Below are positions 1-64,000 of a stretch of 64,000 bases of DNA, in pieces. The DNA comes from Lytechinus variegatus. Taxonomy: Eukaryota > Echinodermata > Echinoidea > Temnopleuroida > Toxopneustidae. The notes under the pieces were generated by a model. That model was not told the origin of the DNA and searched no databases. It worked only from the letters and a program-made list of their open reading frames with translations. The stretch is from positions 10,523,967-10,587,966 of the forward strand of contig NC_054748.1 of the NCBI RefSeq assembly GCF_018143015.1, in the 5' to 3' direction. Position 1 is the first letter of the stretch; each line of letters begins with the position of its first letter. A program made the position numbers and the translations under genes.

Positions 1-944
1 CAAAAACGACAATACTTCACATCTCATCTAGTGCCACTATTTTGGTGTTTCTTGTTTTCAAGATTCGTGAAAATACGTTATTCAAGAATTTGTGACATAA
101 TTAGATGGTGATGCAACAATAAGTAAATATCCGAAAAACAAACTTTAAAAACTAACGTACACTTTCACCTAAAATGTTCCATAATTCACTGATGTGCTTA
201 AGACTATCCTATGGTTTCAAGATTACGGGACATCAGTCATTTTTACCCAATTTTAGAAGTCGCTTTTGACTTTTTACGAAAAACTGACCATCTTTTATAT
301 TTTTACAAATAAAAAAGATGGTCAGTTTTTCTTTTAGTCGATTTATTATTTCAGCCTTTAAACCACATAGTGTAGATTTTGTTCTCCTAATTTTGACTAT
401 GTTTAGGTGATGGAAGTCTTTTTAGACTCATTTTGAAAGCCATCTTTAAATAATAGGTAAAATGGGCAGCTTCATACCATTGTAAATAATAAAAAAGTAA
501 TATTTTAACCTTGAAACCATAATGTAGACAACAAAACCATATCTCCTAGATGGATTCTAAATAGATTATGCCAATTCTTAAGTATCAGCAGCCATTTTAG
601 ACTCCTTAATTGGAAGCTATCTTGTATTTTAGACATACGGGACCATTGATTGCCCTTGTAACTTATCCTAATGTATTACTTGACCATTTAAATCAAGGTT
701 TAGACAACATAATCATACACCCCAGGCGGATATTAAACAAACTATGTCCGTTTTTAAGGTAACAATAGCCATTTTAGACTCCAATTTCGGAAACCTTTTT
801 TGATTCTTGGACATGCTGGACCTCTGACTGTCCATGTAACTTATCCTAATTTATTACATGACCCTTTAAACCATGGTTTAAACGCCAAAATCATATACCC
901 AGGCTGATATCAAACAAACTATATCAGTTTTTTGGTCAAGGACG
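1..944. repeat. Degenerate tandem repeat, period about 175 bp (left part)
   Basis: From about position 410 a phrase recurs at roughly 165-180 bp spacing. It contains 'ccattttagactcc', then 'gaaagccatctt', a 'ttttggacat' stretch, 'ccttgtaacttgtcc' and 'aaccatggtttaaac'. Examples start near 425, 588 and 768. The same array resumes at 3577 and 5547 after two inserted elements. Bases 1-400 look like ordinary AT-rich non-coding DNA; 263-330 holds a small inverted repeat around 'aaaaactgaccatctttt'. No gene is seen. Confidence 0.6.
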
Positions 945-952
945 GCCTATAT

Positions 953-3568
953 CAGGCGCGTACGCAGGATTTTTGAAAGGGGGGGGGGGTTTCGAGCTGA
1001 TTTTTTTTTTAAATCTCCCGCCCAGTCTCTAAAAAGTGATGAGCGGGGGGGGGAGGTGATGATTTCTTTTTTCAGCGCTGCAAATAAGACAATAACATTT
1101 AAGTGGGGATGGGTATGTAACAGTGCGGTCATGACCCGCGAGCGAGCAGAAATGTTCTCGTTTTTGCGTTGAAAACATAACCTTTTTCATGTTTTTGTCA
1201 ATAGTTTGTTGGCATCATAGTCGATGCTACATGTCCTTCGGATCGTAGCACTCATGATATGGCCAACCGCGTAGCCAGGATTTCATTTTGGAGGGGGCGG
1301 TAAATGCACGCGAAGCGTGCCAACACTTACAGAGCGCACAAAGCGCGCTCCCTAGGGGGTGGGTGCAGGGAGGGGGAGTTTCCCCCTCCCTTGCGAAGCG
1401 CGAAGCTTTTAGTGTTTCATAAATTAAAATGAAAAGGAGCCGTGTCTCTTGTCTCTAGTACCTCCAATTCGGTTGACTATATTGCGATTTTGAACCTTAT
1501 TTTCAAAAGTGATTGTAAACGCACAAACGAGGTATACAATGGAGGAAATTAAAATGATAATAACTCCGCGCGAAGCGCGGAAGCTAAAGTGATTTATCCA
1601 TTTTTCTTGCCATAAAAAGGGTCCCATGAAAAGGGTAATCTCAAAGATACACTGAAACTTTCTTTGGAAAGATCAGATTTGATTACAAGCAATTTAGCAT
1701 CAGTGCATATTTTTAACTCGCAAAACAGAGGAGAAGATTGGTAGAGGAAGATATTCCTCCCCGCGATGAGCAATGAAACTCTGAAATTTCAAAGGGCGGA
1801 CGTTTCATCAAATGTAGATATCTCTAATACCCAATCGTCTCTAATTCAATTGATTTTCTAAGATTATTGAACTTCATTACAAGGAAAATAGTGCGCATAA
1901 AGTTGTAACTTCTGTGATTTATTGAAATTATCTATCTGTATAATAAAGGATGATTAATTTTTTGACTTATCCTGAAGCGCTTCATTTTGAATATAAAGAA
2001 ACTTAAGTGTCATTCAAAATTTCAAACTGAGGGCGCAAAACAGGACATGAGATGAATGTATACAGGGAAATGACATGAAGTTTAATACAATTTGATAAAA
2101 AAATATTGTACTTTTTTATTTAATACGACACGAATTCCATACCTTCCTCTTTTTAAATTAGGAACCTGTTTGCCCCCAAATTATGGTTGTTTATAGTAAT
2201 GAGCTGAAAAGCGGGAGAAGCTTACTTTATGGAGGTGACGGCAGAAACTGATATAAAGATTTTACCCGCTCGGAGCCGACCAGACCAGAAGTTGCGCGAT
2301 CAATTGAAAAAAAAGAAGATAACTTCATACATTTACTTCGTCCTACCTTACTCAAATTCATGCCCTAATGTGTACAATTTTAACTTTAACTGGCAAGAAG
2401 CACATAGCTGAGGTGGAAAAACAGGGTTAGAGAAAAGGTGGGGGAACAATGGAGAACTTCAATATTGTCATTTAACCGCGCGCAGCGCGGAAGCAAAATT
2501 CATATATGAATTTAAAGCAAGAAGAGTGAAGGAGTTTCTCTTTTGAGAAAAAAATAAAGAATAAATAGAAAAAACACAAAGCTACCTTTCTTCCCTTTCC
2601 TTCCTTCCCTTTTCCTTTTCTCCTCTCCTTTTTTCCCTTCTTTTTTTTCTTTTTGGGGACGTTTGGGGGGGGGGGCGACCGCCCCCCCTGGCTACGCGCC
2701 TGGATATGGCCTTGATCAGAACACTAGAAACTTGAGAAATGTCATGAATAATTACGAGCGAGCGGAGCAAGCGAGCCGAAATGTTTGCGTTTTTCCGTCA
2801 AAACATACAATTCTTCTCAATAGCTTGTTGGTAATGATTACATATTAGTTGATGATACATGTCCTTCTGCTCGTAAGTCTCATGATATGGCCTTGATCAA
2901 GAGACTAGAAACTTAAGAAATTTCATAAATGATTACGAGCGAGCGGAGTGAGTGAGCCGAAATTTTCGCGTTTTCCCGTCAAAACATACATTTCTTGTCA
3001 ATAGTTTGTTAGTAAATCAAGTATTAGTCGATGCTACATGTCCTTCTATTCGTAACACTCATAATACGGCCTTGAACAGGAGACTAGATACTTATGGAAT
3101 TTCATAAATTATTACAAGCGAGCGGAGCGAGCTAACCGACATTTTAGCGTTTTCCGTCATTTTGGTTTTCATATTGGTAAAACATATTTTGTAAGAAAAC
3201 GTATGTCTTTGTCTTGGTTCACTTGTATTCATAAGTATACATCATGATAATCATGTATGGCCTTGTTAATGGCGATACCGTGATCATGTCGGCGACATGC
3301 GGAAATAAAAGATATAATAAAATGGAGCTAGCGAAGCGAGCGGAAATTTTTTCTGTGTTTTTCGTCGGAAACATGAGATTCTGTTCATTATTGCTGTCAC
3401 ATTATTGGGTAGGGGAACTGTCCGTAACCAGACCAAGGAGTTATCAGGCTCTTGCCCGATAACTCCTTGACCAGACCGACCTCTGGGGAGACAAGCAAAA
3501 AAAAAAAAAGGAAACGAAAATGGGGGGTTTGAACCCCCGAACCCCCCCCCCCCTTGCGTACGCGCCTG
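953..3568. mobile_element. hAT-like non-autonomous transposon with 8-bp TSD (outer element)
   Basis: Both ends carry an inverted terminal sequence beginning CAGGCGCGTACGCA. The 8-bp direct repeat GCCTATAT flanks it at 945-952 and 3569-3576. An 8-bp duplication and a CAGG-type terminus are typical of hAT transposons. No transposase is visible. The interior holds units of about 175 bp containing ACGAGCGAGCGGAGCGAG and 'catgtccttctgctcgta' (for example 1130-1260 and 2704-3230). A second element sits inside it. Confidence 0.8.
1265..2703. mobile_element. hAT-like element nested in the outer hAT-like element
   Basis: The 8-bp repeat ATATGGCC stands on both sides (1257-1264 and 2704-2711). The ends are related inverted sequences: CCGCGTAGCCAGGATTT on the left and CCTGGCTACGCGCCTGG on the right. 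The insertion splits one 175-bp unit of the host element. The right end carries a polypyrimidine run and a G/C homopolymer block. No transposase is seen. The short open frames here are not supported as genes. Confidence 0.75.
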
Positions 3569-3838
3569 GCCTATATAGACTCCATTTTTGGAAGCCATTA
3601 TGGATTTTTGGACATAATGGAAGCAGTAACTGTCCTTGTAACTTGTCCCAATCTAATACTTGACACTTTAAACCATGTGTTATACTAAAAATATCACCAC
3701 GCGGTTATCAAACAAACAATGTCGGTATTTTATTCTCCATTTTTGCACACCTTCTTGGATTTTTTGACATGGAGGACTATAATATCTTTGTTACTTGTCC
3801 CAACGTATTTCTTGACCCATTAAACAACGGGTGAGACA
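3569..3838. repeat. Degenerate 175-bp tandem repeat (middle part)
   Basis: This segment continues the array of bases 410-944, with 'agactccatttttggaagcc' at the left and a second unit from about 3742. It lies exactly between the target duplications of the 953-3568 and 3847-5538 elements. Both elements therefore inserted into a pre-existing tandem array. Confidence 0.6.
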
Positions 3839-3846
3839 CCAACATC

Positions 3847-5538
3847 CAGGGTGATTAGACGTCCCGTATTTTCCGGGATTGTCCCGTATTTTGCTCCTGT
3901 GTCCCGGCGTCCCGACAAACCCTTCCCGGGACGCCTATTTGTCCCGTATTTCAGAATATTGAACAAAATGTAGTTAATACATTTAAAAGTGACGAACTTT
4001 CATTAAAAAACCAACAGCTGACGAAGCAGGGACAACAATTAAATCGATATTTACTGTAAACTTTTGCAAGTTCTGCGGTGATTTCTTGCTAACCCAATGC
4101 ATTGCAAACGAACTGGTCTCCTGCCTGTGTGTGGCAGGCTACTAGCTAGACATGTAGGATCGAAGCAAATTCTCAATGGTGAAACAGTCTCACATGATAA
4201 ACAGTTTTTCCACCAAAATAATCACAAAATCGGCGGGAAATTCTTATAATTATGCTATGGATTCTAAGATTAATGATTTGGAGATGTAATTGGAGGAACA
4301 AGTTATTGAGTTTTTATAGATCTAGTTGTTTCAGCTTTCGTTTTGAATCTTGGTGTGCACGCGATGCCGCGATGTAGTTTTAAGTTTAACAATAATGTTT
4401 CACTTTGAAATTTTATTCATTTCTAAAACATTTTATTTTTTAAATTTTAAAAATACATTTAAAAAACACCAAATGAAATTATGATTTTTATTAGATGACT
4501 GGATTTTTTTGTTTACTTGAATTTTGAACTTTTCCCTTTTTCTTTCTTTTCATAATATATACCCTATCCTTTCTGCTTGCCCTTTTTTGTTCCATCTATC
4601 TTTATTTCCAATACCATACTTTATCCGTATTATTTATTTTGTAATTATCTGTGTTATTGTTTGAATATTTTTTGTGTCTTTATTAATTTGAATACATCGC
4701 ACTTCGGCCTTAGCCGTGATGATGTCTTGATTTTTATTAATAAACCATTTATCTATATATTAGTTTCCTATCTTTCTTTCCTAGACATTTTCTTTTCTCT
4801 CTCTGTTCATTTTTCTTTCTTTCCTTCTTTCTCTTACTTTCCTTCTTTATCAAATATCCCTTTTTATTTCCTTCATTCTTTCTTTCCATATAATTACCTT
4901 GGCTTCCTTCTCTCTTCGACTCCTATTTCTTTTCGTTCTTTCGCTCCTTCCATTATTTTCTCTTTTTTTTCGTTCTCTCCTCCCTTCATTCTTCCCTTCC
5001 ACTCTTTCTTCCTTTCTTTATTTTTTCCCTTCTTATTCTTTTCCCTTATTCTTTCTTTCTTTCTTTTGTTTCTATCTTTCCCTTCCTTCCTTCCATTTTC
5101 TTTTTTCTTTCTTTCAAAGAATGAAGGAAACATGTTTATTTCCTTCATTATCTCTTTCCTCCTCCTTTTTCTTACCCTTTTCCCCTTTAATTCTCTCCTT
5201 TATTTTGTCTTTCAGACATTTACTCATCTCCCCTTCTTTTCTTTCTTTCTTTCTTTTTTTTCTTTCTTTCTATATTCATTTCAAAGAATGACGGAAACTT
5301 TTTTATCTCTTTTATTTCTTTCATCCTTCTTTTATTCTAACTTTCTGTTATTTTGTCTGTTTTCCTTTATTTTCTTTCCTTCTCAATCATCTCTTCTTTC
5401 TCTCCTTCATTCTTTCGTTCACCTTCCCTTCCAATTCTTTATATTTTTTTCACAAGTCTAACACTTTGTGTGGGCTTCTTTGTTGATCTTCGTTTGTCAA
5501 TTGTCCCGTATTTCATTTTGTGAAATCTGGTCACCCTG
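3847..5538. mobile_element. hAT-like element (CAGGGTGA termini) with long polypyrimidine tract
   Basis: The element begins CAGGGTGATTAGACGTCCCG and ends GAAATCTGGTCACCCTG. The 8-bp direct repeat CCAACATC flanks it at 3839-3846 and 5539-5546. 'GTCCCGTATTT' recurs near both ends. Bases 4740-5460 form a C/T-rich tract of TTTC and TTCC repeats, interrupted by a partial repeat with AAGAATGA(A/C)GGAAAC. The 294-codon open frame there encodes only Phe, Ser, Leu and Pro-rich sequence and is a composition artefact. Confidence 0.8.
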
Positions 5539-5546
5539 CCAACATC

Positions 5547-6465
5547 ATATCCCCAAAGCAGACATTAAACAAACCGTCTGATTTTAAGGGTTTTTTTTTA
5601 AATCAAAACAGCTATTTCAGACTCAAATTTTGAAAGCCATCTTGGATTTTTGGACATATTGGACCGTGAACTGTCCTTGTAACTTGTCCCGGTTTACTTC
5701 TTGACCCTTGCATATCACCAATGAATGTAACCTTAATAAAAGACCCTAAAATAAGTAATAGATGAATTGTGAATTTTTAGGATATGGCAGTCATTTTTAT
5801 GCAATCTTTGATTTTTAGGTACCCTGTGGTGTTATGTTTACTCTTTCCTTTTACCCCCTTCACAATTCAATGCATGTATGTAACGAAAAATTTGTCTGGG
5901 GTAGAGAAAGTGCCGGTTATTTTAATTTTCAGCTGATGGCGGCCATCTTAGACGCCATCTTGAAAATAACCACTTTCCCGGATCAGGATTTTGGTGAATT
6001 TTTAGTATGTTATTCCTGAGATCAAATAATACCAAAATCGTTGACAAACATTTTTTTTCCACGTTTTGGGGGTCAGAATAGAGTAAAATGAGAGTAAAAA
6101 TGGGTGTAGAATGGCGGCCATATTGTTTTTGCCAATTTGAGGATTATAACATCAAAATCAAGGTTGGCAAACAGCAAATTTGGATTCAGCGCCCTCAAAT
6201 CATGCTAAAACACTTCTAAATTCAGCGTTAACACGATTTGCCTAAGGCAGTCTACTTTTCTCAAATCTGGACCTAAGTGGATCTGTACCAATGTTAACAT
6301 GTGAAAAAATCTTCAGGATATTACAAATCATAAGTTTACAGGTTTTTTCTAAGTGTAAACTTTTTTTGATACGCACATGCATAGATAAAAATAAAAATAA
6401 AACTTTACGCTATGCCCAATTCGATCAAAAATGCATAGATAGGTATTTTTTATTATGCAGCCATG
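5547..6465. other. Non-coding; last unit of the 175-bp array, then AT-rich DNA
   Basis: Bases 5547-5720 are the last recognisable unit of the degenerate tandem array ('agactcaaattttgaaagcc', 'ccttgtaacttgtcc'). Bases 5930-6130 contain 'gatggcggccatctt' and 'aatggcggccatattg' phrases that look like dispersed repeat. No gene is seen. Confidence 0.5.
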
Positions 6466-6471
6466 AAGAGT

Positions 6472-7305
6472 TTGGTTGCAAAAGGGGTTAGGTCCACTTT
6501 GGACCATTCCGAGAAAAACCATGTTTTTTATTCTCCTTACTTACTGCAATATTCTTATGAGAAACTAAATTTTCATGATGTACTACTTCTATCATGTGAA
6601 CATAAAATTTGGTATAAATGAACCTGCCTTCAATTTTTTCTATATATTCGTTTGAAAATCATCATTGTGGACCTAACCCCTTTTGCAAGTAAACTGAAAT
6701 GAATATCCAATATATTTTGATAAAAAAGTGATTTTTCTTTACCACTTTTGTTCACACTTTCATGAAAATTTTAAATTTTGTTTGTTTTCATCAGAGCGAC
6801 TAAAAATTTAGAGGTTTTGAGACAGAAAACAATAAAATTTATGAACATTGGACCTAACCCCTTTTGACAAATGAGCTCTTCAGAAGATTTTGTTTGCAAC
6901 AGGGGTTAGGTCCACTCCCAAAAAAAAGGATTTTTTTTTTTAATCTCCCATATTGCAATATTATTATACGAAACTAAATTTTCATGAGACCTTACCATGA
7001 TATACATTAAGTTGGGTAAAACAAGAAATCTACCTGTCTTCATATTATTTTTTTATGATGTTCTTTTCCAAATTTCTGTGTGGACCCAACCCCTTTTGCA
7101 AATAAACTGAAATGAACCTATCCCCTTTTGAAAAAAAGTGATTTTCTTTGCCATTTTATTTCACTTTTTAATAGGAATTTCCACTTTTATTTGGTATCAT
7201 CATTTAGAGCTACTAACAATCTATATATTGAGATATCAAATTTGATGAAAAACTGGACCTAACCCCTTTTGCAAATGAGCTCTTCATATATTTACAAAAG
7301 ATTTT
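6472..7305 (+). repeat. Two direct tandem copies of a ~418-bp unit
   Basis: Copy 1 spans about 6472-6889 and copy 2 about 6890-7305. Each copy holds, in the same order, a 'gcaa(a/c)aggggttaggtccac' motif, 'gaaactaaattttcatga', the inverted motif 'gtggacc(t/c)aacccctttt', a 'aaactgaaatgaa' phrase, and again 'ggacctaacccctttt' followed by 'aaatgagctcttca'. The same 20-bp phrase thus occurs about six times in two orientations. No coding potential is seen. Confidence 0.75.
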
Positions 7306-7506
7306 GAGAAATTTGTGATGTGTAGGATAAAAAATTTCGTTTGTTATTGACCGGAGGAAGCTTTTTTTCTGGGGGGGGGTCAAGAGAAACGGAAAACCAA
7401 TTAAACAACAACAACAACAACAGGCCTAGTAAACCGGGAATTCCCGAAACAAAGCTCACTGCATGCACTCGATCGGCGCACACACACGTGTGTATATGTA
7501 TATGTA

Positions 7507-9692
7507 TATGGTATATGTACCGTAATGCGTATTTTTTTTTTACACCACTGCTCCGCCAAAATCCCCAGAAATACGAAAGAAACGACTCTCGGGCAAGTCT
7601 AATCTATGCGCTCTTGAAAGCAAAGCTCTCGGAATTCCCGCGTGAGATGTGTATTATGAACCCGGTGTATTAAGTTGAATGAATCATCCAAAACCACCTG
7701 AAATCATCCCGTTACCACATTATTTTCTTAAGGTTATTGTTGATATTACGGAAAAGGTTCTAAAAACCATTTTAGTTTGTAACTGAGCTGATTTTGTATT
7801 GAAAATGAATAAGATGTAAAGGATATTGTCTATTTAAAGTCTTGTGGCGAATTGAATTTGCTGAAAGTGTGGTGAGGGCACTTTATAGGTATTTTTCCTA
7901 CAGTATATATATAGGCCTCACCAGCGTCCCTACGGGGGGAGGGGCAGGGGGCAGTCTGCCCCCCCCCCCTGACGAGTCACAAACCATGCAAGGGACGTAT
8001 CCCTGCCCCCCCCCCCCCCCCCGTGAAAAATCCTAGGTACGTACGCCACTGATATAGCTAGGCTTTCTAGTATTGACTTGTTCTGAGGTTTTCCCAACCT
8101 TAAATACTTTTCAGAATCACGTACAGAGTATACATTTGCAGCAATTTGTACGTAGTGCACCTGTTGGATAAAGTTCAGTTGTAGCTGTGATCTGAGAAAG
8201 ATGAAAAGAGCCCGAAAAGAGAGGAGAAGCTATAGGGGTGGGGAGTGCGAAGGAATAGAGATAAAGGGGGAGAGCTAGGAGATACAAGGAGATTGATTTG
8301 GAAAGAAATTATATTGTGAAAAAAAATCAAAAGAAATGGGCCTTAAGCAAGAGGGGTGGGGGAATAGTCTACCCAAGCAGAAAAATCAGATGAACAAAAC
8401 GAAAACGTTCATTGGACAACTAAATATTTATGAAATTTTAATCACATAAAAATATGGGGAAATCACATGACAAATTGCTGATTTCATGAAGTCATGGATG
8501 CACCACTAACCATTCATTTTGTTTACAAATGTATTTATCATTATTTGACCAATCACATGATTTTTTTCAGAACTCGAATCAAGCCTTGTTATGTAGGCTT
8601 TCTTAAAATATAATGAACTCAAAATATTGAGCTTGACTATATTTTTATACCTTTAATCACTCAATTATTATAAATATTGAATCATAAATTCATATTTTCA
8701 AGGTTGTTAAATAGAACTATAAAGTCTGTAATAATGGAAACATGAAAAGCATATCCATCATCTAGATATCCTGGAAAAAGTTTTGAGGAAATCAAAATTT
8801 CGGAAAAAAATTACATTTTGTAGTAATGATTAATGAACTATGCTGGTTAGTCGTGCACCTATGATGTCAGCAAGTTGGTAATCGCCTAGTGATATTCATT
8901 TCATTAAAAATTCATAACATTCGTATTAGTTTTCCGATTTCCCTTTATGCCTTTTCTGTCAATTTGATTTTTCCTGTCCCGTTGAAAAAAAAGGTTTTTT
9001 GGCGTAGACTTTCCTTTAAAAAAATGAGAAAGAAAGAATTAATAGAGGCCGTAGAGAGAAGATCTTATCTGCCAAATAAAAATAATAATAATAATGATCA
9101 AAATATGACTAATATAAAATCATATTCCTAGAGCGCATATCACTGCAGAAGCAGTCCCTATGTGCTTTGTAATTATAGAGAAAAGCAAAGGTATCAAGGT
9201 GTACTTATCAATAAATACAGACCAAAGTGATTGTGCCTAATTTAATGACAACAAAATAAAGGTTTTTTGTATTGGGCAAGACCACTGTCGCCCAAATACA
9301 GAACGGAGAATGCTGGAGAGTGAGAGAGAGCTAGGGTGAGTGCTGAAGATCAGAGAGGTGAAAATTTTAGTCGACGAAGAAAAGAAATCTAGTCTATCTG
9401 CAGCTAAGAACCCTCGCTAATTCTTTGTTTCATGTATCTGAATGTCTGGAGGTGCCATAAGTGCGATTAGGTCTCTACAAACTAAACGCTTTTAAAAAGC
9501 TATATATCTATATTGAAATCATAAGGTTTGTTTTGTATGACTATTGAACGAAATCAAGATGTGCACGACGAAACGTGTGTGGTCAACGTGTTAGACTCTA
9601 GCGCGAGCCGTTTCTGTGGGGTTTTTCAATATTTTGGCGGAGCAGTGGTGTAAAAAAAAAATACGCGTACGGTATACCGGTATATCGTAAAA
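7507..9692. mobile_element. Possible DNA transposon with ~100-bp inverted ends
   Basis: Bases 7525-7605 and 9597-9670 are inverted copies sharing GCGTATTTTTTTTTTACACC, ACTGCTCCGCCAAAAT and a GACTCT/AGAGTC block. The region between is about 2 kb and has no convincing gene. It contains a small element near 7921-8050 that ends in TACGCCACTG, and inverted arms at about 8470-8530 and 8825-8890 sharing ATG(C/G)ACCACTAACCA-like sequence. No target duplication was identified for the outer pair, so it could be two independent insertions. Confidence 0.4.
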
Positions 9693-10126
9693 TGTGACCG
9701 CGCTAGCCTACGCTTTACGAGAAGTTTCGACGCTTTCATCTTAGAATCTAAGTTAGAAAAGCAAGTTTGAATTCATTCTCATCATCGGTTTTCCATCTAG
9801 TCTTTCGTAAGTTGCAGTTTAATTATCAGCTTTACAATTAGACCCCGTGGCCTTGCCGTATTCCACCCCCTAATCCTATCCCCTTTGTAGTTTGTATTTG
9901 CATGAATTATGATTTGACAGGCTTAGACTTAGTTAGTACCAGTAGTACCGTACCGTACGCTCGGAGACAGAGCCCGAGTCACGGAGCTCAGCCCCGCCGA
10001 CTGCGACGGCTAGTGCAAGATCGTGAACCGGCGGTGGATGGAAATGGTGAATACTTGCGGAGGGCTCGTGCTGTTTATAAATTGTAATATCAATCAACAT
10101 CACACTGAAAAGTACCCGTCAAGACT
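9693..10126. other. Unassigned GC-richer stretch
   Basis: Nothing firmly recognisable. Bases 9940-10075 are CpG-richer than the surroundings and lie in a 61-codon open frame with no recognisable domain. A non-coding first exon or promoter of a host gene cannot be excluded, but nothing here proves it. Confidence 0.25.
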
Positions 10127-10134
10127 TCCATATG

Positions 10135-12211
10135 CAGGGGCGGATCCAGCCTTTGCCAATAGGGGGGGCCCGGAATTTTTTCAGCCATATTTCCCCCGAT
10201 CGGCCGCTCGAATATGATTTTTGCCGGGATTTTTTGTTTCTTTGAAGGGGCTAATGGTCACTTCTTAGCTTTATTCTTATGAAACCTAAATGTATAATAC
10301 CATAACCATTATTTATATAATGCGAAGCGCGAGCTAAATTTTTTGGAAATCTTATAAACTTTTTCCTAAAAATTTTGAACATTCTGGGAATTTTTGTCTT
10401 CCTGAAAAAAAAAAGATCTGCATGCAAGTTAATAATTACTACGAACGTAAAGAGTGAGCAGAAATGAAGTGATGGAAAGGATACTGTTAAATACTTGCTT
10501 GGAATTAGCCATGAAGACGTTACACATTTTTAAAAATGAAATAATGCGAGCGCGAAGCGCGAGCCGAAATTTTTTGACATTTTTTACCTAGGGAATGGAA
10601 ATTCTTAGCACTTTTGTTTAACAGAATAGGTATATAATTAAACATGCGAGCACAAAGCGTGAGCAAGAAATTTTGAGATTTAGATCTACTGAACAAGATA
10701 CTCTATTCAATTAGTTTTGTAAATCATGAAAAGGATGAGTAAGTGGGGATCTTCCTTACATTAATAATGCGAGCGCAGAGCGCGAGCAGAAAATTTTTGT
10801 ATACGTTTTGAACTGCTCGAAATTGTACCTGTTATGGACTGCTTGCATTTAGCCATGAAGACGTTACATATTTCAACATTCAAATATTGCGAGCGCGAAG
10901 CGCGAGCTGAAAATTTTTGACCTTTTTTACCTGAATAATGGAAATGCTAAGCACTTTTTGTAATCTTGGAAGGACTCTAAGTATTTAAACTAAACTTTAT
11001 TGATGCAAGCACGAAGCGCGAGCGGAAAAATTCTGGACACTCTATTCATGTTTTGTACATCATGAAAAGGATAAGTTATTTATCCGCGAGCAGACACTTT
11101 TTGATATTGTGATCTGAAACTGGATAATGATTTAAATAGAGAACAATCTGCATATCTGAATTAACGCGTGTTTTAGGTTTCGACCTAGAATTTTGCATTC
11201 TAAGTACCTTTCTTATCATGAAAATCAATAAAGCGAGCGCAAAGCGCGAGCTAAAAATATATGATATTCCCATCTAACAAAGGGTCAATTTAAGCTCTGT
11301 ATTGCAAACAAATTGTGGGAAAATTGTGAATCGTGATGGATGACAGTTAAAAAAGAGCTGATGTATTTTATTATTATTACTTTAAGTTTTTACATAGGAC
11401 CGGAATATTATGTCATCATAAGAAAGTGATGACTATCATCCTATTTCTCTTCCTAAGTATGAGAGCGCGAAATCTGTTAATATTATGGCCAGAAAACTGG
11501 ACATTTAAAGCACTTTTGTAATTATGCATAAAATGCATGATATCTATCAATGCGAGCGGAAATCGCGAGCCGAAATTTTTGATAAACTGTCATCAAAGTA
11601 GTTTGATTTAGAAATAATATTGGGATACATAACTCACTAAGCAAAATGCTAGCGTGCAGCGCTAGCTGATACGTTTTGACAATTTGACCTGAATAGGGAA
11701 CTTTTTGAGAACTTTATGGAATACAGGAAAGTAATAGGTACCTGACAAATCAAATTTTGCGAGCGCCCAGCGCAAGCAGAAAATGATAATATTCAGACCA
11801 CAACACACACATTTTTACAGAGCACTTTTTGAAAATCAATTTGTAAATCAAACAAAATAATTAAAGTTAATATCCCAGCTGAAATATGTTTTGTATATTG
11901 ACTTCAAAGTTTGATATTTCAAGCTCCATATTGAGCAAGATATGCAAATCCCCTGAAAGACAATAAGAGCGCAAAGCGCGAGCGAAAATTTTATATCCTA
12001 ACAAATAGAATTTTCAAAAAATTATTTTCAAAGACTTCCCCTCATGTTATTTTATTCAATCATGTTCCTCCTCTTATGTTTGCCTTTCTTCTTTTCTCCT
12101 CTCTTTTCCCTTCCTTTTCTTTTTTCCTTTCTTTTTCCCTTTTTTTCTTTTTTTTGCTCCGCCAATAGGGGGGGCCCGGGCCCCTCGGGCCCCCCCCTGG
12201 ATCCGCCTATG
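10135..12211. mobile_element. hAT-like element packed with GCGAGCGCGAAGCGCGAGC repeats
   Basis: The left end reads CAGGGGCGGATCCAGCC and the right end GGATCCGCCTATG, an inverted pair. GGGGGGGCCCGG blocks are found just inside both ends. CATATG lies on both outer flanks as an imperfect target duplication. The interior is a degenerate tandem array with spacing of about 100-220 bp. Each unit is marked by GCGAGCGCGAAGCGCGAGC or a variant, near 10320, 10548, 10645, 10770, 10890, 11010, 11232, 11555, 11650, 11760 and 11970. No transposase is visible. Confidence 0.7.
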
Positions 12212-12219
12212 CATATGTC

Positions 12220-13190
12220 CCCTCCACTAAAATTGAACAAAAAGGCATTATCGTGATATTGGATTATTAATATTGGGAACCACCGTCCACTTCATACAGC
12301 AGCGCTTTATTCAGTCACACGCACGGTTCCCAATTTCCACCTCAATTCACTTTGTTAACAAGTGCGCGTACACAAATCCACGAGTGGTTCCCAAACCACG
12401 ATTTGGCCAGCAAAAAAATATGTAGAAGGTTTATCAAGAATTATCTAACATATGATAGGCAGAGATTTAAGAAGGAAAAGTTGGATACATACCAAAAAAA
12501 CAAAATATAGAATCTAGCTTTATTCCGTCAAAAATTTGAGTGTGTGTAATTCCCAATTGCATCTGTTTATTTAGTCAGAAAAATAAATACCCAATACTCT
12601 TGGAGAGTAGACTAGTCGTAATATCGGTGGACAGTCGTAACCCCGTAACTCTGGTACGGGTGTGGGAGGGGGCTCTTCTTTCTTTGCCTGTCTCTCTTTC
12701 AGTCATTCCAAATCAGTTCATTTTCCATATCTTATCACTTCTTGATCTCATAAATCTTTTCTTCCTCTGTCTTTATGTATATGGGTCAATAAACCCCAGA
12801 AAATTATCCAAGGCCACTGAGATTAATTGAATTGTAAGAAAAAAAAACAAATATATCAAAATTGATGCTTGGTACACTGAGAATTCAGAGTATATACAGA
12901 AAACCTGTTAAAATGTTAGCCCCCCCTTGTTAGAATGATTTTCTTTCATATAATATCACATAGATCATCGATCAACGACCTTATAGTATTAAATGTTTTG
13001 TTTTGTTCGTTTTTTCATAGAAAAAAAAAGGAACGAATATACAAAAAATGATTGAAAAAAGGGAAGAAAAAAAATTGAAAAAAAAAAATGAAAATAATAT
13101 TCAATTAAATCGTTTCCCAAATCTTTATAAAGTGAGTGGCAAAATTAGTCAACTATGACTTATTGCCAAATAAAAACAAGGAATGGAATG
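12220..13190. other. Non-coding AT-rich DNA
   Basis: No gene or clear repeat family was recognised. Bases 13020-13095 are A-rich low-complexity sequence. GGTTCCCAA recurs near 12325 and, inverted, near 12275 and 12390, which may mark a small unrecognised element. Confidence 0.4.
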
Positions 13191-13202
13191 GAATGGAATG
13201 GA

Positions 13203-13558
13203 TACAACTGGGCGTTGTTGCGTGCGCCGGTAATCCAAGCTGTGGGGAAGTTACAAATTGATGCAGAGGTTCGAGGTTCAAGCCCTGGTCACGTCTTTCG
13301 GATGGTGACGTTAAAGGTCGGTCCCAGACGTAAATAATCATATCTGATTGATAAACGTCTGACAAAACTCAAATACACACACACACGATAACTGGGCGTT
13401 GTGTGCGCCTCAAGCTGTGGGGAAGTTACAAATTGATGCAGAGGTTCCAGCCCTGGTCATGTCTTTCAGATGGTGACGTTAAAGGTCGGTCCCAGACGTA
13501 AATAATCATATCTGATTGATACACGTCTGACAAAACTCAAATACACACACACACACGA
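13203..13558 (+). repeat. Two tandem copies of a tRNA-like SINE (family C)
   Basis: Copies lie at about 13203-13380 and 13388-13558. Each contains GGGCGTTG, AGCTGTGGGGAAGTTACAAA, a B-box-like GAGGTTCRAGCCCTGGTCA (damaged in copy 2), GGTGACGTTAAAGGTCGG and a body ending AAACTCAAA(T)(AC)n. The B box and the repeated 3' end suit a tRNA-derived SINE. The two copies are in direct orientation and close together. The family name was not determined. Confidence 0.6.
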
Positions 13559-13685
13559 TAACCGTTATGCAGCGAGAGTTTCGAATCCAAGTTCCCACCG
13601 GAAGCAAGAAGAAAAAAAAAAAACAGACAAAGAAAGAAGGGGGTGTTGGAAAAGTATTTTTTAAAATTAGTGGAGGGGACATAAG

Positions 13686-13719
13686 GAAGTCTTTCCAAGT
13701 ACCCTTGGAAAGACTTCCA
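13686..13719. repeat. Perfect 15-bp-arm hairpin
   Basis: GGAAGTCTTTCCAAG, a TACC loop, then CTTGGAAAGACTTCC form a perfect inverted repeat. Its role is unknown; it may be the core of a small palindromic element. Confidence 0.7.
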
Positions 13720-13799
13720 TATACGGTATATACGGTTTGTGCCCCCACCAAAAATAAAAGAAGTACCGGTAACTTCTGGTTCATTCATCATGTCATGTC

Positions 13800-14717
13800 A
13801 TGATTCTCGTTGTGACGTCCTAGCACTCCAGTGTTATTAACTTACAGCTCTTAACTCCTGAGGCTGAGTCCTAAAAAAATTCCTGAGACTGAATCCCAAA
13901 TTTCCTGAAATTCATAGATATTTCCTTGAATTATCAAGTTTGATTTAAACAAAAATCAGGCAGTAATGCAGCAAGCGTAAATTTGGTCCAGGTGGCCAAA
14001 TCAAGGAATTTAGCATTTTTTGGTTCACGCCCTAGTCTAGACTTTGAAAATAGGAACAAAATTACAAATGTGAGCGTGGAGCGCGAGCGGATAATTTTGA
14101 CTTCATATGGAGGTCAAAAAATTATCTAAATATAACCTGAATATTAATAGTTGCTATGTTGATAATTGTTTAATTGTCATTTTTGTATTTTCCGAAATTT
14201 TGTTTTTATAATAATAATTCATATAATCATGGATTAAATTGATTTGTTAAATAATAGTTTCTATCTATAAATTTATAATCACGTATTAAATTGCTCTCAT
14301 TATCGAGTATGGCATTGGATTGTAATGTGAAGTTACTCTACTTTTTTCTTGGGCTAAAAGAAAAACCTAAAAAATGATGACACAAATTATTTACAGCATA
14401 GATCATTGGATGCCAGGCTCAGGCCATGGTTGCCAGTACGTTTGCAGTGGTACATGTAAGGGGATTGATCTAACCAAGCCAGGCAAGCAAGGTCAACCAG
14501 CAAGCACTTTGTGATGATTGATATTTTATTTAAATATGATCTTGAGATTGTCATCACAAAGCCAAGGCTCTTGTACTTGAGGATAGAACTCTATAGAGTT
14601 TCCCTTTCTCCCAACAAAGCGCGGAGATTGGCGAATCTTGCAATTGTGTGAAATTTTTAAGCTTCCGAAGTTCTGTCTGAGACTGACAGATTGGACCTTT
14701 CTAGTCAATGTTGCTAA
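13800..14717. other. Non-coding; relic of the GCGAG-type repeat
   Basis: GTGAGCGTGGAGCGCGAGC at about 14068 is a diverged copy of the motif filling the 10135-12211 element. The rest is AT-rich with no gene seen. Confidence 0.4.
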
Positions 14718-14721
14718 TTAA

Positions 14722-15503
14722 AGAGAAATTCCAGTAGTTGCAGTAAACACTGATTTCATGAGAAAGTCTGTAAAACCAGGCTTAATTGTCAGAATATCAT
14801 CGAGGATCTAGATCTTGTACAGTCACATAAACTGAACTTTGTGAAATCTTGAAATCTACGCTGAAAAACGTTCACACTGAAGATCACCAACACAGATAGG
14901 CACACGTGGGACAGTGTATTATTATTGCTGGAATAAAGACCCGACGGAAGTGACCGAAACCGCTCTTATTTTGCTTATTTCTCAGCAATTACACAATTTC
15001 ACCCAGAATCATTTGGCACATATACAAACAGACACTTGGGTAGTCATTATATTAGATTCTGTGAAAAGTCATTTTGAGATCGTTACCGAAACTGGAATTT
15101 ATCTTTAAAGATAAATTCCAGTTTTGGTAACGATCTCAAAATGACTTTTTACAGAATCTAATATAATGACCACCCAAGTGTCTGTTTGTATGAATAAAAA
15201 ATATGTGCCAAAGGATTCTGGGAGAAACTGTGTAATTGCTGAGAAATAAGCAAAATAAGCGCGGATTCGGTCACTTCCGTCGGGTCTTTATTCCAGCAAT
15301 AATAATACACTGTCCCACGTGTGCTTATCTGTGTTGGTGATCTTCAGTGTGAACGTTTTTTCAGCGTAGATTTCAAGATTTCACAAAGTTCAGTTTATGT
15401 AACTGTACCAGATCTTCATCCTCGATGATATACTGACAATTAAGCCTGGTTTTACAGACTTTCTCATGAAATCAGTGTTTACTGCAACTATGGGAATTTC
15501 TCT
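14722..15503. mobile_element. 782-bp near-perfect palindrome flanked by TTAA
   Basis: The two arms of about 390 bp are inverted copies with only scattered differences. They meet at a centre reading ATTTATCTTTAAAGATAAAT near 15108 with no spacer. TTAA stands at both outer ends (14718-14721 and 15504-15507) and again at the centre. A single half-unit occurs at about 28686-29069. The simplest reading is two TTAA-targeting elements fused tail to tail at a shared TTAA. TTAA targets are typical of piggyBac-type transposons. No protein is encoded. Confidence 0.75.
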
Positions 15504-15728
15504 TTAAGGTAAATTTTAAAAGCATATCTCAAACAGAGACAAAAAAAAGGAGGAGGATGATGAAGGTGATGCCAGAGGATGGAAGTTGAAAAGATCAGAG
15601 GAAAAATACCGGGATTACTTATTCAGTGAACCATGTTATGATAAAATAGCCTTGTTCTCTGAAGTGTTACATCCTTATTTATCATAACCTTGTTCTCTGA
15701 AGTGTTACATTCTTAGGACTCCATAGGC

Positions 15729-16615
15729 GGTGCTGCACCATCCCGAGTTTGCTCAATCTCGAGATTTTAGCCCGATCAGCCCTCTTTGCGATTAATCTCG
15801 AGATTCAAGAAACTCCGTCTCCACCATCGCACGAAGAGCGATTCTTGCTCGAGCGAGGCAACAGGCGGATATTCCGAGCATGCGCACTTTCGATCTTGGA
15901 GTTTCAACGGCCCGCGCTTTTGAATAACTTCCCGCGATATGCAATCAAGTACATGTACTCTTTCGCCGAATTCGACCGTTGTTATGCAACAATTCAGCCG
16001 CGCTATAATTATAAGCGAGTGAAGTATTCTTCGTTTAATATGATGGCGGACTCCGAGGCAAAGACAGAGGGGAGAGAGAGGGGGGGAGGAAAGAAATGCT
16101 ATTTGCTCACATTTTGCGAAGGAATAAGACGACAATGCTGTCAGTATTGTTATTGACTATGACCATCGTCAGATAATGAGCGCCTCCCCCATCGGTCTGG
16201 TCTCTCCCAAAATCCATTCACGGGGGGCTTGACACCATCGTTGCTGATTGGGGAATTGATGAACGCTATGATAAAGTTGACTTTCGCATGCGTTCGGTAT
16301 AATCGCTGTTTATGTTTTTACCAAGGCGGAAATGGAACGCGAATTGCATTATGGACTGAAGGTCATGAATAAATTAACCCGAGTCCAAACCCGAGTGCGT
16401 CTGCACCTACGAATTAGCGCGATAATTCGTAAATAGCGCGCTATTTTGCAAATAAACCCGAGTTGACTTGGGATTGCAATCTCGAGATTAATCCTATGAA
16501 CTAGCGCGATAATTGCGTCTGCATTACAAACAATCTCGAGATTTTTCAGATCGGGATAATTTGCCGGATGAGAAATAGCGCGCTAATTTGAAAACTCGGG
16601 ATGGTGCAGACGGCC
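15729..16615. mobile_element. Possible DNA element with CTGCACCATCCCGAGTTT ends
   Basis: CTGCACCATCCCGAGTTT near 15735 and its inverse AACTCGGGATGGTGCAGA near 16595 face each other across about 880 bp. The palindrome AATCTCGAGATT and the phrase AGCGCG(C/A)TA recur inside both arms. No clear target duplication and no transposase were found. The 135-codon open frame inside has no recognised domain. Confidence 0.45.
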
Positions 16616-16636
16616 CTCATGTGTAGGGTTATAGGG

Positions 16637-18147
16637 CATAGAGATGTATATTATTGACACTAGAGGGCGGACTTCATCAAATTGCTGTGAATCCATGTTC
16701 GGGGCGGCCGCCATCTTAAAGAGGGCAAGAGCGCGGATTTATAACATACGGCTCTATGGGAGAATATCACATATTTCACTTTTTTACATTATATTTTCAA
16801 TTTAATGCTGTATGCAACGTTAAAATCACAAGGCAAAACCTTTTTAAGTTAAAATATATGATAACCATGCATATTTTATAAAGGAGATGGACTGAACATC
16901 CAGAAAACGGGGGAAAAATAGGTTGCTGTCCCTCATCGTGCATTATATGATGTAGATCAGGGCTTGGTCTGAAGTTTCCCCTCCTTTCAGTTAATTTTGA
17001 GGAAATTAAAGTAGAAATCATTAATCACTGATAATTAAATATGATATTGGAGACTATGCGACGTTATAGCTACATTTAACACCACGGGTGTTAAATCTAG
17101 CAGCCCAATCAATCTGGTGTTGGAGTTATACACTGCCACTGGTGTTAAGATTACCAACATTTAGGATGCTAAAATATATCAACACCAGTCTTGGTGTTCG
17201 ATTTGAACACGAGTCGGAGAACGTTATGAAGTTGACACCATTTGGTGTTCATTTGACACCCTCGAACACCTGCAGAAACGAACATTTAAACGAAAGTTTA
17301 AACCACCCATTGGTGTAAAAAAAATACCAACACCAGCTTTGGTGTTGTTTCACTGTTCGGATTCACACCATTTGGTGTCCGATTTCAAGTTCTTCAACAC
17401 CTGTAGCCTCACGGTGTAACTTAACACTAGGGTATTTTTTTTAAACTACCCCAACAACAGACAGTGTTGAGTTACTCCAGTGAAGTGTAACTAATTTTTG
17501 TTAAAATATTTCTATCCAACACCTGTCACGGTGTTGTTTCAACACTTCTGAGTATTTGGTGTTTATTTTACACTCTAAGTGTTGTTTCAACACAGTATAT
17601 TGCTTGAACACTGCCGGAGTGTCAAATGAGCACCAAGTTGTTTCAACACTTCTGAGTATTGGGTGTTTATTTTACACTCTAAGTGTTGTTTCAATACAGT
17701 ATATTGCTTGAACACTGAGTGTCAAATGAGCACCAAATCAAGAGAACATATGAACACTCTAAAGTGTTAAGTTGACCTTATCTGACACTCTTGTCACGGT
17801 ATATGCTCCCGGTATATGCTATATATTGAATAACTACTACTCAGTCGACCTCGTCGTTTTCCCCCGTTTTCTGGATGTTCAGTCCATCTCCTTTATAAAA
17901 TATGCATGGTTATCATATATTTTAACATAAAAATGTTTTGCCTTGTGATTTTAACGTTGCATACAGCATTAAATTGAAAATATAATGTAAAAAAGTGAAA
18001 TATGTGATATTCTCCCATAGAGCCGTGTGTTATAAATCCGCGCTCTTGCCCTCTTTAAGATGGCGGCTGCGCAATACATGGAATCACAGCCGCATTACGC
18101 GCGCGTCAATGCGAGCAATTACTCTAGTGTCAATATACATCTCTATG
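16637..18147. mobile_element. 1.5-kb long-TIR element with 9-bp target duplication (Mutator-like)
   Basis: Inverted ends of about 300 bp begin CATAGAGATGTATATT and are matched at the right by AATATACATCTCTATG. The direct repeat GTTATAGGG flanks both sides (16628-16636 and 18148-18156). Long TIRs with a 9-bp duplication suit Mutator-like transposons. The interior (17050-17810) is dominated by GGTGTT/AACACC hexamers in both orientations. It includes a direct duplication of about 105 bp around 17530-17740 (TTTCAACACTTCTGAGTATT). No transposase is present, so it is non-autonomous. Confidence 0.8.
18056..18067 (+). promoter_or_regulatory. YY1/TISU-like AAGATGGCGGC motif in the right TIR
   Basis: TTAAGATGGCGGC matches the known YY1 core AAGATGGCGGC. 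The left TIR carries the same motif in the opposite direction near 16715. The right copy points toward the FKBP gene, whose first coding exon starts 1.2 kb away. Binding or promoter activity is only a possibility. Confidence 0.3.
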
Positions 18148-18156
18148 GTTATAGGG

Positions 18157-19254
18157 TCACCCAGGTTTACCAACCACAACGTATGTTACCACGTTTCACT
18201 TATGTATTCTCTTGTTCTTTGAGACAAATGCTTGTTGTTGTTTTTTTTTGCACTCTCAGATTTTTTTTTTGCACTCTCAGATTCAAGTGCAACTATTTAT
18301 CTGTGAAGTATTAAATTCTTTTGATTATGTTTTATACATGTAATTATTAGAAATAGATTGTTGAATGACAATTTTTCATTTGTTGTGTACTGCATCGATC
18401 TACATGTAGATTCCCTACAGGCAGGCAGGTTGCAGTGAACAAGTGGGTAGGGTGACCGAATGCTGGGGAGAAAATGTTCCCTTCCTGTCTTTTTTCTGGA
18501 ATAATTTCCTCCGAATCAATTCATAATTTCTGTAAATTAAAAATCTGTTAAGGGAACATTTCTTTATATTTTATAGTGGATTACTATCAAATTAAATGGA
18601 TATTTGGTCTACATAACTGGTTTGCCCTTAAAATGACTAAATACAGGATATTGGAGCCTGTTATCTGTCCCTGTGCAATTCTCAAATTACTAAACATTTA
18701 TTTAAAATACAAAAAAAGTATTTGCTTACATCGTTATCAATTATCATCTTGACAATGTGACCAGGGACTGATTTTCAGAAATGAAAGGAAGAGAAGAGAA
18801 AAATAACAGGAAATAAGGGGGGGAGGGAGAAAGGAAAAGGATCTGAAAGGGGAGGAAGGAAGGGAAAGGGAAGGGTATAGGAAAAATAACTTAGATAAAG
18901 GGGAAAAAGCCCGAAAAAGCAATGGCGAAAAATTCTTGACTGGTTGCCAGCCAAACTAAACAAAGAAGAAGACAGCAAATTCATCGAGGGTTAGACTTTA
19001 TTGTTCATACATCCACTCTGTGTCTATAGAAATATGCTTTCTTTTGATACTTTTAATCTATGTTTTTAAGTAGGATTAAAGATTGTCCTTTTGAGGATTA
19101 ATGTGCATTGGCAAAGAAGATGGTCAACATTAATAATGAGTCTCAATTATTGACTTCCCCCCCCTGCAATTCACAACATATAAGTGATGTCCCATAAAGG
19201 CAAGGTACCTTGGTTAAAGTGTTTATCATTAAGTTTTCCTTCTCAAATTTTCAG
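18157..19254. other. Upstream or 5'-UTR intron region of the FKBP gene
   Basis: AT-rich with no coding exon recognised. It contains a short duplication of TTTTTTGCACTCTCAGATT (18243-18285) and a purine-rich tract at 18780-18910. It ends in a good splice acceptor, CTTCTCAAATTTTCAG at 19254. The FKBP start codon is therefore probably preceded by an unlocated 5'-UTR exon further upstream. Confidence 0.4.
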
Positions 19255-19273
19255 TCGACAATAAGAGTTGAAG

Positions 19274-19544
19274 ATGACGAACGACAAGGTCACACCATCC
19301 ACCACAACAGAAGAGGAATATCAGCCCTTTCCTGATCCCCTCCTTGGAACTGGACAAGATGTCACCCCTAATGGCGATGGAGGAGTCCTAAAGGCTATTA
19401 GGAAAGAGGGTGATACCATTGAGGAAGATCGCCCATTAAAGGGGGATAAAGTTTTTGTTCATTATATCGGTAGTCTCACAGACGGGACCTTGTTTGACTC
19501 GAGTCGGTCGAGGAATGAGAAGTTTTCTTTCACCTTAGGGAAAG
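19274..19544 (+). CDS. FKBP4: FKBP coding exon 1 (residues 1-90)
   Basis: Begins MTNDKVTPS and runs into FKBP domain 1 with [16 protein letters not shown], including catalytic-pocket Tyr64 and Phe74-Asp75. The donor is AAAG|GTTTGT, phase 1. It completes Gly91 with the next exon. Confidence 0.95.
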
Positions 19545-22500
19545 GTTTGTGACCAAGGATTCAGTTTTATCTGCATTGGATGAAAATTAACAAAAATTCA
19601 ATGAATTTAATTAGTATTAATGGACATTACAATGAATGTTCATCTTGGTTAGCCCATAGTGGTAGGGTTCTCATTATCCAGAATAGTAACTACTGCAAGG
19701 AAAAGTATAACTAGAAAGATTAAAATAAAATAATTTTTAAGATATACCATTTTCAGTATGGTGTATGCGGTACAGTTCCAGATGAAAAACGTTATAACTG
19801 TCATTGCTTGTTTACAATCTATGTAGGCAATGCCATGAAAACAACATAAAAACTTTTTAAATTGCAAAGTGGCAAATTTTTCTGAAATCCATTCATTTGC
19901 CTTGTCATTAATGTTCATTAATTTATGCTATTTTTAAGTATGAATCTAAATAGGACATTGATGATTGTTGCCAATTTGGAGATTGAAAGAATATTGATTT
20001 CATGAAATGAAAGTAATGAATGTTTACCCCAAAAATAATCATCAGCATTTATAGTAGTCTGCAGGCACAGAATCTGCATTATGCACTTGAAATTCTTTTA
20101 GACTGGTGAATGAAAAGTAAGTGTATTGCATGAAAGAAGAAACAGAAAGAAGGGGACAGGCACAAATACAAAAGTTAAAGCAGGAATGGGGTTCTGAGTC
20201 AAAAGTTTGATTATTTTCACCTGTGGAATATTTATTTTTTTTTCAATTTTCTTAATCTTCATCATTTTTCTTTTGCTTCTCTAGGCGAAGTAATTAAAGC
20301 ATGGGATATGGGTGTTGCTACAATGAGAAGAGGAGAGATAGCTGTATTCACATGCAAACCAGAATATGCCTACGGCAAAACAAGTAAGTGGGACTACGAA
20401 GTGATAAACTCATACAAGTTGGTTCGAGTCTAAATGTAAACGAAGCAGAAATTTAAATGTTGAAATGAATCCTTTTTTTTTATCTAAGTCAGTATTGATA
20501 CTGTCCAAGTCCACATTTTGTTTCATTTGTTCTTGAGTTAGCAGATCTGGGACCATTTTATATACAGGAAGATTTTTGTAAGTTATAATGCGTATGACTA
20601 TGACATGGATCTGATTTACCATCTCGGAACATATTCCATTTGTATTCAGAATCATTTTTAAATAAAAATGATCGTATGAATACTGATATTGTAATTGCGA
20701 TGGAAATGAAAGCAAATCCAGTTCAGATGATCTTTGTAGGTTTGCATGGTGGAGTTTATAACATGGAGAAGGTTTATGGTTCACCTTGTGTAATATGAAG
20801 AAGGGAAAAGAAATACAGACAGAAAAATTAAAATGGAAAGACAAGAAAGGATGCAAAAGAGAAATTAGGAACTCTTCTTATAAGTGAGTGAAGTCCTGAG
20901 AAGGTCTGTAAACCAGATGAGATGAGCTGAGTGTGGCTTGAGTAGTGATGGTTTGAGTAGTAGCAGGCTGCTTGAGTAGCGATGGTTTGAGTAGTAGCAG
21001 GCTGCTTGAGTAGTGATGGTTTGAGTAGTAGCAGGCTGCTTGAGTAGTGATGGTTTGAGTAGTAGCAGGCTGCTTGAGTAGCGATGGTTGAGTAGTAGCA
21101 GGCTGCTTGAGTAGTTGAGTAGTAGCAGGCTTCACTTTCAAGAAAAGAATACCTCTAATTTCTCTTTTGCATCCTTTCTTGTCTTTCCATTTAAATTTTT
21201 CTGCCTGTATTTCCTTTCCCTTCTTCATATTACACATGGTGAATGGTAAACCTCCACATTAAATCCAGTTTAATATAGTGAAACAGGATATAATGTAGCA
21301 ATCTGAATCCAGTTTCGGCTTTATTCCAATCACAAAGCAGACTTGTAATTTTAATACCTAAATGTAGAATTGCTCCGAACTTCAAATTCACTACCAGTCT
21401 TTGACCCACTATTACTTATAGGCCTAAAAAAACAGAGAACAATAGACTTGGTCCACTGATTTGTTGTTTGGATCTATTCTCTGTTTTTGGTGAATCAAAG
21501 ATAGCTGACTGGTAGTGTAAGACAAGTTTACTTGTTTGAACTTACAAATTTAATGGAAAATGCGATTGGTTAAATGTCATGTCACATTGGATCATATAGC
21601 GTGTTGTGGGCTTAACTCACAGGCAGCTCAGTGGTTAGTCTCCGGACTTTGAAACAGAGGGTCGTGGGTTCAAATCCCAGCCATGGCGTAGTTTCCTTCA
21701 GCAAGAAATTAATCCACATTGTGCTGCACTCAACCCAGGTTAGGTGAATGGGTCCGTGGCAGGAATTTATTCCTTGAAATACCAAGCGCGTAAAAACTGC
21801 TTGAGCTACAGCCAGGGTAATAATATCCAAGTCCTTTGGAAGCGTATAGAGACGTTATTTGTCATGCACTATACAAGAACTGACTATTATCATTATTATT
21901 ATGAGACACTCACCAATATCATGCAAAACTACACTGTAGTATTAGGAAAGTTGGTATGCAACTAATTACTTCTTATCTGTTTGACCAGGTAAAGGGAAAA
22001 TTCCAGCGAATTCTAGTTTGTATTCAACTGTAATTATTACTTCTTATCTGTTTGACCAGGTAAAGGGAAAATTCCAGCGAATTCTAGTTTGTATTCAACT
22101 CTAATTATTACTTCTTATCTGTTTGACCAGGTAAAGGGAAAATTCCAGCGAATTCTAGTTTGTATTCAACTGTAATTATTACTTCTTATCTGTTTGACCA
22201 GGTAAAGGGAAAATTCCAGCGAATTCTAGTTTGTATTCAACTGTAATTATTACTTCTTATCTGTTTGACCAGGTAAAGGGAAAATTCCAGCGAATTCTAG
22301 TTTGTATTCAACTGTAATTATTACTTCTTATCTGTTTGACCAGGTAAAGGGAAAATTCCAGCGAATTCTAGTTTGTATTCAACTGTAATTATTACTTCTT
22401 ATCTGTTTGACCAGGTAAAGGGAAAATTCCAGCGAATTCTAGTTTGTATTCAACTGTAATTATTATTTCTTATCTGTTTGACCAGGTAAAGGGAAAATTC

Positions 22501-25500
22501 CAGCGAATTCTAGTTTGTATTCAACTGTAATTATTACTTCTTATCTGTTTGACCAGGTAAAGGGAAAATTCCAGCGAATTCTAGTTTGTATTCAACTGTA
22601 ATTATTACTTTTTATCTGTTTGACCAGGTAAAGGGAAAATTCCAGCGAATTCTAGTTTGTATTCAACTGTAATTATTACTTCTTATCTGTTTGACCAGGT
22701 AAAGGGAAAATTCCAGCGAATTCTAGTTTGTATTCAACTGTAATTATTACTTCTTATCTGTTTGACCAGGTAAAGGGAAAATTCCAGCGAATTCTAGTTT
22801 GTATTCAACTGTAATTATTACTTCTTATCTGTTTGACCAGGTAAAGGGAAAATTCCAGCGAATTCTAGTTTGTATTCAACTGTAATTATTACTTCTTATC
22901 TGTTTGACCAGGTAAAGGGAAAATTCCAGCGAATTCTAGTTTGTATTCAACTGTAATTATTACTTCTTATCTGTTTGACCAGGTAAAGGGAAAATTCCAG
23001 CGAATTCTAGTTTGTATTCAACTGTAATTATTACTTCTTATCTGTTTGACCAGGTAAAAGGGAAAATTCCAGCGAATTCTAGTTTGTATTCAACTGTAAT
23101 TATTACTTATCTGTTTGACCAGGTAAAAGGGAAAATTCCAGCGAATTCTAGTTTGTATTCAACTGTAATTATTACTTCTTATCTGTTTGACCAGGTAAAG
23201 GGAAAATTCCAGCGAATTCTAGTTTGTATTCAACTGTAATTATTACTTCTTATCTGTTTGACCAGGTAAAGGGAAAATTCCAGCGAATTCTAGTTTGTAT
23301 TCAACTGTAATTATTACTTCTTATCTGTTTGACCAGGTAAAGGGAAAATTCCAGCGAATTCTAGTTTGTATTCAACTGTAATTATTATTTCTTATCTGTT
23401 TGACCAGGTAAAGGGAAAATTCCAGCGAATTCTAGTTTGTATTCAACTGTAATTATTACTTCTTATCTGTTTGACCAGGTAAAGGGAAAATTCCAGCGAA
23501 TTCTAGTTTGTATTCAACTGTAATTATTACTTCTTATCTGTTTGACCAGGTAAAGGGAAAATTCCAGCGAATTCTAGTTTTTATTCAACTGTAATTATTA
23601 CTTCTTATCTGTTTGACCAGGTAAAGGGAAAATTCCAGCGAATTCTAGTTTGTATTCAACTGTAATTATTACTTCTTATCTGTTTGACCAGGTAAAGGGA
23701 AAATTCCAGCGAATTCTAGTTTGTATTCAACTGTAATTATTACTTCTTATCTGTTTGACCAGGTAAAGGGAAAATTCCAGCGAATTCTAGTTTGTATTCA
23801 ACTGTAATTATTACTTCTTATCTGTTTGACCAGGTAAAGGGAAAATTCCAGCGAATTCTAGTTTGTATTCAACTGTAATTATTACTTCTTATCTGTTTGA
23901 CCAGGTAAAGGGAAAATTCCAGCGAATTCTAGTTTGTATTCAACTGTAATTATTACTTCTTATCTGTTTGACCAGGTAAAAGGGAAAATTCCAGCGAATT
24001 CTAGTTTGTATTCAACTGTAATTATTACTTATCTGTTTGACCAGGTAAAAGGGAAAATTCCAGCGAATTCTAGTTTGTATTCAACTGTAATTATTACTTC
24101 TTATCTGTTTGACCAGGTAAAGGGAAAATTCCAGCGAATTCTAGTTTGTATTCAACTGTAATTATTACTTCTTATCTGTTTGACCAGGTAAAGGGAAAAT
24201 TCCAGCGAATTCTAGTTTGTATTCAACTGTAATTATTACTTCTTATCTGTTTGACCAGGTAAAGGGAAAATTCCAGCGAATTCTAGTTTGTATTCAACTG
24301 TAATTATTACTTTTTATCTGTTTGACCCGGTAAAGGGAAAATTCCAGTGAATTCTAGTTTGTATGCAACTGTAATCATTATTTTTTATCCGTTTGACCAG
24401 GTAAAGGGAAATTTCCAGCGAATTCTAATTTGTACGCAACTGTAATCATTATTTTTTATCTGTTTGACCAGGTAAAGGGAAAATACCAGGGAATTCTAGT
24501 TTGTATGCAACTGTAATTAATTCTTTTTATCCGTTTGACCAGGTATTAAAAGGGAAATTTCCAGCGAATTCTAATTTGTATGCAACTGTAATCATTATTT
24601 TTTATCTGTTTGACCAGGTAAAGGGAAAATACCAGGGAATTCTAGTTTGTATGCAACTGTAATTATTACTTTTTATCTGTTTGACCAGGTAAAGGGAAAA
24701 TTCCAGCGAATTCTAGTTTGTATGCAACTGTAATTATTACTTTTTATCCGTTTGACCAGGTAAATGGAAATTTCCAGCGAATTCTAATTTGTATGCAACT
24801 GTAATCATTATTTTTTATCTGTTTGACCAGGTAAACGGAAAATACCAGGGAATTCTAGTTTGTATGCAACTGTAATTAATTCTTTTTATCCGTTTGACCA
24901 GGTATTTAAAGGGAAATTTCCAGCGAATTCTAATTTGTATGCAACTGTAATCATTATTTTTTATCTGTTTGACCAGGTAAAGGGAAAATACCAGCGAATT
25001 CTAGTTTGTATGCAACTGTAATTATTACTTTTTATCTGTTTGACCAGGTAAAGGGAAAATTCCAGCGAATTCTAGTTTGTATTCAACTGTAATTATTACT
25101 TTTTATCCGTTTGACCAGGTAAAGGGAAATTTCCAGCGAATTCTAATTTGTACGCAACTGTAATCATTATTTTTTATCTGTTTGACCAGGTAAACGGAAA
25201 ATACCAGGGAATTCTAGTTTGTATTCAACTGTAATTAATTCTTTTTATCCGTTTGACCAGGTATTAAATGGGAAATTTCCAGCGAATTCTAATTTGTATG
25301 CAACCGTAATCATTATTTTTTATCTGTTTGACCAGGTATTTAAAGGGAAATTTCCAGCGAATTCTAATTTGTATGCAACTGTAATTAATTCTTTTTATCC
25401 GTTTGACCAGGTATTTAAAGGGAAATTTCCAGCGAATTCTAATTTGTATGCAACTGTAATTATTACTTTTTATCTGTTTGACCAGGTAAAGGGAAAATAC

Positions 25501-28500
25501 CAGGGAATTCTAGTTTGTATGCAACTGTAATTAATTCTTTTTATCCGTTTGACCAGGTATTAAATGGGAAATTTCCAGCGAATTCTAATTTGTATGCAAC
25601 TGTAATCATTTTTTATCTGTTTGACCAGGTAAAGGGAAAATACCAGCGAATTCTAGTTTGTATGCAACTGTAATTAATTCTTTTTATCCGTTTGACCAGG
25701 TATTAAAAGGGAAATTTCCAGCGAATTCTAATTTGTATGCAACTGTAATCATTATTTTTTATCTGTTTGACCAGGTAAAGGGAAAATACCAGGGAATTCT
25801 AGTTTGTATGCAACTGTAATCAATTCTTTTTATCCGTTTGACCAGGTAAAGGCAAAAATTCAGCGAATTCTAGTTTGTATGCAATTGTAATTACTTTTTA
25901 TCTGTTTGACCAGGTAAAGGGAAAATTCCAGCGAATTCTACCTTGGTATTTGAAGTTGAGCTGTTTGACTGGAAAGGGGAGGATCTATCTGAGAATAACG
26001 ATGAAGGGATCGTTCGGCGTATTGTGACAGAAGGAGAAGGATATGATACTCCCAATGATGAGGCAGAGGTTGAAGGTAAGATAGATTGATAACAAAGATA
26101 CTACAATACTGGAGCGTTGTGGCCCAGTGGATTGAAATCAATAGAGCCCGTAATGAAACGCTTTGGAAGAGCGCCCTACAGCGTTGATTTATACCTTTAC
26201 CTTTGTCACATTTACTCTATGGCGGCCGTACGGCGAGTCGAAAACAGCCGTTTTAATATTTTTTGTACCAAATACATATAGGTGGTTTGAATAAAAATTA
26301 ATAAAACGGCTGTTTTCGACTAGCCGTACGGCCGCCGGAGAGCAAATGTGACCAAGATATAAGTAGACATTTTTATATTGCCATTTTTTAGTTGTGTACA
26401 AAACATATTAGGGAAATGATGGAGAGGTGAAGGAATAGGCGATTTTGATATAAGATTTTGGCAAATCAAATTTTAAAAATATATATATAAAGGAATTTAG
26501 AGGTTTCTGAGGAAATAAAGGTCTAATTATCCCTTGTGCCGGCCTTCTTCCCTCTCCCAAGCCCCCTCATTTTCCAACATGTTTTATACACAGCCGATGT
26601 GCTGTGCAAAGGTTTTATTACTCAACGCTAGTTGACGCCCTTCCCCATGAGCGAAATGGAGTGTTTCAAGAAATCACTGAAGTGTCAAGACTTCCCTTGT
26701 GGTGTCTTTTTTAATAATGATGATCAGATTATTTATGAATGCGCTTAAAACATACATTGTATGTATCTAGGCACTGACATATCCTGGGCCCTGTCTTTCT
26801 ATGGAAATCCATCTGTGTCATAATTTTTCTACAGGAAATTTGCAAAATGTCCTTTGTAAACAAAGGAAGACACACCAATTTGTCAAGAAATCAGTGACCT
26901 TATGGATATACATTCATATCTATACATTTTTTTGAACAAACATGCATTTCATCTGTTGACTTTGCTGGCTTTCCATAGTTGCAATTGATCCAATCAATCG
27001 TAACTCTTTTTAAGATATGGCCCAGGGCTCCGTAGCACAAAGGATTGCAATCAATTGCTGAATACCAAGACCATTGTTGCATGCGCACTCTGTTTAAAAT
27101 ACTGACCGGGAGCCAATCAGTGCAGCTCTTTCAATTTGCAATTTGCTTTGTGTTACGGAGCCCTAGTCATCGAATTCAGTCATTCCCACATACAATGTAT
27201 GCCAATGTGCCATTCTCTAGAGTGTATTCAAGCTAGTCGCTGATGAGGCTCACACAGTGCTGGACAAGTGTTTACCGATTTATTACACTGGTCGTCGGAT
27301 TCAGTCATTCCCGCACGCAAGGTATGCACATCCCTTCATTCCCTTGGGAGTATCCCAGCCAGTGGCCAATGAGGCACACGCAGTGCCTATGAATTTTCCA
27401 GTGGGGTCTATTAGCAGTGTGTTTGTTTCAACTAAGTCTCCATCCTCGGAAGGTGAGAACATGTAGAAGGAACGAATTAGAAGATTAATGTCTGTTGTTG
27501 TTTTTTTGTCTTTTCATTGATACCATAGCACACATCATTGGATCGTACGATGGCAGGGAATTTGAGAACAGAGAGGTGAAATACACAATCACAGAGGGTA
27601 AGGCATTAGCTATTTTGGGAGGCTGATAGTACCTTCATGAAGTTATAAAATCACTAGGGCTGCACGATATGATGAAAAAATAGTTATCAAAATTTCTAAT
27701 AAAAAGAAATCATAAAATATCCTTTAAAAAACAGACTTTCTGAAGTTTTTGGACATGCACTCATCAGAGTAAATCGCATAAAATAACTAGAACGCAAGAG
27801 CGAAACATTATATAATAGAGCTGTAAGTGACAATGGACGCTAAACGATGAGCTTTGATTGGCTGTCAAGGTAAACATTGTATGCTCATTAACAGGTGTAA
27901 ATGGAAGCAAAGCAACAAAGAAATCAATATGTATTAGGTGAAAGGTAGAGAGGACATTGTATCATTCAATGGAGACAGGCTGAATAGAATTTCCTCTGCA
28001 TTCTCACATAAAATTTTGATTTTCAAACTTGAAAATATGACTTGAAGGTGAAATTAAGTCTGAATCCAGCATCTTTTAATTGATGGTTCATTAATGTAAC
28101 GATAACTTCTATTGTTGACAAATACCAGAATGAAATAACATTTCAAGTACATGTACTGTACACAGGAACTTGAAAGAAATTGGATTCTGAAGGCATTCTC
28201 GAAAAGGTTAATAATGTATACTTACGTTTTTGGCTCACACTCAGAAAGTTAAATTGGATGTACGATCTAAAAAATATATCAGCGCCCTCGTTTTACAAAG
28301 AGCTACAATATATCCGAACAACCTCAGGTATATGAAAATCCACCACTGTCATAATTTTTCTTTAGGAAGTTGCACAATGTCCTTTGAAAACAGAAAGAAA
28401 AAGCATACTGAATTGTCAAGAAAATGATGATTATGTGAATATACATCATCTCTAGAAAATATTTTGTATAAACATGCATTTTAGATGTTGACGTTGCTGG

Positions 28501-31500
28501 CCTTCCATAGTTGTGGTTGATCAGACCAATAGCAACTCATTGTAAGAGAGGGCCTAGGAAGCACCTAAGAACCGGTGGAATTTGAACCAGTCACTCTGCT
28601 GTCTGCTGATCAGTGACTACCACCGAATTAGTAATACCCAAATTCCTCTGATTTAATTCTGACTTGCATCTTAAACATAAATTAAAGTAGTTGCAGTAAA
28701 CTCTGATTTCACGAGAAAGTCAGTAAAACCAGGCTTAATCGTCAGTATATCATCGAGGATCTAGATATAGTACAGTTACATAAACTGAACTTTGTGAAAT
28801 CTTGAAATCTATGCTGAAAAATGTTCGCACTGAAGATCACCAACACAGATAAGTGCACGTGGGACAGTGTATTATTATTGCTTTGAATGTCAGCCAGACG
28901 CTTAACCCGAATCCCATGCTCATTTGCTAATTTCTCAGCAATTACACAATTTCTTCAAGAATCCTTTGGCACATGTTTTTATTTATACAGACAGACACTT
29001 CGGTGGTCATTTCATTGGATTCTGTACGAACTCATTTTGATCGTCACCACAACTGGCATTTATCTTCTAACTTTTGTTTTCTTGATTAGGTAATGATGCA
29101 GGAATCGTGGAAGGTCTGGAAATCGCCATCAAGAGAATGAAGAAAGGAGAGAAGGCAAGGTTAAAGGTCAAATCTAAGTATGCGTACGGGTCAAAGGGCA
29201 ATGCAGAATACAACATTCCAGGAAATGCTGATGTAGCGTATGAAGTCACACTCACGAATTTTGAAAAGGTGAATCATCTTTTATTCAGTAGTGTATAGTA
29301 ATGAAATATATGATAACTCTTATTTACCCAGGGAGTCATTTCATCTATTTGCATGAAGCGCCGTAGTGTCGCGACGAATCCCACCATGGCTCAGCGTCCT
29401 TTGGCAAGGCCTCACTCCATTTGCCACTCTCACACAGGTGCTAATTGGGTACTTGTAGGGAACAACCGTCATTTTTAGCATTATTCTTGTTTGATTTTTC
29501 TCTGTTTATTCAAATGAACATTTTTCTGGTGTGGCTATGACCTTAACAGATTGAAAATAGCAGTTGATTTGATTAGATACATGTACATTTGATGCAATAT
29601 CAGAATTGAGTATAGTTCAAATCTGGCAATGACAGAGGCATAAATTTCAGCTGTGTGCAGTCAAAAATCTATCTAGTTTACAGTGACCTTGATTAGAGTG
29701 TGTGTGTTGAGGGGAATTCCCTGATATGACTAGGATTAATTCGAGATATGTAACCTTGTTTGTTACTACAGGCAAAGGAACCATGGGAGATGGATGTCAG
29801 TGAGAAGATTGAACAGTCTGAGATTGTCAAAGCCAAAGGAACTAATTATTTCAAGGTAGGCATACTTGATTACTTTCTTGTATTGATACATGGGTCTAAT
29901 CTTCTTGCCTTGTTAATCGGGGGTGCTGAAGTCTCCTTTAAAGATTTTTCTGGGTTGCTACATCAGAGATGCCAAGTTCAAAGACCAGCTATGCGTGAGA
30001 TTTTCTGTGAATCTGAGTGAGATCACAGACATTGTGTACAAAAGTATATGGGGATAGGCTGTGATAGTTGCGTGAGACAGAGATTTGAGGGGATGCACAA
30101 GAGTCCAAAATGCTTGAGTCTCACGCATAATGCGTGAGACTTGGTAGCTCTGCTACATGTATAATGCCATTAACAACACCTCCTGGAAATCATTTTGGTA
30201 TGCTAGAATATTAAAAATAGTCCAAAATTGCTTCTATATTGGAGCAAAAAAAACCTTTTTTTTCTTTGCTTGTCAATATTTTTTTTTTTAACATTTCATT
30301 TTTGACTGAAAACCCTTTTTTTTCTAAACCGGCAGACCCTCTTGAAAAATCATTCTCAGGTACTAATCCCACTTGCGCTGATCATACTTGATGTATCTTT
30401 TAAGTCTAATTTTCTACTTCACTAATCACACACAGTCTAATTCCATTCTGATCAATCCCACTTGGCCTATAACTAAACTCAGTCTAGCTCCTCTCTCTCT
30501 GATCTCTTGTGATGTATCCAAAATTAATCTTATTCTATGTGGATTGAACCGACATAGTCATATCTTGCCTGGTTTCATAAATTTATCTTATTTATATATT
30601 TTTTATCAACAGCAAGGAAAATACCAAGAGGCTATCAAGCAATGGAAGAAAATCATCACCTACCTGGAGACAGAAACCATCACAGACGAGGAGCAGAAGA
30701 AGAAGTCCGAGGCGATGCAGCTCGCGGCAAACCTCAACGTTGCCATGGCAGCGATCAAGGCTGAAGAGTTCTTTGAGGCTGTCAGTCATTGTAACAGGGT
30801 CAGTCCCATATATTCATTTTTATGTTGTTTGTTATGTCCCCGCAGACGAAGTCCGGAGAGGGCATTAAGTGTTTCCCCTGTCCATCCGTTCGTGCCCCCA
30901 CTTGGTTTCCGCGCAATAAGTCGAAAAATATTTTATGGATTTTAACATTTTTTAATTAGGCCAAAGTCAAAATACATGTGAAACAGCTGTTAAGAGGACT
31001 ACGAAAAGCATATATTTTTGCCATTCTGTCAACGTGTGACTATATGTAGCATTCTTTTGTTTTATTGTCCTTATTTCCCACCTCGAAACTAACGATAAGT
31101 CTCCATGGGCCTGTTCAGTGGTGCATAAAACATTTTCCCCAAAAAATTCTCTGGCAAATAAATAAAACTCTGAAGTAAACCAACATTACCAGAGTTTTTC
31201 TTTTATGCAACAGTCTGTAGGGAAGTTTAAAATTTTGAATTAGCTTGTATGAAAGAGTAATCCTCCTTCTTCATAACTGTCAAATTTGAATAGGAAAGAA
31301 GATACAAGAGATTCTGTGACAAGTTTTTTGCAGATTGCTTGAAAGTTTTACTGAGATTTCACAACAAGCACATCATTCTCATGCTTGAGTGAGCCCCTGA
31401 ACTGCAAGCATTGTTTTTTACCTTATTTTTGAAGCTCTTACTGAAATTCCTCTAAATTTAATAAAATGCTTGTGTGTTATCCATCATAAAAAATGCCTTT

Positions 31501-32739
31501 TTTTGCAAATGTCACTGGAAGAAGCAATGAAAGAATACTTGAAAACAAAAAAATTAAGTCTGAATTGATGAGAATTCTGAAATCTCCATATTGATTGACT
31601 TCTGCTAGGCTATTGAGCTGGAGTCCACCAGCGTGAAAGGCTACTTCCGTCGGGGACAGGCCTACATCCATCTTTCTGAGTTCGACAAGGCCAAGCTGGA
31701 CTTCCTTAAGGTTCTAGAGATGGAGCCGGAGAACAAAGCAGCCAAGAACCAGCTGACGGTCAGTAATCAGAAGCTCAAACAACACCATGAGAAGGAGAAG
31801 AAGATCTATGGAAACATGTTTCAACGGTTCGCTGATCAGGATAGAAGAGTAAGTGAATTAATGTTTTCACGTGTCCTTACATACTGTATAATACAGCTGT
31901 ATGGAACCATTTAAGTATGGGTTTTATTTTTTACACTACACCCGTCGGGATGTATTATTGTATCACGCTCGGTGTCCGTCCGTCTGTTAACTTTTCCTTG
32001 TAAATGCGGTAACTTCAGTTTGACTTGACCTAGGCTCATATTATTTGGTGTGTATGATACTAGCATGGATCCCAGGAAGCCTATCGATTTTGAGGTCAAA
32101 AGGTTAAAGGTCAAGATCACAGTGACATGTTTTCCTTTTACACTTCTGAATTCCTTGTTAATGCGATTACTTTAATTGAACTGAATCTAGGCTCATATAA
32201 TTTGGTGTGTATGATACTAGCATAAGTCCTAGCAATTCTATTGTTTTTTAGGTCAGAAGGTCAAAAGGTGAAGTCACCACCCTCCACTTTCTCGATTGAC
32301 CCACAACTCCATTTTCTGTGTTACAGGTGAGCGTATTATGTGCTCGCCTTAGTGACACTCCTGTTTATAAATAATGTCATGGAGGGCTTATGTGCTGATT
32401 TTTTGGTTTCGTCGTCAGCCGAGATCTCAAGGGGACATTATGTAGCTGAAAATACCCAGCCTGATAACAAGTAGAATTTAAGGTTCTATTCCAGCCATTA
32501 TTTTTATTTTCATTTTCTTTTTTTCTTCCATTCTGAAGGAAAAGCTTGCAAGGGAGAGAGCTCAGGGTGATTTAAAAGTTGGTGTCTTCAGTGATGCAGA
32601 AAAGAAAGGAGAGAAGACCACACCAGAGGAGGAGGAGGAGAACGGAGTCTCGTCGGAAGGGGGAGAACAAATGGAGGATGACACAAAGGAGAGTTTGTCA
32701 ACAGGGGATGAAGGGAAGGAACAAGCAATGGAAGCATGA
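19274..32739 (+). CDS. FKBP4: FKBP52/FKBP51-type peptidyl-prolyl isomerase and HSP90 co-chaperone (nine coding exons)
   Basis: The coding exons are 19274-19544, 20285-20383, 25914-26075, 27529-27597, 29090-29268, 29772-29855, 30613-30798, 31609-31848 and 32539-32739. All junctions are GT-AG and all phases match, giving 496 residues. FKBP domain 1 (about 35-141) keeps the active-site residues Tyr64, Phe74-Asp75, Trp97 and Tyr120, so prolyl isomerase activity is expected. FKBP domain 2 (about 152-257) has lost the pocket Trp (Leu in GLEIAI), as in the non-catalytic second domain of vertebrate FKBP52. Three TPR repeats (about 277-391) carry the clamp Lys280, Asn330, Lys360 and Arg364 that bind the HSP90 MEEVD tail. 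The C-terminal 100 residues are charged and acidic. The start is the ATG of MTNDKV, just after a 5' acceptor. Family members act in the cytosol in steroid-receptor/HSP90 complexes. One ancestral-type gene for the vertebrate FKBP4/FKBP5 pair is likely. Confidence 0.95.
19545..20284 (+). other. FKBP intron 1
   Basis: About 740 bp, AT-rich, ending in CTTTTGCTTCTCTAG. No gene or distinct repeat was recognised in it. Confidence 0.7.
20285..20383 (+). CDS. FKBP4: FKBP coding exon 2 (residues 91-123)
   Basis: Encodes [18 protein letters not shown] and PEYAYGKT, with pocket Trp97 and Tyr120. The donor is ACAA|GTAAGT, phase 1. It joins exon 3 to make Ser124. Confidence 0.95.
20748..21255. repeat. 34-bp minisatellite between ~120-bp inverted arms
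   Basis: Bases 20938-21130 hold about six units of a 34-bp repeat (GAGTAGTGATGGTTTGAGTA followed by GTAGCAGGCTGCTT). On each side lie inverted arms (about 20748-20880 and 21130-21255) sharing, on the plus strand at left, GAAGAAGGGAAA and AAAGACAAGAAAGGATGCAA. The whole would fold as a large stem-loop in intron 2 RNA. It is probably a DNA element whose centre has expanded. Confidence 0.7.
21428..21490. repeat. Small hairpin in FKBP intron 2
   Basis: AAAAACAGAGAACAATAGA and its near-complement TCTATTCTCTGTTTTT are separated by about 25 bp. No function is assigned. Confidence 0.5.
21612..21903 (+). mobile_element. tRNA-derived SINE, head A with tail 2
   Basis: The tRNA-like head has GCTCAGTGGTTAGTCTCCGG (A box region) and GGGTTCAAATCCC (B box). 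The shared body reads TTTCCTTCAGCAAGAAATTA and CACATTGTGCTGCACTCAAC. The tail contains CCAAGTCCTTTGGAAGCG and an ATTATTATT end. It lies in FKBP intron 2, sense to the gene. Confidence 0.8.
21962..25913 (+). repeat. 71-bp minisatellite made of copies of the FKBP exon-3 splice acceptor
   Basis: Hand counting of the AG|GT junctions gives 55 copies from 21988 to 25845 plus the genuine junction at 25913/25914. The unit is TAATTATTACTTCTTATCTG then TTTGACCAG|GTAAAGGGAAA then ATTCCAGCGAATTCTAG and TTTGTATTCAACTG. In each unit 44 bp match the end of intron 2 and 27 bp match the start of exon 3 (coding SKGKIPANS). Most units are 71 bp. Some are 75 bp, with GTATTAAA or GTATTTAAA replacing GTAAA. The distal units (21962-24290) are almost identical and the exon-proximal ones (24300-25910) are diverged. 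One copy (24329) has lost its acceptor AG. Confidence 0.97.
25914..26075 (+). CDS. FKBP4: FKBP coding exon 3 (residues 124-177)
   Basis: Finishes FKBP domain 1 ([20 protein letters not shown]) and begins domain 2 ([20 protein letters not shown]). Its acceptor TTTGACCAG and first 27 bp are the template of the 71-bp array upstream. The true exon departs from the unit at CCTTGGTATTTG. The donor is GAAG|GTAAG. Confidence 0.95.
26110..26200 (+). mobile_element. SINE head A fragment
   Basis: GGAGCGTTGTGGCCCAGTGG matches the SINE head copies at 51669 and 58193. Homology then fades. It lies in FKBP intron 3. Confidence 0.6.
26212..26353. mobile_element. Palindromic MITE in FKBP intron 3
   Basis: Inverted arms of about 55 bp share GTCACATTTACTCTATGGCG / GCCGGAGAGCAAATGTGAC and AAAACAGCCGTTTTAAT around a 30-bp centre. 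It is too short to encode anything, and its superfamily was not determined. Confidence 0.75.
26354..27022 (+). other. FKBP intron 3, unassigned part
   Basis: AT-rich intron sequence with no gene. The phrase CTTTGTAAACAAAGGAAGAC (26851) recurs in similar form at 28380 in intron 4, together with 'catgcattt(c/t)a(t/g)atgttgac', so the two introns share a diverged dispersed repeat. Confidence 0.4.
27023..27166. mobile_element. Palindromic MITE with AGGGCTCCGTA ends
   Basis: The left end AGGGCTCCGTAGCACAAAGG is matched by the inverted right end CTTTGTGTTACGGAGCCCT. Inner inverted matches follow around GATTGCAA / TTGCAATTTGC. A second copy enters the window at 63911. No coding capacity. Confidence 0.75.
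27529..27597 (+). CDS. FKBP4: FKBP coding exon 4 (residues 178-200)
   Basis: Short exon encoding [19 protein letters not shown] in FKBP domain 2. Domain-1 pocket Tyr and Asp are replaced here by Ile and Glu, fitting a non-catalytic domain. Acceptor CATTGATACCATAG; donor GAGG|GTAAGG. Confidence 0.93.
27598..28680 (+). other. FKBP intron 4, left part
   Basis: AT-rich with no exon recognised. It holds the diverged repeat shared with intron 3 near 28340-28520. Confidence 0.5.
28686..29069 (+). mobile_element. Single half-unit of the TTAA palindrome family
   Basis: It runs parallel to the left arm of the 14722-15503 palindrome: TAGTTGCAGTAAAC, AAACCAGGCTTAAT, GAAGATCACCAACACAGATA, CAGCAATTACACAATTTC and a GGCATTTATCTT end. 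Its right end lies only about 20 bp from the splice acceptor of FKBP exon 5, so the polypyrimidine tract follows directly on the element. Confidence 0.8.
29090..29268 (+). CDS. FKBP4: FKBP coding exon 5 (residues 201-260)
   Basis: Completes FKBP domain 2: [52 protein letters not shown]. The usual pocket Trp is Leu. Acceptor TTTTCTTGATTAG; donor GAAAAG|GTGAAT. Confidence 0.95.
29269..29771 (+). other. FKBP intron 5
   Basis: About 500 bp of AT-rich intron sequence. 'TTATTTACCCAGGGAGTCATTTC' near 29311 resembles the SINE tail 1 found at 51930 and 63600, so a decayed SINE end may be present. No gene. Confidence 0.45.
29772..29855 (+). CDS. FKBP4: FKBP coding exon 6 (residues 261-288)
   Basis: Encodes [20 protein letters not shown] and AKGTNYFK, the linker helix and start of TPR 1, including clamp Lys280. 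Phase 0 on both sides. Confidence 0.95.
29856..30612 (+). other. FKBP intron 6
   Basis: About 760 bp. TGCGTGAGACT-type phrases near 29990-30150 repeat in both orientations. Nothing else was recognised. Confidence 0.45.
30613..30798 (+). CDS. FKBP4: FKBP coding exon 7 (residues 289-350)
   Basis: Encodes [20 protein letters not shown], then a charged insert, and [20 protein letters not shown] of TPR 1-2, including clamp Asn330. Donor AACAGG|GTCAGT. Confidence 0.95.
30799..31608 (+). other. FKBP intron 7
   Basis: 810 bp. The start (30830-30920) carries a CCCCGCAGACGAAGTCCGG phrase that looks like the end of a dispersed repeat. No gene. Confidence 0.45.
31609..31848 (+). CDS. FKBP4: FKBP coding exon 8 (residues 351-430)
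   Basis: Encodes [20 protein letters not shown] of TPR 3, with clamp Lys360 and Arg364, then [20 protein letters not shown] and the [19 protein letters not shown] helix. Phase 0 on both sides. Confidence 0.95.
31849..32538 (+). repeat. FKBP intron 8 with two units of a dispersed repeat
   Basis: Two copies of a unit of about 130 bp lie at 31990-32110 and 32150-32260. Both contain CTAGGCTCATAT(T/A)ATTTGGTG and TGTATGATACTAGCAT, then a 'gaggtcaaaaggt' end. CCGTCGGGATGTATTATTG (31943) and a final GTGAGCGTATTATGTGCTCG look like the ends of the larger dispersed element. Confidence 0.55.
32539..32739 (+). CDS. FKBP4: FKBP coding exon 9 (residues 431-496) and stop
   Basis: Encodes [19 protein letters not shown], an acidic run with five consecutive Glu, and the C-terminus EGKEQAMEA before TGA. 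The charged tail matches the region after the TPRs in FKBP52, where calmodulin binding has been mapped in vertebrates. Binding here is not shown. Confidence 0.93.
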   Translation, partial: EKLARERAQGDLKVGVFSDAEKKGEKTTPEEEEENGVSSEGGEQMEDDTKESLSTGDEGKEQAMEA

Positions 32740-32740
32740 T

Positions 32741-33160
32741 TGAATGTCAAGATTTGAAAGACTTGATTAATGATAAGAATTGGTTGTTGGAGGGAACAAA
32801 CAATCAGTGAAGCGGGGTTGAATGTCAAGATTTGAAAGACTTTATTAAAGATACAAATTGGTTGTTGGAGGGAACAAACAATCAGCGAAGCGTGGTTGAA
32901 TGTCAAGATTTGAAAGACTTTATTAAAAGATACAAATTGGTTGATGGAGGGAACGAACAATCGGCGAAGAGTGGTGGAATATCAGGATTTGAAAGACTTG
33001 TTAAACATGAGAGTTCATTGATGGAGGAAACTCAAGAATTAGGGAAGCACGATTGCCTGGATTTCTTTAAACCTAAGAGTTTGATGACGAGGAGAACGAA
33101 CAATCAGCAAAGCGTGGTTGAATGTCAGGATTTGAAAAGACTTGTGAACAAACACTTCTC
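32741..33160 (+). repeat. 78-bp tandem repeat immediately after the FKBP stop codon
   Basis: About five units, the last ones diverged, contain TTGAATGTCAAGATTTGAAA, GACTTTATTAAAGATACAAA and GTTGGAGGGAACAAACAATC. The first unit begins two bases after the stop, so the array forms the start of the 3' UTR. The 78-bp period is a multiple of three and one frame is open through most of it. No protein evidence supports translation. Confidence 0.8.
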
Positions 33161-33677
33161 TTATGCTTGTTATGCCAAAGTATGAATGCTGGATAAACTT
33201 CAAGATGTGACAAGACGGGTATTATTGGTAGACTTGTGGCTCAGTTGCCTCAATCATAGTTGCTTCAACGTGGTTAGTTAATCCTAGGGAGCATTTCATG
33301 TCCCTGTAGTGAATTTTTCTATTTGCTATAAGCTACTGAAATCCTTGTACCCGAGTGAAAACCACTTCAGTTGATTTCTAGAAGTGCAGTTTGGAGAGTT
33401 ACATACATGTACACACCTTTAACTTTGCTATTTTGGAGGAATGGATATTTGTGTAAAGTTGACCATATTGACATGAAAGTTGACAAGCAGAAGAGAAGTC
33501 TACAAGAAAACAGTGTAATCCCCCATAATAACGGCTCAAAAGACAAAGTCAAAGTTTCCATGATCAGTGTATTATGCCATGGGTAATGGGCATGCCAGTT
33601 TTCACCACAATCAACGCATGGTTGACACTAAGCCGAGGTTTCTTAATAGTCATCAAAGTGAACTTTTCTTTGTAAGG
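33161..33677 (+). other. Probable FKBP 3' UTR
   Basis: No gene. The sequence lies between the stop-proximal repeat and the TTAA-flanked element and is probably transcribed. Confidence 0.4.
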
Positions 33678-33681
33678 TTAA

Positions 33682-34420
33682 CCCTAAATAGACTGGGCTA
33701 TTTTGACGCCTAAAAAGACTGGGGGGGGCTGATTCAGCCCCCCCTTATGATCTCGGCCGTTGATCGTGCGATTGCGACAAAAATTAGCACACGCATTACC
33801 CATGGCATTATCTACAAAACTATAACATCAAATTCGGCAAATAATCTCATGTCTCATTAATTATGCTAATTTATGCCTAAAATCATAAGTTTGCTTTAAT
33901 TAATAAAGTAATGCCCCTGAAATGCTAATTTTTGTTTCACATACTCTAGATAGGCATCTGATCAAATTGATTTTAAAAAAATTTCAAAATCAAATTTATT
34001 TTCTTATGTATTCTATTTTCTAATGTATTTCTTTGTTTTTCGACTTTTTGTTTTTTATTGTTTTTTCAATGGAAATTGTCGGGGACTTTATTTTGACCAT
34101 AAACAAGATAAAATTAATTGATTTTAAGCAGTAAAAGGAAAAATAATGAAACATTTATGAATTTTGGCTAAGAACACTATTTGCATTGGATTTGTACACA
34201 AATTCACGTTTTTGAGTAATTTTGGGTCTGCATGCACTTACGAAATGTTGCGTAATTTTGGAACCGCGTACCCGGGGGTCACAATTTTGGTCTCAAAAGT
34301 TGCGCGAGACTTGAAAGTAAAAAGTCAGCGAGCGACGCGGTAAAAAAAATTTGCGCAGCGGATTTATCGCGAAAAATGTCGAGGGGGGGCTGAATCAGCC
34401 CCCCCCCAGTCTTTTTAGGG
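33682..34420. mobile_element. TTAA-flanked piggyBac-type MITE with G/C hairpin ends
   Basis: TTAA at 33678-33681 and 34421-34424 flanks inverted ends CCCTAAATAGACTGGG and CAGTCTTTTTAGGG. Just inside each end is a hairpin of GGGGGGGCTGATTCAGCCCC type. CCC termini and a TTAA target are typical of piggyBac. The interior matches the 59556-60323 element in inverted orientation (for example GCGAGCGACGCGGT, GCACTTACG and CACGTTTTTGAG phrases). It has no transposase and probably lies in the FKBP 3' UTR. Confidence 0.8.
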
Positions 34421-34424
34421 TTAA

Positions 34425-36050
34425 GGGAAGAGCTACATAGAATGCAAGTTTACATTATGTGTGTAACATATAATTGAATGATCCTTTTTCAAAAAGGGAA
34501 GCTTTTCCTTTCACCAACTGTATCCCTTTGAACCCTAAATTATTTAGGGCAGCCATGACACATACCCTGAATTATTTGCACGCATCGATTACATTAATAA
34601 ATTCCCATGAGTCGAACTCCAACGGCATCTTTCCCCACTGGTACCCGGCCTTGCTGGCTGAAATTAGCTTCTTGTAGACCTAGTCTACCGAAAGAAATCT
34701 TCAGTGTTTATTTTAGGCGCAAAATCACTGCTTTGACTAAAGTCAGATTTATCATAGTTACCACGTGACTTTCCACATATTAAACCGTGTACTACCGCAC
34801 ATGCCTCCACAGTAGATTAGCATGTTTTGGCTTTTTTGGATGCTAAAACCTGAAATTATCAACTAAATATCCCTACACGTACTACATGTAGAAAGATGTC
34901 ATTTTGAAAAGATCACCTGACATTTAAACCCATGTTTTTTTAAGTCACATGGCTTCAGGATGGGATTCCTGGGTTAAAATGATCTACCGGTACATGTAAT
35001 CAACACTTGCCCTGTTCTGTTTACAGTACATTGTTCTTATGCTTGGCATTCATTACTTGTTGAACAAGTGACGTCTGTGGTATGTTTGTGCCTGGCTAGC
35101 AGGCATATGTGAAACTGTAACACATTTGAAATCAATTGGAGAAAGCCCAATATTGTTATGTACACATGTTGATGCTTATTGTTATGAAATAACATGAGAA
35201 TTGATTAATAAATGTCCAGGAAATTGAACGTTGTGCAATCACGTTTTATTCTTTCCTTTTGTATGAACACACGACCTGTAGCAAATAGATTACAAGGGAA
35301 GGACTAGACACTTCAGAGCGTGAAATTCAGATTTATTTCCATTAGAAATGACAAAATCATTGATACAAATCATTTTCATACATTTATAATAATTATTTTA
35401 TGATACAAATCATTGTCATAATTATATTAAACAACATCAATGATAACTTGTAAAAATATAATTATGTAAAATATGGTACAATTTGTAAACAAATTATAAT
35501 ACAAGTTGAATAGAAAAAAGGTAGCTGTGGAAATGGGAGATTCACTCAAAAGCATACTGGCTTGTATGATGTGAACCTCCCTAAAGTAAGAAAAAATAGG
35601 AGAGAGAGAGAGAAACGCAATGGTTGCTATTTGCCTACAGAGACTTACTGAACAGATTAAAAAGAACAAGATAACACACAGAACAAGACAAAACAAAATA
35701 AGAGTTAAACAAAAGAAAAAAACGGGCCAACAAAAGGAGAGATTAACATAAATATAAACATAAATGAAACGCTGGGAAAGGGTGTCCAACAGTGCTTGGT
35801 AGGCAAATATTCGCATATATCCTCATTTGGGTTATGTTTCGGGCGTAGTGCAGCTTTAAGAAGCTTCTTCACTGGGATACATTGTCCTCAGCATGCTGCG
35901 GTGTTATATCTATTTATCTTTGTGGTCACCAGAAACAATCTACAGCATCTTTTTAAGGAGAAACCTGTGGTCTGCTATAATCTGAACTTTGTTCCTGCCA
36001 CTGATACTTTCATTCTCTTGTCCTTTCCATAGACTTTCCCCTTACTATAG
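34425..36050. other. Intergenic or 3'-UTR sequence
   Basis: No coding gene was recognised. It is AT-rich. Bases 35590-35620 are a short GA-rich tract. The 5' limit of the LINE that follows could lie as early as about 35830. Confidence 0.4.
35207..35212 (+). promoter_or_regulatory. Candidate FKBP poly(A) signal
   Basis: AATAAA, followed about 25 bp later by a TTGTGC stretch. AATAAA also occurs near 34596, so the true 3' end is uncertain. If this one is used, the 3' UTR is about 2.5 kb and includes the MITE. Confidence 0.3.
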
Positions 36051-36411
36051 GTGGCGTAAGATAGCTTTATGAAAGTCTTTATTTTTGTATTGTGTGTGTA
36101 AACACCTACCTCATAGGAGAGGTTTACTATCGTATCTTTATATTATATTCATAACTACTGTAGACAAAAAGTGGGTTGGATACCACTTTTTAATCCATAC
36201 ATTTTTGTTTTTTGTTTTGATCTTTTTAGGGTATGCTTTACCCAAAGGTCTAAATGTATCTTTTGTTACTCTTATATATTTTTATTTGTAGGATAGTTTT
36301 ATTGTTCTCTGTCTTTCTCTCTTTTCCTTTCGCTATGTACCTCTTACATCTTTGCCTGTGTTTCACAGCCAGCAGAAATGTCGAGTATAGACAATTCTCC
36401 TGTACTCTTAA

Positions 36412-38235
36412 ATGATTCTAGAAGATTATCATTTAGAACAAAACATTGATTGTAAATATTATGTACCCAGTGAATATGATCCCCAAGGAGATCAATCACA
36501 CTCACATTTTCTAAGTTTCTTACACTGCAATGCAAGAAGTCTGTCTAAAAACTATGATAACTTTAATATGCTCTTATCTTCATTACGATTCAATTTCTCA
36601 ATTATAGGCATTTCAGAAACTTGGCTAAATAATAAATCTCCTAACCTTTTTACACTTGAAGGTTACAAAGAAATTAGGAAAGACAGACAGAATGGTAGAG
36701 GAGGAGGGCTTCTCATGTATATCTCAAATTCTCTATCATTTAAGCCCCGGAATGATCTTTCATTCCAGGGTGAATCAGCTGAGAGTTTATGTATTGAGGT
36801 TGACCTTCCCAAAGAAAAGAATTTCATTGTGTGTGTGGTGTATAGACCACCTAATACAGATGTGGTCACATTTCTGGATGACCTAGAGTTAATGATGTCA
36901 ACTGTCAATTATTCCGATAAATCCGTTTGTGTAATGGGAGATTTCAATATTGATGTACTTTGCAACAGTCCAAATTCAGTCCGATTTCGAAATATTCTTA
37001 ACTCGAATGCATTTCATGCTACAATTGATAAACCTACCAGAATAAGTGATCATTCATCTTCATTATTAGATAATATTTTTGTAAAGAATATCAAAGGCCA
37101 TTCTCAGTCTGGCCTATTTTACTCAGAAATCTCTGATCACCTGCCTGTGTTTTGCATACTTAATGCTTACCAGTCAAATGGTAACTTCCCAAGGAGGCGT
37201 GATATGAAACGAAAGATTACCGATGAAAAAGTAGCTTGCCTTAATGCTGATTTAATTTCAGAAGACTGGGAGGATGTTCTCAGTAGTGATGATGTTGAGG
37301 AAGCTTTTGAAATATTCTGGAAAAAGTTCTATTATTATTTTGATAAACATATTCCATACATAAAATCAGTTGATAAGAAAAAAGGGAAACGGCCTTGGAT
37401 TACTGCTGGTATACTCCAATCTATAAAAAAGAGAAATCGTTTGTATAAAAGAAGTATCAAGAAACCATCCCCTGATAGTATTGACAAATACAGAAAATAC
37501 CGCAACAAACTTACATCGATTATACGTTGCTCTCGAAAATTGTTTTACTCTAAGAAATTTGAAAAGGCTAAAGGCAATATGTCTTCAACTTGGAAGGTTG
37601 TAAAAGATATTTTATGCAAACAGGAGAAAAGTAAAATCCTAGAGAAAATTGTGATTGAGGATAAAGAATTGACTTCTGCAGAAGATATTGCTAATGCATT
37701 TAATGTGTATTTTGCCAGTGTTGGCGAAAATCAAGCCAAAACAATAATTGGGAACGGGTGCAATTATAGAAATTTTCTTCATGAGCCATCTACAGTATCT
37801 ATTTTCCTCAGACCGACTTGCAGTGCTGAAATTTTCAATATAGTCAGTTCGCTTAAAGCTAGTCACTCTTGTGGACATGATGAAATTAGCACAGTTTTAT
37901 TGAAACAAATTATTAATTCAATAGTGACACCAATTGTTTACATTTGTAATATCTCACTCTTAACAGGAGTGTTTCCTTCTTCTTTCAAACTAGCCAAGGT
38001 GATCCCAGTTCACAAAAAGAATGATGTAAATATTGTTTCAAACTATAGACCTATCTCCATATTGCCCACATTTTCTAAAGTTCTGGAGAGGATTGTGTAT
38101 AATAGGCTATATGACTTCTTGGATACACACAAGTCTCTAAATCCTGAACAATATGGATTTCGGCAGTCACATTCTACTGATCTTGCCCTGTTAAAATTTT
38201 ATGATCATGTTTCCAGTGCTCTTGCAGCTGGTGAA
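36412..38235 (+). CDS. LINE ORF2, endonuclease and N-terminal reverse transcriptase part
   Basis: About 608 codons. The N-terminal 230 residues are an AP-like endonuclease: LHCNARSLSKNYDNF, GISETWLNN, GGGLLMYISN, VVYRPPNTD, MGDFNIDVL and the catalytic SDHLPVFC. A linker follows, then reverse transcriptase begins: LTGVFPSSFKLAKVIPVHKK, NYRPISILPTFSKVLERIVY and EQYGFRQSHST. The frame stops being LINE sequence at the GTGAA target site of the inserted LTR element. Classification within the CR1/Jockey group (Rex1, Daphne or Crack-like) is not resolved. Confidence 0.9.
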
Positions 38236-38440
38236 TGGTTTGAACTTAGGTTATATAAATCAAAAGTCCAGTAGGCAGTTCTTTAAACGTATATACAACA
38301 GACATTTATTAGTTGAGATGCAACAACAATGATCACTACTGCGTCATCTTGGTAGCAGCCATAACTTTCTCCATGCAAGTAGTCACGTGTAATAACAAAG
38401 TATAGTCTACGCTTGCAGACCTTTATCAGTTATCACCACA
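38236..38440 (-). repeat. LTR of the Ty3/Gypsy element (3' LTR)
   Basis: 205 bp, almost identical to 43278-43482, with TG...CA ends. Confidence 0.93.
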
Positions 38441-38882
38441 CCTCCCTTTCTTTAAAGAGGTTTATATACACATATATAATACTTCTTAAACTACAGAGTG
38501 ACAGGGTGGACTACCTGTACACTTACGACAGTACTAGGGGATTATTCTGCCCCTTATAGCTGAAGTACTGTCGCTGTCAAATATTTTAACATGCAACATT
38601 ACAGTTCATATATATTTCATTTTTGCTGTTTGTATGATGCGACAATTCGTTGAACCGGTAGAGACTTCTGTTGAGTTGAGTTTTGTGATAGCGATAAATT
38701 CAATCCCGTATTGCTGATTAACTTTAACATGCAAATTTATATCATGCACATGCAATCATGCAGTTATCATGGGGTTGTATTAGAGTTCAAACCATTTACA
38801 GTTTCAAAGTTATTTTTGAACTCATGTGGCTATTTACAAAACGAAACGCGAAAGTTTTTCTGTTTAGTTCGCTTTCCTCTAT

Positions 38883-41800
38883 TTACAAGTTTAAACGATC
38901 TGGCGGTTTAACGACTCGTCCGCTTCTGGTTGTTCGGGATGGTGACGACGATGCGCGAACATCAGATGCTGGTTCCGCTTCTGCGCTGTCATCTAGCTCG
39001 AAGTCATCCTGTGTTGGTAATGGAATAGACTCGGCTTGGTGTCTGGGATCTGGCCTGAGGTGACGTCTGTTTCTGCGACGTATCTCGCCTGTGGCTGTTT
39101 CGATTTGGTATGATCTGTTATGATTATTGACAGATTTTATGATACCATGTTGTGACCAGGTATTAGTTTTCATGTCTTGGAGTATCACATGATCTCCAGG
39201 TTTTAGCTTTGGCAAGTCATGAGCATGTTTATCGAATCGCTCTTTTTGTTTCACCTTCTGCTCATCCTTTCTTCCCCTCACAGATTTAGTATCAATCTGT
39301 TGGTTATTGAGCAAAGTATCAAGCATGGGAAGGTTTGACCTAATCTGACGATTGTACAGAAGTTCTGCTGGAGATTTTCCGCATGCTATTGGTGAACTTC
39401 GATAGACTTGTAAAGCTCTGTGGATATCTTGTCCACTGTGTTGTGACTTCAGTATGAGATTTTTGACAATCTTCACAGCATTTTCTGCGAGGCCATTTGA
39501 TTGTGGATAATGTGGACTCGATGTGGTATGGTGAAAATCCCATTCTTTTGCAAAGCTTTTGAATTCTTGGCTTGCAAATTGAGGACCATTATCCGACATC
39601 AGTTCACATGGTGTACCATGACGAGCAAATATTGCTTTCATGTGATTAATCACGGCCTTGCTTGTAGTTGAAGTCAAAGTACATACTTCAATGAATTGTG
39701 AGTAGTAGTCAACGACGACCATATATTCTCTTTTGTTCAAAGTGAATAGATCTACGGCAATTTTTTCCCAAGGACGATTAGGCACTGCATGAGGATTTAG
39801 GCTTTCAGCCTGTTGTTTTGGTTTGTACATTAGGCATGAAGTACAATTTTGGACCATTTCAGTGATGTCTGCATTGATTCTTGGCCAATAGATTACTTCC
39901 CTAGCACGTTTCTTACATTTCTCAATGCCTAAGTGACCTTCGTGTACTTGGTTTAGTATGTATTGTCTCATGGAAGTTGGAATTACTATTTTAGAACCTT
40001 TGAATATGATTCCATCTGCTTCAGAGAGTTCACTTCGAATGTTCCAGTACTGTTTTATTCTAGCTGGACATTGTTGCTTACTTTCTGGCCAACCATTTCT
40101 GATGGTGGCTAGCAACTCTTGAAGCTCTACATCTTTTTTGGTCTCTTCAACAATTTCTTGTCTTTTGTTTGATGTTACTGGCATGGCTTGTACTATCATA
40201 TCTACATAGACTCTGATATCTTCTTCAGTTTCAACATTCAATTCTGCTTTTGGATCTACTGCTCGTGACAGTGTATCGGCAGTGAACATGTACTTTCCAG
40301 GTGTATATGACACTTTGAGATCATATCTCTGTACTCTGATTAGTAATCTTTGAATGCGTAAAGGACAATCTGCCAATGACTTAACAAACAATGGGATAAG
40401 TGGCTTGTGATCTGTTTCAACTTCTATCTTTTGACCATAGATATATTGATGAAATTTTTCACATCCGTAAGTGATAGCTAAGAGTTCTTTTTCTATCTGA
40501 GCGTAACGTGTTTCTGCATCAGTCATAGCTCTTGATGCGTAAGCTATTGGATGCCAATTTTGTTCATGTTGCTGTAGGAGAACTGCTCCTAGTCCATTTT
40601 TTGAAGCATCAGCTGATATCTTTGTGGGTTTTGTGCAGTCATAGAAATGAAGCACTGGTTGACTCATTAGAGCTTCTTTCAGTTCGCACCATGCTTTTTC
40701 TTGTTCATTTTCCCACATCCACTCTACTTTCTTGTCAAGCAAAATACGTAGAGGTGCTGACCTTGTTGATAGGTTTGGAATGAATTTTGCTTGGTAGTTT
40801 ATCATCCCCAAGAACCTTTGTATGTCCTGTTTACAGGTTGGTCTTGCCATGTTTCTGATGGCAGCCACCTTGTTAGGATCTGGTCTGACTCCATCTTGGC
40901 TGATCAAGTCACCAATGAAAGTCATCTGGTTCACATTGAACTCACACTTGTCTCGATTGAGTTTCAGGTTTGATTTTTGTGCGATGTCTAGAACTATTCT
41001 CAGACGATCGTCATGCTCTTCTTGAGTGCTTCCCCATACCACTATGTCATCCATCATGGTATTGACACCAGGTATATCTACGAACAAGTTATGTATTATC
41101 TTGTGAAATACTTCAGGAGCACTGCAGATACCAAAAGGTAGTCTCAAGAATCTATATCTTCCGTACGGAGTGATAAATGTACAAAGCTTGGAACTATCTT
41201 CATCTAGTTGGATTTGCCAAAAACCACTTGATGCATCTAATTTACTGAAATACTTGGCTCCAGCAAACTGAGAGGTTATTTCAGCTCTAGAAGGCAATTT
41301 ATAGTGTTCTCGTTTGATTGCTCGATTAAGATCACGCGGATCTAGACAGACTCTGAGTTGACCATTCTTTTTCTTGACTACAACAAGAGAAGACACCCAA
41401 TCTGTCGGTTCATCAACCTGTTTGATTACATCCATGTTTTCCATCTTATCTAGTTCCTCTTTTAGTTTCTTTTGAAGTGGAAATGGAACCTTGCGACATG
41501 CATGTTGAACTGGTTGTGCATTGTCTTTCAATGTAATGTGATGTTTGCCTGGAAGACATCCTAATCCTACAAATACATTGTCATAATCTTGCACTACAGT
41601 TTTGCCTGTTTTTATCTCTGTTTGTTTATCAACATGATATACGCGTTTTACTAGATACAAGTCTTCACTCGTTCTGAGACCTAGCAATGGTTGACGATTT
41701 CCAGGAATGATGAAACATTGAACACTGTGTTTAATTCCTTTGTACTCCATTTGGACATAACAACGACCTTTTACTGGAATGTTAGTCTCGTAGTAACCTG

Positions 41801-42797
41801 TTAACTTCACTTTGGCTTTTTGTAGTTTTGGTTTCGGTTTCAATTTGTGATAGATTGTTTCAGGGAGAGTGTTAGCTTGAGCTCCAGTATCTATCTTGAA
41901 CTCAACTAGCTCATTATTGACTCTCAAATTGACTTTCCACTCTTCTTTTGATTCATGTTCCTGTGAATCAACTGAACAAATCATGAAACCATCTGAATCT
42001 ACCTTCAAGTGTTGCAATTCATTGACTTTTGCTACTGGGGTACGACAACACTTAGCAAAATGATTTTGCTTACCGCACTTTTTACATGTTTTACCTTGTG
42101 CAGGACATTTTTCTTTGGTATGTCTATTACCACATCTTGTACATGTTTTATTGTTAGTACGATCTTGAGGTTTTGTTTGTCTTGTTTGGTTTGACTTTTT
42201 ACCAGAAGATTTCTTATTCTTGCTGAGAGAATCAACCGGAATTGAGGCATTTTCCCCGGTGGAACTCAACGCTTGGGCCTGCGTTCGAGTTTGTTCAGCA
42301 ACCCGACAAACTTGCAACGTTTTATCCAATGTGAGATCATCAAGCCTCAACAAATGCTCTCTTAGACCATCATCTAAGATACCACAGATAATTCTGTCCC
42401 GTATAAGACTCTCTTTCAACGAAGAAAACTCACACGACTGTGCACGACTTCGCAATTCAGTTGCATACTGATCAACACTCTCATGCTCTAATTGTGATCT
42501 TGTGAAAAATCTATGTCTCTCATACGTTAGATTACGTTTTGGCATGCAATATTCCTCAAATTTGTCCAACACTTTCTCAAGCTTCATGCTCTCATCCTCG
42601 GCAAATACAAATGTATTATACAATTCCAAGGCAGCATCACCAATTACGTGTAGAAGCATTGATGTTTGTGACTTGTCATCTTTTTCTGACATTCCTGAGG
42701 CAACATTGTATAGAGTGAATTTTTGTTTGAATCTTTTCCAATTCTCGGAAATATTTCCCTTTAAGTCAAGTGGAGGAGGTTGACTTAGATTTGTCAT
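38883..42797 (-). CDS. Ty3/Gypsy Gag-Pol polyprotein
   Basis: One frame of 1304 codons. The order of parts is gag-like region, CCHC zinc knuckles (CTRCGNRHTKEKCP, CKKCGKQNHFAKCC), aspartic protease (KIDTGAQAN), reverse transcriptase (LDPRDLNRAIKRE), RNase H, integrase zinc-binding and catalytic core, and a C-terminal charged tail. The pol order protease-RT-RNase H-integrase places it in Ty3/Gypsy. The clade (Mag/SURL-like is possible) is not determined. Confidence 0.93.
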   Translation of the reverse strand: MTNLSQPPPLDLKGNISENWKRFKQKFTLYNVASGMSEKDDKSQTSMLLHVIGDAALELYNTFVFAEDESMKLEKVLDKFEEYCMPKRNLTYERHRFFTRSQLEHESVDQYATELRSRAQSCEFSSLKESLIRDRIICGILDDGLREHLLRLDDLTLDKTLQVCRVAEQTRTQAQALSSTGENASIPVDSLSKNKKSSGKKSNQTRQTKPQDRTNNKTCTRCGNRHTKEKCPAQGKTCKKCGKQNHFAKCCRTPVAKVNELQHLKVDSDGFMICSVDSQEHESKEEWKVNLRVNNELVEFKIDTGAQANTLPETIYHKLKPKPKLQKAKVKLTGYYETNIPVKGRCYVQMEYKGIKHSVQCFIIPGNRQPLLGLRTSEDLYLVKRVYHVDKQTEIKTGKTVVQDYDNVFVGLGCLPGKHHITLKDNAQPVQHACRKVPFPLQKKLKEELDKMENMDVIKQVDEPTDWVSSLVVVKKKNGQLRVCLDPRDLNRAIKREHYKLPSRAEITSQFAGAKYFSKLDASSGFWQIQLDEDSSKLCTFITPYGRYRFLRLPFGICSAPEVFHKIIHNLFVDIPGVNTMMDDIVVWGSTQEEHDDRLRIVLDIAQKSNLKLNRDKCEFNVNQMTFIGDLISQDGVRPDPNKVAAIRNMARPTCKQDIQRFLGMINYQAKFIPNLSTRSAPLRILLDKKVEWMWENEQEKAWCELKEALMSQPVLHFYDCTKPTKISADASKNGLGAVLLQQHEQNWHPIAYASRAMTDAETRYAQIEKELLAITYGCEKFHQYIYGQKIEVETDHKPLIPLFVKSLADCPLRIQRLLIRVQRYDLKVSYTPGKYMFTADTLSRAVDPKAELNVETEEDIRVYVDMIVQAMPVTSNKRQEIVEETKKDVELQELLATIRNGWPESKQQCPARIKQYWNIRSELSEADGIIFKGSKIVIPTSMRQYILNQVHEGHLGIEKCKKRAREVIYWPRINADITEMVQNCTSCLMYKPKQQAESLNPHAVPNRPWEKIAVDLFTLNKREYMVVVDYYSQFIEVCTLTSTTSKAVINHMKAIFARHGTPCELMSDNGPQFASQEFKSFAKEWDFHHTTSSPHYPQSNGLAENAVKIVKNLILKSQHSGQDIHRALQVYRSSPIACGKSPAELLYNRQIRSNLPMLDTLLNNQQIDTKSVRGRKDEQKVKQKERFDKHAHDLPKLKPGDHVILQDMKTNTWSQHGIIKSVNNHNRSYQIETATGEIRRRNRRHLRPDPRHQAESIPLPTQDDFELDDSAEAEPASDVRASSSPSRTTRSGRVVKPPDRLNL

Positions 42798-43277
42798 GTT
42801 GTCTGTTGTTGTCTTTGTTTCTGTGTATCGTTAATGTTAGTAACTTTGTCTTACTTTTTAGTTTAGTAACTTTAACATACCATATCACTTGTGCATATAC
42901 TCATGAACAGTATAATAATTAGCAAGTATTGTATCTTTCCAACAATTATGTTTGCTCAATTATTACTACTCTCACTGAGATATAATGTTCATGTCCCATA
43001 AACGTCACGCTAACTGTCCGTCATACTGAAATTTGGCCAGGCACATTCATGCACTCCAAATCCATACAACGACATAGCCAACTTCTATGGACATAACATC
43101 ACACATACAGCAATGGTCATTCACTGATACACATGAATACAATAAGCTCTTTGTCTTTCACCATCTCTCTCCTCACGGGGTTAGGGAGAAAATGGAATGA
43201 ACTGGCCTGATTTCAATGATTCCTCCATCTCAAAGCTCGGTGGGTTACTCAGCATAATAATGCAGGATCTGACACCA

Positions 43278-43482
43278 TGGTTAGAACTTAGGTTATATAA
43301 ATCAAAAGTCCAGTAGGCAGTTCTTTAAACGTATATACAACAGACATTTATTAGTTGAGATGCAACAACAATGATCACTACTGCGTCATCTTGGTAGCAG
43401 CCATAACTTTCTCCATGCAAGTAGTCACGTGTAATAACAAAGTATAGTCTACGCTTGCAGACCTTTATCAGTTATCACCACA
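43278..43482 (-). repeat. LTR of the Ty3/Gypsy element (5' LTR)
   Basis: 205 bp partner of the 38236 LTR. It borders the presumed primer-binding site. Confidence 0.93.
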
Positions 43483-44594
43483 GTGAACATGTGATTGGTG
43501 TTTTCATGGATCTTAGTAAGGCTTTTGACACACTAGACCACACAATCCTTCTCTCAAAATTGGAACACTATGGAGTCAGGGGTGTAGCTTTAAAATGGTT
43601 TACAAGTTATCTAGCTATGAGAAAACAATTTACCTACTGTAACTCATTTAAGTCAGATATCTTGTCTCTGAGATGTGGCGTTCCGCAAGGATCCATCTTA
43701 GGCCCTTTGTTATTCCTTGTATATATCAATGATATTTGTGATGTTTCTAATCTTTTTAAGTATACTTTATTTGCGGATGATACAAGTGTGTTCTTATCTC
43801 ATCGTGAAATCAAAAGTCTTGAACGTACAATTAACTCTGAACTGCCAAAGTTGGATTCTTGGTTTAGAAGTAATATACTCTCTCTCAACGTTATGAAAAC
43901 GAATTTCATTCACTTTAGTGGTAGGAAATCTAATGATAAGCATTCAATAAATATTTACTTAAACGGCACCCCAATTAAAAGAAAAGCATGTACGAAGTTC
44001 CTTGGTGTATATATCAATGAAAAACTTAATTGGAAAGACCAAGTGAATCACATCAGTGCACCAATCTCTCGAAATATCGGTGTGTTGTACAAAGTTAGAT
44101 ATTACGTTGCCATCAATATATTATTGATGCTATACATTACTCTTGTTTTACCTTACATTTCTTACTGCAATATTCTGTGGGCAACAGCTAAGGGTTTGAA
44201 AAATAATATTCTTCTTCTGCAAAAGAAAGCTATTCGGATATGTACTCGATCTGGTTTTAGAGACCACACAAATCCTCTGTTTGTAAAACTAAAGTGTTTG
44301 AAAGTTGACGACATACATTTTCTTCAAACTGCCATATTCATGTTTCGATATAACGCAGGACTCCTGCCAGTCTCTTTTACTTCTATGTTTCAAACGAATA
44401 GTGCAGTTCACTCACACTACACAAGACAGGCATCTAATATACACTTAAACAATCCTCTCACCGCATTAGCCCATAAGTCGATAAGGCATAATGGTCCAGA
44501 TATTTGGAATTCTTTACCGCAAAGTATTCGCAATTCACGTAAAACATATTCCTTTAAGAAGGCAGTTAAGAGCATGCTCATCTCGAAACTATGA
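43483..44594 (+). CDS. LINE ORF2, C-terminal reverse transcriptase part
   Basis: Continues ORF2 on the far side of the inserted element: VIGVFMDLSKAFDTLDH, RCGVPQGSILGPLLFLVYIN and the catalytic YTLFADDTSVF, then the thumb and a C-terminal region (PYISYCNILWA, WNSLPQSIRNSRKTYSFKKA). TGA ends the frame at 44592-44594, and a 3' UTR of about 400 bp follows. The total uninterrupted ORF2 would have been roughly 975 codons. Confidence 0.9.
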
Positions 44595-45137
44595 TGAAAA
44601 TGTAGGCATATAATGTTTTCTTCGAAGATAGTTCATGTCGTTGTATTTGCTTGACAAATTATGCATATATTCTTATATAAATTGGGGTACCCTCCTTTCT
44701 ATTCTTATGTCATCTTCTCTGTATACTTCTTTGTAAATATTGTATATACATGTACCTGTATTCATCTATACCCTTTCATCAGTTTTTTTTTTTCTGGTTA
44801 GCGTAAAATAATGGTTTTGTAATGACTCAAGCTTCAAGCTTATGTTGCAAGACCTTTGTGTGCTCTGTTAATGAGAGATTATGTAATATTTTCTTTACGT
44901 AATATTGTCTTTATGTAATAAACATGTATCACTGTATTTTCATATATGAGATTGTGGATGATGTGAACACACATGAAACAATAAATAAATAAAATAAATA
45001 AATAAAAACACATGGGGAAAGTAACGGCGGGGGTAAGGGAGGGGGCCGATTTCTATGTAACATTTTTCTTTCTCAAAAAATGCAAACATTAAGAATGAGA
45101 TATTTCTGGGAAAAGTCAGAGGTGGAGCGATCCCCTT

Positions 45138-45291
45138 GGGCCCGTTGCATAAAACTTTTTACCTGAGAAAACTTGGGTTGTTTTTACCGCAGTTTATGTC
45201 CTGTGTTAAAGTCAATGGCACAAATCAGACTAACCTTAGTTTTCAGTTTTTACCAGAGTTTTCTCAGGTAAAAACTTTTATGCAAAAGGCC
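45138..45291. mobile_element. Small palindromic MITE (GGCCCGTTGCATAAAA type)
   Basis: CCCGTTGCATAAAACTTTTT and ACCTGAGAAAACT at the left match, inverted, AGTTTTCTCAGGTAAAAA and CTTTTATGCAAAAGG at the right. The short centre has no coding capacity. Confidence 0.65.
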
Positions 45292-45338
45292 GTCACCCCT
45301 GCACTCCTCCATCACTGGTGACACAATACATGTATTTG

Positions 45339-46613
45339 GCTCCTGCGACAAGTTGCTCTGGACTTATCTAAGATGTAGGGGGTGACACAATATTTGGCTC
45401 CTGCGACAATCGCTCTGGGCTTTATCTCATCCAAGATGTAGGGTTAGGGGGTAACACAATATTTGGCTGCTGCGACAATCACTCTGGGCTTTATCTCATC
45501 CAAGATGTAGGGTTAGGGGGTGACACAATATTTGGCTCCTGCGACAATCGCTCTGGGCTTTATCTCATCCAAGATGTAGGGTTAGGGGTGACACAATATT
45601 TGGCTCCTGCGACAATCGCTCTGGGCTTTATCTCATCCAAGATGTAGGGTTAGGGGGTGACACAATATTTGGCTCCTGCAACAGTCGCTCTGGGCTTTAT
45701 CTCATCCAAGACGTAGGGTTAGGGGGTGACACAATATTTGGCTCCTGCGACAATCGCTCTGGGCTTTATCTCATCCAAGATGTAGGGTTAGGGGGTAACA
45801 CAATATTTGGCTCCTGCGACAATCGCTCTGGGCTTTATCTCATTCAAGATGTAGGGTTAGGGGGTGACACAATATTTGTCTCCAGCGACAATCGCTCTGG
45901 GCTTTATCTCATCCAAGATGTAGGGTTAGGGGGTAACACAATATTTGGCTCCTGCGACAATCGCTCTGGGCTTTATCTCATCCAAGATGTAGGGTTAGGG
46001 GGTAACACAATATTTGTCTCCAGCGACAATCGCTCTGGGCTTTATCTCATCCAAGATGTAGGGTTAGGGGGTAACACAATATTTGGCTCCTGCGACAATC
46101 GCTCTGGGCTTTATCTCATCCAAGATGTAGGGTTAGGGGGTGACACAATATTTGGCTCCTGCGACAATCGCTCTGGGCTTTATCTCATCCAAGATGTAGG
46201 GTTAGGGGGTAACACAATATTTGGCTCCTGCGACAATCGCTCTGGGCTTTATCTCATCCAAGATGTAGGGTTAGGGGGTGACACAATATTTGGCTCCTGC
46301 GACAATCGCTCTGGGCTTTATCTCATCCAAGATGTAGGGTTAGGGGGTGACACAATATTTGGCTCCTGCGACAATCGCTCTGGGCTTTATCTCATCCAAG
46401 ATGTAGGGTTAGGGGGTGACAATATTTGGCTCCTGCAACAGTCGCTCTGAGCTTTATCTCATCCAAGACGTAGGGTTAGGGTGTGACACAATATTTGGCT
46501 CCTGCGACAATCGCTCTGGGCTTTATCTCATCCAAGATGTAGGGTTAGGGGGTGACACACTATTTGGCTCCTGCGACATTCGCTCTGGGCTTTATCTAAG
46601 ATGTAGGGTTAGG
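45339..46613 (+). repeat. 69-bp tandem repeat (satellite), about 18 units
   Basis: The unit reads TGACACAATATTTGGCTCCT, GCGACAATCGCTCTGGGCTT, TATCTCATCCAAGATGTAGG, GTTAGGGGG. The 69-bp period is a multiple of three, which creates long open frames with no recognisable protein. Each unit holds one GGGTTAGGG. Variants (CAGCGACAATC, GGTAACAC, CAACAGTCG) recur in a patterned way, suggesting block duplication. The first and last units are truncated. Confidence 0.93.
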
Positions 46614-46695
46614 TGGATAGCATTTACCACAAGAAAGGATCACCAGTCGTTAAAGTTGCTCCTAACTTACGAACAGCTTTGTGAAACGGCACCCT
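46614..46695. mobile_element. Half of a TTTCATAAAGCTGTTCGTAAG-type MITE
   Basis: CATTTACCACAAGAAAGGAT, CACCAGTCGTTAAAG and AACTTACGAACAGCTTTGTG match the right half of the MITE copy at 61569-61740. The left half is absent; the satellite stands in its place. Confidence 0.65.
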
Positions 46696-47866
46696 GTACA
46701 ATTAGAGATTTGTATCACAATTGGCTTTCCATAGTTAAACCACAACTTTAAACCAGAGTGCAGAATATGGCCCGTATTCTAAAGTCGGGTTTAATTTAAA
46801 CTGTGGCTTTATGTTGTGGTTTAACTATGGAAAGCCAGTTGTTACATAAACCTCTAACAGTAGAGGTTTCTATGTAGCAGCTCATTTGACTCCCAAAACA
46901 TTATAACTGCATAAGAAGGATAAGTATGACAGTTGTCTTCACCATTAAAGAATTAGTAAAGAGCACAGTAAACATGAGAAGCAATCACTGTAACAAAAAT
47001 TTGAAACATTTGGCTTTCCATAATTTTAATTTTTAGTTTTAGCAAAGTTACCATTATGTTAACTTTTATGAAATGGGGCCAAGAAATGTGGAAGGTCAAC
47101 TATTACTGTATATAGTTTAGCTGCTAGGTCTCAATATATATTTAATGCAATCTTTATGAAACTTATGTTTATGCATCTATAAAAACCAAGAATGAAATAA
47201 AATAATTTAAATTTGAGCATTGTTCCAAATTCTATGAAATGTACCAATTACTCTGAAAAAAAAACCCAGACAAATCAATTACAAGTTGACAGCAAAAACA
47301 AAAGACAACATCAGAATTAAAGTACAAAAATTAGAAATTTTAATGTGATATAATATGTAAATAAGTTGTTAGACTGCTTTTGCAGGTAATGTAATTAGAA
47401 ATTAGTACAGGTTACAAATCATTAATCATAGTTACATTCAAATAATTATGGTTACTGATACCCCAAAATACAAAGTCTTTCATAAAAAATAACTGCTTTG
47501 GTACACGATGAATGGTTAAGAGGTACATATATATATGTGGATAACACGTAGCAAATTATAATGTATTGTTCAATGCCTACTTTAGTGTAGCTTGTTTTAT
47601 GCAAGTTACACACGTACTGTCCATAATGTACCATTTGCACGGGTCAGGAAAAGATGACGTCACCATAAAAATATGATTCAATGCATTGTATGCACTCAGT
47701 AAATGTAGGGCTGGGCTTAGTGGCTGAAATGCGCATTGCTGCTGCAAATCAGATGTGGTTTGAAAGGAGCTTTCTTTTTTATTTTCAAAGATTTACGTAG
47801 GAAAAAAATGATTGTTTATATTTTCACTTTCCGAGGCGTTGTACAACACAAATAGCAAATATTCTT
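46696..47866. other. AT-rich intergenic DNA with a small hairpin
   Basis: TTGGCTTTCCATAGTTAAAC (46721) and its inverse GTTTAACTATGGAAAGCCAG (46819) form a hairpin of about 120 bp. No gene was recognised in the rest. Confidence 0.45.
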
Positions 47867-47984
47867 ATTAGTGCAATGGTGTGACATTTCACATTCGGTG
47901 AAAGAAGGAGACACTCTATTCAACTTGGCAAATGTCTCATTGAATAGAGCATCTTTCTTTCACCTTATGCGAAATCTCACACCA
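47867..47984. mobile_element. Palindromic MITE
   Basis: ATGGTGTGACATTTCACATT / GCGAAATCTCACACCAT, GGTGAAAGAAGGAGACACTC / ATCTTTCTTTCACC and CTATTCAA / TTGAATAG form arms of about 55 bp with a very short centre. Confidence 0.7.
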
Positions 47985-48290
47985 TCACACTCATACCTAT
48001 TCACTATTAGTATACCATCAGAAGGAGGTCCTAATAATATCCTTGATAGGATAGAGCTAGTCTGCAGGGACAGACTTTTGGATTTTTGCACACTTGTAGT
48101 GCAGAGTCTGAATTAGTGAGACTAGATTCACTCATTCAAAAAACACAGAGTGGTTTGGAGTCTACCCCCCCCCCATTCTGTAAATTGTACTCACATAAAA
48201 GGGAAAAAGAATTCATAAGCACACATTATTTCTTCATCCATGTAGCTCAAGTTGATTAATCACAATATCCTTTTGACAACTTTACATATA

Positions 48291-49102
48291 CAGTACGTGC
48301 GTCCCACAAAAACCGAAACCAAGATATATCGATGATTTATCTTTACTTAATCACAAATACAATAGACAAATGACCTACCATTGTAAAGCTTAGAATCTCC
48401 TCTTCTCATGTGAAATTACTTAGATTAGTTCTCATTCACGCATGAGTGAGCAAAACAATTTGAAGAGGGGATACCAAAAAGTCATTTGGCAGGCTGTATC
48501 TGGGTTTCAAAAAGAAAACCACATTATTAAAAAGTTCACTATCTGCTCTTTAACTGATACCTCAATTACAGAAAATGGTTAGGAAATAACAAAGATCTGG
48601 TTATTTGAAATAAGGCTTGAATTTCAATAATTTCATAAAATGAAGAGGGTTTACAGGCTAGCGTTCAAACTCACTCAACACTCCGTTTTGTTGACGATCA
48701 GCCATGCATTAAGCCTATTGTTAACTATGCGATAGCTTCTGTGGGAAACCGGTGAAAACACGTTTATTTAATGAAATTATGGAAATACAAGCATTGTTTT
48801 GAAGGATCATATTTTTTTTACTTCTTGACCATTATTATTATCAAAGAGAAGAGCAAATATTGAACTTTTTAGTCATGTGATTTTCTTTTTGAAATTCAGA
48901 TACCCCTGCCAAATGAGATTTTGGTGTCCTTTCTTCAAACTGTTTTGCTCACTCATGCGTGAATGAGGAATAATCTAAGTAATATCAGATGAAAGGGGAG
49001 ATTCTAAGCTTTACAATGGTAGGTCATTTGTCTATTGTATTTGTGATTAACTTATAATAAATTATTGCTTAATCTCGGTTTCATTTTTTCTGGGACGCAC
49101 TG
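48291..49102. mobile_element. Tc1/mariner-type MITE with ~230-bp inverted ends
   Basis: The ends CAGTACGTGCGTCCCACAAA and TTTCTGGGACGCACTG are inverted, with TA on both flanks (48289-48290 and 49103-49104). The arms share AATACAATAGACAAATGACC, TACCATTGTAAAGCTTAGAA and ACGCATGAGTGAGCAAAACA. The TA target and GGGACGCAC termini suit Tc1/mariner. No transposase is present. Confidence 0.75.
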
Positions 49103-49104
49103 TA

Positions 49105-50500
49105 TAATGCTACATGTCAATATTCATAATGATGAGACCTGAAAGATATATGTATACAGTAGCATACAGGTAATTACACTGTATATATACTGTATAAGTA
49201 CTGTAGATTTAAAAAAACTTCATTGCTATGAACAGGCACACTTACATATATGTAGCATTAGTATATAATCTAAAATCATTTTCTCTATACCATGACAAAT
49301 ATAAAAGAAAATTATTTGATTAAAAGTTACCATTATGTCAGTATAAATGTACATACATTAACTTTGTATAAGAATTAAATTCAAATTTTGATTTTATTTT
49401 GTCAAATCAATTTTAAACATAATGTGTAATTCATAATCACAGAAACCAAAATCATTGATGAGCAAAACAAAACAAAATGAGTATAGGTACAAACACAAAT
49501 CAACAAACTACATGTAAAATCAACAAACTACATGTAAAATCAATACTTCTCAAAATAAAGAATTAAACATACATGTAAATAACACCACTCTGGCAAAATA
49601 AGAAGTCCTGATATACATATATGCATATATATATATATGGTTAAATGTAAATGTGTCCCTTAAAATCACTACTTGATTTAATACAAACACACTGATTGCA
49701 TTATAGAACAAAGAATGATTTGAATATTTAAAAATATAAATTACTAACTCATTAATGACTAATGATCATATGCTAATATTAGTTGTCACATATCTCCTGA
49801 AAATCTCTTCATGACTGAAATTCACCCAAAAAATAAAATATCTGGTATTGACATTACTATACAGACCACTAATACTGTATTTCAGGCTCAAACTTTCATA
49901 CTCATTATCATACAAATCTTATACCTATCATATACAAGTATGCTTCTGAAAATAATTTAAATGTGTGAATTTCAAAATACAAACTGTAAACCGAGTTATT
50001 TCTGTGATTTATTAAGTTTTGAATACACAGGCATGAAGCCTACTGCACATCAATCATATTCAGTAATGAAACATAATTTTCTTTAAGAACTAATAAGGAT
50101 AAAGATATATTTGGTTTAATATGAAACCTGACAATTAAATAACACTGATTCTCATTCAAGCACTTAAACTGAAGATGCAACAGAACACTATACATAATTA
50201 CACAGTAATTGCACTGTTCAATTATACATGTACATTAAAACATGTACATGTAAATAATTCACATATAATAATCCTAGAATGTTACATTGAATCTTCTGAC
50301 CTTTAATAGGCAAGACATTTCACATGTGATTTTCAAGGATCTCTTTTCATAAAACAGAACAAAATATATTTGAGTGGGCATGATCTTTCCCTTCCCCTAT
50401 GCAAAGCCAAATCACACAAATTCAAAGCACAGTTTAACAGCAAGAAATTTCAGCACACATGTAATTAAAAAACATGTCCAACTCTTTCAGTCTGTAAACA
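49105..50500. other. AT-rich non-coding DNA, possible CAX 3' UTR or intergenic
   Basis: No gene. CAACAAACTACATGTAAAAT is directly duplicated at 49501-49540, and there is a TATA-rich tract at 49617-49640. Confidence 0.4.
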
Positions 50501-50503
50501 ACA

Positions 50504-50818
50504 CGGGCGGAAATCCCAGGGGGACAGGGGATGTGTCCCCCCCCCCTACTAAAAATAGTAGGGGGGACACAATATCAAATGTCCCCCTGCTATTTCTGGT
50601 CTTTTATGACGGTAAAAATTCATCATTCAAATTCGAAATAAAACATGTATTGTAGGACGAGACGACCCTACTTTTGGGATAATGACCTATTTTTGTGCTT
50701 GTCAAATTTATTTCTGTAGAAATGACCTGAAATTTGGGGTGATAATCTTTTTTTTTTGCTTGTTAAATTTTCCAGTCCCTTGTCCCCCCTACCTTTTGGG
50801 ATAGATTTCCGCCCCTGA
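50504..50818. mobile_element. hAT-like MITE with GGGCGGAAAT ends
   Basis: CGGGCGGAAATC at the left and GATTTCCGCCCCTG at the right are inverted, with AACAACA on both flanks as an imperfect target duplication. The interior has G/C blocks around GTCCCCC and two diverged 'gacctattttt...tgcttgt' units. Confidence 0.6.
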
Positions 50819-50819
50819 A

Positions 50820-51660
50820 CAACATACAACACAAGTTTAAAGAGCCCAATGATTGGAGGGGCACATGACAAAAGTCCCGAGCAATTGATGTAATCAACAA
50901 GTGTATTTGATCTTTGATCCCAAAGCAAAGCAAAAATAAAATATACGTCATGTAGATTCATGCATTCAAAATGCGCAAGAACGATTACACAAATAAAAAT
51001 TAAATCTCTAACAAAAGAAATTCACAAAGCTAGAAATATCTGTAGTTCATATGGCAGTAACTCTCTCAATATATTTTGAGCACCAAACTGGCGTTATATA
51101 ATACAAATCATTTAGACTATCTGAAGTTTTGTGTGAAACAAAACAAATTACCCAAAAATAATTGAAAAAAAAAATATGCTGAAATAAGTTTCAAGGTATA
51201 TTTCCAATACATCTTTACTGGGAAAATAACACTGTAGATGATCAGATACATGTCTGCATACTGTACAATCAAACATGGTTAGGGTTGATATTCAGCATTA
51301 GTGATTAAAAGAGATAATAGCAGAATGTGTTTATGAAGGGACTTTCTATCTCTATAGAATCAAAATATTTATATCTAGCACAGTGTTTGCTGAACTATGT
51401 GTATTGACTGACCTTCTTCGACACCATCACATCATAAGAATGTCAGCTGGCTATTCAGCCTGTCTGAGAGATCGCATCATTTCAAATGTCAATGATGTAA
51501 CAGTGCATTATTACATGAATAATGATGTCATGCCATGAGAAATTTCTCTACGGTTATTTTGAATATCCACATCATTCAAATCAATGTAGGATATGATACA
51601 AGTAATGCACGTAAGCACGAGAATAATGAATGATATGCGAGAAGAGCCAATGGATATACT
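50820..51660. other. Non-coding DNA
   Basis: No gene or clear repeat was recognised apart from AT richness. It could be 3' UTR of the CAX gene. Confidence 0.35.
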
Positions 51661-51668
51661 GCAATGAG

Positions 51669-51963
51669 GAGCGTTGTGGCCCAGTGGATTAGTCTTCGGA
51701 CTCTGAAACAGAGGGTCGTTGGTTCGAATCCCAGCCATGGCGTAATTTCCTTCAGCAAGAAATTTATCCACATTGTGCTGCACTCGACCCAGGTGAGGTG
51801 AATGGGTACACGGTAGGAAGAAATTCCTCGAATGCTCGAGCGCCAGATCAAGGTAGCCGTGCTAAAGCCGGGGTAATAATAGCAGGGCCCGCTGGGAGAA
51901 CAGTTTTCGGAACTGAAGTGGCTACCCTGGGTAAATATGCCGCTATTATTATTATTATTATTA
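51669..51963 (+). mobile_element. tRNA-derived SINE, head A with tail 1
   Basis: The head GAGCGTTGTGGCCCAGTGGA and B box GGTTCGAATCCC are followed by the common body (AATTTCCTTCAGCAAGAAAT). A different tail follows: GCAGGGCCCGCTGG, AACTGAAGTGGCTACCCTGG, GTAAAT and (ATT)n. Tail 1 is the same as in the head-B SINE at 63571-63815. Confidence 0.85.
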
Positions 51964-52591
51964 ATGAGGTCCGCAGGACCGAGTGCGGTATATATCCATA
52001 TGGCGAGTCAAGCACAGAGTTCATTATTTGGCCCTGCAAGCATGCACTCCCCCAGGTTACTGAGTTGCCCGAATGCTATATTTGATGTAAATTCTAGATA
52101 ATTCCAGACATCCCACTATCCTGCACTCTGACATCAGAGTGGGATAGTACAACATTGTATAGTATATACTTCAACAGAAGAATATACCACTGTATATCTC
52201 TTGATTATTGACATGCTTTAATAGTAAATATTACATAGGTTATGTAGATTCAAATCAGTGATAGGTCAATACGCCATCACGTGACCATAGCTGCGAGGAT
52301 CGCATTTGTTATATTCTAGGTTTTGACGTCACCTAATGGAATATACTGCGTTGTATTTTCAATTGCGGAGTTATATTCACTAAGGTGACATCACTCGCTA
52401 GTTGCGTAACAAGGTAGTTTAATTGATGTGTACGCGCTAGTGTTAACGCGTCAATTGCATGAAGAACGTGCTTGATGTATTTTCAACAAAAAAATCTATT
52501 ATGACGTAGATGGATCAGAGCTGTAGCAAGAATTTTGGGTCTAAGCCAGATGACGAATGCAATTTCTGATGGCGAATCCACATATACTATA
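51964..52591. other. Non-coding DNA, probable CAX 3' UTR
   Basis: TCCCACTATCCTGCACTCTG / CAGAGTGGGATAGT at 52109-52150 is a short hairpin. Nothing else was recognised. Confidence 0.4.
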
Positions 52592-52787
52592 TAATATAAC
52601 AGATATTGCCTGGTCTATCGTTTTAATAAATAACATTTCAACTCCCCTCCGGAGCTATATTTTCCCTCAGGGTAATATTTTCCCTCAGCGCTGCGCGCTT
52701 CGGACAAAATATAATCCCTTGGGAAAAATATAATTCCGTCGGGGAGAGGAAATGTTATATTCAAACTCTAGGTAGGCAATATCTGTA
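52592..52787. mobile_element. MITE with ACAGATATTGCC ends
   Basis: ACAGATATTGCCTGGTCTA and GTAGGCAATATCTGT are inverted ends. Further inverted matches are AACATTTCAACTCCCC / GGGGAGAGGAAATGTT and TATATTTTCCC / GGGAAAAATATA. It lies just downstream of the CAX stop codon and is probably in the 3' UTR. Confidence 0.6.
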
Positions 52788-52904
52788 TATTATTAAAGCT
52801 AGCCTGTGTCAAAATTTTGTTCATTTTGACTAAGTGGAATTTGTGTAGTGAACTTGTGAAGTTTTCAAAGATTCTTTTGGAACCCAGTTTATTATCCCAC
52901 TGTA

Positions 52905-52996
52905 CTATCCAAGTATGCTGCAGTCCGTCTTGGCTGAATCACCGGCGAAAAAGAACATAGCAAGAAGAAAGAAATAGATGATACACAGCATACAAC
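52905..52996 (-). CDS. CAX last coding exon
   Basis: Encodes CMLCIIYFFLLAMFFFAGDS and AKTDCSILG before TAG: the last membrane helix and a short tail. Acceptor GTTTGTCTAG. Confidence 0.85.
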
Positions 52997-55900
52997 CTAG
53001 ACAAACAAAACAACAAAATAATTGATTAATGATAATAATAAAACGTATTTGTATAGCACAAAATACATAGGCAAAATTGCGTGTCTCTAAGCACTTTTTA
53101 CAAGTGGAGATGGAGAGGAGAGCACTGGGTTCCTAGTTGTTTACAAAATGCTAAATAAATGTGTATCTCAAGCATTATAGGCCTACTAAATCCTTTCTTT
53201 TTGGTAATAGTTTAGGCATTATGCAGATGAATATTGAGGAACAGGATTATGAAACTGCACTTCAAAAGCAGAGAGGTGGTTGCACTCTAACAGGGGTTTG
53301 ACGTAATGTGGTACAAGTAAATTTTCCCAGCTAATATATTTACCTTGGAAGTAATCTGACTTTCCATCCACAAAGATGTAATTAATGATGATAACACTGA
53401 TGATGACAGACCAAAGATGAAGATCATTGAAGACAAGGTTAAATCCAAGATTCTAAAGAAAAACAGAAAACTTCAGTATTGTCATTCTATGAAATAATAT
53501 AATAATATTATATAGGCTATTTATATTGCGCACATATCCACCTTGTTAGGTGCTCAAGGCGCTCCTATATTACCCGGCTAAGCTAGGCGTTCATAGCGCA
53601 CACAGCTTCTTAAGGAATTACTTCCTACCGGTACCCATTTACATCACCTGGGTTGAGTGCAGCACATCGTGGATCAGTTTCTTGCTGAAGGAAATTTCGC
53701 CATGGCTGGGATTCGAACCGATGACACTCTGTTTTAAAGTCCAAAGACTAATAGTAGACCGGCCAAACCTCAAAAAGTGCTCTAGATAAGGATTCGCAGC
53801 AAAATTTGTTAATGCTTGGCATCCCAGCTAATAGTCTTGCAAAAATACCCAGGAATAGCGTACGGCCGGATGCCAAGCGCAATTTTGCGTGAAAGTGTCA
53901 TTTTTAGCGTAAAATCTGAAAGACTGTCAAAAATCACGCATTTTGATATTTTGACGGATTATCATCATATTTTTGATTATCTTTGATATGAAATTATTTT
54001 TATTCAGAATTTCAAATTATAAGTCTACTAAATATGCATTTCAAATTTGAATATTACACATACATATATGGCACAGGGAAACATAAAACAGCGATTTCCT
54101 CGAAATAAAAGTTTGTGAAAACTATCAATAGTTTGAAGTTTTGTTACGCAACATAAATTCTTCGATTTAAATGCGTTTATCCATCGAATGTATAGTAAAT
54201 GTCCTAGTGCCACAAATATTAAAAGAATTTTCAAGAAAGATGGTAGATATCTCATTTTATGTTATCCGAAAGGATATAATGTGCATTTTACCATGTGCGC
54301 ATTTTGAAAGAAAAATGGAAAATACCGTACATTATGTACATAATTACATGTATAAGTACATACTAAAGCGAGTTTTTATTTACATGTAAAAGTCCATAAT
54401 AAAGCGAGTTTTTAATTAGATAGCACAATTTGTCAATTCCTTGCATCCCAGCTAAAAGTCTTGCGGAAATACTGAGGAATAGCGTACGGGTGATGCCAAG
54501 TGCTCTTTTGCGTGAAAGTATCATTTTTAGCGTAAAATCTGAAAGACTGTCGAAAATCACGCATTTTACTATTTTGACTAATTATCATCATATTTTTGAT
54601 TATCTTTGATATGGAATTGTTTTTATTCAGAGTTTCAAATTATTAGTCTACTAAATATGCATTTCAATTTGGAATATTACACACACATATATGGCAATAT
54701 GACACAAAATATTGTGATTTACTCGAAATAAGTTTGTGAACACTATCAATAGCTCTTAGTTTTTTTACAACTCAAATTCTTCGATTTAAATTGGTTCATC
54801 TATTGAATATCGTTCGTTTCTAATGTCACAAATATCAAAATAATTTTTTTAAGTAAGGTGGAAGAGATATTTTCCGAAACGGGACATGCAAAATTTATCG
54901 GGGAGGGGGGGGGGGCATTTTGAGTGTAAAATTGAAGATACTGTAAATTATAAACATAATTACATGAATAAGTACTTTAAAGGACAAGTCCACCCCAACA
55001 AAAACTTGATTTGAATAAAGAGAAAAATTCAACAAGCATAAAACTGAAAAAATCATCAAAATCGGATGTAAAATAAGAAAGTTATGACATTTTAAAGTTT
55101 CGCTTTATTTCACAAAACAGTTATATGCACATCTCGGTCATTATGCAAAGAGGGAACTGATGACATCACTCACTCACTATTTCTTTTGTTTTTTATTTTA
55201 TGAAATATTTTCATTTTCTCGTCATTGTCATGTGAAATGAAGTTTCATTCTTCCCTGAACCTGTGGAATTCCATTATCTTAACATTTTGTGGTTCAGGCA
55301 AGGAGGTCATAATCGTCAAAGTCGTAAAAATTGAAATATTGTATAATGTAAACAATAGAAAACAAAAGAAATAGTGAGTGAGTGACATCATCAACTCTCT
55401 CATTTGGATGTATCTGGCTCGTTCATATAACTATTTTCTTAAAAATAAGCGAAACTTTGAAATGTCATGATAACTTTCTTATTTTACATCCGATTTTGAT
55501 GAAATTTTCAGCATTGTGCTTGTCTGATTTTTCTCTATTGATTCAAATCAACAATTTTTTTGAGGTGGACTTGACCTTTAAAAGGTCATTAAAATTAAAG
55601 TGTCATTAATTTTTTTCTATACGTTCAAAGTTATAATGAAATTTTGAAAAATGAACTTTGGTTAAGATTTCAAGGTTGATATGACGCTGTTAAATCAAAA
55701 CTACCGTCACCTCCACCGGAGAAGTGGCTCCTTTAGTCCTGCTCTGCAATGCCGACGAGACAAAAAATAGGTACTGCCGTGCAACGGCCATTTTTTTTTA
55801 ATATACTTTGATAATCAAATAACTGAAGTAAAATGTAGATTGACAGAGTGGTTTAAAAATGCTAATTCAATCGCTTTATTCATACATGTATGTTTTCTAT

Positions 55901-58900
55901 GATTTTGGATATAGATATTCCTGTAAAATTAATGCTGCCATGGTAACGGCAAATTAAATATCAGACCTATTTCTGAATATCGCCACAGGTAGATTTAAGT
56001 TCAGCACCAATTCATTCGTGGAAATAGCAAGAAGATCGAACCCTACAAAAGCAAACATAATCCTATATAATATCATGACGAGTATCGCACTGATATAAGA
56101 TATGTGCAATATCGATGTAATATTGTGCGCTGTTTATTTTTTTATCAGAAATGCACATCTGATAAAATAATGTGCATCGTTATATTTCGCATATATAACA
56201 TAAAATGATATATATCTTGCATCTTATTTCAGTATTTGTTTTCACTATATGTGACATGACAACAATTATTAAGTATTTATTCGGTTAGCACTAAATCTTG
56301 ACGAAATTGAGCTGCGGAACACAAACATTATACCATTAATAATTTTTACAAACCTCTATTTTGAGTAAATCGCGGTTTTATATTTCCCTGTGCCATATGT
56401 GTGTGTGTAATATTCAAATTTGAAATGCATATTTAGTAGACTTATAATTTGAAATTCTGAATAAAGATAATTTCATATCAAAGATAATCAAAAATATGAT
56501 GATAATCCGTCAAAATATTAAAATGCGTGATTTTCGACAGTCTTTCAGATTTTACGCTAAAAATGACACTTTCACGCAAAAGTGCACTTGGCATCCGCCC
56601 GTTCGCTATTCCTCAGTATTTCCGCAAGACTTTTAGCTGGGATGCAAGGAATTGACAAATTGTGCTATCCAATTAAAAACTCGCTTTATTATGGACTTTT
56701 ACATGTAAATAAAAACTCGCTTTAGTATGTACTTATATACATGTAATTATGTACATAATGTACGGTATTTTCCATTTTTCTTTCAAAATGCGCACATGGT
56801 AAAATGCACATTGTATCCTTTCGGATAACATAAAATGAGATATCTACCATCTTTCTTGAAAATTCTTTTAATATTTGTGGCACTAGGACATTTACTATAC
56901 ATTCGATGGATAAACGCATTTAAATCGAAGAATTTATGTTGCGTAAAAAAACTTCAAACTATTGATAGTTTTCACAAACTTTTATTTCGAGGAAATCGCT
57001 GTTTTATGTTTCCCTGTGCTATATGTGTGTGTGTAATATTCAAATTTGAAATGCATATTTAGTAGACTTATAATTTGAAATTCTGAATAAAAATAATTTC
57101 ATATCAAAGATAATAAAAATATGATGATAAGCCGTCAAAATATCAAAATGCGTGATTTTTGACAGTCTTTCAGATTTTACGCTAAAAATGACACTTTCAC
57201 GCAAAATTGCGCTTGGCATCCGCCGTACGCTATTCCTGGGCATTTTTGCAAAACTTTTAGCTGGGATGCCAAGCATTAGCAAGCATTAACAAATTTTGCC
57301 GTCCAAAGTATAAAAAATCGTTTTGGCCGGTCTACTATAATCCACTGCGCCACAACGCTCCACAAATAACACTATTTGTATCACTATTACCTCTCATCCT
57401 CATATCCTTTTAATTCACTTCAGAAACTAAACCCATCATTGATAAACAATATTAAATAAGCAAGAAATCAAAGTAAAGATAAGAGAAGAATCTATAAAAC
57501 CTACTTTTCAATTTTCAAGTGTGTTCCGATTTTTTCCAACAAAGGGAATGCTTAAGTTTGTTGCAGGGAATTTGAACATGGCCAAATATAATTCTTGAAA
57601 TCACTCCATTTGTTTGGAAGCAGAAAAACACATCATTTCTTATAGCAATCTACACATTGGAAAAACTCATAGATTTTTCACAGATACACATATGCATTAG
57701 ATGATCCATAAATGATCAGAACATACTAAGATAATTATTTTTGCAATCATTCCATTTGTTTGAAAGCAGACATAGCATTCTCTATATTGAAAAAAAAATC
57801 TAAAATCTTTCCAGATACACAATTATAGATGATGAATAAATTGATACAAAACTGAAATTCGCTTGGAGACCATTTCATGAAACAACAAGTCAGTGATTTA
57901 TGCTTGCTATTTGTTATAAGCTACTAAAATTCTTGCACCTGATTGGCTGATTTGTCAGTGAAAATAATGACTTTCTGTTTTATGAAATGCTCCCAATTCT
58001 TATGGAGATACTTACCACTATAGCATCTACTAGAACTAATACAGGTATCTGAAGAAGACACACTTGAACAGCTACAGAACATCCTATCTCCAAACTGAAA
58101 AAAAATGAAAATTTCACATAATGATATACATTGTATTACATTTCATTCAACAAAGGTCTATTTGCTTCCTTCTCAATTCATTTCAGAGGATTGGAACGTT
58201 GTGGCCCAGTGGATAAGTCTCCGGACTTTGAAACAGAGGGTCGTGGGTTCAAATCCCAGCAAATGCGTAATTTCCTTCAGCAAGAAATTTATCCACATTG
58301 TGCTGCACTCAACTCAGGTGAGGTGAATGGGTACCTGGCAGGAATTTATTCATTGAAATGCCATAGCACTGTAAAAGTCCGCGGGCTGAAGCTAGGGTAA
58401 TAATATCCAAGTCCTTTGGAAGCGCATAGAGACGTTATTTATAATGTGTTTTGCGCTGAACAAGAACTGACTATTATTTTTATTATTTGATTGGTTTATT
58501 TAATCTGTATATAAATGCAACTATGTTTATCGATTATGTTTATTAGGTTAGTAATGTGGAACTAATTTGAAAAACTATGCTCATCTCAAAACCATCAACA
58601 GTCAATAGAACTTCTCACCAGTAACAGCCATTAGTAAATTTAGCTTTAGCAAAAATAAATGACTGTTCATGTGACATATTTCAGCTAATCGTTTGATTGG
58701 GATCCATACTGCCATTTCAAAACCACTATTCCTTTTCCATTTCCTTTCCCTTTGTTTTTATTACTGATATTTATCTGTCTACATAAAAAATAATTGAATT
58801 ATTTTTTTCTTAAACCTTTTCTTTTGTAAGAAAAAAAAACTTACCTCAGATTAATATTATTCTTCAGGGCAAACTGGATACCATTAATTATTTCAGGTAA

Positions 58901-61900
58901 GTCTGGAACAACAGCTAATAAAGTTACTCCAATGAATACCTAATATCAAGAAAATTTACAATGTAAATAATAACAATGTGCCTCGGAATAGAATATTTCT
59001 AGATAGATAGATTATTATTAGAAGGACTAAAAGTACTCTCACATTCATTACTCTGTATTAATACACAAATTCAATGCTCATTCATGCAAATTTGATCAAC
59101 AATTAAAAAAAAGTTAGCATAGGAATAATAACAATTAGGAACACAATGTCATTTTGCACTGGTACAGTCATGAAAGAAAAGATGAATATTTTACAGGTTT
59201 ATTACCATTCTTTGCCATAATATGCAATTGCAGGAGCTGTATAATCATGATTTACTTTTTTTTTGGCAAATTTAAAATACATCTAAAAATCTTAAAGTGC
59301 ATTTAACAAATTCATATGAAGATGAAATCTGAATAAAATTGGACTAAATGGCTCACAACCAATTGAAACAAACATTTGAAAATACTTGAAAAAAAATTGT
59401 ACTGTGTTGATTACAGCTCATTAACATATGATTGGATATTATATGAGATAATAGGAAGAAATAAACAGAACAGGTGGGTGTTCATAAAGCTGTTCGTGAG
59501 TTAAGAACGACTGCTGAACCTTTCCTACGTGCAAAATAATCACCAATGAACATAACCCTATCTAGGCCGGGGGGGGGGGGGGGCCTCGGAGGCCCCCCCT
59601 CAACGAATTGCGTGATTTTCGCCGTGCGAAATTTTTTGACCGCGCCGCTCGCTGAGTTTTTACTTTCAAGTCTTGCGCAACTTTTGAGACCAATTTCACG
59701 TCACCCGGGTACGTGGTTCTGGAATTACGCAACATTATGTAAGTGCATGTCAGACCGAAAATTGCTCAAAAACGTGATTTCGTGTACAAAGTCAATGCAA
59801 ATTGTGTTTTCAACCAAACTTCATAAATGTATGATTATTTTTAGTTTTGCTAGTCTAAATTTATTCATGTTATGATTTTTATGATCACAGAGGTGTCCCC
59901 AACAAATTTCATTGAAAAAACAATGAAAAACAAAAGGTCAAAAAACAAAGAAATACATAAGAAATTGCAAAAAACAATATAATACATAAGAAAATGATTT
60001 GATATCACAATTTTTTTCATGTATTCTTGCTAGGACACCACAAAGAGTTTCTATACCAAAAATTAGTACATTTGGAGCTTTATTTAGGGAGTTAGAGGAA
60101 AAAGTATGATTTCGCATACTAATTACGCATAAATTAGCATAATCACTTAATAGCGATTCGCATGAAATAAATTACTATACAATCTTGTAGATTATGTCCC
60201 AGACAACATGCGTGCCAATTTTCGGCGCGATCGTTCGGTCGACGGCCGAGATCTTAGGGGGGGGCCTGGGAGGCCCCCCCCCCCGGCCATAGGAACTCCC
60301 AAAATACCCCGGCCTAGATAGGGTTAATGGTGAGTATCATTTCCCACAAGAAAGGATCACAGTCATTCTTAACTTACGAACAGCTTTATGAAACGGCCCC
60401 CAGACGATTAGCAAGTCAAAAGGTTACTCTGTTTATTGACTACGAACTTTATTTTATGAATTCTTACAGGTTTTATGACAGTTGAACTGGACAAAATGGG
60501 CTGTAAATTCTGCACCACTACCTCTGCACTCAGGGACATCAGTGCTACAGCTATCAGTAGGATAACTGTACTCTTTATCCTACCCCAATGAACATCAGGT
60601 TTACTGTGTGGGTTCGCTGCAAGATGGAGAACATTGTAAGAGTTGGACATTACTAACAATAACATTTGTTTGTTTTATTTCCAGACAAAATTCATAAATA
60701 AAATACAGGCAAGTCAAGAAAATATTGACAAAATCAGAACTGCTGTGGAGTTGCTGCAAGACAGCTGTAAGTACAACGCAATGTCCCGCATTAAACTATT
60801 GCGGAGTCACACCTCCTTGAATAAACACTGCATCAAACAAACCACTGATTGCCCAACCTCAGCTCCGCAGCTTCTCTGGAGCTGCTGCTGGATGTTGGCA
60901 GTATGAAGATGCTTTTATAGATTGAAATGGTTGGGCATAGACGTACAGAGATCATTTACATCATAAGAGGATGGATGGATTGATGGAGATAAATAGATCT
61001 ATACACATTCACGTAGGTAATTCTACCAGAGCAAACTATCCAAGTTCTGCAGAAGCTACAATAGATGGAACTTTAATTTTGAATCCATTCATCCTTATTA
61101 TACAAAAATATCAAGTCTATTTTTGAAATACAATGGATTGTTGACAGAGAAGGAAAGGTGGATATAGAAAGATGAAGATAGAATAAGAAAATTATACATC
61201 AAAAAAACCTACCTTGAGGTGTCCCTGAATGTGAACTGCTCCCCTGAATAATATGTGCGTGAGTCTTGAGAGAGAATATGAGACCGATCACATAGGCCAA
61301 GAAGAGCAAGATAACACAGACATAGACTAACGGACGTAACTTATGGTTCAAGAAATGATCGTCGTCGGTCTTTAAGAAACAAAGAAAAAAATAACTGTAG
61401 TAATTTACATTATAGACCAATATGGTTTTTCTGTTGTTCATTACATCACGTTCTAACTGGAAGGTACATGTACATATCAAATCATAAATTAGTTGCTAAT
61501 TCATTTCATTTACAAAATAAATGATAAAAATGAGAAAAAGAAATACACCATGTACTAATGTTTCCCAGTGGGTGTTTCATAAAGCTGTTCGTAAGACTTT
61601 AAGAACAACTGGTGACCCTTTCTTACGCGCTAAATAATCACCAATGAACATATAATGGTGAACGTCATTTACGACAAGAAAGGATCACCAGTCGTTCTTA
61701 AAGTCACTCTTAACTTACAAACAGCTTTATGAAACGGTGCTCTGTTGTTTTTTTTCTTATTATTTATGTTTCATGAACATGGGCACATGCTGGTTGGAAC
61801 TCATAATGCGTAATAGCACTTCCATTCATTCAATGTATAATAAAAGAGTGGTACAAACAGATGCTCAGTCAAATGTGTCATTGCCAAGAATTAACATGTG

Positions 61901-63350
61901 TCTAGTCAGGAACCTTAGACTAATTGGCAACACCAGGGCCCGGTTGCATAAAATGGTAAAATGGTAACTTGCATGAAATCCTTGATTTTGATTGGCTGTT
62001 GATCACCGTTACCATGGTAGTTACCATTGGATGGCAAAGTTACTGTAAAAGTATTTTTTGTGCAACAGTCCCAGTTGAAATTATGGATACAAGTATTTTG
62101 ACAGACCTGTAGAAATCATGCAATATATTAATAATCATCACTGCAAAAGTCACATAAGTCACTACAATTACTACATGTATTCATCATTTTAGTTTCAAAT
62201 CTATAATTCTGAAGTTATGTATTGCATGTATCCTACTTCAATTGTTTATTTATATGATACTTGTTTGGACTTTGCATATTCCTGTTATGGATAAGAGCAA
62301 GTGAAACTAAAACTTGTGAAGCAAGGAAGATATCCACTTTGGTGGTTTTACAAACCATGCTTTTTTCACTTAAAGTTTGGTCCCACTGCACTTATGCACT
62401 TATGGATGCAGAGATGATTTAAAACCGAAAAGAATCTTGCCATCCGTTGGAAAGCGTTATGTACCCGTTGTGAACTCTTTACATCCGTATTTCATACTCT
62501 CTATATCCATCGAGCATCTGTCCACTGTGTGTTCATTGTTCGCCCATTTTTTCCATGGTCTGGAGCGGATGAAAATGGATGGAGCCACCCCGAAATTTTG
62601 TGTGTCCACTGTATCCGTCATGAGTACGTTTTGTGTCCGTTGGCCGGTGGGACCCGGGCGGTGTTTCACAAAGATTTAAGTATGACTTAGAGTCGCACTT
62701 AAATGCCGAGTTGCGTACGGTATAAAAGGCTTGACCACATTGGTCAGATCGTGCCATGAAGACGAGTACTACTATGTATCTATCAATAAGATCGCGCATT
62801 GTATATCATGTACGCGTCGGCATTTAAGTGCGACTTAAGTCATACTTAAATCTTTGTGAAACACCCCCTAGGCCTTTACTTTGCTTATTTCAAATCACAG
62901 CGAGTCCTTCTTTTGTACATAGTATTTACTACCAATGTAAACAAAACCAAAATGAACCAATATTTCAGGGGGGATTTGTCCAAATCAGATAAAATCCAAT
63001 CTTATCTTGAAAAGTTAACGATTCTTGAATTCATTTATAAGACCAGAGCTGCCAACCTGAATATGATCATTTCAGTATTATAAAAGCTGATAATCAGTAT
63101 TTTGGTGAGGAAATCAGTATTTTTTAAAGAAATACCATAGAACACTACATAAAACTGGAACTTCAGAAATCAGTATTTTGCATGAAACCATCCGTATTCT
63201 TCTCATTTTTCATTACTAAATACAGAAAATCTGTACTACTTGGCAGCTCTGTAAGACAGATATATCTAAACTGAAATGACTCACTAGTTTGTAGACGTAT
63301 GTACAGCCAGAGCACTTCAGTGACGTCTCGTTCGTCGAGTTATAACATGT
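52905..63350 (-). CDS. Ca2+/H+ exchanger of the CAX family, C-terminal half (seven coding exons; 5' part outside window)
   Basis: In transcription order the exons are 63285-63350, 61213-61369, 60468-60616, 58845-58939, 58016-58094, 53344-53452 and 52905-52996. All junctions are GT-AG with matching phases, giving 248 residues and a TAG stop. The family exchanges cytosolic Ca2+ for H+ across organelle or plasma membranes. A Cys-rich, N-glycosylatable loop (CYNSTNETS, CSGCTY) leads to about six membrane helices. The second conserved exchanger repeat is clear: FIGVTLLAVVPDLPEIINGI then SLEIGCSVAVQVCLLQIPVL, keeping the Glu of the acidic motif and the Ser/Gln positions. LHLWSVIISVIIINYIFVDG and GKSDYFQG match the family's last conserved block. 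The N-terminal repeat must lie beyond 64000. The short C-terminus ends DCSILG. Confidence 0.88.
52997..53343 (-). other. CAX intron (last)
   Basis: About 350 bp between the last two exons. It contains a decayed 'aaaacgtatttgtatagcac' phrase resembling SINE or LINE tails. No gene. Confidence 0.5.
53344..53452 (-). CDS. CAX penultimate coding exon
   Basis: Encodes NLGFNLVFNDLHLWSVIISV, IIINYIFVDGKSDYFQ and a split Gly. This is the strongly conserved membrane segment plus the DGKSDYFQG loop. Acceptor TTCTTTAG; donor CAAG|GTAAAT. Confidence 0.9.
53498..53751 (-). mobile_element. tRNA-derived SINE, head A with tail 3, interrupted (main part)
   Basis: On the minus strand: B box GGTTCGAATCCC, body GCGAAATTTCCTTCAGCAAG and CTGCACTCAACCC. 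A third tail type follows, with GGAGCGCC TTGAGCACC and GGATATGTGCGCAATATAAA. The first 25 bp of the head lie at 57338-57363, beyond the inserted 3.6-kb element. Confidence 0.8.
54979..55579. mobile_element. TTAA-flanked palindromic MITE (GGACAAGTCCACC ends) nested in the Harbinger-like element
   Basis: The left end is TTAAAGGACAAGTCCACCCC and the right end GAGGTGGACTTGACCTTTAA, with TTAA as the flanking target. Inner arms match (GAAATAGTGAGTGAGTGACA against its inverse near 55150, and AAGTTATGACATTT against AATGTCATGATAACTT). It is inserted between the inner arms of the host element. Confidence 0.75.
55584..56330. other. Core of the 3.6-kb element
   Basis: About 750 bp without gene. A short GC-rich patch (CCGTCACCTCCACCGGAGAA) lies near 55705. 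No transposase motif was found. Confidence 0.45.
57338..57363 (-). mobile_element. SINE head A, fragment separated by the Harbinger-like insertion
   Basis: Minus-strand GGAGCGTTGTGGCGCAGTGG is the first part of the SINE whose remainder is at 53498-53751. Confidence 0.75.
57364..58015 (-). other. CAX intron, right part
   Basis: AT-rich. 'ATCACTCCATTTGTTTG(G/A)AAGCAGA' occurs twice (57600 and 57748) as a diverged direct repeat of about 150 bp. No gene. Confidence 0.5.
58016..58094 (-). CDS. CAX coding exon (second exchanger repeat, second half)
   Basis: Encodes SLEIGCSVAVQVCLLQIPVL and VLVDAIV, the conserved SxEIGxSxxVQ segment of the exchanger pore. Acceptor TTTTTTTCAG; donor ATAGTG|GTAAGT. 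Confidence 0.92.
58193..58490 (+). mobile_element. tRNA-derived SINE, head A with tail 2
   Basis: Head GAACGTTGTGGCCCAGTGGA, B box GGTTCAAATCCC, the common body and the tail CCAAGTCCTTTGGAAGCGCA with an ATTATT end. Same combination as 21612-21903. It lies antisense in a CAX intron. Confidence 0.85.
58491..58844 (-). other. CAX intron sequence
   Basis: AT-rich; nothing recognised. Confidence 0.5.
58845..58939 (-). CDS. CAX coding exon (second exchanger repeat, acidic motif)
   Basis: Encodes VFIGVTLLAVVPDLPEIING and IQFALKNNINL. The Glu in PDLPEI corresponds to the acidic residue of the c-2 motif of plant and fungal CAX proteins (there GNxAEH). Donor CTGAG|GTAAGT. Confidence 0.92.
58940..59475 (-). 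other. CAX intron sequence
   Basis: AT-rich with no feature recognised. Confidence 0.5.
59476..60400. mobile_element. TTTCATAAAGCTGTTCGTAAG-type MITE split by a TTAA element
   Basis: Bases 59476-59555 and 60324-60400 are the two halves of the MITE that is uninterrupted at 61569-61740: TTCATAAAGCTGTTCGTGAG, AATAATCACCAATGAACATA, then CACAAGAAAGGATCAC and AACTTACGAACAGCTTTATG. The insertion falls in the centre of the MITE. Confidence 0.8.
59556..60323. mobile_element. TTAA piggyBac-type MITE with G/C hairpin ends, nested
   Basis: The ends CCCTATCTAGGCCGGGG and CCCCGGCCTAGATAGGG are inverted. The flanks are TTAA at the right (60324-60327) and ATAA at the left, a one-base decay. GC hairpins (GGCCTCGGAGGCC, GGCCTGGGAGGCC) lie inside the ends. 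The interior is related to 33682-34420 in the opposite direction. Confidence 0.8.
60468..60616 (-). CDS. CAX coding exon
   Basis: Encodes NPHSKPDVHWGRIKSTVILL, IAVALMSLSAEVVVQNLQPI and LSSSTVIKP: a hydrophilic loop, a membrane helix and the SAEVVVQNLQP segment before the second exchanger repeat. Acceptor CCATCTTGCAG; donor AAACCT|GTAAGA. Confidence 0.9.
60617..61212 (-). other. CAX intron sequence
   Basis: About 600 bp; nothing recognised. Confidence 0.5.
61213..61369 (-). CDS. CAX coding exon
   Basis: Encodes TDDDHFLNHKLRPLVYVCVI and LLFLAYVIGLIFSLKTHAHI, then a Ser/Gly-rich loop. The LVYxxAYxxGxxFSLKTH pattern is typical of animal CAX proteins before the cytosolic loop. Donor CAAG|GTAGGT. 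Confidence 0.9.
61569..61740. mobile_element. Intact MITE (TTTCATAAAGCTGTTCGTAAG ends)
   Basis: GGTGTTTCATAAAGCTGTTC and AAACAGCTTTATGAAAC are inverted ends; inner arms share GACTTTAAGAACAACTGGTG / CACCAGTCGTTCTTAAAGTC. It is the reference copy for the split one at 59476-60400 and the half at 46614. Confidence 0.8.
61741..62658 (-). other. CAX intron with a possible GGTCCCAC-ended element
   Basis: TTGGTCCCACTGCAC near 62377 and GGCCGGTGGGACCC near 62641 may be inverted ends of an element of about 270 bp rich in ATCCGT/ACGGAT phrases. 'GGTTGCATAAAATGGTAA' / 'TTACTGTAAAAGTATTTTTTGTGCAAC' at 61942-62066 flank a GATTGGCTGTTGATCACCGT core. No gene. Confidence 0.4.
62659..62869. mobile_element. 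Palindromic MITE (GGTGTTTCACAAAGATTTAAG ends)
   Basis: GTGTTTCACAAAGATTTAAG, TATGACTTAGAGTCGCACTT and AAATGCCGA at the left match the inverted TCGGCATTTAAGTGCGACTT, AAGTCATACTTAAATCTTTG at the right. The arms are about 55 bp. Confidence 0.8.
62870..63284 (-). other. CAX intron sequence
   Basis: AATCAGTATTTT recurs four times at 63090-63180, in a small irregular repeat. No gene. Confidence 0.5.
63285..63350 (-). CDS. CAX coding exon (first one in window)
   Basis: Encodes TCYNSTNETSLKCSGCTYVY and KL, a Cys-containing loop with two N-glycosylation sequons. Acceptor TCTTTTACAG; donor AAACTA|GTGAGT. Phase 0 on both sides. Upstream exons must lie past the window end. Confidence 0.8.
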
Positions 63351-63570
63351 CTGTAAAAGATCACAAAGTTAAATTATGATTCATTTCACTGTTAGGATGA
63401 TTGTTTATTACAGGATGCCATATGAAAGGTTAAAGTTTGATGGGTGGTCTAATGATAGCGTGCTTAACCATGACAACAGACATCCATTCGGTGGATTCAC
63501 AATATGGTGCGCTATCTATCGGTTGCAGCGGACAGGCTGAAATTCGCAATGCATCTTGGGAAAAAGTCAA
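63351..63570 (-). other. CAX intron sequence
   Basis: No recognisable feature. Confidence 0.4.
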
Positions 63571-63815
63571 CTTAATAATAATAATAACGTTTTATTTACC
63601 CAGGGTAGCCACTTCAATTAGGAAACTGCTCTACCAGCGGGCCCTGCATAACATAACATGTTATTATTACCCTTCTCCAGTCTAAATGCTGAGCGCCTAG
63701 CAAGAAGGCAGAAGGTCCCATTTTTATAAGTCTTTGGTATGACTCGGCCGAGGATCGAACCTACGACCTCCCGTTCATGAGGCGGACGCTCTACCGCTGA
63801 GCCACCATGACCGGT
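63571..63815 (-). mobile_element. tRNA-derived SINE, head B with tail 1
   Basis: On the minus strand: TGGTGGCTCAGCGGTAGAGC (A box region), GGTTCGATCCTCGG (B box), a body with GGACCTTCTGCCTTCTTGC, then tail 1 (GCAGGGCCCGCTGG, AGTGGCTACCCTGGGTAAAT) and (ATT)n. The tRNA-like part differs from head A and is closer to a full tRNA. Confidence 0.85.
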
Positions 63816-63910
63816 TAGTTCTCTTGCGCATGCTACAATGTAGTACCTATGGCTAGTACTAAAGTGAATGCATGCATGTGATTATTCAGCGCTGCCCGAC
63901 ACGGCTTGAC

Positions 63911-64000
63911 CAGGGCTCCGTAACACAAAGGTTTGCGATGGATTGCAAATATGAAAGAAGCGCACTGATTGGTCCCTGGTCAGCATTTTACACCAAATGC
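63911..64000. mobile_element. Second copy of the AGGGCTCCGTA MITE, cut by the window end
   Basis: AGGGCTCCGTAACACAAAGG, then GATTGCAAAT and GCACTGATTGG(T)CCC match the element at 27023-27166. Confidence 0.7.

Follow-up and report, generated by a model that had tools for sequence, protein, structure and literature searches.

How can a protein-coding gene be spliced correctly when the 3' splice site of one of its exons has been multiplied directly upstream of that exon, and does the number of copies affect its expression? This question is raised by a 71-bp minisatellite at positions 21950-25940 of the plus strand of the 64-kb window (the whole stretch of DNA that was analyzed), which lies in an intact FKBP4-like gene and has as its unit the boundary between intron 2 and exon 3. 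The reading favored here, with a probability of roughly three in four, is that the array is a "mirage"-type minisatellite that would be spliced through its last acceptor, the wrong products being removed by decay. Boundary-spanning arrays are a known, if rarely described, kind of repeat, and the present array is a long example.

The host gene

The gene model around the array is intact and gives a 496-aa protein, encoded in the following segments:

19274-19544, + strand: coding exon 1, donor AAG|GTTTGT, phase 1
20285-20383, + strand: coding exon 2, which must join exon 3; donor CAA|GTAAGT, phase 1
20384-25913, + strand: intron 2, 5,530 nt, ~72% of which is occupied by the array (21950-25913)
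25914-26075, + strand: coding exon 3, 162 nt, donor AAG|GTAAGA, with the true acceptor at 25914
27529-27597, + strand: coding exon 4
29090-29268, + strand: coding exon 5
29772-29855, + strand: coding exon 6
30613-30798, + strand: coding exon 7
31609-31848, + strand: coding exon 8
32539-32739, + strand: coding exon 9

Four combinations are possible for the end of exon 8 and the start of exon 9, of which the GT..AG one was chosen; the protein sequence is identical for three of them. The best PDB match of the 496-aa protein is FKBP4 (8ffv; E 1.1e-136, residues 12-453), and Pfam recognizes, above the cut-off, FKBP_C in two stretches along with TPR_2, TPR_1, and other TPR families. The protein has the layout of an FKBP4/FKBP52-like co-chaperone, in which TPR repeats follow two FKBP domains.

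Copies of other boundaries were sought by matching all 18 coding-exon ends (16 at splice sites, plus those at the start and stop codons) against the window. The start of exon 3 had 56 matches, itself included, and the end of exon 9 at the stop codon had 6, itself included. The starts of exons 4, 5, 7, and 9 each had one further match of 20-35 nt, distant or on the opposite strand, and these are taken as chance; the other 12 ends matched only themselves within the window.

Organization of the array

Tandem Repeats Finder reports the repeat at 21965-25940, with a period of 71, 55.7 copies, 93% matches, and a score of 6635. The array was cut into units at the pattern TTTGACC[N]GGTA, which yielded 56 junctions, the first at 21989 and the last, at 25914, being the true acceptor; the rest of the window's plus strand contains no such junction. 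The earlier note's central observation, 55 tandem extra copies of exon 3's own 3' splice site directly upstream of it, is thereby confirmed. The edges found here, 21950 and 25940, differ slightly from the span it gave (21962-25948). The main parts of the array are as follows:

21950-21988, + strand: leading intron-derived fragment, which lacks bases common to most internal copies (judged from sequence and alignment) and is followed by copy 1
21989-24329, + strand: units 1-33, a homogeneous block with a mean pairwise identity of 98.6% and 8 distinct types
22660-23387, + strand: 728-bp stretch with an exact repeat at 23582-24309, 922 bp (13 units) downstream
24330-24331, + strand: junction 34, CG|GT, the sole upstream junction without AG
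24330-25913, + strand: units 34-55, a diverged block with a mean pairwise identity of 89.1% and 19 types among 22 units
25943-25949, + strand: TTGGTAT in exon 3, also found at 21951-21957, in the intron at the left edge of the array

Most of the 55 units (43) are 71 bp long, the others measuring 75 bp (6 units), 72 bp (3), 69 bp (2), and 68 bp (1). The common 71-bp unit consists of 44 nt derived from the intron and 27 nt derived from the exon, as the earlier note had stated for all units; the 68-bp unit 55, which adjoins the true acceptor, has an intron-derived part of 41 bp. The exon-derived part corresponds to nt 1-27 of exon 3 (25914-25940) and is an exact copy in 31/55 units, and the last array copy continues into exon 3. 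The AG|GT junction is kept at 54 of the 55 upstream positions, precisely as noted earlier, with CG|GT at 24330 as the exception. Seven of the 22 diverged units (37, 42, 47, 48, 49, 51, and 53) carry a 4-bp insertion near the unit start, which reduces their donor-like score.

Unit 55, like the leading fragment, lacks bases present in most copies, and the leading fragment is likely to be close to the ancestral end of the intron. The exact 728-bp repeat evidently is a multi-unit duplication inside the array, and its 13-unit offset points to block exchange. The TTGGTAT pair is a possible source of homology for the founding duplication; when 20,000 pairs of places were drawn at random from the gene, array included, 225 shared a word as long in the same placement.

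Near-identical 71-bp units are difficult to assemble, and one mirage in the amphioxus draft appears to be aberrantly assembled, according to PMC3087553. It is nevertheless highly improbable that mis-assembly made the array or its copy number: the 27 distinct unit types, 19 of them among the 22 units of the diverged block, do not resemble a simple false join, and units 9, 23, and 33 have changes that are absent from their 13-unit partners. The exact copy number in the assembly may still be wrong.

Splice signals in the repeat units

Acceptors and donors were scored with approximate matrices. By these, 54 of the 55 decoy acceptors equal or exceed the weakest real acceptor of the gene and 44 of the 55 equal or exceed the true acceptor of exon 3, which bears out the ladder of near-identical acceptors ahead of the true one that had been proposed. 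The junction CAG|GTAAAG also scores as a donor with the same approximate matrices, so that each unit is a possible 71-nt pseudo-exon. With these approximate matrices, the donor score equals or exceeds that of the gene's weakest true donor at 52 of the 56 junctions; the array donors have a median score of 8.0, a value reached by ~0.6% of the 532 other GTs in the gene. By approximate score, each unit therefore contains splice-site-like sequence, as in a variable-number tandem repeat (VNTR) of the ABCA7 kind. Since most decoys score equal to the true acceptor and a donor-like site follows each unit, again by approximate matrices, simple exon definition fails to explain why the decoys would be ignored.

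The AG|GT form of 55 of the 56 junctions could also allow recursive splicing, in which each AG|GTAAAG would serve first as an acceptor and then as a new donor, a wrong choice being undone by a second step. The first bases of exon 3, GTAAAG, form a partial donor motif of the type by which PMC6224609 defines RS-exons. However, the site CAA|GTAAAG that is re-formed after joining exon 2 scores 4.2 with the approximate matrices, against 8.8 for exon 2's own donor and 8.0 for that of the next unit, so competition should favor retention of the unit over its removal. Scores are even lower for copies that have GTATTA (-0.1) or GTATTT (1.4). A value of 4.2 is no worse than the 4.1 of the gene's weakest true donor in these approximate terms, yet recursive splicing is a weak candidate for a rescue and very unlikely to account for the array.

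Predicted products of decoy use

The earlier note had expected a frame shift and a stop within about two units for most decoys, and the direction of this claim was right. Judged by length, use of an upstream acceptor would shift the frame in 37 of the 55 cases and keep it in 18. Read-through from any of the 55, the CG junction included, gives a premature stop, located no more than 142 nt from the acceptor in 47 products and at most 341 nt away; in all 55, the stop lies at least 806 nt ahead of the last junction. Inclusion of a single unit as a cassette likewise leads to a premature stop in 55/55 cases, and full-length products were obtained from none of the 1,540 contiguous, 1,485 double, and 26,235 triple cassette combinations.

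These stops are no sign of design, because arrays with shuffled unit interiors (n = 200) give them as well: full-length products numbered 0/11,000 for read-through and 0/11,000 for single-unit cassettes. The idea that the premature stops are a designed safeguard was accordingly rejected. Skipping of exon 3 (162 nt), on the other hand, stays in frame and leaves an open frame of 442 aa.

The first reading of this DNA had mentioned neither the donor-like junctions nor the in-frame skipping of exon 3 nor the name and precedents of the structure, given below.

Conservation and other searches

With insertion columns left out, 27 of the 71 unit columns are variable, 8/27 in the exon-derived part and 19/44 in the intron-derived part. 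The 12-nt window over the junction has a single variable column, and 8 of the 71 circular windows are equally good; for widths of 8, 10, 12, 14, and 16 nt, windows with as few variable columns as the junction number 22, 16, 8, 14, and 6 of 71, respectively. Selection on the junction is unsupported, as many other stretches of the unit are equally conserved.

Folding of single, double, and triple units at minimum energy, for which no shuffled control was run, offered nothing to build on. In the whole window, Rfam at gathering thresholds has one match, a tRNA at 63740-63811. One exact 28-base unit pattern retrieved 0 stretches in viral contigs, as expected for an animal gene.

Array length and FKBP expression

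The proposal that copy number could tune FKBP expression can be put in a specific form: the ladder of decoy exons would hold splicing factors, and a longer array would increase retention of intron 2, transcript decay, or in-frame exon 3 skipping and would lower the amount of full-length FKBP. Such a brake is consistent with the acceptor-like and donor-like sites that flank each unit and with their scores in the approximate matrices (54/55 decoys reaching the weakest true acceptor; a median donor equalled by ~0.6% of other GTs), as well as with the open frame left by the loss of exon 3. In PMC5954066, the length of the ABCA7 VNTR correlates with in-frame skipping of exon 19 and inversely with expression, and in PMC12017769, decoy exons promote intron retention in OGT and other genes. 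Against this, amphioxus mirages are reported not to interfere with regular splicing (PMC3087553), and in ABCA7, inclusion of VNTR units was constant across VNTR lengths and exon 19 skipping alone changed (PMC5954066). Copy-number tuning draws no support from the sequence itself, because conservation of the junction is unexceptional at all five widths and shuffled arrays are equally certain to give premature stops; it is not far-fetched, given the association of ABCA7 VNTR length with skipping of an exon and reduced expression. On balance, a length-dependent brake, with control of FKBP dosage by array length, appears possible but unlikely. Were it true, the array would provide a natural titration series for the choice of the spliceosome among near-identical acceptors; if splicing is not normal, array length would be a dosage switch for a co-chaperone gene.

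In favor of the mirage reading, the unit spans an intron/exon boundary and the splice signal is kept in 54/55 copies as AG|GT. A nearly uniform stretch (units 1-33) is accompanied by odd copies at the edges (unit 55 and the leading fragment), but the diverged block 34-55 is wider than an edge. The array would have been founded once, perhaps with the aid of the shared TTGGTAT, when a short segment comprising the intron 2 end and the first 27 nt of exon 3 was duplicated, and may then have grown to 55 extra copies by unequal exchange or slippage. A recent burst would explain the near identity of units 1-33 and the copied 13-unit block. Gene function would be preserved by splicing of exon 2 to the last copy, since no other acceptor is connected to the exon 3 body with its strong donor; amphioxus mirages are the precedent for this step. 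Products of decoy read-through or unit cassettes, with their computed premature stops, would be removed by decay, and copy number would vary between individuals. If splicing is normal, the spliceosome can pass over some 54 acceptors whose local strength is about the same and pick the last, and the locus would allow a clean test of the part that exon bodies and coupled donors play in the choice of an acceptor. The array can also be regarded as a store of AG|GT units and a possible source of new exons or introns.

Comparison with known systems

No report of an acceptor array this long, or of any in an FKBP gene, was found in the literature covered on boundary-spanning repeats, which lay mostly outside subscription papers. 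In the potato RdRp gene, a tandemly duplicated 3' intron/5' exon segment gave rise to a new intron (PMC4974935). The duplicated segment is, as here, an intron end with the start of the next exon; there, a single duplication occurred and the copy is used for the new intron, whereas here there are 55 copies and the coding frame bears no sign of their use.

Decoy exons have been described in retained introns of OGT, SF3B1, and ARGLU1, with function tested in OGT (PMC12017769). Like the present units, they pair an acceptor with a donor inside an intron and could bind splicing factors without yielding a product, but they are single cryptic exons and not an array.

Close counterparts are the amphioxus mirages (Adh3, BflGb6, and BflGb9), intron/exon-boundary repeats carried by Adh3 and globin genes whose splicing is apparently normal (PMC3087553). 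The BflGb6 mirage combines the 3' end of an intron with the 5' part of exon 2 and, as here, lies on the acceptor side with AG/GT in many, not all, copies; RT-PCR suggests regular splicing. It shows concerted evolution within and distinct copies at the edges, and length instability between haplotypes is reported for mirages. BflGb6 has 6 and 3 units in two haplotypes, each of 150-160 bp, and Adh3, known through its citation in PMC3087553, has units of 10-72 bp. The present array, with 55 extra copies, mostly of 71 bp, in an FKBP4-like gene, is far longer than the globin mirages, and its diverged block 34-55 extends over more units than the odd edge copies of BflGb6, which are single.

The human ABCA7 intron 18 VNTR has a 25-bp unit with the splice donor of exon 18 and ranges from 12 to ~427 units (PMC5954066). 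It shares with the present array a splice signal in each unit, a frame shift upon inclusion of one unit, and a neighboring exon that can be skipped in frame. That VNTR is on the donor side, with splicing and expression measured, whereas the present array is on the acceptor side. If the length-dependent brake were true, the FKBP array would be the acceptor-side mirror image of the ABCA7 VNTR.

Host gene and anatomy of the array

The array lies in an FKBP4/FKBP52-like gene on the plus strand, which comprises nine coding exons (19274-32739) and encodes 496 amino acids in an intact frame. The product contains two FKBP stretches and TPR repeats; of the solved structures, FKBP4 (entry 8ffv) matches it best. 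The relevant features are:

20384-25913, plus strand, intron 2 (gene model of the FKBP4-like gene)
21950-25940, plus strand, 71-bp minisatellite (tandem-repeat detection)

The common unit joins 44 nt of the intron end to the 27 nt with which exon 3 opens. The array carries 56 junctions, the final one of which (25914) is the true acceptor; AG/GT is kept at 54 of the 55 upstream junctions (decoys), the exception being CG/GT at 24330. Outside the array, the plus strand of the window contains no further match to the junction motif. Locating and counting the junctions in the sequence bore out the 55 extra copies and 54 AG/GT sites of the earlier note; the array it described is present, and the edges it gave (21962-25948) are up to 12 bases off. 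Exon 5 (29090) also starts with a donor-like GTAATG right behind the AG, comparable to GTAAAG at the exon 3 start.

Growth of the array and similarity of its units

Units 1 to 33, numbered from the 5' end, show a mean identity of 98.6% (8 types), versus 89.1% (19 types among 22 units) for units 34 to 55. An unchanged copy of the 27 nt from exon 3 is retained in 29/33 and 2/22 units, respectively, so the 3' block has undergone decay of its exon-derived parts. Within units 1 to 33, 70% of unit pairs at a 13-unit offset are identical, compared to 43-58% at the remaining offsets from 1 to 14, and one 728-bp stretch is found again, exact, 922 bp 3' of itself. A plain assembler duplicate does not fit, because units 9, 23, and 33 carry changes absent from their 13-unit partners; the copy number is that of the assembly. 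Presumably, the array varies among individuals.

Bases common to most copies are missing from the left edge of the array and from unit 55. The heptamer TTGGTAT occurs at both joining places (intron, 21951; exon 3, 25943) of the presumed founding duplication. As a trace of that event it is suggestive only, since 225 of 20,000 random place pairs in the gene, array included, do equally well.

Splice-site strength of the decoys

Acceptors and donors were scored with approximate matrices. On these approximate scales, the score of the true exon 3 acceptor is 9.0, which is reached by 44 of the 55 decoys; the lowest score among the gene's true acceptors, 3.8, is reached by 54 of the 55 decoys, whereas only 66 of the gene's 652 other AGs attain it. 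Read as a donor (CAG/GTAAAG), the junction scores 8.0, compared with 4.1 to 10.3 for the gene's eight true donors, and ∼0.6% of its 532 other GTs do as well; the weakest of the true donors is equaled or exceeded at 52 of the 56 junctions in the array. Because the junctions score as both acceptor and donor, the ladder consists of acceptor-donor pairs ∼71 nt apart, i.e., possible pseudo-exons. With such pairs, correct splicing is less easily explained than the earlier note supposed.

Selection on the junction is not supported by variable-column counts over the 71 circular windows of the unit: the 12 positions around it include one variable column, and equally few are found in 8 windows. At other widths, 6 to 22 of the 71 windows are as invariant.

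Predicted products of wrong splicing

The earlier note expected the use of most upstream copies as acceptor to yield early stops, and this holds for the computed products. All 55 read-through products, in which a decoy acceptor is used and the exon continues to the exon 3 donor, contain a premature stop, 47 of them within 142 nt; the 18 of unaltered frame length stop nonetheless. Inclusion of single units as cassettes shifts the frame in 44 cases, leading to a stop in exon 3, while the 11 cassettes with lengths that are multiples of three hold a stop themselves. No full-length product was obtained from the 1,540 contiguous, 1,485 double, and 26,235 triple cassette combinations computed. Stops far before the last junction are subject to nonsense-mediated decay; decay of the 55 read-through products is expected because their stops lie at least 806 nt upstream of that junction. 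Arrays with shuffled unit interiors give the same outcome as the real one (0/11,000 read-through and 0/11,000 single-unit cassette products are full length), so the premature stops, a result of the A+T-rich sequence, are no evidence of function. If exon 3 is skipped as a whole, 162 nt are lost and a 442-aa frame stays open.

Other repeats and elements in the window

A 78-bp tandem repeat (32731-33055) begins where the FKBP-like frame ends, at its last codons and stop codon (GAAGCATGA), with GAAGCGGGG and GAAGCGTGG at the corresponding place of the next two copies; it is a second array across a functional boundary of this gene. Intron 2 also contains a fold-back-like element (20780-21262): by visual comparison, two inverted arms, each roughly 100 bp long, are similar to one another, and 5.3 copies of a 34-bp tandem repeat (20936-21115) lie between them. 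Just 5' of the array, a stretch that reads as tRNA-like (GTTCAAATCCC, 21620-21900) suggests a candidate SINE; ARAGORN and Rfam reported no tRNA there.

Further downstream, an LTR retroelement open frame of 1,315 residues on the minus strand (38886-42830) lies between two plus-strand frames, a LINE-like endonuclease/reverse-transcriptase frame (36412-38271) and another reverse-transcriptase frame (43425-44591). One 19-residue translated stretch is present at both 38383 and 43425, and the 36412-44591 region has the appearance of a LINE that received an LTR element insertion. A 69-bp tandem array (45376-46597, 17.8 copies) contains a plus-strand open frame of 308 residues, which stays open since the unit length is divisible by three. 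Pfam EGF_STAB1-2 scores above the cut-off over the whole frame with no single stretch passing, probably a repeat effect.

Interpretation and comparison with known systems

The array is most likely a mirage minisatellite, i.e., a tandem array with an intron/exon boundary as its unit, that is tolerated by an intact gene: the last acceptor would be chosen for splicing, and wrongly spliced products would be removed by decay. An effect on expression, such as the regulatory role proposed in the earlier note, is possible but less likely; the array may set FKBP dosage, for which there is a donor-side precedent in human.

That precedent is a 25-bp VNTR of human ABCA7, which takes in the exon 18 donor and has between 12 and ∼427 units. 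A frameshift results when one unit is included, and such inclusion is unaffected by VNTR length, whereas exon 19 is skipped, in frame, more often with longer VNTRs, and length and expression show an inverse correlation (PMC5954066). It is the donor-side counterpart of the FKBP4-like array, which lies on the acceptor side. The mirage of the amphioxus globin gene BflGb6, with units made of a 3' intron end and the 5' part of exon 2, has the same anatomy as this array (PMC3087553). In potato, a single intron/exon-boundary duplication made a new intron (PMC4974935), human internal tandem repeats at exon-intron boundaries may yield novel introns (PMC2812944), and decoy exons favor intron retention (PMC12017769). 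The FKBP4-like array is therefore of an already known kind; what is new is this long case.
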